Shown here: piece after piece, positions 1-64,000 of the stretch
Numbering within the stretch: the stretch's first letter is position 1
Layout of the letters: each line of letters starts with the position of its first letter
Assembly: GCA_963556145.1 (NCBI GenBank)
Contig: OY744469.1
Span: 2,356,001-2,420,000, forward strand
From: Hygrocybe punicea
Lineage: Eukaryota > Basidiomycota > Agaricomycetes > Agaricales > Hygrophoraceae
Direction: 5' to 3'
DNA length: 64,000 nucleotides
Position numbers and translations under genes: made by a program
Notes under the pieces: model-generated
Told to the model about the DNA's origin: nothing
The model's input: only the letters and a program-made list of their open reading frames with translations
Databases searched by the model: none

Positions 1-3000
1 GAAATGGAACGGCAAGACGGACCATCATAACACAAGAGGAATTCGTTATCTATACGATATATTGCCATGGGTCGAAGGTTGTCCTTTTTTATCACAAACT
101 CGAGTGATTCGTCGGCTGGATCCAACAGAGGCTGGGTATCCAAGGTCTCCAAGTCCACGATCTCGAAACCCTTCAAGCATCCCACACATAGTTTGGTCTT
201 CAGAAAATGAATGGAGCTCGACTCGACAGGAATGTAGAATTCCTGGTGCAAGGAAGGGTCACATCAACAAGGATCAATCCCGATAGGAGGACAAACACAT
301 ACTCTGAATGGCTTCAGAGTGTCATTTCCACCCTGCAACAGTTTTCGGAATGTAGGCTTGCTCCTGCCGCGTATGTTCTGGTCTATGGGCTCCAGCGTCT
401 TGATCGTGCTTGATAACGGGCTACACTTGACGATACAGACAAGAACCCGCCCAAGACATATTCCGACTTTGAAAAAGGCGGTGTGTGAAGAGATTCTCTT
501 TGCTCGTTTCAAACCAGCCATAGGATCGTGAGGATCTAATGCTTCGAGTGGGAAAGTGATCACTTGTCGTTCTAAACAGGGGATGTTCGGAAAACCGTGC
601 AAATGATATCAAGCCGATAAAGCCTTACCAGACAAGACGACAAGCAGCTGATGGTATTCCAACACATCAACCTGCGAAACATCCAACAGTGCCAACACCT
701 TCACTGGCTCTCTATGTGGGTCTTGAAGGTCCGAAAGGTACACCCCATCATCCGTACCATAGACAACCTTTTTCCCCCACCCTACACAAAGAAATATTCA
801 TCAGATCGATACCTTAATTAGGAGTGAAAAAACCCACTGAAAGGCGCTGCACAGTTGACTTTGTTCGGCCCATGAAAGAATCCTTCACTCAATGTGATGG
901 TGTCAAATATCATGCTGCGTTCTCTCATGACGTCCTGCTGCTTTGTAATGTGTTCAACCCATTTTCGGTGATTGAACCCGGTGCTGGCCCATAGTGTGAT
1001 CTGGTAATACTTGCGACCCAGATGCACAAACGTGATGGAATGCTCTTTACTGTTAGACTTCGTAGGAACGGTAGGGATGAGTGGAGCCCGGTTGTTACTG
1101 TTGAAGGAATTCCTTTTGACCAGAGCTTGCTTTGATCGGCCTGACTGAGTTCGCGCAGTACCAACGACATCATCACTAGCAGATATGAGGAGAAGTTCTA
1201 GGGGTATGGGCTAGACATAATAAGCTCGATAAGACAAGAGTCACAAATGAAGGAAATCGTTACTTACTCGGCGGTAGACTTTGTATTGCTCGTGCTTTGT
1301 CTTTTGTTGCTTCACCATGAGCAGGGCATGATCAAACAGATATACTTGCAAGTCTCCGCTGTCACCACCCTGAGTGCCACCACCTCGCTTGTTAAGGCAG
1401 CCTTTATAGATCAACTCTCGACCTTCTTCCCTTAAACGAAGATCCTGTGGCGTGATGCCGAATCCCGATAAGTACAAACTATACACAAACCGTAAAACAG
1501 AAAATACCGAGACAACGCACCACTTTCTCTCCTTGTTTGAAGAAGAGCTGCTGATCCAACTCCAGTAGATTGAATCGGTTTTCCGTCTTGCCAGTCTCCA
1601 CGTTGACCTTTCCCAAGAACTCCCTGACAAGTGCCACGACCTGCGGCAGTATCATCTTATCGGGGCTTTCCTCTGGAGTGTGCTTAAGCACGGCTTCCAA
1701 TAGCAAGGGGTACCGCGCGAGACGGGTTGTAGGCTTTGTCAGATATGCATTCAACTCCAGCTTGCGCGATTCAGGTAACCGTTCAGTTGCCTAGAGCTAC
1801 CTCTAAATGATGTGATAGCACAACGAGGAATACAAGCGCGGCGCACCTCCACAAAAGAAGCAAACGCCGGGTTCGAGCTCTTCTCTTTCTCAAACTCATA
1901 TTTACCATAAAGTTGATGTGCGCCGTATGACACAAACGGCCCAAAATGGGGCACAGCCTCCAGCAGGATATCTCCAATGCGTTCTACCACTGCGTATGAC
2001 TTTTGCCGCTTATTCAGCGCATCCCGCAATCGAGTATTAACGGCGATAATGTCGTGGATGTTCCAGAACACTTGTTCCAGGAAGTCAGTGCGACGAGGCT
2101 GTGGTATGATGTCTTGATCTTTGAGGCGGTTAATCCAGGTCTATTCCTAACATTAGTCTGAAGATTGGGTGTACATTGAGGGTGATCAGGCTCACGTCTC
2201 GGAGATATTCCATATCGCGCACAAAATCGCGCTCGGTGTAAATGACTTCGTTGATGGCTTCCTGCCGCTTTTTCTCGCCGTCCGACACACTATTGACAAC
2301 CTCTTGAGGAACTGAGTGTATCCATAATGTCCCAGGTTCCTACAGACCACCATGCCATTCAGCAACCGATTTCGACGATTACTGTGAATATAAAGACTGA
2401 CCACGACATCCCCTAAACTCTCCCTGCTAATTTGCTTGGTCAATCCAGGTTGGGGTTTCATGTTTAGACGCGCCTGTTGTTCCAGCCGACGTGGGCATGC
2501 GATGCTGTAACACAACTGATCACGCGAGCAGGTGGGCGAATAACAATCCGTAAGCAAAGTAAACACTCCAGATGGTAAAGGAATTTCATCCGACGTGATT
2601 GATCCTTTTCGCGGTAGCGTGTGCGTAAGTGTGGAGACCTGCGACATGTCATCTTTGTCTAATTTATCGGAATCGGGGGTTCGGCTGCTGGGTGTGCCAT
2701 TCTGGTGCTCGTACAAAGTGGTGTCCGTAGAAGAGTGTTTCCTGTTAGAACGGACGGTGCGCTTGCGTTCTTCATTCACTTTCCCATGATCGCTCCCTAA
2801 ATCCTCTTCATTCGGCAGCTCCCCACTGACAAATGGGCTAGGCAACTTCGTACGGAATTGATAGAGCTCACTCGCACTGTCTCGCAGCCGATGGTCATAA
2901 GTAACATCATGAAAGAACTTCTGCGCATCCAGAGCTCGTCCCAGAAGGAGCGCGAGGTTACGGTCAGTAGTTTTGATGATATACGCGATCTTGTCCACAG

Positions 3001-4415
3001 CCTCTCGTCCGTCAAAAGCGTCCTTGTAAGTCAGTCCGTCTTTGAGCCTGTCTGCCGTTGGAATTCGGTCGCGGAAGGCTTCAGCGACGCGGGACAGCAG
3101 TGCAGGGTACACGATAGGCGTCCAACGTGGGGCTGGAACGCGTATGGAGGTAGGGGAGAGACGACCCTCATAAGCCGCCGGGATGGGGGGCCGAGAAGCC
3201 CTCTGCGAGTCAATGAGCGAACGGACGGTAGCGGGCACTGTTGAGATAGAGATGGATCGATCTTTGACACTGCGTTCTCGGCGTGGACCATTCGGTCCTT
3301 TGTTTGGCATTGTCCGGGATGATTCGAATGAGCGCCGGTTCGAAGCGCCGGCGCCTGATGGCAACCCATCCAACAAGGTCGAAGAAGGAGATGTATTTGA
3401 TACCGACGAACGCGGAGATAAAGCTGTTGTGTCGACTTGGAGTGGGTAAGGGCGGGAGGACGTGGGGGAGGAACCAGGTTGATGGGACAGACGGCGTAAA
3501 CCGTTGTCACTTGCTTGGTGTACTCTGAGTGTTAATGGCTCCGAATTTTTCAAATAGGAAGAAGGTGGGGCTGTTAGTTGAACACGTGCAGAAATTCAAA
3601 GCCGAATATTAGAACGTGCTGGGAGGGTTTTGTCAGAGATACGCACATGAACGGTCTTTGCGAGCCCAAGGAAGTTCGCTACTGCCGTCGTCGGTACCGT
3701 GATCACTGCCGCTGTTGCTACCATCGCCAAAGTCACCGCCCAGGTTGCCATCAGCCTGGTCGATGTTGATTCCTATCCTGGGCGCTTCGGGCGCTTTTCC
3801 ATTCTGTGGTTGTGAAACCGAATTTGGGTCGGGTGAGGGCCCTGAGGAATTACTATATCGATGGCGGGGCCCGGTTGGGTTGTTCAAATACACCTGTGCC
3901 TGATAAGCCTGAGCAGGCGTTAGGCCTGACCGAGATAGAGCTTCAAAACTGGTATCTGGAGGTTCATCTGGTTGTGGGGCAACAGTTTCGCCAAATGGAT
4001 GCCCACTGGTGAGAGATGTTGGACGAGAGTGCACTTGAAGAGGTGGAAGAGCTTGGGGTTGAGCATACGAAGACTGGGCATAAGATGGGAATGCCTGGGG
4101 GGGTATATGTGGAGGCTGTGGGGAGGTAGAACGGTAATATTGTTGCCTGTAAACATTTTGAGGGCCAGGTTGGTTGGAATACGGTTGGGAGTTTGTAGGA
4201 GAGTGGGATGGCCGTCTGTCAAGAGTTGATTGATATTGGTGGGTCGGATAATGGTATGGCTGTCCATTAGGCTGAGGGGCCAATGTCTGAGAGTAAGAGA
4301 ATGAGGTCGGCTGGGATATGTTTTGGTGATGGGCTGCGACAGGACGGCCAAAGATGGATTCATACGCTTCATTGCGTTTGTCGGGCAGTCGAGGAGGACC
4401 CACAGGGTAGTCCAT
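1..4415 (-). CDS. ROM2: Rho1 guanine nucleotide exchange factor, ROM2-like (3' end off window)
   Basis: Activates Rho1 by GDP/GTP exchange upstream of cell-wall integrity signalling at the plasma membrane. Ten exons fit: 4415-3647, 3570-2383, 2311-2196, 2140-1847, 1790-1521, 1444-1268, 1210-838, 781-629, 571-303, 242 to the edge. The first nine sum to 1203 codons. The start was chosen at MDYPVGPPRLPD because an upstream in-frame Met lacks family character. Order: about 390 residues of Pro/Ser/Gln-rich sequence; a DEP domain (near VYPALLSRVAEAF to ELYQF); a DH/RhoGEF domain (from NSVSDGEKKRQEAINEVIYT through TRLARYPLLLEAVLK); a PH domain (ELIYKGCLNKRGG, then YLFDHALLMV); then a CNH/citron domain (WGKKVVYGTDDGVYLSDL onward) that is still open at base 1. 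DEP-DH-PH-CNH is the standard fungal Rom2 order. No broken frame seen. ROM2 versus ROM1 cannot be told apart in a basidiomycete. Confidence 0.93.
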
Positions 4416-4956
4416 CAGAGAAAACCAAGGAATAGATGGATAGCGAATGGAAAGCCGGGCAGAGAGGTGACTGTGAAGCCAAATCACAGGAGGAGTGGCG
4501 AAAGCGTGTTGGGCCGCAAGATTGCAGTCCTTGGCTGTATTAGGTCACCCGTTCGTTGATTGGCTCATTTGCGACAGTCGCAATGATTCTTGCAAATTTG
4601 CTGTTTACTTTACTTGCAAGGCAGCTCACATCTGATACAGTCCTTCACCTCAATGTATCTAGCGTACGAGGGGCACACTTCGGTGGAACAAGCTTTCTGA
4701 TATTGTGTTTTGCAGCCTGGAGTCCGGAATGCGGTTCAATCATGAGAACCAGGTACCAACTGTTGGCAAACGTCTTCTGTCGTTGAGGTCTCGACTTTGC
4801 AGGATTCAAGTTCGACGGGGTCGACTCGAGAACTTGAGGGACTTTGCGCTGGCGGTCAATTAAGTGCTACTCCGCTCGCAGTTACGTCCAAAGACTGGAT
4901 GGCAACGCCAGTAAACATGCTCGATGGTTGCTTTCTAAAAACACGAGGAACAAGGG
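4416..4956. promoter_or_regulatory. 5' flank of the ROM2-like gene
   Basis: This stretch between the ROM2-like start codon and a MITE holds no convincing ORF. It should contain the promoter and 5' UTR of the minus-strand gene. I see no canonical TATA box at a usual distance. An ORF reading at 4556-4786 has no family resemblance and is probably chance. Confidence 0.4.
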
Positions 4957-5598
4957 TACAGTCATTCATGGCTCCTTGAGACAGCCAAACTTAGTTACAC
5001 CTCGGAATTTGCATTAAACAGCCTTTTTTCCTCATTTAAATACCTGATCTCATCCTCAAATATGTCATATTACTAGTGAGAGCTTCAGAATTCTTATCGG
5101 AGGTGAGGAACATAGACGATGAAAAGGATCTTTAGAAAAAGTGCTTATCGGCCCTAATTGGGTCCTTGCGACAGTGTCACATCAGCGTGACTTCCTAAGC
5201 AATTTGTGCGTGCATCAGTCCTAATTGGGAAGTGTGACGTGACATGCCGCTCACTGTGCCGGCCATTGAGCAGAGAATACACATTTCTTGGGTGCAGACA
5301 GTTTGTTTTTTTTGTACAAATGTGTGTGCATGAAGTGTGAGACAAAAACTACCACAAATTTCAGACATTGGTGTCGTCATTTGGGGAGTTATGGCACATT
5401 TTATTGAATTTTCATCACTAATCTGCACGGTGCCAAGCTTAACAAGCGTCGGGCACTGCAATTATTTTATCAACAGGTGGGTATGAAGATTGTCTATGTA
5501 CTATGGTCAACTCCGAGGGAGTATTCAATGAAATTGATGTCTTCCGGGGCCTTTGTCTCAAGGACCCATGCTGTCTCAAGGAGCCATGAATGACTGTA
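4957..5598. mobile_element. Tc1/mariner-type MITE with 27-bp perfect TIRs and TA duplication
   Basis: A perfect inverted repeat joins 4957-4985 (TACAGTCATTCATGGCTCCT...) and 5570-5598. TA dinucleotides lie at 4957-4958 and 5597-5598, so the element proper is 4959-5596 (638 bp) beginning CAGTCATTC. A TA target site and CAGT-type ends fit the Tc1/mariner/pogo group. No transposase frame is visible inside, so it is probably non-autonomous. It sits between the ROM2-like gene and the split gene that begins at 5739. Confidence 0.85.
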
Positions 5599-5738
5599 AA
5601 TTAGAATTAAGTCTATGTACGAATTGGGCGAGTTAAGGTCCAAGGCTCTCAGCCTTGCACCTTCACTCGTCGCTATCTAAGATATCCCTCTGCTCCTCTC
5701 AGAGCGGCCATCTTTTCTTTCTTTTCTTTTCCTGCAAA

Positions 5739-6275
5739 ATGAATAGAATCCAGTTTGACCCTGCACTCCTCCAATGCCCCGACTTCGCATCCGAGGCGTA
5801 TGCACTGGTCTGCACCCCCTTCGTCAATGCCAATACCACAGACGAACAGGCTGCCCTACTTCTGGTCAACGTCTGGAGGGCCGGCAACAACCTAGAAAAG
5901 CAACAATGGCAGGATCAGCACCAGAACGACATTGCAGCACAAGCAAATGAGATACTACGTGAACAGGAAGCCGCTGAACAGCGAGCATTACTGCTCGCTC
6001 AAGAACAGGAGGCCCTCCGCAAGGACACGATGAAGAAGAATAAGACGAAATACATCCCAATACCCAATCGACCAATGCCCACCATCGCGCCGGTCTTCGC
6101 CTCCAACTATGCCACCAAAATGATGGAAAAAGGCCAATACATTGAATTATGGTACTACACCAACGATGGCCTAGATGACGCCATGAAAACTAGCACGACA
6201 GTAGATGACGATGCTATGGCAATTTCCCGAAACCCCGATGGATCCACTTCCTGGGTCACCGCAGCAGCCGCCAGT
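5739..6275 (+). pseudogene. Gene C, 5' part: unknown coiled-coil protein split by a 20.9-kb insertion
   Basis: The frame opens at MNRIQFDPALLQCPDFASEA and runs 179 codons before a TG..CA LTR begins at 6276. Visible traits are a glutamine/glutamate-rich helical stretch (REQEAAEQRALLLAQEQEAL) and a mixed, soluble-looking sequence with no signal peptide. The continuation lies at 27199-28000. If a 4-bp target duplication is allowed (CAGT at 6272-6275, CCGT at 27195-27198, one mismatch) the two halves join in frame. I have a weak recollection of similar multicopy proteins in Agaricomycete genomes, possibly transposon-linked, but do not recognise a function. An in-frame Met at 5655 is less likely as start. 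Confidence 0.7.
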
Positions 6276-7825
6276 TGTAGATGCGGGTTCTTGGTGGCTT
6301 CGGAACTATATATATTTCTTTATATAAAGAAATATATAAAGATCCTAACCTGTGGGTGTCAGCGTAGAAGTGACTGGATAAGTCAGTGTCGGGAATAGTA
6401 GTAAAAGAAAGGGATTGTTAGTAAAAGTAAAGCCACCACGTAAAACTGGACTAATAACAACGAATCCGGCAATGAACGGAGTGAAAACGGACAAATAATG
6501 AAGAACCCGACGATGCCGACGATGTCGGGTACGGCGGGTCAGGTCGGGTCAGGTCGGAAACAATGAACGAATATACGGGAACAACGATAAAAACGACGAA
6601 GTGGACTATAAAAAGCTAAGGGTCTACATGGACGAGCATTTGAAGGGATTAAAATGGTTCTGACTATGAGGGAAATGGGGACTAATGGTATCTTTTTTTG
6701 TATGGTCGTCGGGACCGTTTTTATAGTACAGGAGTGTGTAGCTACTTTTGGACATGTCTATTTCGGCCGATAGATACTACAAAGAAAAGATGGAATGGGG
6801 ATGTGGAAAAGGGGGGTTGCAAAGTGACATAGACAGGTAAATGGAGGGGAAAACAAATAAGCAAGGAAAAGATCTAGAAAGTCCTACATATCTCCGAAAG
6901 GACAAGGGGATGCATAAATATGGTAAGTCCGAAATCAGGGATTGACTCCGATGAGATCTGTTACGGATCGCTTCTGCAGCGGGCTCCGGCAACAATCAAC
7001 TTAACAGGGGGGCGGTTTCCAGAGGGAAGAACAGCAGTTTCATTGGTAGATAACACTGCTACAAGGGGGGAGGTTCATGGTCTAAAGTCATTGCGAGCCG
7101 TGGGGGTTACCCAAGACAAGGGGGTCTGCCCCAAGAACCAGACTAAACGTAAGGAAAAGAAAGAAGAAAAAGTCTGAACCAACAACAAGGACAGTAAATA
7201 TAGTGAATGGACTTGAGGGGAGGTAAATGGGAATCCAACCATGAAGCTACAACATGTCCAACTACACCATGTTTTCACCATGAGGCGGACATGAGGCATC
7301 CTCATGTCGATGTTCTCGTGATCCAACTGGAGGCCCGGGTGTCATTTAGGAATAGAGGGGGTCCGGATGACTCGGATGATTTGTCATCGGATCATGTGAT
7401 GTGCAGAATTGCCTATTCGGGGTCTACACTTGCTGTAACAGGCAAGTGTGCAGTCTGGCAAGTGCATTGCACGGTCGGGTCAAAGATGGGTATCGTCCAG
7501 TGTAGGATTGGTGATGAGAGTGTCTTGAGGTAGCGGGGACATAGCGACAAGGTCGGTATAAAGGAAAACAAAGGAATGTATGGAGGGAAAACCAACTAGG
7601 ATGGTGGGATAGTCAAGGTCAGACATGTGAACAGCATAAGCTGTACCGGATGATGATGTCTGTGTCGATGACGTATCAAGGAGCAATGTCTTGTCCTGTC
7701 TGTGGAACAATGTGCTCCACCTGATGTCGGTATTCATCCAAGAAAGGGTATTGTTGTAAACGAGTGTGGGAGATATCAAGGTTATAGATGGAAAAGGTTA
7801 AATGAATGTGGGTCCAGGTTTCGAG

Positions 7826-8050
7826 TCATAGCATGAGTGACAAGCTGTGGGAACAAGTCGTTGGGTACTGCATTGAAGCGGTGTCGTGCAAACAATATAC
7901 GATAGGGGTTGGTTCACTGTTTGGGAAGTCGTGTGGTCTGTGGTCGAAGTCAAAAAGAGTATGCTTCAGCGATGGTCGGATTAGAGAAAACAGTGAAATG
8001 TCTTGTGATCGGGGATTGTTCAGGGTTCGCATGCAGGTGAGGAATGTCAT
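7826..8050 (-). pseudogene. Element T copy 1, distal part of the T reading frame
   Basis: The frame starting at MTFLTCMRTLNNPRSQDISL is the counterpart of 49481-49699 in T copy 2. It keeps a shared segment ending in HDTASMQYPTTCSHSLSLM. In copy 1 the tnp2 transposon at 8062-14445 separates it from the N-terminal membrane-segment part (14682 down to 14518). Function unknown. Confidence 0.45.
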
Positions 8051-8621
8051 CGGATCGTCAGGCCCAGTGAAAAGTCCCTCGGCTGGGAAAGGGTGTGAGC
8101 AGCGGGGACCTGCATAGCCGTAGACAGCATGTATGGCTCGTCTTTTTACCGTATAGCATTTCTGAAAAGTTTAGGAGATGCTGTAAAAGGTCAACCTCGA
8201 GTGAAAATTTTCAGAGCATAATGTAGCCGTTCCCAGTCGAACCTGGCAATGTTTCCTTGTGTCCCGGCCTTCTCTTAAGTGAGCATAATGTAGAATGGTT
8301 GTATTGATTGCAAACGAGTGACATATAGTGTATAATGGTGGTATTGGGTCCGATCTGGTGTCTTCGTTTCTCCTCGTTCTGCCCCATTTGCCCCCGTTTG
8401 CCCCCGTTTGCCCCCGTTCCTTGTCTCCCCCTCATTTGCCCCCTCTTCTCCTCGTTTTCTCTCCCTGTCCTTGTTCTCCAAGCCCCCAGAATTGCCGTGA
8501 CTAGTGTACATGATCGATCGCATGCGATGGTGTGCTGTCTCCTGTATCATAGCCCGAAAGAATGATGTAAGTAGTAGTAGGAAGAGCCGACACGACTGAA
8601 AACATACCTTCTGTGATCAAT

Positions 8622-10956
8622 CTAAGTTGAAGCTGCGTTTTTCTTTAGTTTTTTCTGCAAAAAATTGCACAGTCAGTCTGTTAACACAGCCGGATATCAG
8701 AATTACTCACAAGTGCCTTTTCCTCATCTTTAAAATGCTATGCCAAGACCCGTGAGATCGGACAGTGGAAGAAATGATTCGGAGAAACGTACCTGAAGTG
8801 CCTGAGGTGACAAGCTCTTGAAATGAAGATTGAAATCACCCAATGTTTGACTCGGGTTATGGCTCTTCCATTCACGACCACAGATAGCCCTACGACGATA
8901 GTGAACATAGCAAAGTAGTATTTGCTAGATAGAATTGAGCAACTTACCTTGCTGTATTGCCCGTCGGAGCTTCGAAGATCTTCTCTGATGCAGGCATGGC
9001 CACACGTTTGAAAGGTGTCTTTCGCTTGCTTTTTGATGATGTTACTGATAACGAAGTCGCCGTGTCACCTGTAACAATCTCGTGTAGCGCTGTTGAGGCA
9101 ATGGGGCTGGTTTCTGTCCCAGTGACAGCAAGAGAGTCTGTTAATGCGGTACAGGGACGAAAAATATACCATACCAGTGAAAGAGGTTTCAGGTGTGTCA
9201 GTTGACGCGACGGGGATGGCTTGCAAGGCTGCGGATATGGCCGTGTTCGTCAATGTGATGGGCATGATTTGCGTTGGCGTAGAATTGCTCGTTGATGCGA
9301 CGGGAATGACTGGCAAGTGGATACGGCTGTGTTTGTCGACACAATGGGCGTGATTTGCGTTGGCGTAAGTGTAGAATCGCTCATTGATGCGACGGAAATG
9401 ACTGGCAAGGGTGCGGATATGGCCGTGTTCGTCGACGCAATGGGTGTGATTTGCGTTGGCGAAGAATTGCCCATTGATGCGACGGGAATGACTGGCAAGG
9501 GTGCGGATATGGCTGTGTTCGTCGACGCAATGGGTGTGATTTGCGTTGGCGTAGAATTGCTCATTGATGCGACGGGAATGACTGGCAAGGGTGCGGATAT
9601 AGATATGGCCGTGTTCGTCGATGTGATGGGCATGATCTGTACAGCAGTGCTAGTCGTCGAACAATGTCAGTACAACCTCTATAATGTCAATCCCATGAGT
9701 CGTTGGTTGCTACTAACAGTGGATTTAATGGCTGCAACCAGACATTTTGAGTTTGACGCAGACAATGAATTAATATTCTTACCACTATGATCTTGCCGGT
9801 ACTCTTGTTGGCATCACCCTCACTACCCTTGCCAACATTATTCGCATGGTGAGTTGTCTTACCATGTAACCTCTGCTTCTTGTGAGCAACTACATTTTCG
9901 TCATGAGAATATTTGCGCTTCTGACTTTCTTGGGTCTCGGTCTCGGTTTTCATAGTCTTCTCCTTGTTGCACAGAACTTTTTTCTCCCAATTACGTAGCC
10001 AAGATGGATAGTTCAGGATCCACACGTTGTCGGTTTTCCAGTGTCGAGAACAGAGTCGCAAAATGGGGAACTCCTTCTCCATCTCATTGCGATATTGCAT
10101 AAGATACTGGATATCAGCCATCTTGAAACCTGATGGAGGGTTACCAGCGCTCGCAAATGAGGTCCAAATCAATTGGGCATGGGAATACAATGCTCGACGG
10201 TCAGACTCGCTGATAGGAATGCCTTGGTCGTCTTCAAGGTAATCGGTAGATTTGATCTTCTTGCCAGCCACGTCGTCATCGTCACCTTGAATTGAAATCC
10301 CATCCTCTTGATCAACCCTATTTGTCCAAGATATCTTTGTCCACCATCGGACATTGGGATGGTCTACTTCGTCCAGGACAGTGGAAGTTGTGACAGTAGG
10401 AAAATTGTGGCTGTTTGACATAGCAATGGTGGCAGTAGCATTTGCGGGTGGATTGGAATGTCCGTGTACATGTGGTATGGCCTGTACGAGTAATTGATAT
10501 GCTTGCCTATAGAGATAGAAACGCATCAGAGATAGCGAGCGGAAAGATAATCACGCACTCTAACGTTGAAAACTTGACTTGTAATAACTCTAATTCTTTT
10601 CTAAGAGAAGAAACTCGTTGGCATTGTTGCATATATGCTGGGTTTGGAGCTGCCAGAAGGCTTTCGTGCGATGCGATTGATAAAAGATGATTATTTGATT
10701 TCCGGTTGAGAGGACTCCAAGTTGATAAACTTGATTGGCCAGATAACCCTGATAATCCCAGTGCATTGGAATTTACAAATTCAGAATGATTCTGACCGTT
10801 GTGGTGTTGATTTGCTGGTACGAAGCATGAGAGATTTGCATATGGTGTGAAGGGTGTGCTGGATTCGCTCTCAGAGGATAGGCTTTGCACTTCAAGTGAA
10901 TTTGAATAAGATGTTGGAGGATCGAAGGGAAAGGGTGACAAGAGTCTGAGCGACAT
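8622..10956 (-). CDS. tnp2-transposon accessory protein, function unknown
   Basis: A multi-exon gene on the transposase strand. Exon 1 runs 10956-10559 (MSLRLLSPFPFDPPTSYSNS), exon 2 from 10506 to about 9783, then a repeat-coding exon near 9612-8950, then ICGREWKSHNPSQTLGDFNL and a short lysine-rich end with stop near 8622. The central part (SGFKMADIQYLMQYRNEMEK, then HWKTDNVWILNYPSWLRNW) resembles proteins I recall next to tnp2 transposases in Agaricomycetes, though no function is established. A basic patch (QKRKYSHDENVVAHKKQR) could be a nuclear signal. The repeat exon has an apparent frameshift near 9316, so the copy may be broken. Later exon borders are approximate. Confidence 0.55.
9200..9625 (-). 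repeat. 90-bp coding minisatellite, about 4.5-5 units
   Basis: On the minus strand the unit translates as PVIPVASMSNSTPTQITPIA plus about ten more residues (30 codons). Units vary by synonymous and conservative changes and one contains a frameshift. It lies within an exon of the tnp2 accessory gene, so it lengthens a Thr/Ser/Pro-rich low-complexity stretch. Confidence 0.8.
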
Positions 10957-11062
10957 GAGAGGGGGGGAGGAAAGAACAGACTGTATGTCTATCAATATTT
11001 GCTCACTCACAACACAAGATATTCGTAGACAACCAAGGCACACATACATTATTCTGTACACA

Positions 11063-14000
11063 TTAATCAACATCGATATCCATTTCTGCAACATCATAGC
11101 CCAGATCTTCATACGAAAAGAAACAATTATGATCGACATCGGTGGGGGTCTCTGGAGGTGGAAAGGGGACCATAGAAATGCTGGACCGAATAAACTTGAT
11201 GTCGATGACCACAAGGTTGTTGTCGCCTCGGTATTTGCTAACAGACAGCACCCCATGCGAAGCTTTGTAGAGGTCAGGATCTGGAAGGTCAAACAGTGAG
11301 ACCAGGGCAACCCTTTTCCGATTCCCATCTACTGAGACGCTGAAGTAAAACTGGACTTCTCCCACCCGAATCACATTCTCCACTGTAAACTAAACAGTAA
11401 ATGTCAGCTACATTCATGAGAGACAAATTGGTATTCAGCCTACTGTGATGTTTCTCGTTCGTCGAGGTGTTCGTTTAACATTAGCCTCGTTCCACAGTGA
11501 CCTAGCAATTTGCCCATTGGGCAAACTGAGTCGCGCCCATCTTACTATAGTTCCATTCCATCGGGCAGGAGCCAATTCACCAAAGGTCCTGTGAAGATAT
11601 GTCCGGATAGCGATTGCTTCACATTCTCTGACGGAATGGGCTGATGCATCTCTTTTTCGAAGTAGAATGTATCCGTCACCAATATCAAGAGAACCACGAG
11701 GGATTGTCGGTTTTGGAGGTTCGAGATCAGGAAACATAGCCTTGAGTGCATTGGTTTGTGAACGGAGAAGACCACACTGGGCGAGGTTGGCATACGGATT
11801 GGAGGGTTGGCGCAGCTCTAGGCCAAGATTGCCAATTGTTCGCTCCATGACCCATTGCGCTAACAGTGCCAGTGGCCCAACTCGGAGAGTTTCGGGTGCA
11901 AAATGAGTGAGACAATGAATGCTTTGGCGAACAAAATGTAGTCGATCAGCTCGTCTTTGACAGTAGAGAACCTCAAATTCGACTGTGTATTCAAGAAGAT
12001 ACTGATGGGCCATCACAAGATCCGACTTGGATATTGATCGTTGTAGCATCAGGCGTACACCACGAACGAGCTTGCAAAAATGTTGCCAATAGGGGAATGG
12101 CAAGATTCGATAGAAAAGACCGGGGCCAAGGCCATACATATAGACGAGGAATTCTGAGGCTTTGTATCCACTGGATATTTTCTCGGCAGGGTTGCGAGGG
12201 GTTCAACCATAATGGCCAGGAATGTACTGCGCAGCAGCAGCAACGGCCTGGCCGTGTTGTTTCCATCTGTCTCCCTGAAGTGTAGCCCAATCCCATGTAG
12301 ACTTGTCGTCTGTTCGGTCACAATCTATCGTCCCACGATAGAGACCAAGCTTGACATCAGGAATGTTAAGACCTGTATGGTGCATCACATCGCCAGGGAA
12401 GCAACTAGGAATAGGGAGTATACGTGAAAGGCCGTCAACAATACTTGGTTTGCAGATTCCAGATTCACGCCGTCGCAGTGTGTATTGTGTTTGATTAGGA
12501 GACTGAATAACACGCTCGAGATTTTGACGATAGACCTGCGGGGATGCGGTTGGGAGATTATTGATATCGATGTCAGGGTGATCACAGCCAGGTGCATCGT
12601 AATTGTGAGGTTTCATCAAAGCGGGATAATAGTGAGTGCCGTGACCACCAGGCTTGTGACGACCAGGGAGCCCACATTGGAATCGACACCCGAACTTTCC
12701 ATGATGACCAACCCATCCAATCATATCGGCTAACCCAACGCAGTCAGCTGTGATGAATGCGACAAACACATTCGATGTGAGGCGAGCTTGACGTGAACCA
12801 TCCCAGATGACAAGACCTTCACGTTGAAGTGCCGAGACATGATATAAACCAGGGTATAAGAACGAATCCCGTTGCTTTGGATTATTGGGTCCCCCAATGA
12901 ATCCGCCAGGTAGGACATGCTTGACCTTATATCGTTTATCAGGTGCGAGGTTCAGGATCACCCAAATGTAAATCCAACAGTCGGACTTTTTGTTTCGATA
13001 TAGCTGCGCCCCATCGATGGAGAAGAGGACCACTGTATCATCAGGCTGGATTTGTTGGGTTTGAACGGCATGAAGATAATCACTACCACAGCAAAAATCA
13101 TCGTAGATATCGAGAGCACCACCATTGATGCGAAGGGTCTCCAAAATTTGATTTGTTTGTCGTTCACGATAACGCATAGCCTCCGCACTTGCTGGATTAC
13201 ACCATGCAGCCTGGAGCTGTGGACCGAGTGGTAGTGTAGAGAATTGTCGTCGGGGTACTCTTTCTTCCTCAGCGTCATCATCATCATCACCATGGTTGTC
13301 ATGGGTTTGCAGCTTGTTTTCATAGCGAGATTCTTTACAGATGGGACAGGTATCGAGGTTTTCGAAGGGGCCAGTGAACGCAAGGCAGGTGTTGATGCAC
13401 ATGTCATGATATAATGGCACAATGCCAGTGATGTGTTTGATGCGACGCTTTATTTGGTCATAGGAGAGAATTTTGCACTCGGGATAGCAGCGAGTGATTG
13501 CAGAACGGATGGCTTCATACGTATCCTGGGATGAATTTGTACAAGTGAGGAAAATGTCAAGCGAGAGCCGGAGGTATTGGTCCTCAAGCAAATTGGTAGG
13601 TATGGGGGTAGGGTTATGGAGACGGTCAATATCTTCTGCCTCAAGTTGAGAGTCTTCAAGTCTCGCCGCCTTGATATGCTCAATAAAATGGAGACTTGTT
13701 TGAACATCTTCAATTCGAGAGACGGGCGGGGGAAGAGGTGGAGCAGAGTCTCCAGGTATAGAGACATGGTCTGGATCACACCGTGGTGATCTGGGGGGTT
13801 CACTTGTGGGCAAATTTGGGTGAGATGGATTCATTTCCGTGTCATCGGTTTGTGGTACATAAAGATGGTCATCGTAGCCAAAATATAAATCATCCTGTAA
13901 TTCAGAGGGTCAGAATTAGCTTAGATTTGAGCACGATATATACTCACGTCGTAGTGTTCTTGTTCCTGTTGGACATCATCAACATCCCGCACATCCTCCA

Positions 14001-14250
14001 CCATTTGTACCTGATCCTGATCCTCCTGTCCCGTACGTGCAGCATCTCGTCTCCTTTGTACCGAACGAAAATCGGTTTCGGCCTGAGATTCTTGATCAGA
14101 ACGCTGAAGTCGAGCAGTTGTCTCAGTGGCAATGAATTCGTTGAAGGCTGTGGACAGTCTAGTCATCCGATATTTTGCATGTTGTCGGTAGGTCTTATCT
14201 GAGACGTCTCTTCCACCTTTGCAGAGCGCTGGGCAGTCACAGTACGGCAT
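11063..14250 (-). pseudogene. tnp2: tnp2 (Transposase_21) transposase with one internal stop
   Basis: Catalyses movement of the surrounding transposon. Exons are 14250-13948, 13894-11444 and 11389-11063, totalling 1027 codons. The N-terminal exon starts MPYCDCPALCKGGRDVSDKT, a Cys-rich opening followed by TYRQHAKYR, typical of the family. The core holds CPICKES, the VVLFSIDGAQLYRNKKSDCW block with acidic residues, and GHHGKFGCRFQCGLPGRHKP. The C-terminal part carries PRNPAEKISSGYKASEFLVY and a tail with LFDLPDPDLY. A single in-frame TGA at 12203-12205 stands before TPRNPAEK, where homologues have Arg, so a CGA to TGA change is likely. The rest of the frame is open, indicating recent inactivation. 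Confidence 0.88.
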
Positions 14251-14517
14251 AGGCAGGGAAGTAGGAGATCTCAGTTGATGGGCACAGCGTGAGAACCTTG
14301 GTTCAAAGTTTCATAAAGTATTGTAAGTTTCTAACGTCGTTTAACTAGTTGACGAATCGATCATAGACGAGGAGAGTCGTCTGACATATCAATCCCGTTG
14401 CAACCATTTCTTGCCCAGCACCAGCCGAGGGACTTTTCACTGGGCGTCAGGGAGGATAATGGTGGGCACAGGGTATGAATATGGAAACCAAATATCCGGG
14501 AATGGCAATTGTCAATT

Positions 14518-14682
14518 ACGTGTCGATATATTGTCGAGGTGGAAGTCAGAAGTATCAATGGCGGAAGGGTTTCAGTGCCAATGCCAAAGATAGATCATAA
14601 CAAGGTAGAAACCGATCAGGAAGGTGATGGCAATGCTGCCAATAACAATTACGGTAATGAGCTGTGTCGGGAGTACAGCCAT
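14518..14682 (-). pseudogene. Element T copy 1, N-terminal membrane-segment part of the T reading frame
   Basis: Opens MAVLPTQLITVIVIGSIAIT and encodes one long hydrophobic segment ending near YLW, then a polar tail ending in STRN. Copy 2 at 49238 encodes a close relative. Differences between copies are mostly third-position or conservative. Copy 1 has one internal TGA after WHWH. Both copies share a TGA after TRN, and the frame then continues across the tnp2 insertion to 7826-8050. Confidence 0.45.
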
Positions 14683-15289
14683 TGTGATCGGTTTGTTGTG
14701 GGATAGCGTAAACAAGATATCAAAGGGAAAAGACAATGTCGGTGACGTCCATCGGCAAGGAGACTATTCGGGTACAACAAGGTCACGTGGGATATGTCCA
14801 TGGTCGGTCTGGATTGTTCTAGAAGAAGGGACAAAAAGAGAACAAGAATAAGAAAATACAAGGATGTCCAAATGAAGAAACAATGACGTTGAAAGGAAGA
14901 CAAAGGACAAAAAGAAATGAAAAAGGAAGGTGTGCAGTGCAGAATCGTCATGGTGGGTATCGGAATGGGCATTGGGGTTGGAAGCGGAGTTGGAAACGTA
15001 ACAAGATCCATCTTCTACAATTGGAACTCCGAGGCGTTTGAGGCTGCCGGATTTAGCCCAAAAGCGGCCGTCACAAAGCGGCATGTGTCGGGTTACGTCG
15101 GTCACGTCGGGTCACGTCACGTCACGTCACGTCGGGTTACATCGGGTTCGAATGCAAGTCGAATGGCGGCATCGGGTTGGTCCGGATTCGTGATATATCG
15201 ATGATACGGACTCAGAGGGACGTCGACCCTCTACATCTCCAGGGTACTTTAAATAAAGACCATCCCTGGTCGATACTACGTGGACTCGG

Positions 15290-16083
15290 TGTAAAGGCGA
15301 GGTCGGGGTGGCTGCGGAATAATAATCCTAAGCCTGTGGGGGTCAGCGTGAAAGTGACTAGGAATAGTCTAACGAGCTTCAGTAAGATGATAGGATGTAA
15401 ATGATAAGAAGCCGCCAAGTAAACTACTGAAATCTATCGAGGCCGGTCGAAGCCGATGAAGCCGACGGTGTCGGGTACGGCGGGTCGGGTGTCGGGTGAC
15501 GAGAAACGTAGAGATTAAGACGGTAGAAGGACGGGGAGAGCGTCGAGGAAACCGACGAGTAGTGTGTGCAATGGATTTTACTGAGAGACTAATTCTCAGA
15601 GAGAGGAAACGGGGGAACTGGTTTCTTATTTTGAGACGGCGCTTGGGCACCGTTTTTATACTACAAATTTCTGTACCTAGATTCGGACGAGAGTCCTCGG
15701 CCGATGAGGGGAAACAAAGGAGAATAAAAATGGGGAAGTAGGAAGAGCGTTGCGAGGTGACAATGACAGGGAAAATGGGTGGAAGATATAAAAACCGTAA
15801 AAGATGCAATATACTTTACTATATCCCCATAAGGGAGACGCTAGGCGTGAATAAGGCAAGTCCGATGTCGGGATCCCAGTCCGATGAGATCTATCTTTGA
15901 TATTTGAAGTTCCGTGAGTTTAGGAGATAGACCGACCAGGTATGTGAGCGGCTGTGCTAGTCGGTATGCATCGGGTTGCGTCGGGTTGCGTCGGGTTTGA
16001 GCGTAGATTGCTAGAGACGTCGGGTTCGAGCGGATTCGCTAGATATCGATGTTACGGCCTCAGAGGGTCGAGGACCCTCTACA
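15290..16083 (-). repeat. 3' LTR of G1 (LTR family B)
   Basis: 794 bp, TGTAAAGGCGAGG to CCCTCTACA on plus. A solo copy of the same family, 795 bp, lies inverted at 42008-42802. On the element strand a TATAAAAACG box lies at 15660-15651. Upstream of it in U3 are repeats of the ACCCGACG type near 15965-16010. The element-strand sequence before the LTR is AAGGAGA, a short polypurine tract. The adjoining antisense gene starts 170 bp inside, so its promoter may lie in the antisense direction of this LTR. Confidence 0.88.
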
Positions 16084-16253
16084 TCTCCTTGGGTCTTCTA
16101 ATAGAGACCATCCGTGGTCGAGAATATGGGGTCTCCAAATGCGGGTCGCGAATGTGGCCAATCATGTGAGCGGCCAAACAACGGCAAAGTAAAAAAAATA
16201 AAAAAAATCTCGTTGTTGATCCGACCTTTCCTCTACACCATCACACGTCCACA

Positions 16254-17650
16254 ATGTCCCAAGTCTACGACAATTTCCTCGCCTTTGTCAAAAGCATCGA
16301 ACCCGATGTCCGGGCGGACTACGAAGAGGCCGTTAACACGGTCACCGTGTTTCACAGCGATGATCTCGTAACGATGGTGGACGGCAATGAGGGGATGGCC
16401 CAACAATGGTTAAGCGGCTGCAAGAAAGCGCTGGTGAGTTTCCCGATTGATTGCGCATGTCCTAAGATAGCTCATGTCGTCCCGCTAGCGTGCTTATAAT
16501 GGAATCGTCGTGGAACTCCGAGCTGGTGGTATGAGGCCAGTAACGCCACCGTTATGGGCCGACTGCCAATCGTACGCTAACGATGTCGAAGAGTGGCTGA
16601 AAGAAGCGGCGGACCGAGAGAGGCAGGAAAAGGAAGAAGCTAGATGGCGGGCAGATGAAGAAGTGGCTATGCGGGAAGAGGAGGCCAGACGGATGGCAGA
16701 GGCAAATGCACGAGCGGAGGCGGAGAAAAGGCGAAAGGCGGCAGAGGAAAGGCGGGAGTGGCTTAGAATAGAACAACACGAGCAGCACTGGAATCAAGAA
16801 GCGGACCGGGTTGAAAGGGATGGAGCTGCATATCAGCGGCGGCTCAGCGAAGAATGGCGAGCTGAAGCAAACACATCGGTCGTGGGTGAACCAAGGACTG
16901 AGTCGATTCCGGAAGGCGAAGCCGCAGTTGAGCCAGAGGAAGGCCCCGTCGACCCGGCACCAGAGACACCGGCCGATGTAGAAAACGTAGACACGCCGGG
17001 CGTAGAGACCGGAGACCTGGCTGGTACGATGGTGAGTTGCTGTGTCGGTTCATTTGTTCTTTAGTCACTGATCCTGGTAACAGTTCACCGGGCCGTTTCC
17101 CCTACAACCCTGCACCAACTGCGTCAAGGCTCAGGAGGCGTGTCGAGGCGTCACGGGCTACGTGTGTGAACAATGCCGGAGGCTGAAGAAAAGATGTACT
17201 AACGCCACACACCGGACGGGCGGGGGTCGGCGCAAGGTGGATACCGGGAAGGGGAAAGAGGTCGCGGTCGGCACGAGGAAGCCGTTGTCGTTCACGACAA
17301 AGCCAATCCGCAGTAGGCCTGCCTGGGCCTCAACGAGCAAACCGCGGGTCGAGGATGTGGAATCGGTCGAGGACGATGACGAAGACGAGGAGGAGTCGGA
17401 GGAAGAGCGGCCGACGAAAAGGCTTAGGGCGGCCTCGGCAGCAAACCCGTTCATTTTGACGATGGAGAATTACGAGCAAGTGTCGGCGCGGCTAGCGGTC
17501 CTTACGGAGGAGCTGGGAGCCCTGGGCACCAACATCAACCGTCACCTTGTCCACTTTGGTCAAGAGTTCCAGCGGCTCCGCGTCGATCTCGAACGGTCGA
17601 CCTCAAGGTTGGTGATGTTGAAGCGGGATTACGAGACTGGCCGCCTGTAA
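16254..17650 (+). CDS. Antisense accessory protein of G1: coiled coil plus Gal4-type Zn(II)2Cys6 cluster
   Basis: Three exons, 16254-16433, 16489-17031 and 17084-17650, give 429 residues with both introns in phase 0. Exon 1 encodes a helical module (MSQVYDNFLAFVKSIEPDVR to WLSGCKKAL). Exon 2 opens RAYNGIVVELRAGG and becomes a long Glu/Arg/Ala coiled coil. Exon 3 contains C-TN-C-VKAQEA-C-RGVTGYV-C-EQ-C-RRLKKR-C, spacing CX2CX6CX7CX2CX6C, which matches the fungal binuclear zinc cluster. An acidic stretch and a C-terminal coiled coil follow. It lies opposite to gag-pol, tail-to-tail with pol (206 bp between stops). The frame is intact although pol is not. A homologue with the same introns sits in G2. 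A DNA-binding or regulatory role is inferred, not shown. Confidence 0.8.
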
Positions 17651-17855
17651 AATATAAATAAAATAACGAGCCCGTTGTATATATAAAAATATATATCGTG
17701 TACATAAAAGACGTGTCAGCTTGTTCACCCAGCTAAGGAAAGCCGATGGGCTCCCGAAGACATAGGACTATTCGCATCATTCGTCATATCGTTAGAAAAC
17801 TAAGAGGAACTAAATGAAATGGGGGTATAACGTGGACAGAATATAAATGAAATGG

Positions 17856-20800
17856 TTAATCATCGTCGGGTGAGGAGTCTATAGAGGGCGGGTACGTCGG
17901 ATCATCAAGATCGTTTGAATTGGTATCGTCGGCATCGGGGTATTGTAAGAAGTCGTCCAACGGTATCGATATTTTTGAGCGGGCGTGGTAGGGTACAACT
18001 CAGAAAGCGGCAAATCGAGATTTAGAAACCGCACCGTCGAGTTCGGCGAGTATGTAGGATCCGCCTTCTGTTTTCCTGACGACAACCATGGGTCCAAAGT
18101 ACCGCGGTTTTGCTTTACGATCGAGAAACATTTCGATACGTGAATTTCGGACAAGAACGAGGTTACCGGGTTCAAAGTCGAAAACTTTGATCGTGTTGGC
18201 GTATTTCTGCTCGAATTGCCAGGCGGACGTGAGCCGAGATTTGGTAAGCTTTTCTTTGACCCGATTGAGGTCGGCTTCTCGTTTATGAAGTTGTCGGGCG
18301 CGGATGACTATGAGGTCGGTCGTAGACATCGTATCTTGCGTCGGAACCATGTACGTAGCTTCGGCAAAATCGAATGGAAAAAGCGGTTCTACTCCGTGTG
18401 CGATGTAGTAGGACGAGTATCCGAGGCTTTTGTGTGTCGTGACCCGTTCGGCCCACAATACGGAGTGGGTTACGGTGTGCCATTTCTTTTCATCTCCATC
18501 ACAACTTTTCATAATGGCCTCCCGGACATCTAGGTGGTGACGCTCAACGGGTCCGTTCACTTGTGAGTTATAGGGCGAAATGCGGATGTGGCGGATACCG
18601 TAGCGGGAGGCGAGATAGTCGAGCGCTTCTACGAACGGCTTGCCATTGTCGGTAACGATTTCTTCGAGAGCGCCCCAACGGCATAAGATGTCTTCGAACA
18701 GGAATGTGCCGATGGTCGAGCCGGTCTCGCAGCGTAACATGCGGAACTCAGGGTAAGCGGACAGGGAGCAACGGGCTTGGACAATGTATCGATAGCCGCC
18801 GGATCGTGGCATAAACATTGTGTCGACATACGCTTTACGAAATAGCGAGGCCGGTGTAGCGACGGTGGGTGGAATGTGATGATAACGCATTTGCCGTACT
18901 TGGCACTGATGGCAAGACTGGACGTACCACTTAACATCGTGGTCGAGGTGCGGCCACCAGAAACGGTCGAGTAGCCGGGCGCGGACGGAGAATATGCCTT
19001 TATGGCCAAGAGAGTCGTGAGCGTCTTTGAGTAATTGAAGCCGGCGGTTGGGTGGTATGACGAGTTTGTGTTTTCCGTGACGGTCTTTACGCCAAAGCTT
19101 GTTATCGGTGATGAAGAATTCAAGGGCGTATCGTAAGAACAGACGGTATTCTTCGTCCGTGAGGTTCACGGGTCGGGTTAGATCTCGTAACCAAGTCTCG
19201 ACGAGGGCAAGACGAACGTCGGCCGCGTGGGCTTTATCGGATCGCGGTATGTCAGAAACGGCTTCCTGATTTGTGTAGACGAGGACGGCCGGTAATTCTT
19301 GGAGTCGGTTGGCTGTGGCACGGCAGCGGCCGCATACGGCAATCGGCTTAGACGGTATGGGGACGGGTTGGTAGTTGACGACTTCCATAAAGAAAACGTA
19401 GGAGTGGTCGAGCCAATCGTCGGAGTCGTTGATCTCCTCGGGGTCTTCTGCAGCGCGGGGATGTTGGGAGAGTCCGTCGGGTGCACTGTGTGCGGAAGCG
19501 GGTACGTGAACGAGTCTAAAGTCAAATAAGAGCACGCCGGCTATCCATCGGTTGATCGTTGCATTGGGCTGAATGTCGGGGTTGTTGAGCATCCCTTTTA
19601 TGTACTTCGCGTCGACTTCAACGGTGAGGTTGCGGACGCCGATAATGAAAATCCGATAGGCGCGGAGGGCCCTGAAGAGACCGTAAAGCTCGAGCTTGGA
19701 CTGAGAGTATCGGGCTTCGCGTTCGTTCCACGATATTGAACCAAAACGATTCGGATAGCGCTTTCCGTCGGCGCGGATTTGCATAAGAACGAAGCCGACT
19801 CCAAGAACGGATGAATCGACAGCGAGAATGACCTCCCATTCACGCGTGTAATCGATAGCGCACAGCGCTGGTGATGAAATGACAGCGTTTTTGAGGTAGT
19901 CGACGGCGGTCTCTTCTTCTTCACCAAATTCGAAGGGTATACCTTTGCGGGTAAGACGGACGAGGGGTCGGGAGTGGAGCGAGAAGTCCTTGATAAAAAT
20001 ACGCAAGACGCCGCAGATACCGAGCAAGGCGCGAACTTCGGTGAGGTTGGTCGGCAGTGGCCAATCGCGAATCTTCTGTACTTTGGAGTCGTCGGCTACT
20101 CTTCCTTCGTATGTGCATCGGTGGCCAACAACGATGACTGAGGGTCGACACAACTCGAGTTTTTTGCCGTTGAAGGTACCGCCGACATAGCGGAAACGCT
20201 GGATGATGCGGTTGACACCTTGGAAGTGCTCCCAAATGAAATGTCGGATTGCTGGGTTCTCGGGTATAGTCTCGTAGGTACCATCGGGTTGCTCGTAGCG
20301 GGTTGGAGGCCCTTTGATGGGAATATCGTCCATATACGGAACGGCAAGATGAGGGATTTCGTCACGGAGGATGTACGTGGAGTCACCGTGTAGGATCTGC
20401 GGGGAATTTGTGTATCCCATAGCAATCCGCGTAAGTCGAAGCGTTCCGAGTGGAGACTGAAAGGTCATATAGTCCCGAGACGAGGGGTGGATGAGGCGTT
20501 GGTCGAAAGAGACGAAGAGGTCGAAGGAAGCGTAGCAAGAGTGGCCGCCAAAGGCCTCAGCCAAGTGCTCGGTCATGGGCGGTATGGCGGGATCGTGGAT
20601 AGTGATGGCGTTAAGCGGCTGTAGATCGTGGACAATTCGAAGAGACTTCCCATCCTTTTTCAAAACGCAGAACCAGCGGGAGCGGTATGACGAATTCGAG
20701 GGTTCATAGGTACCGGCGTTAATTTTGTCTTTGATGATGCCGATGACTTCGTTAAGGATGCCGGGTGGGATTGGGATATTGCGATGGACCCACGGGTCGT

Positions 20801-21404
20801 GCGGTACGGTGGGAATGTGGATTGGTGGGAAGTAGTCCGTATTGAACTGGCCTTTCTCGGATTCGTTCTAGGCGAAGGCGGCTTCTTGCGTTTTGATGAT
20901 ATGGTGGCTGAGTTTTTCTTCCTCAGGCCAAAGGAATCCATCCGGGTTCATCGGCATCGCGTCGTGTCGTTCCTGGGTATAGCGGGTGCCGGGTGTAAAG
21001 TCGGGCGGGTGAGTCGGGAGTGTGGGTAAATCGGCTAGCGGGTCGCCGGTGATCTCGCATATGATACAGTATTCGTCGGGGAGAGTGGTAGAAATTGGGC
21101 AGATACAATCGGCTACCTTCTTATACTTTTTCTTGGTAACGACTCCTTTTAGGTCCCTGGTAGGGGGGGTGGTATACGAGATATAAGTAGCGTGTTCAGT
21201 AGAGGCTTTGTTACAAATATTCGAAGAAGAAATAGGTGACGCAGGAGCGGAGACGGAACAAGACGAAGGAAGGGTATCGGTAGTACGTAGCTGATTTTGT
21301 ACATCGGTCAACAATGAAATGTACTGGGCGGCAGTCTGAGGCTGAGACGAAGAGAAATCTAAATTGATAGAAAAACATAAGTCCTCTTCTAGGGGAAACG
21401 GCAA
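17856..21404 (-). pseudogene. pol: G1 pol: reverse transcriptase, RNase H, integrase (two internal stops)
   Basis: The frame runs from 21404 to the TAA at 17856 with a TAG at 20868-20870 (in EAAFA*NESEKGQ, expected Trp) and a TGA at 18000-18002 (AAF*VVPYHAR, expected Arg). RT shows SSYRSRWFCVLKKDGKSLRI and the catalytic PYMDD. RNase H carries VILAVDSSVLGVGFVLMQ. Integrase has the zinc-binding HDSLGHKG..CHQCQ, then the triad residues in YVDTMF, VTDNGKPF and NGPVERHH. A GPY/F-like end follows, with no chromodomain recognised. It makes cDNA and inserts it; this copy would need both stops bypassed. It begins 101 bp after gag, in another frame. Confidence 0.9.
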
Positions 21405-21505
21405 AAGGGAAGCATAGTTCGTGGTATAGGTGTGGTCGCTTTCGAGTGGCGGCTTCTCATCTCCCGGTGCGTCCTTCCCGAGAGGTATCTCCGGGTCCTC
21501 AACTT

Positions 21506-23962
21506 CTAAAAATCCGGCTTTCCGGTGTCGGACCGCTCTCGTCGGTTCTTTTGGTTGTGCTCGATGGTGGGCAAGGTGACGACGGCGCCGGTGTTTGGAT
21601 CCGTGATCATGACTTGTTGTTCTCCGTTTTTATAATCCTTCGTAAGGGCCTCGGAAAGCGTGAAGAACGGGTGGCCGATGAGGATCTCGTAGGGGGCGTC
21701 ATCGACGACTTGGACTTGGAGGAAAAGATCGATGTCGCCAAAAGTGAATTTTAGGTTGGCGATCCGGCCGAGGGTGTCATTGTCGCTTTTATTTGCCGAC
21801 TGCATCCGCATCTTCATATTTTGGAGGCCGTAACCGAGTTTCTCCCAAATATCGCGCCGCATGCCGATGATCATGGAACCGTTGTCGAGGACGCACTCGA
21901 ATACGAATTTGCTGTTGATGAGCGGGTAGACCGCACGGAGAGGGACTGAGTCGCGGCCGACGACGAGTGGGACATTTTCCTGACAGTGTTGACAGGCGCG
22001 AGTGGGGATTTCGGGTGCGTGAAAATGGAAGACCTCGACGTTGTTACTCTTGGCGGTGACCTTTTTCGACGTAGTGAGGTCCTTCATGTGACGGCGGGCG
22101 TCAGACGACATGGCTAAAAGTTCTCGCTGCGAAATGCAGACTTGAGAATCGAGCGCGCGGTCGATGATGGATTTGGCGATACCGGGATCTTCGATGGGGG
22201 CTTGGTAGCGGTATTGGGGGTGCGATGCGGGAAGGTTCTGGGGAGTGCGCGGTACAAGGGCGGTCGGCTCGGTCGGCCGCGTGTTCGAAGGGGGGACTAT
22301 GGTGATCGGCTGCTCGTTGATAGGTCTGGCCGTTTTCTCGGCGGGTTTCGTGGCGGGGATGGATGTGGAAGTGGCAGGCGGATTGGGAAACATTTCTCTA
22401 GACTTGCCTTTCACCTTCGATGGGATCTCTACACCGTCGAATCTAACCCGTTTACGAAGCCGCTGCACTTCGGCTTCCAGAACCTTAATCTGTTCATTGT
22501 CGTCGTCGATGTCGGACGTCGTGGACTGAAAGATGTCGGCGTACTCGGTAGTGGCCTCTGGTTCGTAGGTGGGTACTTCGACGGTGGAGACGAAGTTAGC
22601 TTTGACATGAGGCAGCGGGTTGCGTTGGAACGGTTCTGTGGGGTTGCGGGCAGGGGGAGCGCGGTTGCCGGGGTTCTGTGCATGCCACGCGTCGAAGCGA
22701 TCCTTCATATTTTTGCCGACGATAGCCTTTGGAAGATACATTCCGTTAGGCAATACGATGCGGCCGTGCTCGTTCTTGCGGCATATCCCATCTCGAGTGT
22801 ACTGCTCGCAGATGGGACAATCGCGTATACGATGGAACGGGTCGTCGCAAAAGAGGCAGTTGAAATTGGTGAAACCCTGTCCCGCAGTGGTCGGCTCAGC
22901 CCTATTTGCACACGGCTTTGGGGGGTTGTTGCGTTCGGTGAGGGCTTGCGTGAGGACGGCGAGTTGTTGCGAAACGAGACGAAATAGGTCGGATACGTTA
23001 GGTTCGACCGGTTCCGCTTTAGGAATGACCGGGTCATAGCGAGCGGGTGGCGGGTAGCGGGTGGCGGGTTCTATTGGAGTCGAGTACCGGATGGCGGCAG
23101 GCGACGTTGACGATAGACGAGAGACGGTGGACGGTTTGGCCGCGGTTCCGGCCAGCAGGAAGTGGGTGCAATTGTGGAAGTCCTGGAAGTCGTAAGGGTC
23201 GCTATGGAAATGGTTCGGTTTTTGGTACTGCAGACGGGTTTTGATGTCCTTTTTAAGCTCGAGATGGAAGCCGTTCTCGTACGCAATGTTGCGTTCTCGA
23301 GGAGAGATTCGACCCTTGTCTAAGAGGAATCCCGAGATCTGAATGAACTCGCGGTAATATTCGCCAAGTTCGGCGCGGGTACGGATACCGTAAGCGGTTT
23401 GGGTGTGCGTAAGACGGTCGAGATCCGCCATAGTGTACCAGTGATCATCTTCCGTGCCCGGGTATAGCACGAGAACGCTCCTTTTGAATGCGGCATAATC
23501 GACGCCGGTCGCACTAGGTAAACTCGCCCATAGCTCGTAGTCGCTAAGCGATGCGTAGCGCAGACTATGCTTAATGCGTCCTGCGTCGTCGAGAGCGGCA
23601 TCGGCAGCAAGTATCTCGACTTCTTCGAAGAAGCGGTTTAAATTGAGCGGGTTCCTGTCGAAGGTCGGGGCCGTGGAGTGACCGCGAGCGGGCATCTGTC
23701 GAGGAGTAACATGGGGAACGGTAGCAGTCGAGGATCCGGCGGTCGAAGTCATTGTGGGTGGAGGGCGCTGAGATGTCAATGAAGCGGTTGTTGGGTGTAC
23801 GATGAGCGGGTCGGGTAACGTGGACGATGACGGCGTGGACAAAGACGAAGACGGGGACGATGACGGAGTTTTCAATGTCGAGAGCGAAGACGGAGACGAT
23901 GACGATGACGGAGTTTTCGATGTCGAGAGCGAAGACGTGGATGGGGGTTCTAACGAGGTCAA
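21506..23962 (-). CDS. gag: G1 gag with zinc knuckle and aspartic protease
   Basis: An intact 818-codon frame. About 100 residues of Ser/Thr/Pro-rich sequence precede the capsid-like part (TAPTFDRNPLNLNRFFEEVE, then YELWASLPSATGVDYAAFKR). The knuckle is C-LF-C-DDPF-H-RIRD-C (CCHC). Near the C-terminus a retropepsin-like region has FVFECVLDNGSMIIGM, with Asp-Asn-Gly rather than the usual Asp-Thr/Ser-Gly, then EILIGHPFF. Gag packages RNA in virus-like particles and the protease cleaves the polyprotein. The capsid region is clearly related to the G2 gag at 35024-36703. The Ser/Pro-rich start coincides with GAC-type repeats in the DNA, so the true start may be further in. Confidence 0.87.
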   Translation of the reverse strand: MTSLEPPSTSSLSTSKTPSSSSSPSSLSTLKTPSSSPSSSLSTPSSSTLPDPLIVHPTTASLTSQRPPPTMTSTAGSSTATVPHVTPRQMPARGHSTAPTFDRNPLNLNRFFEEVEILAADAALDDAGRIKHSLRYASLSDYELWASLPSATGVDYAAFKRSVLVLYPGTEDDHWYTMADLDRLTHTQTAYGIRTRAELGEYYREFIQISGFLLDKGRISPRERNIAYENGFHLELKKDIKTRLQYQKPNHFHSDPYDFQDFHNCTHFLLAGTAAKPSTVSRLSSTSPAAIRYSTPIEPATRYPPPARYDPVIPKAEPVEPNVSDLFRLVSQQLAVLTQALTERNNPPKPCANRAEPTTAGQGFTNFNCLFCDDPFHRIRDCPICEQYTRDGICRKNEHGRIVLPNGMYLPKAIVGKNMKDRFDAWHAQNPGNRAPPARNPTEPFQRNPLPHVKANFVSTVEVPTYEPEATTEYADIFQSTTSDIDDDNEQIKVLEAEVQRLRKRVRFDGVEIPSKVKGKSREMFPNPPATSTSIPATKPAEKTARPINEQPITIVPPSNTRPTEPTALVPRTPQNLPASHPQYRYQAPIEDPGIAKSIIDRALDSQVCISQRELLAMSSDARRHMKDLTTSKKVTAKSNNVEVFHFHAPEIPTRACQHCQENVPLVVGRDSVPLRAVYPLINSKFVFECVLDNGSMIIGMRRDIWEKLGYGLQNMKMRMQSANKSDNDTLGRIANLKFTFGDIDLFLQVQVVDDAPYEILIGHPFFTLSEALTKDYKNGEQQVMITDPNTGAVVTLPTIEHNQKNRRERSDTGKPDF

Positions 23963-24790
23963 AGTCGGGGACGTAGGCGATGCGGGTGTCGAACTGAGAT
24001 TGGATGAGTCGGGTGTAATGGTAATTATCGGTATATCGACCGATTCGAGACTGTCGGATGAAAGATATAGGGGGGTGTTTGACCCTGAGACGAGCGGGAG
24101 ATTGTTATGTCGAGCGAGGTGGTCGGGTACTAGCTGGAAGAAGTCGTTGTCGATTGTCGGGTCGAAGGCGGCTAAAGAGAGTTCTTGTTGAAGAGTTCTT
24201 CGAGGAAGATCTCGAAGACGACGGTCAGAGGGAGGGATACGGGAAGAGGAAGCTATGCTGGTGCTAGACTATTCCTCGTGGTGGGCTCCAGATGTAAAGG
24301 CGAGGTCGGGGTGGCTGCGGAATAATGACAACGGGGACGGGAACGACGGGGACGGCCAGCTAGGGGACGACAGGACGACGCAGATGACGACGACCATCCA
24401 TCGGACGACGAGGACTACAGCAGATGACAACGACAACGACAACGATGACGACGACAAGAGGAATGATGGGAACGGGAACGACAGGGACCGGAACGGCGTG
24501 GACGGGGACGGGGACGGGGACGGGGATGGGGACGGGGACGGGAACGAGGGGGACGAGGATGGCGGAGACGTAGACGAAGACGACGAGGACAACGGGAACG
24601 TATGTACAGTCCACTCTCCTCCCTCTCTCCCTGTCCCTCTCCGTCTCCGTCTCCGTCTCCGTCTCTGTCTCCCTCCCTTCCCTGCTGCCTTCCCACCTTC
24701 CCTCTTCTCCCACTCCCACTCCACTCCCACTCCCTTCTCCCACTCCCACCTTCCTCCCACTCCACACCCACCTATCTTCCTCTCACCTGC
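23800..24790. repeat. GAC/GGGGAC- and CTCC-rich simple repeats around the lost 5' LTR of G1
   Basis: Apart from the short LTR remnant at 24291-24324, this stretch is dominated by GAC-type repeats (24325-24600) and a pyrimidine-rich run (24605-24790). ORFs in all frames here are low complexity and I reject them as genes. The LTR match stops abruptly at 24324, so the repeat has replaced most of the LTR. Confidence 0.75.
24274..24290 (-). promoter_or_regulatory. tRNA primer-binding site of G1
   Basis: On the element strand the LTR end (CCTTTACA) is followed after TC by TGGAGCCCACCACGAGG. The leading TGG pairs with a tRNA CCA end. G2 has TGGAGCCCACCGCGAGG at the same place, one base different. 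I cannot name the tRNA from the sequence alone. Confidence 0.7.
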
Positions 24791-25185
24791 CTTCTGCCCT
24801 TCACTATTTAATTAGGTATTTGGATAAAATAATCATTAAATTTATGTGTCTATTTTAAGTAATAGTGAGGTTATATATATTGATTCCAATGGAGAATTGA
24901 GCAATATTGAATAGAAAAGCACAATATTCCAAGTGGGGTAAGTTCTGATTTTGTCATAGATTGTCATTGGGGATAAGTAGCTCCTGTAATGGCGATAGTA
25001 AAAGTAAGAGATTGTACATTGTCAAAATAATAAAATTTTAATTTTGCTATTCCCTGTGTTTTTAATAAGTGCATTCAAATTATATTACGTGGTACATTTA
25101 TGTCATGTACAGGTTGAAAAATTTTGATTACTTTATATGGCAGTTTCTGAATAAATATTGGCTTGAGCTGGTGTGGGCTCTGGCA
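24791..25185. other. AT-rich stretch, nothing recognised
   Basis: About 400 bp of AT-rich sequence between the simple repeats and the minisatellite, with no ORF of note and no terminal repeats that I can find. It may be a remnant of the original interior of element A. Confidence 0.4.
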
Positions 25186-26265
25186 ATGTTTGGAACATGA
25201 AATACATGCAGGCAAAGTGGGATGTGATGCAAGCCTGTCGACCGACATGAGCCCACATTGCAGCAAGAGCTGGACGCTGGTCAACCCAATGCTGCAGGGA
25301 GAGCTGGGCCAGGGTCAACCCATTTCTGCAGCAAAAGCTGGGCATGGCAACGCAGTGCTGGAGCAATAGCCAGACCCTGGTGAACCCAAGCCTGCCCCAT
25401 CAGTGGGTCCAGGATCAACCCAATGGTGCAGAACGAGCTGTGCCCCTGGCAACCTATCCTGCAGCAAGTGCTGGACCTGGGTCAACCCAGTGCTGCAGCA
25501 ATAACTGGCCCTGGGTTGACCCGGTGCTGCAGCAAGAGCTGGGGCCAGGTCAACCCAGTGCTGCAGCAATCGCTGGCTCCCGGTCAACCCAAGCCCTGCA
25601 GCAGGTGCTGGACCTGGGTCAACCCAGTGCTGCAGCAATAGCTGGATCCTGGTCAACCCAAGCCCTGCAGCAGGTGTTGGACCTGGGTTGACCCAATGCT
25701 GCAACAAGAGCTGGACCTGGGTTGACCCAATGCTGCAGCAAGAGCTGGGCCCAGGTTGACCCAGTGCTGTGGCAAGAGCTGGGACCAGGTCAACCCCATG
25801 CTGCAGCAATAACTGGCCCTTGGTTGACCTGGTGCTGCAGCAAGAGCTGGGGCCAGGTCAACCCAGTGCTGCAGCAATCGCTGGACCCCAGTCACCCCAC
25901 CCTCCAGCAAGTGCTGGGCCCTAGTCAACCCAGTTCTGCAGCAACAGCTGCATCTAGGTCAACCCCAGCCTGCAGCAAGAGCTGGACTGGGGTCAACCCA
26001 GTGCTGCAACAATAACTGCAGCCAGGTCAACCCACATGGCTTGAACAGCTGGGCCTGGGTCAACCCAACCATCCTGGAATAGCTGCCCTGGGTTAACCGA
26101 CTCCATGGCAGAGCTGACACCAGGTTGACCCAACCAGCCAGCCTTGACCAGCAAGAGCTGTACCTGGGTCAACCTACCACACCACATTTCCCCAGCAAGT
26201 GCTGTCTTTTGGGTTAACCTAACCCCCCAGCAAGCAACTGCGCTATGTGTACCTACCTTTTGCAA
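25186..26265. repeat. 34-bp tandem minisatellite, about 30 degenerate copies
   Basis: A unit near TGCTGCAGCAAGAGCTGGGC plus CAGGTCAACCCAG recurs about every 34 bp for some 1.1 kb. Copies vary, mainly between CAAGAGCTGG, CAATAACTGG and CAGGTGCTGG variants. It abuts the truncated start of the right LTR of element A. ORFs through it exist in several frames, as expected for a repeat rather than a gene. Confidence 0.85.
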
Positions 26266-26306
26266 CTATATCTGCGATTGGGTTAACCAAAACGACTGGG
26301 CCTACT

Positions 26307-27194
26307 GGTTCTTGGTGGCTTCGGAACTATATAAAGAAATATATAAAGATCCTAACCTGTGGGTGTCAGCGTAGAAGTGATTGGATAAGTCAGTGTCGGG
26401 AATAGTAGTAAAAGAAAGGGATTGTTAGTAAAAGTAAAGCCACCACGTAAAACTGGACTAATAACAACGAATCCGGCAATGAACGGAGTGAAAACGGACA
26501 AATAATGAAGAACCCGACGATGCCGACGATGTCGGGTACGGCGGGTCAGGTCGGGTCAGGTCGGAAACAATGATCGAATATACGGGAACAACGATAAAAA
26601 CGACGAAGTGGACTATAAAAAGCTAAGGGTCTACATGGACGAGCATTTGAAGGGATTAAAATGGTTCTGACTATGAGGGAAACGGGGACTAATGGTATCT
26701 TTTTTTGTATGGTCGTCGGGACCATTTTTATAGTACAGGAGTGTGTAGCTACTTTCGGACATGTCTATTTTGGCCGATAGATACTACAAAGAAAAGATGG
26801 AATGGGGATGTGGAAAAGGGGGGTTGCAAAGCGATATAGACAGGTAAATGGAGGGGAAAACAAATAAGCAAGGAAAAGATCTAGAAAGTCCTACATATCT
26901 CCGAAAGGACAAGGGGATGCATAAATATGGTAAGTCCGAAGTCAGGGATTGACTCCGATGAGATCCATCTTCTACAATTGGAACTCCGAGGCGTTTGAGG
27001 CTGCCGGATTTAGCCCAAAAGCGGCCGTCACAAAGCGGCATGTGTCGGGTTATGTCAGTCACGTCGGGTCACGTCACGTCATGTCACGTCGGGTTACGTC
27101 GGGTTCGAATGCAAGTTGAATGGCGGCATTGGGTTGGTCCGGATTCGTGATATATCGATGATACGGAAACTCAGAGGGACGTCGACCCTCTACA
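26307..27194 (-). repeat. Right LTR of element A (5' LTR in element orientation), truncated by about 10 bp
   Basis: Matches the left LTR (6276-6958 plus 15009-15235) nearly throughout, from GGTTCTTGGTGGCTTCGG to CCCTCTACA. It shows what the left LTR looked like before element T entered at AGATC. On the element strand it carries a TATAAAAA box and, in U3, the TCACGTC-type array near 27055-27105. Confidence 0.88.
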
Positions 27195-27198
27195 CCGT

Positions 27199-28000
27199 CA
27201 CTCTAAAAAAGCCGTCAACGACAAAGACATACCATGGGAGGACTTCTGTCAAGCTGTACCCAGAATGATACTAGCCATGGAAGCAGCAGAATGGCCTGCT
27301 GAGCGTGTCATCATGCTCGCCACCTTCTGGGGCAACTTGCAGGTCCATGAACTCAGGTCCTCCCGTGACACATTAGACCAGAAGGCACTCCTTCTTTACC
27401 AAGACAGACAACGCCAACTATGGCACCTCGCCATACCCTCGCCACGAGGTGCATACAACATTGCCGTCATTAACGAAGACATCATGCGCAAAACGAGGGA
27501 AGAAGTTTATTGGGAAGATCGCAGAACCAGAGACAATGAGAGGGACTTCTGTGTAAGTCTCCCTCCCATACCTGTTTCCCATTCATCAGCTAATCAAGGT
27601 TCTCCGCTCTATTCCACGAACATCGCCCATTACCCACCACTCACACTCCCATTGCATGCACCCGTGTTATGCCATCCGTGCCCCCGTTTGCATGCATGCT
27701 CCTATTTTGCACCACACATGCTCCTACTTTGCACCACGCATGCTCCTGTTTTGCACCATGCATGCTCCCCGCCTTAACCCCCTTTGACAACAGGCTGACC
27801 AACAAATTGGCTTAACACAAAGGACAGGTCCCAGCACTCCTTCCCACCGCAATCAAGACTACAAACGGCCTGATGACGCCTGGCGACGATCAGCCTCACC
27901 AGTCCATCACCATCTGACAACAGATGAAGACTACTCGGAAGAGAGCCCACCGCCTAATGATTGGGAGTCCACTTCGCTCGACGCATCGCTGGGCTCCTAA
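27199..28000 (+). pseudogene. Gene C, 3' part
   Basis: Continues the split gene: KKAVNDKDIPWEDFCQAVPR and on to TRDNERDFC at 27552. An intron 27553-27793 (GTAAGT..ACAG, 241 bp, longer than most here) and a last exon 27794-28000 follow, ending DWESTSLDASLGS and TAA. The combined protein would be 365 residues with a helical middle and a polar, acidic, Ser/Pro/His-rich tail. Function unknown. Without its first half this piece has no obvious start or promoter, although read-through from element A is conceivable. Confidence 0.65.
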
Positions 28001-28339
28001 AATATGGGAATCGCAGCTCATCGGACTCCTCGTTTAAGTCTGGACTTTGGTTTCGGGTTTGAAAAAACCCCTGCATGTTTTTTCCCCCAAAAAAGAAGAT
28101 TGCTATTCTGTAATCACACCTCTCTCCATATACTCTCAAAATTGACCAAAACTATAGCCTGCACGAACATAGATGACTAGTTAGCAGACCTCCTTCAAGT
28201 TCATCATAAGACTTAGACTACTGATTTACGTAACTTATTAATAAATAAATATCTGGTAGACTATATTTGGCAAAACTAACCCTAACCTCAGCACCAACAG
28301 CCCCCAAAAATACAACAAATAAATCACAGACTCTCCAGG
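28001..28339 (+). promoter_or_regulatory. 5' flank of the carnitine acetyltransferase gene
   Basis: About 340 bp between the gene C stop and the CAT2 start. It is AT-rich in the second half (TTATTAATAAATAAATATC at about 28234-28252). No ORF of note. Presumably promoter and 5' UTR. Confidence 0.4.
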
Positions 28340-30817
28340 ATGCTCCCCAGCTTCCGCTGCCGACCCTTGTTCTTCCTCTCCCTCCTCTCCACCCGACCTG
28401 CATCAAGAGCGATGTCCACCCGTCCTGTTTTCTGGAAGGCTGCTGCACCAGCTGCGCTACCCGGCTCAGCCACCTATGCTGCCCAGCCCACCCTCCACAA
28501 ACTACCCGTCGCGGACCTCATTCCAACGCTGGCCCAACTCAAGGAGAGTCTAAAACCTATCGCTTGGGACCATGCGGAGTATGCCGCGGCGGAGAAGAAA
28601 ATTGATGAATTTCTTAAGAGTGGGATGGGTGCTGAATTGCACTCCCGCTTGTTCAAGCGCGCGAACGAGACAGATCATTGGCTCGAAGAGTGGTGGGATG
28701 ACATCGGATACCTTGGGTATAGGGACTCGGTTTGTTTTCTTACGTTTTCGCCACCGATCACATACAATGTTGAGGTCAATTCACTTAGGTCGTTGTAAAT
28801 GTGTCCTACTACTGTACGGTTGTCCTACCGTATATATGGGAGCCCTTTTGTGTAACAGTTGCATTGTATAGATGGCTTCGATGCCCATCCCAGCCATCTT
28901 TCTCAAACTCCGGCTGCTCGTGCCGCTAGCATAACTAGAGCAGCGATGATCTTTCGACAGCGACTCAAGCGCGGGTTGATCAAGCCGGAAAGTACGAAGG
29001 AAGGACCCCTGTGCATGGACACATACCGGTCTGGCTACATTTATTCTCGTATTTACGGATCACCCCACTGATCCTATGCAGTTGGATGTTCGACTGCAGC
29101 CGTGTTCCAGGCCCCGAAGGTCTTGACTGGGCCGTATCCTATGCCAAAGACGGTGATCTCGGAACCTCAGGCCATATTGTTGTCTTCCGGAAGAACAGAG
29201 TGTGGAAAGTTGATTGTGCAAAGGATGGAACCATACTCAGCACCGATGAATTGCAAAGGTGGACGTGTCGCAAGAATGCAATGTAGCCCGAGATGTTCAC
29301 TCATTTTGTTCAGGCAATTCCAGCATATATATGACAATACGACACGCGAGTTTCCTGGCGTCGGCGTCCTGACAGCGTCAAATCGGGATATCTGGGCTAA
29401 GGTGAGTAATTTGCTATCCATATGTCCTCTTTCCACATTCTTGCCACCTATAGGACTACACAGAACTACTCTCTTCGTCGCAAAATGCTGAAATAATTCA
29501 CACAATCCAATCGGCCGCGTTTTCCGTCAGTCTCGACTCTTCCACACCCACAGGGTCTGTTCCCTTCAGCCGCGCCCTTTGGCACGGGGACCTCAAACCA
29601 TCTCAAGGTACCACCGTATCCCACCGCCATCTAAATCCCTATATTCCGTTATTAACTCGTTCTCTTCATCCAGAAACAGGTGCCCCCCCGGTGGGTTTGC
29701 GGAACCGCTGGGTGGATAAGCCCCTGCAGTTCATCATCTTCGACAACGCGCAAGCAGGAATCATGGGTGAACATTCCGTGATGGACGGTACACCCACTGC
29801 ACGCATGTGTGACGACATCTTGGATAATCTTCACGACCCTTCCTTTGATCATGGCTCCCCTTCACCGTTTGCCTTCGCTTCTCCGCCCTCACACCCAGTG
29901 CCTCTGGATTGGCACGTATCTGCAAGCACTGCAAAAGCTATCGCCGCGGCAGACAGGGCGGCTACGGCCCTCATCGGGAGCCAGACCCTCGGGTTTCACC
30001 TTACGACGTACGGAAAAGCTGCTATCAAGAAGTTTGGTGTATCGCCTGACTCATGGGCGCAGATGACTGTGCAGTTGGCATACGCACGTCTACTTGCTGC
30101 TCACAAGCAAAGGCGTGCAGGGGGGACGTACGAGGCCGCGACTACGCGGCGCTTCTTCAAGGGTCGCACAGAGGCCATACGCGTCGTTACGGCGGAGTCA
30201 GATCGCTGGGTGGCGAGCATGGATGATCCGCGAATTGGGAGAGGGGAGCGGAAGCGACTCTTTGGGGAGGCTGTGAGGAAGCATTTAGCCCTGGCCAAAA
30301 ATTGTGGGCTTGGGATGGGAGTTGATCGTCTGATACTGGGTATGCGTGGTTTTACTGTATCTTTCACATCGCTGCTGATATTTTGGGGGTGTAGGGCTTA
30401 AAAAGGCATTAAAAGAGGGCGAAAAGGTGCCAGACTTGTTTTTGGATCCATTAGTTGCAAGATCGTGTCATTGGGTCCTGAGCACTTCTGCCATCTTTTC
30501 GAAACACTTTCCGGTGTATGGGTGGGGTGAGGTGCGATTCTCCCTGTTTCATTTCATTGATCTTCGTTGAGGGCTGCTGTCATCGGGTAGGTCGTCCCGG
30601 ATGGCTTTGGAGTTGCATACATGACTGGTTATGATGGTCAGTGGTAACCATGTCTATATCCCTGACATGTCTGATCTTACCACGAATAGATCATCTCCAA
30701 TTCACTGTCACATCGCGGAAGGAAATGCCAAATACCCGTTTCTGCGAAGAGATCGCCAGAGCAGCTGTTGATTTGTATGAGTTACACAATCTGGGTCCTG
30801 AGCAAGCCAGGCTGTAG
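28340..30817 (+). CDS. CAT2: Carnitine O-acetyltransferase, probable dual mitochondrial/peroxisomal
   Basis: Moves acetyl groups between CoA and carnitine for transport between peroxisome, cytosol and mitochondrion. Ten exons: 28340-28729, 28789-28813, 28872-29028, 29082-29258, 29314-29401, 29454-29607, 29674-30339, 30395-30531, 30591-30636, 30690-30817. They total 655 residues, the usual length. Family marks: ETDHWLEEWWDDIGYLGYRD near the start, RWMFDCSRVPG, the catalytic His in MGEHSVMDGTP, and VVPDGFGVAYMTGYDDHLQF near the end. The N-terminus (MLPSFRCRPLFFLSLL, Arg-rich, no acid) looks like a mitochondrial presequence. A second Met (MSTRPVFW) sits at codon 25, and the C-terminus ends ARL, a PTS1-like tripeptide. 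Yeast CAT2 uses alternative starts and a PTS1, so dual targeting is a reasonable inference. Confidence 0.94.
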
Positions 30818-30896
30818 GAAGTAGCAAACGCTAGTCCAAATGCAGATGTATAATGGGGTTTGAGGCTTACTTTCCATCTACAGGAGAATTCAATTA

Positions 30897-31380
30897 CAAC
30901 TTTTTTTTTTGAGAGACTAACCACCGGGCCAGCTGTATTACCATAACCGTCCATGTCATGTGACACCAAGAGAATTGCTGAAATCCCATAGAAATTCAAG
31001 TTATAAATTCATTGAGGGACATATGAGAAATGTGAAGCTTATAAAAATTGGAATGTGGCTAGGTGAAGGGTTAAATAAGTTTAAATTATTTTTTGGTGGT
31101 GTATTCAAGGATGACATGGATTTTTGGTGTCCAAAACATGACTTGTGGCCTGAAATTGGCACCAATAATATTTATTAAACCACCAAAAAATAATTTAAAC
31201 TTATTTAGCCCTTCACCTAGCCACATTCCAATTTTCATAGGCTTCACATTGCTCATATGTCCCTCAATGAATTTATAACTTGAATTTCTATGTGATTTCA
31301 GCAATTCTCTTGGTGTCACATGACATGGTAATACAGCTGTTGCTGGTCTCAAAAAAAAAAGTTACAAAAAAAAAAAGTTG
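30897..31380. mobile_element. Foldback/MITE element with roughly 190-bp inverted arms
   Basis: The left arm starts CAACTTTTTTTTTT near 30897. It continues through CAGCTGTATTACCAT and CATGTGACACCAAGAGAATT to the GTTTAAATTATTTTTTGGTGG region near 31098. The right arm is its reverse complement from about 31182 to 31380. The left arm has an extra 10 bp (AACCGTCCAT) near 30944. No coding frame. The duplication is unclear: ATTA on the left, ATTT on the right. Confidence 0.75.
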
Positions 31381-31582
31381 ATTTGGTCATCCATTTCCAA
31401 ATCGGCTGTAATGATGCCATAACCTAACAATTATTGAACTTAAGTAGCATTCCACAACTAACTCAACAATTTCAAACATTTCTGATTTCATCGTATTTGT
31501 TGTTTCCAAGTTTCATAGTATAAGTATCGCTCAGCACTCAGTGCGTCAGCATTCAGCTATATCAGCATAATCTCTCTCAAGA

Positions 31583-32846
31583 TGGAAAAAGGGAAAGGTT
31601 GCGATGTGTCCACACCAGTTCCAGCCCCATCATCATCTGGGCCTGTGGTTGTTGAAAATTGTTCCTCAAGCAGCGACACAACTTTTGACATATAGCAGAA
31701 TCGCAGCCTTGAAGGAACTTGTTCACGAGAAGGGCAAGAATGGCATCCTCAGCTACATTGATTCCAAAGATCTCATCCTTTTGAAGGTAAATTCATTTGA
31801 GAGGCTGGAAGCAAACTCTGTGGCTCACTTGTATACACCCTGGAAGGTCGATATTGATCTTGAAACCTTTGATGAAGATTCTCTTCCGAAACTCGCATTG
31901 ACAAAGGACGATGAAGGCATACACCAGTTGATGGAGTGGGGGTTCGTGTCTGATTATTGGTCTGAGCAGCCTGAGAATGGTAGATTACACATATTTGTGA
32001 AGGCCCCAGCTACCAGTGGATCTCTGTCCCTCTAGATTACCAGCACTGACAGATGTCCATGCTTTGTTGATCTGCCCTTTTACTGCTATTCCTCATCACC
32101 TGCTCATTTTGTTTGCCGTTATCTTGCTATCGTCCCCCTCTGAACCGGTGACGGATGAAATTATCCAAACTTATCTGCCCCTTCGAAACTGTTCCAAGAT
32201 GTGTAAGAGACCTCGGACCCCTCATCTGAGCTCCCCTACTTAAGAAACTGCCAGTGACAAGGTATTTATTTAAATAGGTTAAGCTCCAGGTTTGTAGGTT
32301 CGGGCTCTCTGATTCATTCTCATCACTGATCCTCCCCTTGGCAGTATCCCAATATCTCAAGAGTTCCTCCAACTTGGTGACAGTGAGCTGGCGATGGGTA
32401 TTGTGAATGTGTTGTGGGATTTCACAGGAGAAAAAGCCGGGACACCCAAGTCCAAGGATGTGCTGCATGGTCCCATGGACTCAGTGATTGGAGATCCCCT
32501 GGAGTTTATCAGTGGTAGGCTCGGTGGGGGCTTTCTGATTGAGATGGATAGAAACAAGACTGATGAGTAAGATCCTACTCATCTTTTGACTGTGGGCTGT
32601 ATCCCTTCCTTATTGGTTTCCCTGCCTTAGGGGGACAACTATCCAAGGGGGAAGCCACCCAGACTTCCTCCTCTGGATGGGAGATATTCTTCTCTTTTTG
32701 GGTGAGGAAAAAAAGTGAAAATCTAGGGCCAAGGCAGACCTCCGCAGGAAATTTCAACCGATCGACCCTATATTTTCTGGAGAGGTCCAGTTCATGATCT
32801 GCTACACTATGTATAGGCCCAACATTCACTTCTATGCTGCTGACGG
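31583..32846 (+). pseudogene. Crinkler-like (CRN) protein, broken by stops and an LTR insertion
   Basis: Three stretches read together like the ubiquitin-like plus effector layout of CRN-like proteins known from oomycetes and many fungi. At about 31690-32035 the frame gives ALKELVHEKGKNG, then DLILLKVNSFERLEANSVAH, then PENGRLHIFVKAP. At 32343-32567 comes ISQEFLQLGDSELAMGIVNV to MDRNKTDE. After an intron (GTAAGA..CTTAG, to 32629), GGSHPDFLLWMGDILLFLGE, an in-frame TGA at about 32718, then VQFMICYTMYRPNIHFYAAD. The last codons are cut by the LTR at 32847. The start is unsure: a short ORF MEKGKGCDVSTP at 31583 is out of frame with the rest. The family call rests on pattern only. Confidence 0.5.
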
Positions 32847-33429
32847 TGTAGAGGCTCCATATCGTGTGGATCCGTATCCCCTTCATATCTGACACCGTTC
32901 CCATCCATTCCCATTCCCGTATCATCAATTCCACTCAATTCCGCTCTTTCCTATTGATTCCGCTCTGGATTCCACCTCCGGAATCGTTCCTACTTGCGAT
33001 GCAATGTCCCTAACGACCCAGAATCAGTACGTATATAATTGAATTTCATATATCTTCGTTTCCTGTCTCCTAGTACATAGCACCACTCCTCTTCTCCACT
33101 CACCCCTATCACTTACAGCCTTCGCTTGTAGTACATGGTTACTACAGCACAGGATCCCTCACAGTAGTATAAAAGTAGCATATTTACACCACAAAACAAT
33201 ATAGAAATACAGATACCCAGACATGCATATAGAAACCTCTTATTGTCCTGTCTCATTTATACTTGCCTTCGTCCTTTCCCCCACACTCTCCCTCTGATTC
33301 CAGAACCCCTGTATTCGGGTTGGATTGATTAGACTTCTCTAAAGAAACTAATTCCTCTGATCACTTTCTAGCTGATCACCCCTTCATAGTAGATTTCCAT
33401 CCAGATCTACAACCCAACTTGCCGTCACA
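32847..33429 (+). repeat. LTR of an older element G0, diverged relative of the G2 LTR
   Basis: Runs TGTAGAGGCTCCATATCG to GCCGTCACA, 583 bp, and aligns along its length with the G2 LTRs (34232-34829, 47530-48127) with many differences. The left flank is ACGG. A remnant of a related LTR end at 54856-54976 is followed by ATGG and may be the other end of the same element, implying a 22-kb nested block. Confidence 0.75.
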
Positions 33430-34227
33430 CCAGTTAGTTGTTACAGAGGGTCCCATGCAGGAAAGCATATCCAAACCCATCAAACCCGCCACCAACCCAT
33501 TCTGGTGCTGCCAGACAACACTCGGGCACCCCACACACCTCCATTCAACATCTTACGTCCCTGTCTCGCATCCCAACACCCCCCGTTTGCCTTCGCTGTC
33601 CCAAATGAGCAAATTTGGCCCCGGTTTGGACACCCCACCAATGTTCCACGTCACCATCAACTAACTTGCATACCCAGTCTGGCACCCACATCACCACATG
33701 TCCTAACCCCACAAACCGTGTTTTACACATCCACACAGGCCCCAGCACCCCCATGCATGTTGTCGTTGCTGTGGTGGACCAACCCTGTCGAATCCCAGGA
33801 CCCCCAATGGCAAGTGCAGGTACCTGTCTTGCCCAGCCTCTCTCCTTGCCAGGTACCACCCCCTACACCTTCATACACCCCCCCGTTCGCCTTCAGTGCC
33901 CTTAACGAGCCATTCCTGCGCCGTTTTGATGACATGGCCACTAGTTGTGCCAACCCACCTCATGCCTCCAGCAAGTTGACACCCACAGCCTCTCCCACCT
34001 GCATTGGACCGCCCGCCACCTCGTACCACATCCCAGCACCCTCCATTGCCACTTGCGAGTCCGTGTGAGCCGTCCCCACCACGTTTGAGCTCCCCACGCC
34101 ATGCCATGTCACTCCGCCATATGCCCATGGCCCCACGCATATTCGACGTCCCCGGCCTCGCCCCCCATTGTTGGACATCCTGCCACCTTGTACAGCCTCC
34201 CAGCACCTCATGGCATCCCTCGTGAGT
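33430..34227 (+). other. G0 interior, Pro/His/Thr-rich degenerate coding region
   Basis: Long open stretches in two frames with repeating motifs such as PPFAFAVPNEQIWPRFGHPT and PPFAFSALNEPFLRRFDDMA. The second half shades into a degenerate tandem repeat that resumes at 48132 after G2. Nothing resembles RT or integrase. It could be a remnant of the gag-like region of a non-autonomous element. Confidence 0.4.
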
Positions 34228-34231
34228 CCGT

Positions 34232-34829
34232 TGTAGAGGCTCTGGGCTGTCTGGACCCGAATCCTCTTCATATCCCACTTCGTCCCCGTCCATTCCCATT
34301 CAGGTATCGTCGATTCCGCCCGATTCCAGTCCTTTCCGTCGATTCCGCTCCGGATTCCGCCTCCGGAATCGTTCCTACTCAAGATGTGATGTCTCTAACG
34401 ACCCGGAATCAGTACATATATAGTTACATATGATATATCTTCGTTTCCCGTTACTTAGTACATAGCACCATTCCTCCTATACTCCGCTCCACTCCTCTAC
34501 CATCAGTTACAGCCTTCACTTGTAGTACCTAGTTACTACAGCACAGGATCACTCCCAGTAGTATAAAAGATGTACCCTTATACTACAACAATATTATCAT
34601 ATCCCACCATATCATATTGCATCCCTTCAGTTCTATTTCTTAGTCCTCGCTTCGTATCGTCTCATCAGTCTTCGTACTCCACTCTCTTCACTTCCCCTCT
34701 GATCCAGAACCCTGGATTCGGGTTGGATTGACTAGACTACATAGACACTAAACTCCTCTGATCACTTCTTAGCTGATCACCCTTTCAGTAGATTCCCATT
34801 TCGGGTCTACAACCAAACTCGCCATCACA
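34232..34829 (+). repeat. 5' LTR of G2
   Basis: TGTAGAGGCTCTGGGC to GCCATCACA. A TATAAAAG box lies at 34562-34569 and a CAG/TACTACAAC start region follows. Same length as the 3' LTR at 47530-48127 with only scattered differences, so insertion was fairly recent. Confidence 0.9.
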
Positions 34830-34831
34830 AC

Positions 34832-34848
34832 TGGAGCCCACCGCGAGG
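34832..34848 (+). promoter_or_regulatory. tRNA primer-binding site of G2
   Basis: TGGAGCCCACCGCGAGG begins two bases after the LTR. It differs by one base from the site in G1, so both elements probably share a tRNA primer. Confidence 0.7.
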
Positions 34849-35023
34849 AGTTTATTTCTTTTGTCTTTTCATACCCTCCCCATGGTCGGCTTTGACTTTC
34901 ATGACGTTTCCCTCTTCTACCTGACTCTAGTTATTTAGTTCCGCTTACGACTTCGACCTCGACCTCAAACCTCCTCGACCTGACCTGCTTTCCGACCCGC
35001 ATCCCGATTTAGACATTCCCGAT

Positions 35024-36703
35024 ATGACGTACGGATTCATGCCTCTCCGAGGTGATCCCTCAGCCCCGACATTCAATGGAAACGAACTCGACCTTCCCCG
35101 CTTCTTTGACGAAATTGACATACTCGGTTCCGATTGTGGACTCACGGACGCTTTGAAGATTCGCTATACGCTACGGTACCTCAACAACGACGATTACGAA
35201 CTCTGGTCGACACTTCCCGCCGCCTCCGCTAAAGACTTCATCGCTTTCCGACATGCCGTCTTCGACTTTTATCCCGGTGCTACGGATTCCATCCGGTATA
35301 CGATCTCGGATCTCGATCAACTTACGCGACGACAATCGGCTTACGGTATAGAGAACAAAGCAGACTTAGGACAATATTTCCGGGATTTCATACGCATTTC
35401 CGGTGTCTTGTTTGACAACGGCCGTCTATTGGATAAGCAACAGAACACATACTTCGCCAATGGATTCGACTCAGACCTTCGTCTACGTATTGAAGAACGC
35501 CTCCATTACCTTCTTCCCGACCATTACCACGATGATCCGTACCCGCTCGACGTTTTCCACGATGCCACCTTATTCCTACTTTCCGGTTATCGCTCCGTTC
35601 CGAAATCCCCTTCCCTTGCCGTTACTATCTCTAGTCCCGATTCCGGTCCCAGTCCCCCACCCGTCATAGCTTTGTCATCTCCGGTCCTGATTCCGACCTC
35701 GATCCCACCCACCGTTGTTCATTCCGTCCCCCACGTTCATTCCGGTCCTTCGTATACTCCGTCCCCGTCATCGTGTTCCCCGTCCCCGTCCATTCCGGTG
35801 CCTGTCGAGACCGTCATTTGTTTACAGGTATTGTCGTCCAGTCCCATGTCATCCCCGTCCAATCCCACCCCCGATTTATCGATGCTGGTCACCGATTTAT
35901 CCATTTCATTTCCTATTTCGTCCCCCTCGTCTCCGGATTCAACCCCTCCGCTTTACGTCCACGAACTCGTACCGGACCTGCTCCCATTATCCTCGGATTC
36001 TCCAGAAATAGACATTCCGTCCCCGATATTGTCGCCATATTGTCCTCCGTCACCGTCTATCGAGATTCCGTCGACTTTGGTTGAGTATTCCGTACCCGTT
36101 CCCATTCCGGACCCCATTCCACCCCTTTTATTTGATTTTGATTCCGGTTCCGATTCCGTTATGTCGACCCCTTTGTTCCCGGCTCCCCTCGTTGTTTCCG
36201 CTCCCGTATCGTTGTCAGTTCTGTCTTCGCCCGCTTGGGGCACCCCGTCGTTTTTAGACCCGTCACGTGGCGCACCCGTTATATGGGATCGTGTTGGTGT
36301 CGGCACTCCGGTTCTCAAAATTTTATTGTTCCTCGTTTCCGTCTTTATTCTACTTTGTCATTGCATTTTGGACCTCCGCCCCCTCGACACCTTGCTCAAA
36401 TATTTGCAAGAAGTTCTCCACCTCCTCTCGTCGTTCCACCTCCGACCTTCTTTCAGAAACTCTTGTGGGGATATAGACCCGTTTCCGTCTCCTATTTTTG
36501 CGTTTTCATCCTCCGTTCCGCTTTCCGTTCACGTTCCCGGTTCTCACTTGTTTATATTTTCGTTTCCATTTCTAGTTTCCTTTGTTTCCCGCTCATTCCG
36601 GACCTGTTTCGTTTCCGTTGTATTCCGGTCCGGTCCTCCCCCTCGACCCCCAGATTCCGGTTATCTTATCTCGTCATTCCGTTTCCCTCTTTTCCGTTTA
36701 TAG
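35024..36703 (+). CDS. gag: G2 gag
   Basis: A 559-residue open frame. Residues 1-190 match the capsid-like part of G1 gag: SAPTFNGNELDLPRFFDEID, YELWSTLPAASAKDFIAFRH, then GQYFRDFIRISGVLFDNGRL. The following 370 residues are Ser/Pro-rich and low in complexity, with no zinc knuckle and no protease. Gag would form particles; lacking pol, the element depends on another copy. The frame ends 72 bp before the stop of the antisense gene coming from the other side, the same tail-to-tail layout as in G1. The last 150 codons may be fortuitous extension. Confidence 0.8.
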   Translation: MTYGFMPLRGDPSAPTFNGNELDLPRFFDEIDILGSDCGLTDALKIRYTLRYLNNDDYELWSTLPAASAKDFIAFRHAVFDFYPGATDSIRYTISDLDQLTRRQSAYGIENKADLGQYFRDFIRISGVLFDNGRLLDKQQNTYFANGFDSDLRLRIEERLHYLLPDHYHDDPYPLDVFHDATLFLLSGYRSVPKSPSLAVTISSPDSGPSPPPVIALSSPVLIPTSIPPTVVHSVPHVHSGPSYTPSPSSCSPSPSIPVPVETVICLQVLSSSPMSSPSNPTPDLSMLVTDLSISFPISSPSSPDSTPPLYVHELVPDLLPLSSDSPEIDIPSPILSPYCPPSPSIEIPSTLVEYSVPVPIPDPIPPLLFDFDSGSDSVMSTPLFPAPLVVSAPVSLSVLSSPAWGTPSFLDPSRGAPVIWDRVGVGTPVLKILLFLVSVFILLCHCILDLRPLDTLLKYLQEVLHLLSSFHLRPSFRNSCGDIDPFPSPIFAFSSSVPLSVHVPGSHLFIFSFPFLVSFVSRSFRTCFVSVVFRSGPPPRPPDSGYLISSFRFPLFRL

Positions 36704-36949
36704 TTTTATTATGTACTCTATTTTTCTTTATGTACATTGTCCCGCATTCCGTTTTCCCTTTCCGTCCGTTCCCTTTTATTCCCTTCTCCCTTCGTCGAGT
36801 TTGGTGTCGATTAGGTCGAGTTGACCCAGGATATGGGCCTGGTTCGTGTGTAGTCAATTTAGCTCCTTCGTCCAACAGGTTAGCTTGGTGTGGACCTCCG
36901 CGACGTATCCAGAGAGGCCGTCCGCGATCGTCAATATCTCCCTCTGCGT

Positions 36950-37095
36950 TGTAGTAGATGTACCTGGACAGTCACGTGACTAGGATTCCCACGGTTGTGT
37001 TTCCTTAGTAGTACAGATCTCGTGTTGTAGCGATTATCATCACTATCATCACTCGATTCCATCCCAGTTCTCTCAGCTGACTCCGTCCCTCCACA
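36950..37095 (+). repeat. 5' LTR of G3
   Basis: TGTAGTAGATGTACCTGGAC to CCCTCCACA, 146 bp, unusually short for a gypsy LTR. The copy at 44448-44593 appears identical. Confidence 0.92.
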
Positions 37096-37195
37096 ACGTG
37101 GTGATGAGAGCGAACTTCGACACCCACGCCATCTGAACGCTTCCCACAGAACTGAGCACCGAGCACCGAGCACCGCGAACTGTGAACCGAGTACC

Positions 37196-39267
37196 GTGAA
37201 CCGAAACACCCACAACCGAGAACCACGCACCGAGAACAAACGTACATTACCCAACTACCAGTACCACAAAACGGCGTCATCAAGCCGCCCACGTAATACA
37301 CCACCCAACCATAGGATCACCCTACGACCCCGAGACAAAAACGGCAAATACTTGAGCTCACCATCATCATCGTCCATCTCCTCCGTCACAACACCATCAA
37401 CAGGCTCCGAAAACCCACAACCGACCACACCACCAACATCGCCAACTGTTCCCCAACCACCCACACATAGAACCAGAATGGGTGAGTCCGGTTCCCTACG
37501 CTGGGACAGCGGCCCTGACGAAAAAACGACTTCCGGCCAATTCCTACGCGAAATCAACATCAAAATCGAGGACAAAGAGTACACGACGGACAAGAAGAAA
37601 GTCGACTGCTTTTGAAACAACCTGGACTTCGGCGGCACAGCCGACCAATGGCTAGACGGACTAGCCAACGACATTAAAGACGACTGGGATAAGTTGGTCG
37701 AGGCCTTCGAGAAACAGTGGCCGAAGAATACCATTCCCAAACCGTCCAAGGCCGAACGCATCTGGGAGCTCAAAGAATGGACCCTCGCCGTGGAAACCCT
37801 CGGCACGAAAACCGAGACGATGGGATCCAAAGAGGTCTGGACCCACATCAAATGGGCCAACAGGCTCCTTCCCAAGGCGAAGGACGCCGACGACACAAAC
37901 GGCCTCCTATTACAAGACGTGTTCGACTCTCTACCAGCACCGGTCCGCGACCTCATCAGACACAAACCCCACACTACATACGAAGAGCTCGCCGACACCA
38001 TGCGCGGTATCGACGTCATCCACCTGCGAGAAACCGTAGCCAAATACGAGAAAGACGAGGAAACCGCCCGCTTAGCACGGATCCCAGCATCCCCAACAAA
38101 AGCCCTACGCGAAGCCTTCACCGGCACTCACATCCACCACCTGATTAACCCCCCACAGCAACACACCACTATCCAGCACTACCGACCACACCCCGCCAGG
38201 GGAAACCCACTCGACCCATTCGTCAACAACACGGGAGGCAGGGGGAATCTGTTCGCAGGCCGGGGGTTAACCCCACGCTTCCACAGAGGGGGACCGGAAC
38301 CCACGAACATACCGCGACACCCTGCACCACTTCCACCCGGACCCAATACCAGGGGCCGTCCGATCGCTGCTCAATACCAAGACCTACAAAACCTCGCCAT
38401 ACAACAGCACCCCGACACAGACGCGGGACGCACCGCGTACAGAACCCAGGTTGATGAGTGGCACCGCGCCAACGGTAACATACAACCGGACGAATTACAC
38501 CCGTACCCGTTGAGCCCCGGTACTGCACCACTCGGATCCCGCGAATGTTGGGACTGCGGCCAGGCAGGCCACCGTGCGGCAGCCCCGGTTTGCAGAGGGG
38601 TCACACTCTCCGAACACGAACGTACCTGGCGCAGAATAGCGTCTCACATCGCCCGCGAATCGTGGAAAGAACGCCAAACACAAAACGTGAACTACGTGTC
38701 CCACGGACACTAGGGTATAACATGGGTTTGGGCACTTACGTACAGAACAAAATATCCATATTGTTGGAATAACATGGACTTTTGGTGGGTAATTGGTCTT
38801 GAAAATTCTTGGCAAACCTATGTCCATCATTCCCATCATTATCCACACTGTATACAATAGATAAAACCCATAAAATATTGCATATAGACCCAAATGAAAA
38901 ATTCACCCCCTGCCATGTCCGCGTTTTTGCATACATTATACCCATGGGTTTAAACCCGTGAAACCCGTTGCATTGTGTGCACAATAGTGCCTTTTATTAT
39001 GCACAATTATATTCAACACTTTGCAGCCATCTTATTTAACATAAAACGCACTTTTTCTCCCTATACCGCAAAGTGAATACATGTAAATTGAGTCTATAAA
39101 CTTCAAAACAAATTGCAGGATAAAAAACCCGTGGGTTACCCATGTTATACCCTAACGGACACCAAGGTTACGACGGGTTCGACAACCACGCGCACGACTA
39201 CGGCGGATACTTTTACTCCAACAACTTCGACGACAGCCAGGGAAATGGAAGGGGGCCGTCTGCATAA
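37196..39267 (+). pseudogene. gag: G3 gag, with one stop and a MITE insertion
   Basis: The frame starts MNRNTHNREP and reads through a TGA at 37613-37615 (KKVDCF*NNLDFGGTADQWL), then LDGLANDIKDDWDKLVEAFE, a capsid-type segment. A knuckle-like C-WD-C-GQAG-H-RAAAPV-C lies near 38545. A 444-bp hAT MITE sits at 38711-39154 between codons of VSHGH and QGYDGFDNHAHDY. With it and one 8-bp duplication removed the frame continues to TAA at 39265-39267. The expected codon at the stop is unknown, though CGA to TGA is plausible. Confidence 0.82.
38711..39154. mobile_element. hAT-type MITE, copy 1 (444 bp)
   Basis: Ends TAGGGTATAACATGGGT and its reverse complement ACCCATGTTATACCCTA, flanked by ACGGACAC at 38703-38710 and 39155-39162. 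An 8-bp duplication and TAGGG ends fit hAT. Nearly identical to the copy at 51354-51797. No coding capacity. Confidence 0.92.
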
Positions 39268-39344
39268 GCGGAAGTCAGACAGCCCAGACAAATCAACGAG
39301 CGGATACGCCGGTCCCCAACCACTGCGCGGGATGGGTTGGGGAC

Positions 39345-42300
39345 ATGCCGGTATACCCCCCTAAATTCACATTGCATACAGAAGACACCCAGAACTCTCT
39401 AGTCAGTACAAATACTCCATGTCAAAGTCTCACAACGATCAAACACGAAATTGTTGACCTGTATGCGGTGGGAAGGGATACACCGGCTGAAACAGACACG
39501 GCAAGACCATTCATCCAAACCATACTCCTCCAAGGCCCAAACGGGTTTGACCAATGCGCCCGCGGCCTCGCCGATGACGGCGCAATGGTAAACGCAATAT
39601 GTACATCTACATACAACAGACTACGCCACCAACTCGGCTGCCTACACCCATCCACCAAAATCCTGCGCATGGCAGACGGCACCAAAGTGCCGTCGCACGG
39701 GCGCTGGGTCGGAACCGTCCAGCTCGGAAACACCCGCAAGAGGGTGACATTCGAAGTATTCCCCAGTGGGGGTTGTTGGTCCGTCTTGTTGGGGAAGCCC
39801 ATTCTCCAACAATACGGAGCCACACACGACTACAACGACGACACCCTACGCATCCCAAACGACGTCGGGTGGGAAATCCTCCGGAACGAAAACGACCGGC
39901 CCGGAACCCCGTTCTGCACAGCCCTGAACCCTCGACAAGCAAACTGCACCAACCCCAGTCAGATAAAAACAACGGCGTCCTTCAACACCCCAAACCCATT
40001 CGCCAGGCTCGCAGACCTGCCGGACACAACACTTTGCAACACCTTGGGAGTCGAAGACTCGGAAGAACCCGACTCGACAGAAACCCCACCAAGGACAACT
40101 GGCCCCGTTCACACACCCGAACACCACAAGCCCCACTGGAAAGGGAGATGCACACGATATCGACTGCGACGCACGGTGTTGCCCCCACGGAACGCTCATG
40201 ACAGACAACAGTCCCAAACAAGCGACGAACACCCCCACACACACGACGCACCCACATGGGCCGTACACGACGGTGGAGGCCATACGGACAACGAGGACAT
40301 CAGAGATGCCCAACCGGAGGTCGAGATCAACGCCGACCATTCCATTTTCACCCGGAAGACGGACCTGTTTAAGCCGGCGAGAGTGGCCGAAGTATTGGCC
40401 CAAGTCACGATAGGACTGGACTTGGACGAAGACCAGAAAGCTAAGCTACGTGCCCTAATAGCCGAATACGCTGACTGTTTTGCCCTGTCTGTAGGCGAAG
40501 TCAACCCCGTGCCGGGCGCTGAGCATTGCATACACATACCAGAAGGCACAACATTTCCCAAGCGCATACCGAGACAACGACCCCTCACCCCACCACAACG
40601 CGAGTTCCTGCACAAAACCGTCGACACGCTGCTCGAAGGCGACATCATAGAGCCCATACGCCCCGAGGACGTAAAATGCGTGTCCCCCATCGCACTGGGC
40701 CAGAAAATTCACGATAACCCGGGCCTCCTCCTGGACGAGCTCCGCCACAGAGTCAACGAAGAGTGCGCGGCTCACGGCTATCCCCCTGCACACGATCTCG
40801 GCCCTCGACCCCCACAACCAGACACTCCAGTCGAGCCGCTGAAGCCCCAGACCTGGCGCTTTTGCCAAAACTACAATGCCCTGAACAACGTGACCCACGT
40901 CTTTCCCATGCCGCAGGGCAACATCCGGTCAAAACAACGACGCTTGAGCGGACACAGATGGGTCCACGGTTTCGACTTCGCATCCGGCTTCTACGCCATG
41001 ATTATTCCCGAGGAGAGCAGGCCATACCTGGCCTTTTATATCGAGGGCCATGGGTTCTTCACACAGAAACGTATGCCCTTCGGCCTCACGGGCACCCCGT
41101 CGATGTTTGCACACGTCATGGCCGAGAAGCTTGGTGATATACTTTTGGCCCTCCAGCTCGAACTCTTTGTCGACGATGGCGGCATGGCAGGCGACGAATT
41201 CAACGACATGATGGATCGCACCAGGCGCTTCTTCCAACGCGTCCGCGACACGGGCTTATCACTCTCAGCAAAGAAGTCGAAATTCTTCATGACGGAGATG
41301 ATCTTCGCAGGGTCCAAGGTGGGCCCCAATGGGGTCCAAGCCAACGAAGCCAAACTAACTGCAGTGGTCAACTGGCGCCCACCCCCCGACCTCCTCGCTC
41401 TTTCTAGTTTTCTAGGCCTGACCGGTTATTTCAGGGATCTCATCCGCGGCTACGCCACGTTGGCTCAACCTCTGTCCGACTTATTACGGTCCGTGGACGT
41501 TCCAAAGAACGCTGGGAAGTCCGCCTACCGCGCAGCATTGCGTAACGTCAAGCTGGCCGACGTGTGGACCGAGAAGCACCAAAAGTGCTTCCTCGACCTG
41601 AAAGCGGTCCTAACGTCCTCACCCGTCCTCGTCGCCCCCAGGTTCGATGGAACCCCATTCATTGTCACATCCAACGGCTGCAAGGAAGGCTTCGGGGCCG
41701 TCCTGGCCCAACGCATTCCCGTGACGAGACCGGGGGGCAAAGTCGTCACGGAGCTACACCCCATAGCGTACGCCTCCAAACGCACTTCCCCGGCGGAGGA
41801 GCGCTACAAACCCTTTCTGCTGGAGTTCGCGGCCCTCAAGTTTGGCCTCGACAAGTTTGACGACATCATATGGGGCTTCCCCGTCGAGCTGGAGACAGAC
41901 TGCCAGGCCCTCCGCGACGTCTTGCTGAGCACCGACCTCAGCACCACCCACGCCCATTGGCGCGACGGCGTACTCGCTCACCAGATAGTCAGCGTCAGGC
42001 ACATCGCTGTAGAGGGTCCTCGACCCTCTGAGGCCGTAACATTGATATCTAGCGAATCCGCTCGAACCCGACGTCTCTAGCAGTCTACGCTCGAACCCGA
42101 CGTAACCCGACGCAACCCGATGCATACCGACTAGCACGGCCGCTCACGTACCTGGTCGGTCTATCTCATAAACTCACGGAACTTCAAATATCGAAGATAG
42201 ATCTCATCGGACTGGGATCCCGACATCGGACTTGCCTTATTCACGCCTAGCGTCTCCCTTATGGGGATATAGTAAAGTATATTGCATCTTTTACGGTTTT

Positions 42301-44481
42301 TCATATCTTCCACCCATTTTCCCTGTCATCGTCGCCTCGCAACGCTCTTCCTACTTCCCCATTTTTATTCTCCTTTGTCTCCTCTCATCGGCCGAGGACT
42401 CTCGTCCGAATCTAGGTACACAAATTTGTAGTATAAAAACGGTGCCCAAGCGCCGTCTCAAAATAAGAAACCAGTTCCCCCATTTCCTCTCTCTGAGAAT
42501 TAAGTCTCTCAGTAAATTCCATCGCACACATTGCTCGTCGGATTCCTCGACGCCCTCCCCGTCGTTCTACCGCCTTTATCTCTACGTTTCTCGACACCCG
42601 ACACCCGACCCGCCGTACCCGACATCGTTGGCATCGTCGGCTTCGATCGGTCTCGATAGATTTCAATAGTTTACTCGGCGGCTTCTTACTTTTTATATCC
42701 TATTATCTTACTGAAGCTTGTTAGACTATTCCTAGTCACTTCTACGCTGACCCCACAGGCTTAGGATTATTATTCCGCAGCCACCCTGACCTCGCCTTTA
42801 CATCGCGGGTAAGATCAACTTCGTGGGCGACGCGCTCAGTCGAAAGGATGAGGAGCTACCCCGGGTACCGACAGACGGCAGTGACTGGACCGTCCTTCCT
42901 GACTGGGAGGTGTCGCGCGGCCTCACCTTCGACCTGTTCGCGGTGGGAGAGTCCTCGAACGACCTGCACTCATCCCTACGTGCTCGCTTCCAGGCTGAGC
43001 ACGCGTTCCTGGAAGTTATAGACGCGTTGCTTGGGGTCCCACAGGACGCGACTGATTGCGACCGCAAACGCGCAGCACACCAAGCAAAGGACTTCCTAAT
43101 CGATGACGGCCGCCTATGGAGGATCGGTGGCGCCACTGTCGCGCGAGCTGTCTCCCGCCGAGAATGCGTCACCAAGGCCGAAGCCACAGAACTGGCCAGG
43201 GTGGAGCATGCAAAGACGCATATGGGCCGTGACATCATCAAGATGCAACTACTGGACCGGATATTCAGCCCATTCCTCGATGCATCCGTGACCGCAGCCA
43301 TCCGCGAATGCGGCCGGTGTAAGAACTTCGGCAACACCCACCTGCACGCCCTGCTGCAGCCAATCGTCCGACGCAGGCCCTTCGAACTCCTCGTAGGGGA
43401 CTACACATCCATGCCCCTTGGAAAAGGTGGGTTCTCGAAGATCGGCCTGTATGCTGACGTCTTCTCTAGGAAGCCATTCGCCTTCAAGGCCAAGTCCACT
43501 TCAGGAAAAACGACGGTCGACAGCCTCAGCCGTATAGCCAACACGTTCATGGCCCCGGACGTCTTCATGTCCGACGGCGGCTCCCACTTTGACTGCGATG
43601 CGGTGCGTGACCACTGCGCTGATATGGGTACTAAGCATCACATTGTAGCTGCCTACTCCCCGTGGATCAACGGCCTCATTGAGGGCTACAACAAGATCTT
43701 GCTGAATACCCTTAAGCATCTGTGTGCCCCTGGCCTCGGTGAGGACGACTACGACCAGATGGCAACAAAGGACATCCCAAAGAACTGGCCAGACCACCTC
43801 GACGCAGCCGTGAAGGCGTTATCCGATCGCATACTACCCTCACTCAAGTTCTCACCCAACGAGCTACTCTTTGCACTTCCCATAGACACACCGGTCGCCG
43901 AGGACCCAGCGGCAATCCCTCTAGCCTCTGAGACCGACGTGGCGATTCATATGGCATATGCAGACCAACTACGGCTGGACGGCTGGTCCTGCGCAGTGGA
44001 CCACGCAGCTCACCGGAAAGCTATCTTTGACGCGAAGGTCATCAGTTGGGCCCCAAGAGAAGTTATATTTAAAACTGGTCAACTCGTTCAAGTATACCGC
44101 AGCGATCTGATCAATGTATTTGCTAGTGAACGCAAGCTCGTGCCCTTCTGGTCTCCCCCGCACCGCGTCGTAACATGCATCCGCAACTCATACACTCTGG
44201 AAACTATGGACGGCACCTCGCTCAACGGCACCTTCAATGCCAGAAGGCTTAGGCCTTTCGAGCCCAAAGATGGCACCAAGATGGCACAGGATGAGGTCTC
44301 GAGACTGGCAGACAGAGCAGATGGGGAGCCGACAGAGCTGGACACCGGGGACACCGACGACTTTCCCTTCGACGATTCCATGGAGACAGCGGAGGAGGAT
44401 CGCCTTGCCAGTAGCGACGAGGGCGTCGCTAAAGAAGGGGGGGCACTTGTAGTAGATGTACCTGGACAGTCACGTGACTAG
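39345..44481 (+). pseudogene. pol: G3 pol: protease, RT, RNase H, integrase, split by a solo LTR
   Basis: Part one is 39345-42007 and part two 42807-44481; joined without the 799-bp insert they read SVRHIAGKINFVGDALSRKD in one frame. Protease: GLADDGAMVNAICTSTYNRL, with Asp-Asp-Gly in place of Asp-Thr/Ser-Gly. RT: WRFCQNYNALNNVTHVFPMP, RMPFGLTGTPSMF and the catalytic LFVDDGG. RNase H: FIVTSNGCKEGFGAVLAQ, where the usual first Asp is Ser. Integrase: zinc-binding HAKTHMGRD..CGRCKNFG, then the triad in VGDYTS, MSDGGSHFD and NGLIEGYNK. The frame runs 34 bp into the 3' LTR. The frame upstream of 39345 is open, so the protein may start earlier, by frameshift from gag. Confidence 0.9.
42008..42802 (+). 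repeat. Solo LTR of family B inside G3 pol
   Basis: 795 bp, TGTAGAGGGTCC to CGCCTTTACA, in the coding orientation of family B and inverted relative to 15290-16083. Flanked by TCGC at 42004-42007 and 42803-42806. A TATAAAAA box is at 42432. No internal region remains, so it arose by recombination between two LTRs. Confidence 0.92.
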
Positions 44482-44593
44482 GATTCCCACGGTTGTGTTT
44501 CCTTAGTAGTACAGATCTCGTGTTGTAGCGATTATCATCACTATCATCACTCGATTCCATCCCAGTTCTCTCAGCTGACTCCGTCCCTCCACA
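44448..44593 (+). repeat. 3' LTR of G3
   Basis: Identical, as far as I can compare by eye, to 36950-37095. The pol stop lies inside it at 44479-44481. Confidence 0.92.
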
Positions 44594-44959
44594 GCGTTTC
44601 CGTCGCCATTTTGCGCATTGCACAGACGTGGTCCCTGATTCCGGCTCCGATCCGTGGGTGCTTGAACGGATTCCCTCATCTCCCTTCATCCCGCTCCGAT
44701 TCCGTATCCGGTTCGAAGTCGGTCAACGTCCACTTACTCGTCAACGCCTCTCCAGTCCGCAACCTAGGCTTCCTCACAGGCTTTGGTATTTTCTTTGCGA
44801 CGATTTTCCTTTTCGGACTACCCGCCTTCGCCTTCCCTTTCCTTTCTGCTTTTCTGGATCCGGTGGCCGGTCCCTTCGTCGATAACCCGCAGCGTCATTT
44901 AAGCCTTTTGCATCGATCACACCCGTACCCTTCGATTCCACGACAAACCGTGTTGGCGG

Positions 44960-46262
44960 TAGTGTTGGGGAAGTTCGGTCTCAGACCGACCCAAACCCGG
45001 TTTAGACCGAACCGAAACCGCCGGTTTCGGTTTCGGTTTGGGAAATTTCGGCTGAGACCGAACCGTTCAGTCTCCGGTTTGGAGATTTGGCCGCGGGCCG
45101 AAACGGTTTCAAACTCAGTTTGAACCGCAAACCGACAGTCCAAAGTCAGCTACATGGCTGACTTCGAAAGTCACCCAAAGTCACCAACCCCACCAACAAC
45201 ACCCCCGATATACGCCAAACGAAGACGATGGAGCACCCGAGGTCGACAAAACGGGCGGCGGGGTACTCCCTGCCACCCGCGTATGTTTTTTATTTTTATT
45301 TATTCGAACTTAACTAACGCATTTACAAATTACAGGTTGATGCACCACGGCCACCACCACCACCACCACCACCACCACGACAACGACCACGACAACGGCA
45401 ACGACAATGGCAACGGTTACAACCACCGTCAACGCCACGCCGGACGCGCCCACAGCAACGCCCACGGCCCACCCCCAGCGCCACGCCAAACGCGTTCAAA
45501 ACGCGCGCCAAACGTACGTGAATGGGGTGGAGTCAACAAGGTGGAAGAGCAGCAGGGGTGGTGCATCCACCCCGCTCCTTCGTGGTATGTACCTTTATTC
45601 ATTTTTTCACTGATTTATTCGTCCATTATAGAACGCGGCACCGTACCACCACCACCACGCAACACTAACACCACCGAGGAAGGCCAACGCGGGGTCAACC
45701 CGGCCGTCGTCGTGTGTACAACGCGTATGACGCGTCCGGACACCCTCGCGAAGAGGCTCCTATGCCACCACCACCACGCGTCCGCCGAAAACAACCAAAG
45801 CGGCCCAGCCGTCGTCGCGTGCACAACGCGTATGACGCGTGGGGCACCACCACCACCACCACCACCACCACCATCACGCGTCCACCGAAAACAGCCAACG
45901 CGGTCAACCCACATCGCATGTACAACGCGTGTGACGCGTCGGGACACCCATGGAGAAGCCCGCGTGTGGCTCAATGCCGGCGCAGGGTGTGCCAGCACCC
46001 CAGCACCCCAATCTCACCTCGCAAACAGGCTGGCCACGTCAATTGACGTGCGCAGCACTGTTGCGAGGTCAGAATGGTGCAGGGGCACTGAGCACTAGCG
46101 GTCCGCGGTTCAGACCGCGTTTGGATCGAAACCGAACCGATGCAAACTGTTTGCATCGGTTTCGGTCTGGTTTGGGGACTTTGGGTGGAAAACCGGACCA
46201 TTCGGTTTCCGGTTTGGGCAAAAAGGCCCCAAACCGGACCAAACCAAACTTCCCCAACACTA
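44960..46262 (+). mobile_element. hAT1: non-autonomous hAT-type element, 1303 bp
   Basis: Ends TAGTGTTGGGGAAGTT and AACTTCCCCAACACTA, flanked by GTTGGCGG at 44952-44959 and 46263-46270. Subterminal regions are packed with AACCGAAACC-type repeats in both directions. A palindrome CACGTCAATTGACGTG lies near 46034-46049, about 215 bp from the right end. No hAT transposase is encoded. Related in layout to hAT2 and hAT3. Confidence 0.9.
45154..46098 (+). CDS. Low-complexity ORF in hAT1, function unknown
   Basis: An uninterrupted 314-codon frame from MADFESHPKSPTPPTTPPIY. It has a basic stretch (AKRRRWSTRGRQNGRRG), His and Pro runs produced by CAC repeats, and a motif repeated three or four times (CTTRMTR and similar). 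Two intron-like segments lie inside: GTATGT..TTACAG at 45282-45336 and GTATGT..TTATAG near 45585-45631. The biological frame may therefore differ. hAT2 and hAT3 carry comparable intron-like segments followed by triplet repeats. It could be a real small protein or only a fossil. Confidence 0.35.
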   Translation: MADFESHPKSPTPPTTPPIYAKRRRWSTRGRQNGRRGTPCHPRMFFIFIYSNLTNAFTNYRLMHHGHHHHHHHHHDNDHDNGNDNGNGYNHRQRHAGRAHSNAHGPPPAPRQTRSKRAPNVREWGGVNKVEEQQGWCIHPAPSWYVPLFIFSLIYSSIIERGTVPPPPRNTNTTEEGQRGVNPAVVVCTTRMTRPDTLAKRLLCHHHHASAENNQSGPAVVACTTRMTRGAPPPPPPPPPSRVHRKQPTRSTHIACTTRVTRRDTHGEARVWLNAGAGCASTPAPQSHLANRLATSIDVRSTVARSEWCRGTEH

Positions 46263-47529
46263 GTTGGCGGTCACGCACGCATCGCATTGCCGGATCTGGA
46301 ATGACTGCATATACTACGGATTAGTTAGGCACAACGGATACACGAGTCCGCGAGATATCACTTACCCCCGGAATCTTTCCCTTCGGTTCCACGTCCTCGT
46401 TCCCGCTCGCATTCGAGAAATCGTTGCTGCTGTTGTAGTCCCCGTGAACGGTCTCGTCGTCCCAGGTGACCCTCTTATCCCGGTTGAGCTTTTTGTTTTT
46501 GATCGCGTTCAGTACTTGGAGTCTTTCGTATTTTTGAAGTTGCTGATTGGACCAGGTGTCCTCCTCGTCCTCGCTTCCGTGATCGCTGGTTTGTGCGGCC
46601 TCCTCCCGGTCCCTTTCCGCGGCTGCATCAGCCTCCCTTTTTGCTGCCTCTGCCGCCTTCGCCCTTTCCGCCTCCTCGATCCGCTTCTCCGCCTCCACCC
46701 TCCTATTCATCTCCTCTTCGTATTGACATGACTCCTCCGCCCGTTTCCGCTCGATCCTTTCCACCTCCTCGACCCGTTGCTTCCTCGCTTCCTCCTCCTT
46801 TTCCTCCTGCAACCATAACGCTTCCCGACGCCTCGCCTCTTTCCGTTCCTGTTCGTAGTCCTCCCAGCTCCGCAACCACTCCTCGACCTCCACCACCATC
46901 TCTCCGCCCATCGAGAAATCCTTCGGTTCTGTCACATCGATTCCGTTGTACCGGATTTCTGTCAAGATTCCTCTGTAGTTCCGCTGCCGGGTATCGTTAG
47001 TCCGTGCCGTTTACGGGAACAGGATCTCTTACCATGGCCCGTCGTCGTCTCACCACCCATTGCCGTGCTTCATTCTCGAATCCGTCACATATGATATCGA
47101 TTCCGGCCACGTCGACTTCTAGTAACTCAGCTACGGCGCTCTCGAAGTCTTGCCGCGTTTCCGCATTGAGAGTATTGAGGAAAGTGTCGTATTCCGTCAA
47201 CATCTGGTGTTGGTATTGGTACTTGTTGGGCTTGTTGAGGTTGTCGTCGAGATTGTTGAAGTCGCTTTGAAAAGTTTTCTTGTTTGTATTTGTTGACCTG
47301 TCACGTGACCTTTATTTCCCTGTCCAGCCGTCTCGCCCATACTATTTTGGTAGCTCCGCATCGCCCCTCCCGACGCTTCGATACCCACTGGCTTCGACTC
47401 CGCTCACGTTGTACTCCCGTTTCCATCCGTTTTCGACATCGCATCCGCTCATTTATTCCCACGACCCCGGTATCTTCGTTATTTCGTATGGATCGACCAG
47501 GGATGGTCTCTATCTGAGTCCTGACCGGA

Positions 47530-48127
47530 TGTAGAGGCTCCGGGCCGTCTGGACCCGAATCCTCTTCATATCCCACTTCGTCCCCATCCATTCCCATTCA
47601 GGTATCGTCGATTCCGCCCGATTCCAGTCCTTTCCGTCGATTCCGCTCCGGATTCCGCCTCCGGAATCGTTCCTACTCAAGATGCGATGTCTCTAACGAC
47701 CCGGAATCAGTACGTATATAGTTACATATGATATATCTTCGTTTCCCATTACTTAGTACATAGCACCATTCCTCCTATACTCCGCTCCACTCCTCTACCA
47801 TCAGTTACAGCCTTCGCTTGTAGTACCTAGTTACTACAGCACAGGATCACTCCCAGTAGTATAAAAGATGTACCCTTATACTACAACAATATTATCATAT
47901 CCCACCATATCATATTGCATCCCTTCAGTTCTATTTCTTAGTCCTCGCTTCGTATCGTCTCATCAGTCTTCGTACTCCACTCTCTTCACTTCCCCTCTGA
48001 TCCAGAACCCTGGATTCGGGTTGGATTGACTAGACTACATAGACACTAAACTCCTCTGATCACTTCTTAGCTGATCACCCTTTCAGTAGATTCCCATTTC
48101 GGGTCTACAACCGAACTCGCCGTCACA
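47530..48127 (+). repeat. 3' LTR of G2
   Basis: TGTAGAGGCTCCGGGCC to GCCGTCACA, 598 bp, TATAAAAG at 47860. The antisense gene starts 327 bp upstream of it on the opposite strand. Confidence 0.9.
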
Positions 48128-48131
48128 CCGT

Positions 48132-48941
48132 ACAAGCCGTCCCCACCATTATCGAGTCCCCAACGCCATGCAACGTCAATCCACCTCATGCACCCGCCTA
48201 TTCGACATCCCCAGCCTCGCCTCCCTTCGTTGGATGACCCACCACCTCATACAACCTCCCAGGGTCCCACAACGCCCTTTGTGATGCTGTACAAGCCGCC
48301 CCAGCCGCATTCGAACCCTCAACGCTGTGCCATGTCACCCTGCCTCGCGACCCAGCATATTCTACATCCCCAGCCACTCACGCCATCGTTGGACCACCTG
48401 CCACCTCGTACCACATCCCAGCACCAGACACTGCCCCTCGTGAGTTCGTGCAAGCAGCCTCCACCTCGTTTGAGCTCCCAAGGCTGTGCCACGTCACTCT
48501 GCCTCATCCACCTGCCTATTCGACATCCCCAGCCTCACCCCCCTTCATTGGACCACCCGCCGCCTTGTACAACTTCCCAAGGCCACACAACACCTGTCGT
48601 GATGCCATACAAGCCGTCCCCATGGCATTCGAGCCCTCAATGCTGTGCCACGTCACCCAACAGCCAACCGCCACATCCCACCATCCAAGGCCAACGACTA
48701 CCGTGTATGCTGGCCCCAACACTGTTGTTCACACCCCTGCACCTCTGTATGGCCCTTCCTGTCCAAAACAAGTCTACCCCCATCCCTCTTCATTTCGCAC
48801 GAGCCGCCTCATCACACCACGTTGACCCCCACTCTCAATCCCCAATTCCCAACAACCCCCATCTTCGTCCACCCCCATTCGACCACCTATGCCCTCGACC
48901 AACCCCACGATGCCCCTCAAGTCCATTCGCAAGCTCAAACG
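48132..48941 (+). repeat. Degenerate tandem repeat of the G0 interior
   Basis: Units of roughly 120-145 bp recur, recognisable by CATGTCACCCTGCC, CATATTCTACATCCCCAG, TTGGACCACC and GTACAAGCCG-type words. In one frame they give STSPASPPFIGPPAALYNFP-like segments. The same repeat precedes G2 at about 34040-34227, so G2 entered it. It appears coding-derived but decayed. Confidence 0.6.
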
Positions 48942-48946
48942 AAGCC

Positions 48947-50578
48947 TGTTACATTTTTCAACTCTGCAACTCCGATTCCGACTCCGCTACCCACGATGAC
49001 CATTCCATTTTATCATACCTTCCTTTTTCGTTTCCTTTTATCTTTTGTCTTCTTTTGGACATCGTTGTTTATTCTTGTCCTTGTTCTCTTTTTATCCTTT
49101 CTTCTTCTAGAACAATCCAGACCGACCATGGACACATACCCACGTTACCTTGCTGTATCCGAATAGTCGCCTTGCCAACGGACGTCACTTTCATTGTCTT
49201 TGCTGTACAACATACTGTCTTCCCAAACCAACGCACAATGGCTATCCTCACCAAACAGTTCATAACCGTAATGATCATTGGTGCCATAGCGATCACCTTC
49301 CTGATCAGTTTCTACATCGTCATGATTTGCCTCTGGAAAAGGCAACCTTCCTTCATTGATGAAACCGACATCCGCCTCGACAGTATACCGACACGTAATT
49401 GACAATTGCCATTCCCGGATATTTGGTTTCCATATTCATACCCTGTGCCTACCATTATCCTCCCTGATGATCCGACGACATTCCTCACCTGCATGCGAAC
49501 TCTGAACAATCCTCGATCACGAGACATTTCACTGTTCTCTCTAATCCGACCATTGCCGAAGCACATTCTTTTGGACTTCGACCACAGACCATACGACTTC
49601 CCAAACAGTGAACCAACCCCTATCGTATATTGTTCACACGACACCGCTTCAATGCAGTACCCGACGACTTGTTCCCACAGCTTGTCACTCATGCCATGAC
49701 TCGAAACCTGGACCCACGTTCATTTATCCTTTTCCATCTATAATCTTGATACCTCCCACACTCGTTTACAATGATACCCTTTCTTGGACAAATACTGACA
49801 TCAGGTGGACCACATTGTTCCACACACAGGACAAGACACCACCCCTCGATACATCATTGACACAGACATCGTCATCCGGTACAGCTTATGCTGTTCACAT
49901 GTCTGACCTCGACTAGCCCACTGTCCTAGTTGGTTTTTTCCTCTATACATTCCTTCATTCTCTTTCATACCAACCTTGCCGCTATATCCACGCTACCTCA
50001 AGACACTCTCATCACCAACCCCACACTGGATGATACCCATCTTCGACCCGACCGTGCAATGCACTTGCCAAACTGCACACTTGCCCGTTACAGCAAGTGT
50101 AGACCCTGAATTGGCAATTCTGCATGTCACATGATCCGATGACAAATCATCCAAGTCATCTGGACCTCTTCTATCCTCAATGACACCCGGGCCTCCAGTT
50201 GGATCGCGAGAACATCGACATGAGGATGCCTCATGTACGCCTCATGGAGAACACATGGTAGAGTTGGACATGTTGTGGCTTCATGGTTGTATTTCTATTT
50301 ACCTCCCCTCAAGACCAGTCACTATATATACTGTTCTTGTTGTTGGTTCGGACTTTTTCTTCTTTTCCTTTCTTTACGTTTAGTCTGGTTCTTGGGGCAG
50401 ACTCATCTTGTTTTGGGTAACCCCCACGGCTCGCAATGACATTAGACCTTGACCCCCCCTTCTTAGCAGTGTTGTCTTAGCTGTAAGCAACAATGAAAAC
50501 TGCTCTCCTCTCCTCTGGAATCCGATCCCTAGTTAAGTTGATTGTTGCCGGAGCCCGCTGCAGAAGCGATCCGTAACA
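48947..50578 (+). mobile_element. Element T copy 2, uninterrupted, 1632 bp
   Basis: TGTTACATTTTTCAAC to GCGATCCGTAACA, flanked by AAGCC at 48942-48946 and 50579-50583. Inverted relative to copy 1 (6959-15003). It provides the empty site for the tnp2 transposon near 49469 (CCTGATGATCC). It has the ends and duplication of a long solo LTR. Confidence 0.85.
49238..49699 (+). pseudogene. Element T reading frame with an N-terminal membrane segment
   Basis: Starts MAILTKQFITVMIIGAIAIT and contains about 25 hydrophobic residues (to MICLW), a basic KR, and a polar segment to TRN. A TGA at 49400-49402 is followed in frame by QLPFPDIWFPYSYPVPTIIL and a segment ending TCSHSLSLMP. T copy 1 has the same TGA and a homologous frame. 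If that codon was once TGG the protein was 153 residues with one membrane pass near its N-terminus. I know no family with this sequence. Confidence 0.45.
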
Positions 50579-50583
50579 AAGCC

Positions 50584-51231
50584 CCCAGTTGGTCACAACC
50601 ATGAACCCACACCCACCGGATGCCCAAACCCATTCCCTGACCAGACGCACCTGCAACCAATTCCCTACACCTATGCCCAAGCTCTGTCACTCCCGTCAAT
50701 GCCTCCATCATTGTTCCCAACCCCGCACAAAGATCCCCAGACCCCATTTCTACAACTCCATGCACCCATGCTCATTGGCCACCAATATCCATTCCTCAAC
50801 CTCGTACCCCCCCGTCTCCATCATCCTATGCCCATGTCTCCATCCCTGCACCTTTGCCTACATCCCCACCACCATCTTCCCTCATTGTAGCACCCCTACT
50901 GATTTACTCTATGAGTTTAGTACACCAACCCTCCACCATTGATGACCTCCCCTTCCCTCTTGCTTCACCCTCACCCACACCACCTTTGACCCCGATACCC
51001 CTCGACAACCCCTTTCCACATGTCCTCAATGGACTTTTCAGAATCACTTCCCCCTCAGCACCTGATCCTGACTCTACCCAGTCCGTTGTCACTGATGATC
51101 TTCCTCCAGCAACCTCACTCGCCATCAAGCTTGCCATAATCACCCTCAAGGCCCTCAAGATTTTCGAGCAGAGATTAGCAGAGATGTCAGAAAGGATAGA
51201 GAGTCTGGAAAGGAGGCAGCTTGTGGTTTGA
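50584..51231 (+). pseudogene. G0 Pro-rich protein with C-terminal coiled coil (3' part)
   Basis: Two frames carry it: a Pro/His-rich stretch from 50589 (YTYAQALSLPSMPPSLFPTP), then from 50854 a frame through DDLPFPLASPSPTPP and ATSLAIKLAIITLKALKIFE to a coiled coil ending SERIESLERRQLVV and TGA at 51231. A frameshift near 50880 separates them. It follows T copy 2 directly and is probably the end of the same degenerate G0 gene seen at 33430-34227. Confidence 0.45.
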
Positions 51232-51353
51232 GTTTTATTTTATCTTTGAGTATATTCCCCACCCACTTTCATTCCCTCTCTCTTTTTTTATTTTTTTATT
51301 ATCCTTGTGTTTATGACTGAGGGCAGTCATTATTAGAGTCCCCTGTGGATGTA

Positions 51354-51797
51354 TAGGGTATAACATGGGTTTGGGCACTTACGTACAGAACAAAATATCC
51401 ATATTATTGGAATAACATGGACTTTTGGTGGGTAATTGGTCTTGAAAATTCTTGGCAAACCTATGTCCATCAATCCCATCATTATCCACACTGTATACAA
51501 TAGATAAAACCCATAAAATATTGCATATAGACCCAAATGAAAAATTCACCCCCTGCCATGTCCGCGTTTTTGCATACATTATACCCATGGGTTTAAACCC
51601 GTGAAACCCGTTGCATTGTGTGCACAATAGTGCCTTTTATCATGCACAATTATATCCAACACTTTGCAGCCATCTTATTTAACATAAAACGCACTTTTTC
51701 TCCCTATACCGCAAAGTGAATACATGTAAATTGAGTCTATAAACTTCAAAACAAATTGCAGGATCAGAAACCCGTGGGTTACCCATGTTATACCCTA
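51354..51797. mobile_element. hAT-type MITE, copy 2 (444 bp)
   Basis: Same ends and length as 38711-39154, with only a few differences. Flanked by TGGATGTA at 51346-51353 and 51798-51805. Confidence 0.92.
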
Positions 51798-51801
51798 TGG
51801 A

Positions 51802-52025
51802 TGTAGAGATCCATATCTCTGTGGGCATGTATCCTTCTATTTTCCTTCATCCCCCTTCCCTCTGCATTCCCCTCTCTTCATTATATTCCATTTCCTTGGT
51901 ACACTCCCTTTTATAGATACTATACAGTACCTATATAGTGTTTTGTGTACATACATACAAACAAGCTGAGTTTTGGGTTTTCACCCCAATGACAAGGACT
52001 TGCACACCCCGAATCTGCACCTACA
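51802..52025 (+). repeat. Short LTR-like element, about 224 bp
   Basis: TGTAGAGATCCATATCTC to CTGCACCTACA. It is similar, in inverted orientation, to 53759-53962 over a core including TATAGATACTATACAGTACC and GAGTTTTGGGTTT. No convincing duplication flanks this copy. Confidence 0.5.
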
Positions 52026-52142
52026 AAGGCCACATTCACCACATTGAGACCAGGTCACACAGCTAGGATTAGTGTTGCTGTAGTTCAGTTCTGAACCTAG
52101 CCGAAACTGGTTCAAACCCCGAACCGAACCCTAGGTTCAGTC

Positions 52143-52343
52143 TAGTGTTGCCTCAACTTGGCTGGTCAGGAAAAGCTGATCCAGGTTCTGACTTTTTGGT
52201 GCACAACCAGCTTTCTCACAGGCTGACATTTTGTAGCTATAGGCCATAGCTACAAAATGTCAGCCTGTGAGAAAGCTGGTTGTGCACCAAAAAGTCAGAA
52301 CCTGGATCAGCTTTTCCTGACCAGCCAAGTTGAGGCAACACTA
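52143..52343. mobile_element. hAT-type hairpin MITE, 201-bp near-perfect palindrome
   Basis: TAGTGTTGCCTCAACTTGGC and onward for about 97 bp, then its reverse complement with only a few bases (TAGGCCA) at the centre. Flanked by GTTCAGTC at 52135-52142 and 52344-52351. Inserted in the left subterminal repeats of hAT2 and sharing its TAGTGTTGC ends, so the same transposase may move both. Confidence 0.9.
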
Positions 52344-52759
52344 GTTCAGTCTAAGTTCAGCCAAGTGCTGAACTGGACCACGGGTTCAGTTCCGGGTTTC
52401 AAGGCCCGCCGGATTTCCTGAACAGCTCCAAACCATGTCCAAACCGCGAACACAGCTATTTTTACGGTATTTATTTCATTTGTTTTTCGTATTTCTTTAC
52501 TTACTATTTCATGTTAAATGGTATCATGTGACTGGCTGTGGCCATGTAGCTTTCACGCAACACAACATCAACATGCAACACAACATCAATGCGAGTTGAA
52601 TTTGTGTTGTGTTCATCAAGGTCAGTTTCAATTTTTTCTTAACTTTACTAATGTCATTTGCAACAGGGAACCCGACCATGACCACGTCACAGCCACACCC
52701 ATCTTGGCACAAGATGGATGCCAATGCCAACCCAATGCCAATGGATGTGCGACAGCTGC

Positions 52760-53044
52760 AACACCACCACCACCACCACCACCACCACCACCACCACCAC
52801 CACCACCAGCGGCAACAGAAATGGAAATGGCTATGGCAACCAGGAAACGACGATGGCAACAGTCAGCAGCAGCAGCAACAGCAGAAGCAGCAGCAGCAGC
52901 AATAGAAGCAGCAGCACTGGCAGCAACAGCAGCAGCAACAGAAGCAGCAGCGCCAGCAGCAATGGATGCACGACAGCTGCAACACCACCACCACCACCAT
53001 CACCACCACCAGCGGTGGCAACAACAACAGCAATGACAACCACG
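52760..53044. repeat. CAC and CAG triplet runs in hAT2 (left of LTR)
   Basis: CAC repeats (about 52762-52808 and 52983-53010) and CAG/CAA repeats (52862-52975). ORFs in every frame read as poly-His, poly-Gln, poly-Ala or poly-Leu and are not claimed as genes. Confidence 0.85.
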
Positions 53045-53048
53045 ATGG

Positions 53049-54136
53049 TGTAGAGACTCAACATCCCTCTGAGTCCATATCGTCGATATCTCACAAATCC
53101 GGACAAACCCGATGCCTCCAAATGATTCCCATTCCAACCCGACGTAACCCGACGTGACATGACCCGACGTGACTGATGTAACCCGACACATGCCGCTTTG
53201 TGACGGCCGCTTTTGGACCAAACCCGGCAGCCTCATAAGCCCCGGAGTTCCAATTATAGGAGATGGATCTCATCGGACTAGACTCCCGACTTCGGACTTG
53301 CCTTTTATACCCATCCCCTCATCCTTTTGGAGATATGTAGGACGTTTTAGATCTTTTTCATGAATATTCGTTTTCCCTTCCATTTCACTGTCTCTGTTGC
53401 TTTGCAACCCCCCTTTCCACATCCCCATTCCAACCTTTCTTTGTAGTTTACCATTGGCCGAAATAGACATGTCTGAAAGTAGATTACTCACTGATGTACT
53501 ATAAAAACGGTCCCCGACAACCATACAAAAAGAGATACCCTTAGTCCCCGTTTCTCATAGTCAGAATCATGTTTTAGTCCCTTCAAGTCCTCGTCCTCGT
53601 AGACCCTTAGCTTTTTGTAGTTCACTTCATCATCTTTATCCTTGTTCTATTATTTGTTCATCGTTTCTGACCCGACCCGACCTGACCCACCCTACCTGAC
53701 ATCGTCAGCATCATCGAGCTCATCGTTATTTATCCATTTTCAGTCCATTCATCGCCGGTGTAGTGATCGCAGCCTGTGTAGGCATGGAATCGTGTTTGTG
53801 AGCACTGTCAATGGGATAGAAACCCAAAACTCAACTTGTTTGTAACTATGTACACAAGCCACCATATTGGTACTGTATAGTATCTATAAATGACCTGTGG
53901 TGAAGAAATGGTGAAGTGAGAAAATAAGAAAATATGCATGCAGAGAGATATCAATCTCTACATCGGGTTTGTTATTATTAGTCCAGTTTTACACGGCGGC
54001 TTTATATTTAACTTCTATTTCTATTCTTTTACCACTATTCCTGACACTGACTTATCCACAGTCACTTCTACGCTGACACCCCTCAGGTTAGGATCACTGT
54101 ATATTGTTCCGAAGCCACCCCGAACCTGCATCTACA
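53049..54136 (+). repeat. Solo LTR of family A inside hAT2
   Basis: TGTAGAGACTCAACATCCC to CTGCATCTACA, inverted relative to the LTRs of element A, flanked by ATGG (53045-53048) and ACGG (54137-54140), one mismatch. It has diverged from the copies in element A. A TATAAAAACG box lies near 53503. A 204-bp insert (53759-53962) interrupts it. Confidence 0.8.
53759..53962 (-). repeat. Short LTR-like element, about 204 bp, inside the family A LTR
   Basis: TGTAGTGATCGCAGCC to ATCAATCTCTACA with flanks CCGG (53755-53758) and TCGG (53963-53966). Comparison with the other family A LTRs gives the empty site (GCCGG-ATTCG). Related to 51802-52025 in inverted orientation. Confidence 0.65.
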
Positions 54137-54470
54137 ACGGCCAGCAGCAGCAGCAGTGGCAACGGCAATGGCAATGGCAGCGGCAGCAGCAACGGCCACA
54201 ACAGCAGCGGCAGCAGTGGCAGCAGCAACAGCGATGGCAGCAGGAGCAGCGCCGGCAGTGGCAGCAATGATGGCAGCAATGATGGCAGCAGTGACGGCAG
54301 CAGCAGTATCAGCAGCAATGGCGGCAACAGCAGCAGCACCACGGCAATGGCAGCAGCAGCAACAGCAGCAATGGCAGTGGCAGCAGCAGCAGCAGCAACA
54401 ACTCCAATGGCTGCAGCAACAGCAGCAATGCAACGTCAGCAGCAGCAGCAGCAGCACCGGACGGCTCCCC
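54137..54470. repeat. CAG/GGCAGC-rich repeats in hAT2 (right of LTR)
   Basis: Imperfect AGCAGCAGC and GGCAATGGC repeats. Several long ORFs arise on both strands from the triplet periodicity and are rejected as genes. Confidence 0.8.
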
Positions 54471-54695
54471 CACAGCCCAACTACCTCGCGAAGTGTAGCG
54501 CCGTATCAATTGATACATGCCTGCCATTCGTGAGGAGAACGGAGCTCATGGGATGACCGAACGCGGCAAGACGGTTCAATGCCGTCCGGGTCCAGGTTTG
54601 GCCATGCGCCAAACCAGACCCGAAGTTCAGTTCGCGGTTCCACCAAAAAGGCTTGGAACCAGACCGAACTGAACTTTGGCAACACTAGCTAGGAT

Positions 54696-55159
54696 ACAGC
54701 AAGAATGTTGAAGCTGCACACACACATAACTTGGTGTCAGTCACATGGTGTGTGGATGTTTTGCACATATGCTGGACATGGAAGAGTCATAGGAAAAATA
54801 GGAATGGCTATATGAGGGTTTCTGTGCCCAAAGGGGGAAGCTGCATACCCCCAGATCCAGGCAGGATTGATTAAGACAATTCTATAGAAAACCTTGGACT
54901 CCTATCATCACTTATTAGCTGATCATCCCTTTCTGTAGATTCCTCATCTGAGTCTACACCCACACTTGCCATCACAATGGAGCAGTGATATGCAGCTTCC
55001 CCCTTTGGGCATGGAATCTCTCATATGGCCATTCCTAACTTTTCTACAACTCTTCTGCATCCAGTGTACATGCGAAACATCCACACACTGCGCACAACCT
55101 GCGCAACTCACACCAATTTACATGCACATGGCTTTGACATTCTCGCTGTATCTTAACCG
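54696..55159. repeat. Inverted repeat centred on the LTR remnant
   Basis: 54696-54855 and the reverse complement of 54985-55159 match, with shared words GTGTGTGGATGTTT, AGGAATGG, ATATGAG and CCCAAAGGGGGAAGCTGCAT. The match continues beyond the hAT elements: 52033-52061 (ATTGAGACCAGG) pairs with 56081-56102 (CCTGGTCTCAAC). Each arm is therefore interrupted by a hAT element at nearly the same point. Confidence 0.75.
54856..54976 (+). repeat. 3' remnant of a G0-type LTR
   Basis: Aligns with the last 120 bp of 32847-33429 (GGATTGATTA..., TTAGCTGATCATCC, GCCATCACA). The rest of the LTR is missing and is replaced on the left by an inverted copy of the sequence to its right. It is followed by ATGG, comparable with the ACGG left of 32847. 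Confidence 0.65.
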
Positions 55160-55167
55160 CACAGCCT

Positions 55168-56080
55168 TAGGGATGACCACGGGTCTTGAACGGGTCGGCT
55201 CGGCTGACACTGCACCCGTACCCATGAACACCTTACCCGGGGCGGTTTTGACCCACACCGCACCCGAACATCCACGGGTCACAACGGTACACCTTACCTG
55301 TGGTGTACCGTCGCATCCCGCCGTCCACCACAGCCCCCGTTCCGCTCTGCAACCTCGCAGATGCAGCGCCGGCGTCAATTGACGCGACATGCTTGTCCAC
55401 GAGGTGATCAACATGGGGAATGAGGGGGGCATGTGCCGTCGGACGCGTTGTAGCGCGTCTGCGAGGTGGACAAGAGGGGGACGAGAGGGGGACGCGTCGC
55501 CGTCGTCGCTGTTGCGTGTCCGCAAGGTGGACGAAGGGGGACGCGTCGTTGTTGCGTGTCCGCGAGGTGGACAAAGGCCTGGGCCGGGGGACGCGTTGTT
55601 GTTGTTGTTGCGTGTCCACGAGGTGGACGAGAGGGGGTGCATCGCCGTTGTTGCTTGTCTGCGAGGTGGACGAGAGGGGCACGCGTTGTTGTTGTTGCGT
55701 GTCCGCGAGGTGGACGAGAGGGCGACGCGTCATTGTCGTTGCGTGCTGTTGCCCCATGCTGTTGTTGTTGTTGTCATAGCGTAGTTAGCTACAGTTCATT
55801 ACTTGATCAGAAATTGAGACTTACCTAGGCCGGGAAGTGGGAGCACCACCCCCTGGCCGCTTCCCTGCTCCTACCTTTGACTGTTCCGGTCGGTCGTCTG
55901 GTCGCCACGCGCTTGCTCGCCCTTGGTCGTAGCCGTCGAGGTGGTTGTGGTGGTTGTGTGATGAACCCGTGACACACCGCCAAACCGCGGGTACGGGTGA
56001 TGAAACCAAACACCCTACCCGTACCCGTGCAACCCGTTTTGGTAATACCGCGGGTTGACCCAAACCCGTGGTCATCCCTA
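55168..56080 (-). mobile_element. hAT3: non-autonomous hAT-type element, 913 bp
   Basis: Ends TAGGGATGACCACGGGT and ACCCGTGGTCATCCCTA, flanked by CACAGCCT at 55160-55167 and 56081-56088. Subterminal CGGGTACGGG-type repeats. On the minus strand an intron-like segment (GTAAGT..CAACAG) is followed by CAA repeats and a 40-60 bp tandem repeat encoding LVHLADTQQQQRVP-like units. A palindrome GCGTCAATTGACGC is at 55371-55384, about 203 bp from the left end. Confidence 0.9.
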
Positions 56081-56088
56081 CACAGCCT

Positions 56089-58046
56089 GGTCTCAACATG
56101 ATGAAACACCACCGTTAAACATGTCCTACACATTCGGACACCAAGTCTGATGCCAGAAATGTAATTCATCCAGTTTCTTCTCTTCCTTTCACTGACTTTC
56201 ATGTGATATTTGTCTTTATTTGAAATCCTTTGCTATTCTGTTGCTGTTTCGTTGCTTTCATGTGATATCTCACCACATTTCTATTTCACTCATCCACCAT
56301 TAAACCCCTATCCCTTTAAAGTATAAAGAATGTCCTGTAGTAGCAAAAGATTAAGAACCCAGTTCTCCCCTCTCCACCAGTTTGCACTTTAGTTCTCAAA
56401 GGACCACTCAATCTGCATCTCTTCTCATTGTGTACTCTCCACTATTGTGAGCTAAGTCATAGCGCAGAATCTTCATCTTGTCATGTCAACACTGCGTATT
56501 GCACTGTCATCTAGGACATTCAGCTAAGCCTTCCGATCCTTGTTTATCACTGCATTGTGTCATTGTGTCATGTTGCATTTCCCCATGTTTGTTTATTTGA
56601 TTGCACATTGGAGAGGTACCTCCATACCTCTCCAAGGGCTAGCTGGAGAGTCTCACAGAAGAGCTGGCAAGGAAGACTTGATTGGGAACTGCTACCAAAC
56701 AGGGAACTATCTACAACAAACCATGGGAACCTCATCACGTGACTGGACACTTGCTACCACTCCAACATTTGATCACGCTTTATCACGTTACCATTTGGAG
56801 TGTCCCAAGTCCCATTCGCACCTTTGTGACATTTTCATTTTTTATTACCTCTTCATCCAGGGTCATAGATGTATAAACCACATCAGCAGAGTTCATTGGA
56901 GGATCGGAGGTGTGAACTATTGAAGTAGGTTAACTACTTCCTTAAGCTGTACTGAGTAGACACAAAGTGGAGCAGAGTTAGTCCTGAGGTCTGGACTAAG
57001 GATGGAGATAGTGAGCTTAAGGCAAAGCCTTAAGTTTGAGAGCAAAGAAGACAGAGGGTACTCTGTTCAATTTTCAGAACAGAGATACAGGACATAGTAG
57101 TTCTAGCTTATATACCAGTAAACTAATTGTAATGTCCTTGGTAACAAAGAGATAATAGGAACTCCGGAGGGAGTACCAGAGTTTGGAGGAAGATAAAAGA
57201 GACAAAATGTTGCTACATACAGTGACAAGTAAACAAAAGGGAGGAGACAGATAGGAGTCTGGAGTAATGGAGATGAAATAGAACAATGAATAGAGAGAAG
57301 AGAACAATAACATATGCAAAAGAAGATAAGATAAGATAGAAATGAAACAGAAAAGTCTGGAGTGGAGATGGCCAGAGTTCATTGGAGTTCATTGGAGTTG
57401 CATGAATATGACACACAATGCAGGTGCAGTTGCATCTAACTTCTGCCAAAGAGGGACTGGTGGTTCCCCATTATGAGATGAGCTTTGTGTTTGTGTCTGT
57501 ACCTCGGAAGATTCTTCTTTGTGAGTCATGAAATTTACAATTGATGGGCAGTATGACAATATAGAAAGCATGAAAGGGAAAGACAACTGAAATAAAGGAT
57601 GAGTATGAAAGGTGAGGGAAAAAGAGGAAGAAATAAAAAACAGCTTACTTGAGGTGAGACTGAGACCTAAGGATAGGAATCTACCTTGAGAAATGTTTAT
57701 AAAGGTGTAAAGGGGTGAAGTGAGACAAGTGGTCAAAGGTCCCCACAGGGGAAAGGATGAAGCAAAAAGGGAGCACACAGGCCCCAAGTCAAGCAGCAGT
57801 TGACTGAAAGGGGAGGACAGGGTGTCACTCCAAAGCTGATTCAAGCATGATTAGACTATAGTAAATATTTTATTTATAAAATAAAATATTCTTCTATGGT
57901 AATTTGTCATTGGTAAGACTCGGATATGCCATGCAAAGCAATGGCCCTCTAGCACAAGTTAGTTTGTTTGTGGTTTCTTCTTCACTTCGATTCATCACTT
58001 CGATTCATCAGATTCCTCAACATTACAACCAACTGAGAACAAATTC
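56089..58046. other. Nearly 2 kb without a recognised gene
   Basis: Scattered signals only: a TATAAAG-like box near 56321, a short palindrome GGAGAGGTACCTCCATACC near 56610, a purine-rich stretch at 56900-57380, and an AT hairpin (AAATATTTTATTTATAAAAT) near 57866. ORFs present (for example 56540-56923 on plus, 57389-57844 on minus) show no family resemblance. It may be an old, decayed element. Confidence 0.4.
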
Positions 58047-60224
58047 TCATTTGAATCGAGTAAAAATATTACGTAGTGGTACCGGCATCCGGCTCTTGTT
58101 TATCCTCAGTTGACCTGTGCTCCCTCGCCGCAGCGTGTTCTCGTCAAGAGTAGAGGCGTTTGGGTTAGGAGAAGTAGCCTTATTTTCTTTACCTTTCGCC
58201 GGAGTGGCTCGAATGAGCCTTCCCAGTGAATGGCGCCCCAGGGTCGATGATGTTGCTGTAACCTGAGAAACAGTCTTGTCTCCCGGGTCCATACTCTGCT
58301 TTATGGTAGAACGTCGAAACGGAAACGTGTTAGCCATCGCGCGTTTTGCCGAGGCTGCCGTCAACGTCGGTCCAGTAGTAGGAGCTTTTGATAACAACTT
58401 TTTTCTAGAACCGGGTGAAATGACACTGGCAACTCGTGCCGAGGCAGGGACAGTACTGCAAGGACGACTAGGACAGTTTTGTGGAACAAGACCATTGCGA
58501 AGTGGGGAAGGTCGTCGAAGACGAGGTGCAATAGTGGACGCTCCGGTAGACAGGCGAGGTAAAGGCGACTTGGTGGGACAAGGAGAAACTCTATGCCGAC
58601 TGGGAAGTGAAGCAAACCGAACGCTCTTACACGTTTTCAGAATACCCGGCGTGAATTTTGGTGATGTAGGGCTAGTAAGAGCAGGCCGAAGCGGCAAGAG
58701 GGTAGATGGGGGACGTTTGGACCAAGACGGAGTTGATGCAACAGTTCTCAAAAGACGTTGATCTGGCCGGGATGGCATATGAGCTTGATTATGGCATAAA
58801 TCAACGGATTCCACACTCGTGTCTGGGCTTTGATCTGATGTATCGGTGGCAGATTCCGAGTCAACGTCGATTGAACTGTTCTGCATATGGCCTTGAGACG
58901 GTACAGAATGCGGAAGACAGTTGAAGTATTCGGGCAAGAAATGGCCATCTAAGCGGACTAGATCGCCATAAGTCTCCAAAAGGTTGTTGGCAAACGCCCA
59001 TTCGTCCTCCTCGTCGACGGGTACCTGAGCTTGGGCGTAGATAGACTGTCCTTTCATATTTGCCTGCTCCGGAAACGTTGGAGTATACGGAGAGCTATCT
59101 AGGAAAGATGAACAATGGGACCTGAGATTGGCAACCATATCTTCAAGGTCCATCGATGGGTCGTCGTGGAGGTTCGCAAATTCAAATTTCGGAGAATATG
59201 TAGAAGGGGATCCTAGGAATGCCGTGGGGATGCTGGAATACGGGTCTATCTCGGATTCCCGTTTTAGTGACAATGGGGGCGGTATCCTCTTGCCCCGACG
59301 GACGGCCAATGCCAACGGAGAGTCACCAACAGAATCAAGCGGAATTGGAACAGAGCATTCGGAGTTGGAGACCACGAGTGCGGGAGGGATAAGAACGAAT
59401 TTCGTCTCCTTGTCGAGCGACTCAACAGAAGGATTGGTGGCTCTCGATTCACCTTGGAAAAATAGGTTCAGACCTTTCAACTCGAGCATCAGATCCACCA
59501 TCTCGGGATTCATAGATACTGCAGGAACTTGAAGGGACAATCGCCTTGGTTGACCGCCCGTATTTAGTGTGATTTCGCGTTCAAAGACCAAGGTGTTTCG
59601 ACAAGAGGTTTGATTGGTAGGAGTTCGATTTTGAGGATGTTCAGACGAGGCCGGCGAATGGTCTACTTTCCAAGAGTTCGGTTGACGAGAACATCGTTTG
59701 CTGAGTAAAGCCTCACGAAATTCTTCAGGTGGGTAACTTGAGCCTTCTGGTATCCAATAAGCAGGGGGATTGTCCTCGATATCGGCCCAAGGAACGTGGC
59801 CTGGAGCATCGACAGGCGTGATTCTCTCCTGGGCAGCATATTAGATTCTGAGATCCAGGGTAACTAAAAGTCAACGTACAACCCATCTCCTTATGCATAA
59901 GCTTTCCATCAGCATGGTCTTGAGGCGAGGGGCGGTGGGAGAAGTGATGAAAACTGGGGCCTGGTCGTCAAGGAGAGAGAACTCGTGGAACTTGCGCGAT
60001 CTCGTAGGAACCATAGATAAGCGACTACCGAGACTAAGAACAGTGGCGATGGGTGGTGTATGGCCTGAGGGGAACGGTGGAATGTCGTCGGACGAGGACG
60101 TTGACAAGGAGTCTAGAGTGAAAGTTTCTGAGATTACGGTTCGAGATTCGGCATCAGGAAACAACTGGCAGAGATCGAGAGAATTGGAAGCGGTTCCTGT
60201 AAGATAAAGGGATTGAAACGACAT
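58047..60224 (-). CDS. Gene E: Ser/Pro-rich protein of unknown function
   Basis: Two exons, 60224-59880 and 59828-58047, joined RRWV|ERITPVDAPGHVPWADIE, giving 708 residues. The N-terminus (MSFQSLYLTGTASNSLDLCQ) precedes a Ser-rich stretch. The middle holds TGGQPRRLSLQVPAVSMNPE and PVDEEDEWAFANNLLETYGD. The last third is basic and Ser/Pro/Thr-rich with SVRFASLPS, ending SRMPVPLRNIFTRFK. No transmembrane segment, signal peptide or catalytic motif seen. The open frame, clean intron and unbiased middle region argue for a genuine host gene. It may be a phosphorylated scaffold or regulator, but that is a guess from composition. Confidence 0.75.
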
Positions 60225-60554
60225 CGTAGAGGAATCAGAGGTAACACCTGCGTAATATGCAGTTATAAGGCGTTCCCCCTGGTGCTGACAATGACAGTGG
60301 CCCGGGCGGGGCTGACAGTGTAATTCTCTATGTCAAGGCCTAGGCTCAGAAACGCCCGGGGTAGGCTCGATGCAGCACGCCGGGGTGAGATGGTGGGGTT
60401 TCACTTCAGCATTGTCCCAGCTCCGAGTCGTATTAAGAGGGAGTTAGTCGTGCGGGGTTGAGCACTAACCGTCCAACTTCGCTTTGCTTTGGTTTTCTTT
60501 ACATGTATTGAACTGGAGAGCCCGTGGCAAACACTGAAATTATAGCCCTTCGAA
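60225..60554. promoter_or_regulatory. Shared divergent promoter of gene E and RPB4
   Basis: 330 bp between the two start codons. GC-rich, with CCCGGGCGGGG at about 60300-60310 and a similar GCCCGGGG at 60353, and a CCCCCT/STRE-like word at about 60274. CTTTGC and CTTTACATG lie near the RPB4 side. No TATA box is evident, as is common for housekeeping genes. Confidence 0.5.
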
Positions 60555-61178
60555 ATGACCACACGATTAAGACACCGACCGCAGGCTGAGGAAGAGGACG
60601 CTTCCGCTTTAAAGCTTGGGCCTGGTGCATCATAATCCTAGCGTCCTATTTGTTCCACTTACTTGCTTCCAACAACCAGAATTCAATAACGCAGGCTGTC
60701 TCCTCATTTCGGAAGTCAAGTACTTGCTTGAGAACAGAGATAAAGATGCTCCAGATACAGTGTACGTATCGTAAAGCCTGTACCTAACTTGATACTAGTC
60801 CGAGTCTCTTTGCAGGGTTTACAACAAAACACTTGAATACGTCAAAACTTTCACCAAGTTCAATACTACTGATTCAGCTAGCGCAGTGCGAGAGTATGCT
60901 TAGTTAATTGGTCTCTGCATTCCGTGGCTCAAGTTCCTTTTCCATGCCCAGAACGCTCCGCAGGGAACCAGCTTTGACACAATTTGAAACAGCTCAAATT
61001 GCTAATTTATGTCCTGCCGACGCTGATGAAGCAAAGAGTGTCATACCCAGGTCCAGCGTCATCTTCATCGATGTGATATCTCCTAAAATTCCATAATTAC
61101 AGTCTTGTAAAGATCGACGACGACAGGTTGCAAGCATTACTTGACGAAATTCAAACTATGCGGAAGTTCCAATCTTGA
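60555..61178 (+). CDS. RPB4: DNA-directed RNA polymerase II subunit RPB4
   Basis: With RPB7 forms the stalk of RNA polymerase II, acting in initiation, mRNA export and decay. Five exons: 60555-60624, 60680-60761, 60816-60893, 60952-61050, 61103-61178, total 134 residues, close to the Schizosaccharomyces and animal proteins. Spliced product: MTTRLRHRPQAEEEDASALK, then GPEFNNAGCLLISEVKYLLE, then YVKTFTKFNT, TLRREPALTQFETAQIANLC and ending LQALLDEIQTMRKFQS. The HRDC-like helical core LTQFETAQIANLCP is typical. Because exons are short, plain ORF calling misses it. It converges with PUS1, 45 bp between stop codons, so their 3' UTRs must overlap or be very short. Confidence 0.95.
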
Positions 61179-61223
61179 TCAATGGACTCCGTAAACGGTC
61201 GTTAGTTTTCGTATCTAATCCAA

Positions 61224-63534
61224 TTAGCCCTCCATATCAGCAAGAGTACTCTCATTCAGAGGTTCCCCATCCGCTTCTTCTTCCTCTCCATCCCTTTCCT
61301 CGATTGTCATGTCGGCACCTCGAGGAAAGTTTGTCAGGTCAAAACGCCTTTTCTCTCTGAACGGGTTGTTTCGTCCTTCCCCCTTCTTGACTACAGCCGC
61401 TTCTGGGATGATGCCTTTGTAGTTCAGGTAAAGGAGATCGTTACCAGCGTAGCTATCTGTAGATCGAATCCACGCATCAAAGCTGAGAGAGAAAAAAGAG
61501 CCTTCAGTGAGAAAAAGGACAAACAAATGCCTACTACTGACATCCCATGTTGGTCTTCGATGGCCCGCATCTTGGCGTAAATATGTTCCTGCTTAAACGT
61601 CGCGATAGTATCTCGGTGCAAATCGAAGTCGATGGGGGGCCGGTAATCTGGTTCAGAAGGCTGCAAATTCTCGTTTATTTTCGAAACCTTAGCGTTATAC
61701 GAGTCGAAGACCGGACGCTCAAGTAAGAGACCCAGCGACGGCATTTTAGGGATAAACACAGTCCGCGGGCCGTACAGCTGGAACAAAAGCGACCATAAAG
61801 CTGTGAAGATTCTTGGCGTAATTGAAGCGCACCTCCTCGATCACTTTTGGTGGTGTGCCAGTACGACAGGATAAAATCAGAACAGACATCATTTTCCTCT
61901 GTCACAACAAGGCTATAAACCCACTGGCAGTGAGAGTATTGTCGAGACAAAACCTACAATCTGACCTACATGATCAGAGACAACAATTCATCAATGATCA
62001 GGGCGATCGCTCATATACCTGGTGTAGCATAAAACTTTGACCATGGAGAAGAACGCTAATCCATTCAGTGTTTCCATGCACGACAGGATCTGCAATCTTT
62101 GAGACAACGTGAAGCATGGCCAACCAATATTATTGAACATATGAATTACCTCAATATTTTTCATGTGCCGCTGATTGCTACGATCGCCGAAATCTTTTCC
62201 TGTAGTGAAGTTGTGAAAATTATGCTTTAAGAGACAAACAGGCATGGCATTCCGCTGATTAGTTTGTACACAAAACATTCGCGGAAAGTGGGACGGACAG
62301 TGCCTTCGAATCGTTTGGCCATCTCACGTAAGGAATTGATCTGGTGGTCACTTATCCTCCACTGTCGTTTGCGAATGAGGTCATCCTGTTTTGACGAAAA
62401 TCTGGAGTTCTCGTCGGTCCAAAACGGGCTCGGTAAATTGTCAGGTGCGAGTGGGAGAGGAAGGGTTGTTTCTGTTTCTTTCCGGAGCGCACGATCAAGG
62501 CCGCTGCCTGGTTTCGGGGGAATCAAGAGATAAGTCGGAAAGAAGTAAGTGTACTTGCGGCTATCGCAGGATCTTTCAAAAAACTTTCTGTCATTGCCAA
62601 CCGATATTTAAACTTTATATGAAAACGAACAATCGTGCGTTGAAGGAGTTCTGCACTCTTACCTGGCGAAGCAAAGTTGAGGTCAAGGTTAGTAAGACCG
62701 TTACGAGTAATGAACTTGTGAAATCCACGAACAAATCCCCAAAGACGGATCTCAGGTGGTAGTTCTTCGTTTATACGGGAGACTATGTCTGGTATGCCTG
62801 GCACATTGATGATCATCTTGATTGACACAACGTTCCCTGCAGCATGGACTCCAGCATCTGTCCTAGCTGCTCGAGCCAGATTAACCTGGAGGAATAGGTG
62901 AGTTAGAAACTCAAAAACAATATTCCACGGTTCTGCAACACCTTGACTGGATCATCCGAATTGTCCTGTGAGATAGCCCCTGCCTTTACCATCGCTTCAA
63001 AAAGTAGGCCTTCAATAGTTGGAACGTCTTTTTGGCTGTGAATAGTTTGGAAGGCTAAGGTTACATGGAAAACTAGTATGAATCTGCTACGCACATTTGC
63101 ATGCCATTACAACCAGTACCGCAAAACCCAATCAACAGTGCACATTGTCTCTTCGGCAATCGAGGAACTAAGGGAGCTGTCATGGTTGTGCCTACATTCA
63201 CAATTCCCCGAGCTCGATCTTCGTCATTGCGCGATATTCTTCGACGACCGGCTTTCTTCTCTTTGCTTTTTCGTGGTTTTGCAGAGTCACGCTGAGATAG
63301 ATGCATTTCGACAGGTCCGTTCTTGGCATCGCCTTCTTTCCCGTTGTCGGCGACCTCTTGAGACACTAGCGCGGGTTTTCCGATCCCTGTCCGGTTTTCA
63401 ACTTCTTCGGGTTCGGCGTCGGCGTCCCCAGGCAGGTTTGGATGAAGAGCCTGAGTTAACCTGTTACGCTTTGACGGACTATATTCCACTTCCAAGTCTT
63501 GTGGAGATGTGCTGGCGCGTGTGTGTTTGCCCAT
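61224..63534 (-). CDS. PUS1: tRNA pseudouridine synthase, PUS1/TruA family
   Basis: Converts uridine to pseudouridine in tRNA and some other RNAs, in the nucleus and possibly mitochondria. Ten exons: 63534-63095, 63036-62942, 62885-62663, 62587-62299, 62224-62150, 62096-62019, 61960-61958, 61898-61833, 61777-61542, 61482-61224, giving 587 residues. Markers: [15 protein letters not shown], the catalytic Asp in [62 protein letters not shown] and [20 protein letters not shown]. The N-terminal 130 residues are polar with a basic [14 protein letters not shown], likely nuclear localisation. The C-terminus is acidic. The start chosen is MGKHTRAST; an upstream in-frame Met exists. Exon 7 is only 3 nt. 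Confidence 0.94.
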
Positions 63535-63747
63535 GGTCGGTGACCGAGCGCACAGTGCCAGTGATGTCCTTGGGACAACACACTGTGATGAGAAATAAAG
63601 ATAGAGGGTGGCGAAGCTTTGAACTTTGAGATACTTCAGTAGTTGGAGGACCCCATACTGGTTCATGTATAAATGTATGAATATATGATTCCATGGGGTA
63701 AACCAAGTAAAAAAAAAACATAAACCGTGACGGTATGTAAGATTGGC

Positions 63748-64000
63748 TACCGGTCTGCTATAGGGTCTATGGGTGGAGGAAGATCTGTCTTCTCGGCTTC
63801 TTTCTTGGTCCGAAGAAGAATTTCCTCCCTCTTAACCTTGGCACGCGCCTCTGCTTGCATCTGCTGGTGTTTGGACTTTCCAGCAGCCGCTTCCGCTACC
63901 ATTCTACGAAAGAAAAGACATGAAGCATGGCGAACCAGGAATATATTATTAAAGAGATACCTTTCGATCTCTCTACGCTCCTCATCAGATTCATCCGGTA
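63748..64000 (-). CDS. C-terminal exons of an unidentified gene (5' end off window)
   Basis: Exon 64000-63961 joins 63903-63748 across a 57-bp intron (GTATCT..CGTAG): PDESDEERREIERMVAEAAA, then KHQQMQAEARAKVKREEILL, ending PPPIDPIADR and TAG. It is Lys/Glu-rich and helical. I do not recognise the family. It lies 213 bp upstream of PUS1 on the same strand. Confidence 0.75.

Follow-up and report, generated by a model that had tools for sequence, protein, structure and literature searches.

We report that a fungal Ty3/gypsy lineage carries a predicted accessory protein-coding gene antisense to its own genes, as shown by the structure and position of this gene, its copies, the selection acting on it and its counterparts in related families. 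The gene was found in the window (the whole 64 kb stretch of DNA that was analysed) inside an element that we call G1. With a probability of roughly 0.55, we read its product as an element-encoded nuclear regulator that would bind DNA in the element's own LTRs.

A predicted spliced antisense gene next to the G1 3′ LTR

The earlier note on this DNA described an intact three-exon antisense gene beside the G1 3′ LTR, and the extent, the number of exons and the product length that it gave agree with those listed here.

15290-16083, minus strand: G1 3′ LTR (TGTAGAGGG...TTTACA in element sense), with limits taken from a solo copy and two longer copies elsewhere
16084-16253, plus strand: LTR-to-ATG segment of G1, 170 bp, putative antisense promoter or 5′ leader and, on the opposite strand, presumed polypurine tract
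16254-17650, plus strand: G1 antisense gene, three predicted exons, 429 aa
16254-16433, plus strand: exon 1, 60 codons
16434-16488, plus strand: intron 1, 55 nt, GTGAGT..TAG, phase 0
16489-17031, plus strand: exon 2, 181 codons, with (by eye) the end of the N-terminal module, a charged coiled coil and an acidic/proline linker
17032-17083, plus strand: intron 2, 52 nt, GTGAGT..CAG, phase 0
17084-17650, plus strand: exon 3 and stop, with the zinc cluster, basic and acidic tracts and a C-terminal helix
17111-17197, plus strand: zinc cluster of the antisense protein (CTNCVKAQEACRGVTGYVCEQCRRLKKRC), six cysteines, each in 36 of 36 copies
18000-20867 and 20868-21629, minus strand: G1 pol, with RNase H, integrase H2C2 and rve (Pfam) in 18000-20867
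21506-24268, minus strand: G1 gag/protease frame, CCHC knuckle at residue 471

Because the 3′ LTR occupies 15290-16083, the antisense ATG lies 170 bp inside the LTR border. The gene runs opposite to both gag and pol of this Ty3/gypsy element, which are on the minus strand. The two stops that the earlier note counted in pol are only roughly right, as we found one internal stop (20868) and a change of frame from gag. The G1 copy of the window is inserted within a satellite LTR element, A, and is truncated, with ~34 bp of its 5′ LTR left near 24293-24326. Two G1 copies extended across gag carry an LTR at either end, the two pointing the same way; they are 98.4% identical over 795 bp in one copy, and in the other the match covers part of the LTR.

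Copies throughout the genome are conserved and under purifying selection

We searched the genome (92.2 Mb, 42 contigs), which by its gene structure and types of element looks like that of a basidiomycete, with the gene as DNA and with the exon 3 protein. The DNA search gave 265 candidates, of which 40 were scored, all full length and 94-100% identical; the protein search gave 483 candidates, and the 150 scored were 90-100% identical over 187-188 of 188 residues. The 38 G1 loci sampled came from 36 distinct places, since the window and one other were represented twice. For codon analysis, L001, L009 (the window, used once under that name) and L023 (a duplicate of L006) were omitted, leaving 36 distinct sequences. 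Since 30 of the 38 loci were picked as the best exon 3 protein matches, the sample favours a low rate in exon 3; exons 1 and 2 were not used in the choice.

All 36 distinct sequences, including that of the window, have GT at both donors and AG at both acceptors, and the antisense coding sequence is intact in 25. Intron length varies by at most 1 nt, exon variants are 9 nt long and in frame, and one copy has a frameshift. Third codon positions differed from the majority sequence by 3.4%, first and second positions by 1.6 and 1.2%, and the two introns by 4.6 and 3.3%. Variants common to at least three copies, which we took as mostly predating insertion, had a nonsynonymous to synonymous ratio (N/S) of ~0.5 of expectation overall. 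The coiled coil stood at 0.82, whereas exon 1, the first 100 residues, the zinc region, the linker and the C-terminal part each gave 0.31-0.39. Singleton variants gave an N/S of 0.6 overall, also below 1, perhaps because sub-lineages are short or because the best-matching loci had been chosen.

The earlier note made its idea depend on homologues beside other gypsy LTRs and on selection on the cysteines, and both were found. Each of the 36 distinct places has pol downstream in the opposite orientation, and 34 (all but L007 and L036) have an LTR upstream of the antisense gene in register. Each of the six cluster cysteines is invariant in the 36 sequences, whereas positions 56 and 86, which hold the only other cysteines of the window's protein, are cysteine in 2 of 36 sequences each and arginine in 34 and 33, respectively. 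These sequence comparisons confirm the predicted G1 antisense gene as real, conserved, coding and under purifying selection; chance is excluded because copies across the genome keep the splice sites and the cysteines, and most of them an intact frame.

A pol-less family keeps gag and the antisense gene

When the window was searched by tblastn with the G1 product, a further gene appeared on the minus strand (E values 3e-12 and 2e-9). It runs from 47203 to 44616 or beyond and belongs to a family that we call G2.

34232-36950, 44594-44960 and 46263-48127, plus strand: G2 element, its pieces parted by inserts
34232-34829, plus strand: G2 LTR (5′ part)
34931-36703, plus strand: G2 gag-like frame
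47530-48127, plus strand: G2 3′ LTR, with a GATTCCG/CGGAATC array at about 47610-47709
47033-47203, minus strand: G2 antisense gene, exon 1
46366-46983, minus strand: exon 2
from 46313, minus strand: start of exon 3, which is split by an insert at about 44961-46262
36949-44597: nested gypsy-type element with unusually short terminal direct repeats (151 bp, 99% identical)
about 42008-42805: solo G1 LTR, interrupting this nested short-repeat element

Intron 1 of the G2 gene follows the codon equivalent to that of G1, again in phase 0. Searching the genome with G2 exon 2 gave 325 candidates; the 150 scored yielded 178 matches, with 62-100% identity among the matches listed. A full three-exon model was obtained at 24 of 28 modelled loci (none at L052, L053, L058 and L061), and exon 3 was open for at least 160 codons at 13 of the 28. 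Intact products have ~455 residues and the cysteine spacing of G1, and are 28% identical to the G1 protein over its whole length. In the alignment of 28 sequences each donor is GT in 27 and the acceptors are AG in 26 and 27; of the cysteines, the six of the cluster persist in 23-26 sequences and two others in 4 and 6. Median pairwise omega, for pairs with dS between 0.05 and 2 (315-378 of 378), was 0.37 in exon 1, 0.21 in the N-terminal part of exon 2, 0.37 in the rest of exon 2 and 0.24 in exon 3, where the figures include damaged copies because all 28 loci were retained. Purifying selection, the outcome on which the earlier note's proposal of dN/dS across families bears, is thus indicated for G2 (medians 0.21-0.37) as for G1 (~0.5).

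Two G2 copies read end to end (L079 and L080, at the places of L044 and L042) are ~4.9 kb long and consist of an LTR, a gag-like frame, the antisense gene and an LTR, the gene lying antisense between gag and the 3′ LTR. The G2 gag capsid core is 46% identical to G1 gag, and neither of the two copies gave a match to either pol query. We considered whether the pol at 37-44 kb of the window was G2's own and rejected this, as it sits in the nested element with 151-bp repeats, which is absent from six other G2 loci. Lacking pol, G2 would therefore move with borrowed pol while keeping its own gag and antisense gene, which hints at the two proteins that such an element must itself supply.

Two side observations concern G2 copies. 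The ~1.3 kb insert at 44961-46262 that splits the window's G2 antisense gene appears hAT-like; by eye, it has inverted repeats at its ends and a duplication of 8 bp (CCGCCAAC). At G000:C35:1851215-1869162 (L057 and four repeats), five copies of the G2 antisense gene recur at a regular spacing of 4334 bp, as tandem LTR-element units.

Metagenome relatives and a third family

A profile of exon 3 (12 G1 and 13 G2 sequences) searched against a collection of 5.8 billion proteins found four metagenome proteins, P0001-P0004, all on JGI contigs. P0001 and P0002 are 85 and 76% identical to G2, P0003 is 35% identical to G1 and 45% to G2, and P0004 is 65% identical to G1 in the C-terminal part only. Searches with the full-length protein (7994 candidates scored) and with the zinc region (9 candidates) gave no relatives. 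Through P0003 we found a third family in the same genome, G3, with 18 of the 150 matches listed being 59-76% identical to P0003. At two G3 loci (L087 and L088) the end of exon 1 and the cysteine spacing are as in G1 and G2, and pol is on the opposite strand; exon 2 is open in L088 and out of frame in L087. The second intron at both loci seems, by eye, to be 45 nt long and open in frame, so that its retention would lengthen the protein.

Cysteine spacing is identical in G1, G2, G3 and P0001-P0003, while exon 3 identity between families ranges from 27 to 43%; the G2 and G3 antisense proteins are 43% identical. G3 and G1 are 76% identical over the last 334 residues of pol but only 32% in exon 3 and 27% in exon 1 of the antisense gene. 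The antisense gene therefore diverges faster than this part of pol, despite purifying selection within families.

The zinc cluster resembles Zn(II)2Cys6 domains with its units probably reversed

By eye, the G1 protein consists of an N-terminal module that spans intron 1, a charged coiled coil, an acidic/proline linker, the zinc cluster, basic and acidic tracts and a C-terminal helix. Zn(II)2Cys6 proteins have the spacing C-X2-C-X6-C-X5-12-C-X2-C-X6-8-C. Cysteines 251, 254, 261, 269, 272 and 279 fit the pattern C-X2-C-X6-C-X7-C-X2-C-X6-C given in the earlier note and fall within this spacing class. A six-frame regular-expression scan of the 64 kb found no further such pattern outside a cysteine-rich low-complexity translation at 52.8-54.5 kb.

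The description of the cluster as exactly Gal4-type held for the spacing class but not for the order of the units. Zn_clus (PF00172) was the top Pfam match of the whole G1 protein, at 12.6 bits, below the cut-off of 21; trimmed 47-aa pieces scored 21.6 bits for G1 and 20.1 for G2, and P0001-P0003 scored 9.6-14.1. In both G1 and G2, the second half of the cluster (CEQCRRLKKRC in G1, on positions 2-14) matches the profile within positions 1-15, where an ordinary Zn(II)2Cys6 domain begins, and no Zn_clus match was obtained with the first cysteine unit alone. In P0001-P0003, too, the second unit is the stretch that aligns best, with weak scores (E 0.05-1.4), and phmmer pairs the second unit with the first unit of AlcR at E=0.56, a level that unrelated proteins reach as well. 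These alignments suggest to us a Zn2Cys6-like cluster whose two units have swapped places.

Structure prediction of the cysteine region, which the earlier note had proposed, gave a model of low confidence. The AF2 model of exon 3 (25 sequences; mean pLDDT 60) places helices after both CxxC units at pLDDT 54-64, the range of the cluster as a whole, and a single helix at exon 3 residues 122-184 (protein residues 363-425), with pLDDT 86-96 from residue 131 on. Foldseek found no match to the exon 3 model in the PDB, and a sequence-profile search of the PDB gave chance matches only.

Motif arrays in U3 are candidate target sites

Zn(II)2Cys6 proteins bind triplets of the CCG/CGG class, and short motifs that contain such a triplet are clustered 30-180 bp inside the U3 end in G1, G2, G3 and satellite A.

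15971-16026: G1 U3 array of four TCGGGTT (AACCCGA in element sense) at 15971, 15981, 15991 and 16020, proposed binding sites
15471-15497: distal TCGGGT group of the G1 LTR, at 15471, 15485 and 15492
26307-27199, minus strand: satellite A LTR, with an ACCCGAC array in U3

In LTR coordinates, AACCCGA is found at 58, 87, 97 and 107 in G1 and at 31, 50, 79 and 152 in G3. The G2 array is GATTCCG/CGGAATC at 81, 110, 122, 133 and 173. Satellite A has ACCCGAC at four places, which is G1's motif, and an A-like LTR at 53 kb has AACCCGA four times. All of these array motifs contain CCG/CGG. The arrays precede a sense TATAAAA at LTR position 424 (G1) or 331 (G2); the array of the 3′ LTR also lies upstream of the ATG of the antisense gene. 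The 17-mer AACCCGACGNAACCCGA occurs 1261 times in the genome, compared with 0 for its reversed control.

The 7-mer clusters of G1, A, G2 and the 53-kb LTR were each reached by 0 of 500 dinucleotide-preserving shuffles, and those in the first 310-320 bp of G1, A, G2 and both G3 loci by 0 of 1000; the cluster width was fixed after G1, A and G2 had been seen, and G3 was examined later as a check. With 6-mers, the G1 and A clusters were reached by 14 and 15 of 500 shuffles, and those of G2 and the 53-kb LTR by 0 of 500. TCGGGT occurs 7 times in the G1 LTR (0.5 expected) and 10 times in gag-pol (5.5 expected). CGGGT occurs 43 times in G1 gag-pol, compared with 17 expected, so the motif bias of the LTR is partly shared.

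The proximal array varies in size among 35 G1 copies (4 motifs in 16, 3 in 12, 2 in 5, and 5 or 6 in 2). Non-CpG sites of the array were invariant at 20 of 20 positions, compared with 356 of 404 elsewhere in the LTR, a difference that is not significant (P=0.085). Of six diverged G2 loci whose U3 was fetched, four had a G2-type U3 with 2-4 GATTCC/GGAATC motifs; the others had unrelated DNA (L051) or a G1-type LTR (L058). Motif and protein divergence are out of step, as G2 and G3, with proteins 43% identical, have different motifs, whereas G1 and G3, at 32%, share one. We regard the arrays as circumstantial support for a regulatory role, which the earlier note had put forward and which we infer; they could also serve host factors.

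Proposed function and alternative explanations

In our proposal, the antisense gene would be transcribed from the 3′ LTR side and its RNA then spliced. The orientation and conservation of the introns suggest that they survive retrotransposition, presumably because genomic RNA carries them in reverse and unspliceable. The protein would most likely enter the nucleus, dimerise through its helical segments and bind DNA through the zinc cluster. Its proposed targets are the CCG/CGG-containing U3 arrays; that of the 5′ LTR precedes the sense TATA box, and that of the 3′ LTR precedes the antisense gene. Bound there, the protein might regulate both sense and antisense transcription of its family, by activation or by escape from silencing. 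Searches within ~1.5 kb inside the LTR found no antisense gene at 9 of 9 satellite A loci besides the window's own, and A may borrow the regulator through the same array. A fuller version, to which we give slightly short of even odds, combines an LTR-specific regulator, its zinc cluster having reversed halves, with the U3 operator array into one control module acting in trans. In this version the module would be re-tooled from family to family; the pol-less element would have retained it, and satellites that lack the gene would exploit it.

Other roles are less probable. An anti-silencing factor of the VANC type, which would bind its family's motif arrays and strip or block silent chromatin in place of ordinary activation, appears unlikely, although it has points in its favour: family-specific arrays of short motifs in non-coding terminal DNA resemble VANC targets (PMC5735166; PMC10398659), and the divergence of G1 LTR CpG sites outside the array (4.6%, compared with 1.5%) is consistent with methylation. 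No result here separates activation from anti-silencing. Somewhat less probable again is a partner of Gag, binding nucleic acid for packaging, reverse transcription or integration targeting, in which the zinc cluster would replace or supplement the CCHC knuckle. G2 does keep gag together with the antisense gene, and the gag region of three G2 copies (L079, L080 and the window's) gave no match to the CCHC pattern, which G1 gag has once. However, G1 has both the CCHC knuckle and the antisense gene, antisense transcription would uncouple the protein from Gag dosage, and the basic CRRLKKRC helix and the similarity to Zn_clus point to DNA.

The codon-position bias, invariant cysteines, in-frame 9-nt variants and conserved splice sites argue against a further reading, in which the antisense RNA alone matters, through dsRNA or siRNA control, and its open frame has no function of its own. 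For other elements, control by non-coding antisense RNA has been discussed (PMC7264820), but the selection results largely refute this reading for G1 and we consider it very improbable. Capture of a host gene, which the abundance of Zn2Cys6 genes in fungi might bring to mind, and chance overlap in a single copy have next to no probability; they are ruled out by copy number (at least 150 exon 3 matches), orientation (antisense to pol at 36 of 36 places) and selection, and homologues occur in two further families.

Comparison with known systems

Gal4 and AlcR (PF00172) share with the G1 protein two CxxCx6C units, a basic segment of the CRRLKKRC kind, possibly dimerising helices and CGG-type candidate sites; the G1 protein differs in its reversed units relative to the Pfam profile, its low score and its location in a retrotransposon. 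HBZ of the retrovirus HTLV-1 is a nuclear bZIP regulator whose antisense gene is spliced and read from beside the 3′ LTR; the G1 gene shares the orientation, the proximity to the 3′ LTR and, as predicted, the splicing, and the likeness is one of analogy only.

Contrary to the earlier note, antisense genes in LTR elements are not exceptional: antisense ORFs have been described for the plant elements Grande, RIRE2, Retand and PvRetro13 and for fungal Boty, and these sources give their function as unknown (PMC7264820; PMC11963269). The plant ORFs likewise lie between pol and the 3′ LTR in many copies, some members are non-autonomous, and a regulator has been proposed, for Retand with a predicted DNA-binding TRP28 domain (PMC11963269; PMC7264820). 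What sets the G1-G3 type apart from the plant group is its pair of introns, the zinc cluster of six cysteines, the arrays in U3 and the existence of a family that has no pol yet retains gag and the antisense gene. The protein is also a different one: the TRP28 domain (PF04195) was not among the Pfam matches of the G1 protein at E values up to 10, a range in which the HMMER filters drop most weak matches. The position of the gene is that of the aORF-3R class (antisense between pol and the 3′ LTR) at all 36 G1 places, with an LTR upstream at 34, and at both G3 loci; it is coding in most copies and is no one-off capture.

Among fungal elements, Boty of Botrytis reportedly has an antisense gene named brtn, attributed to Zhao et al. 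in 2011. This gene is placed between pol and the 3′ LTR (PMC7264820; brtn also in PMC8365987), so that the likeness to G1, compared by description, is that of a fungal LTR element with an antisense gene in this position.

VANDALs, the elements that encode VANC anti-silencing proteins, are plant DNA transposons. Like the G1 protein, VANC is element-encoded; its targets are arrays of short motifs that differ between related families and form rapidly diverging tandem repeats (PMC5735166; PMC10398659), to which the U3 arrays, as candidate targets, would be comparable. Our searches of the open-access literature turned up no account of a zinc-cluster gene placed antisense in a fungal LTR element. 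As far as this literature shows, what is new is a zinc-cluster protein in an antisense role, the introns, the reversed cluster, the family-typical U3 arrays and retention of the gene with gag in a pol-less element. The antisense protein offers a recognisable domain of nucleic-acid-binding type, measurable selection, three diverged family versions and candidate sites of a few bp in its own LTR; hence the idea of a self-encoded transcription or anti-silencing factor is directly testable in yeast with short DNA.

CpG divergence and the satellite element

CpG sites of G1 LTR copies are ~3 times as diverged as other LTR sites (4.6% and 1.5%), which suggests cytosine methylation of these LTRs. The satellite LTR element A, within which the window's G1 copy is inserted, spans 6286-27199 and contains 34-bp tandem repeats at 25259-26132. 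Its left LTR is split by a DNA transposon.

about 6286-6958 and 15004-15235: other (left) satellite A LTR, in two parts
about 6959-15003: tnp2-type DNA transposon within this LTR
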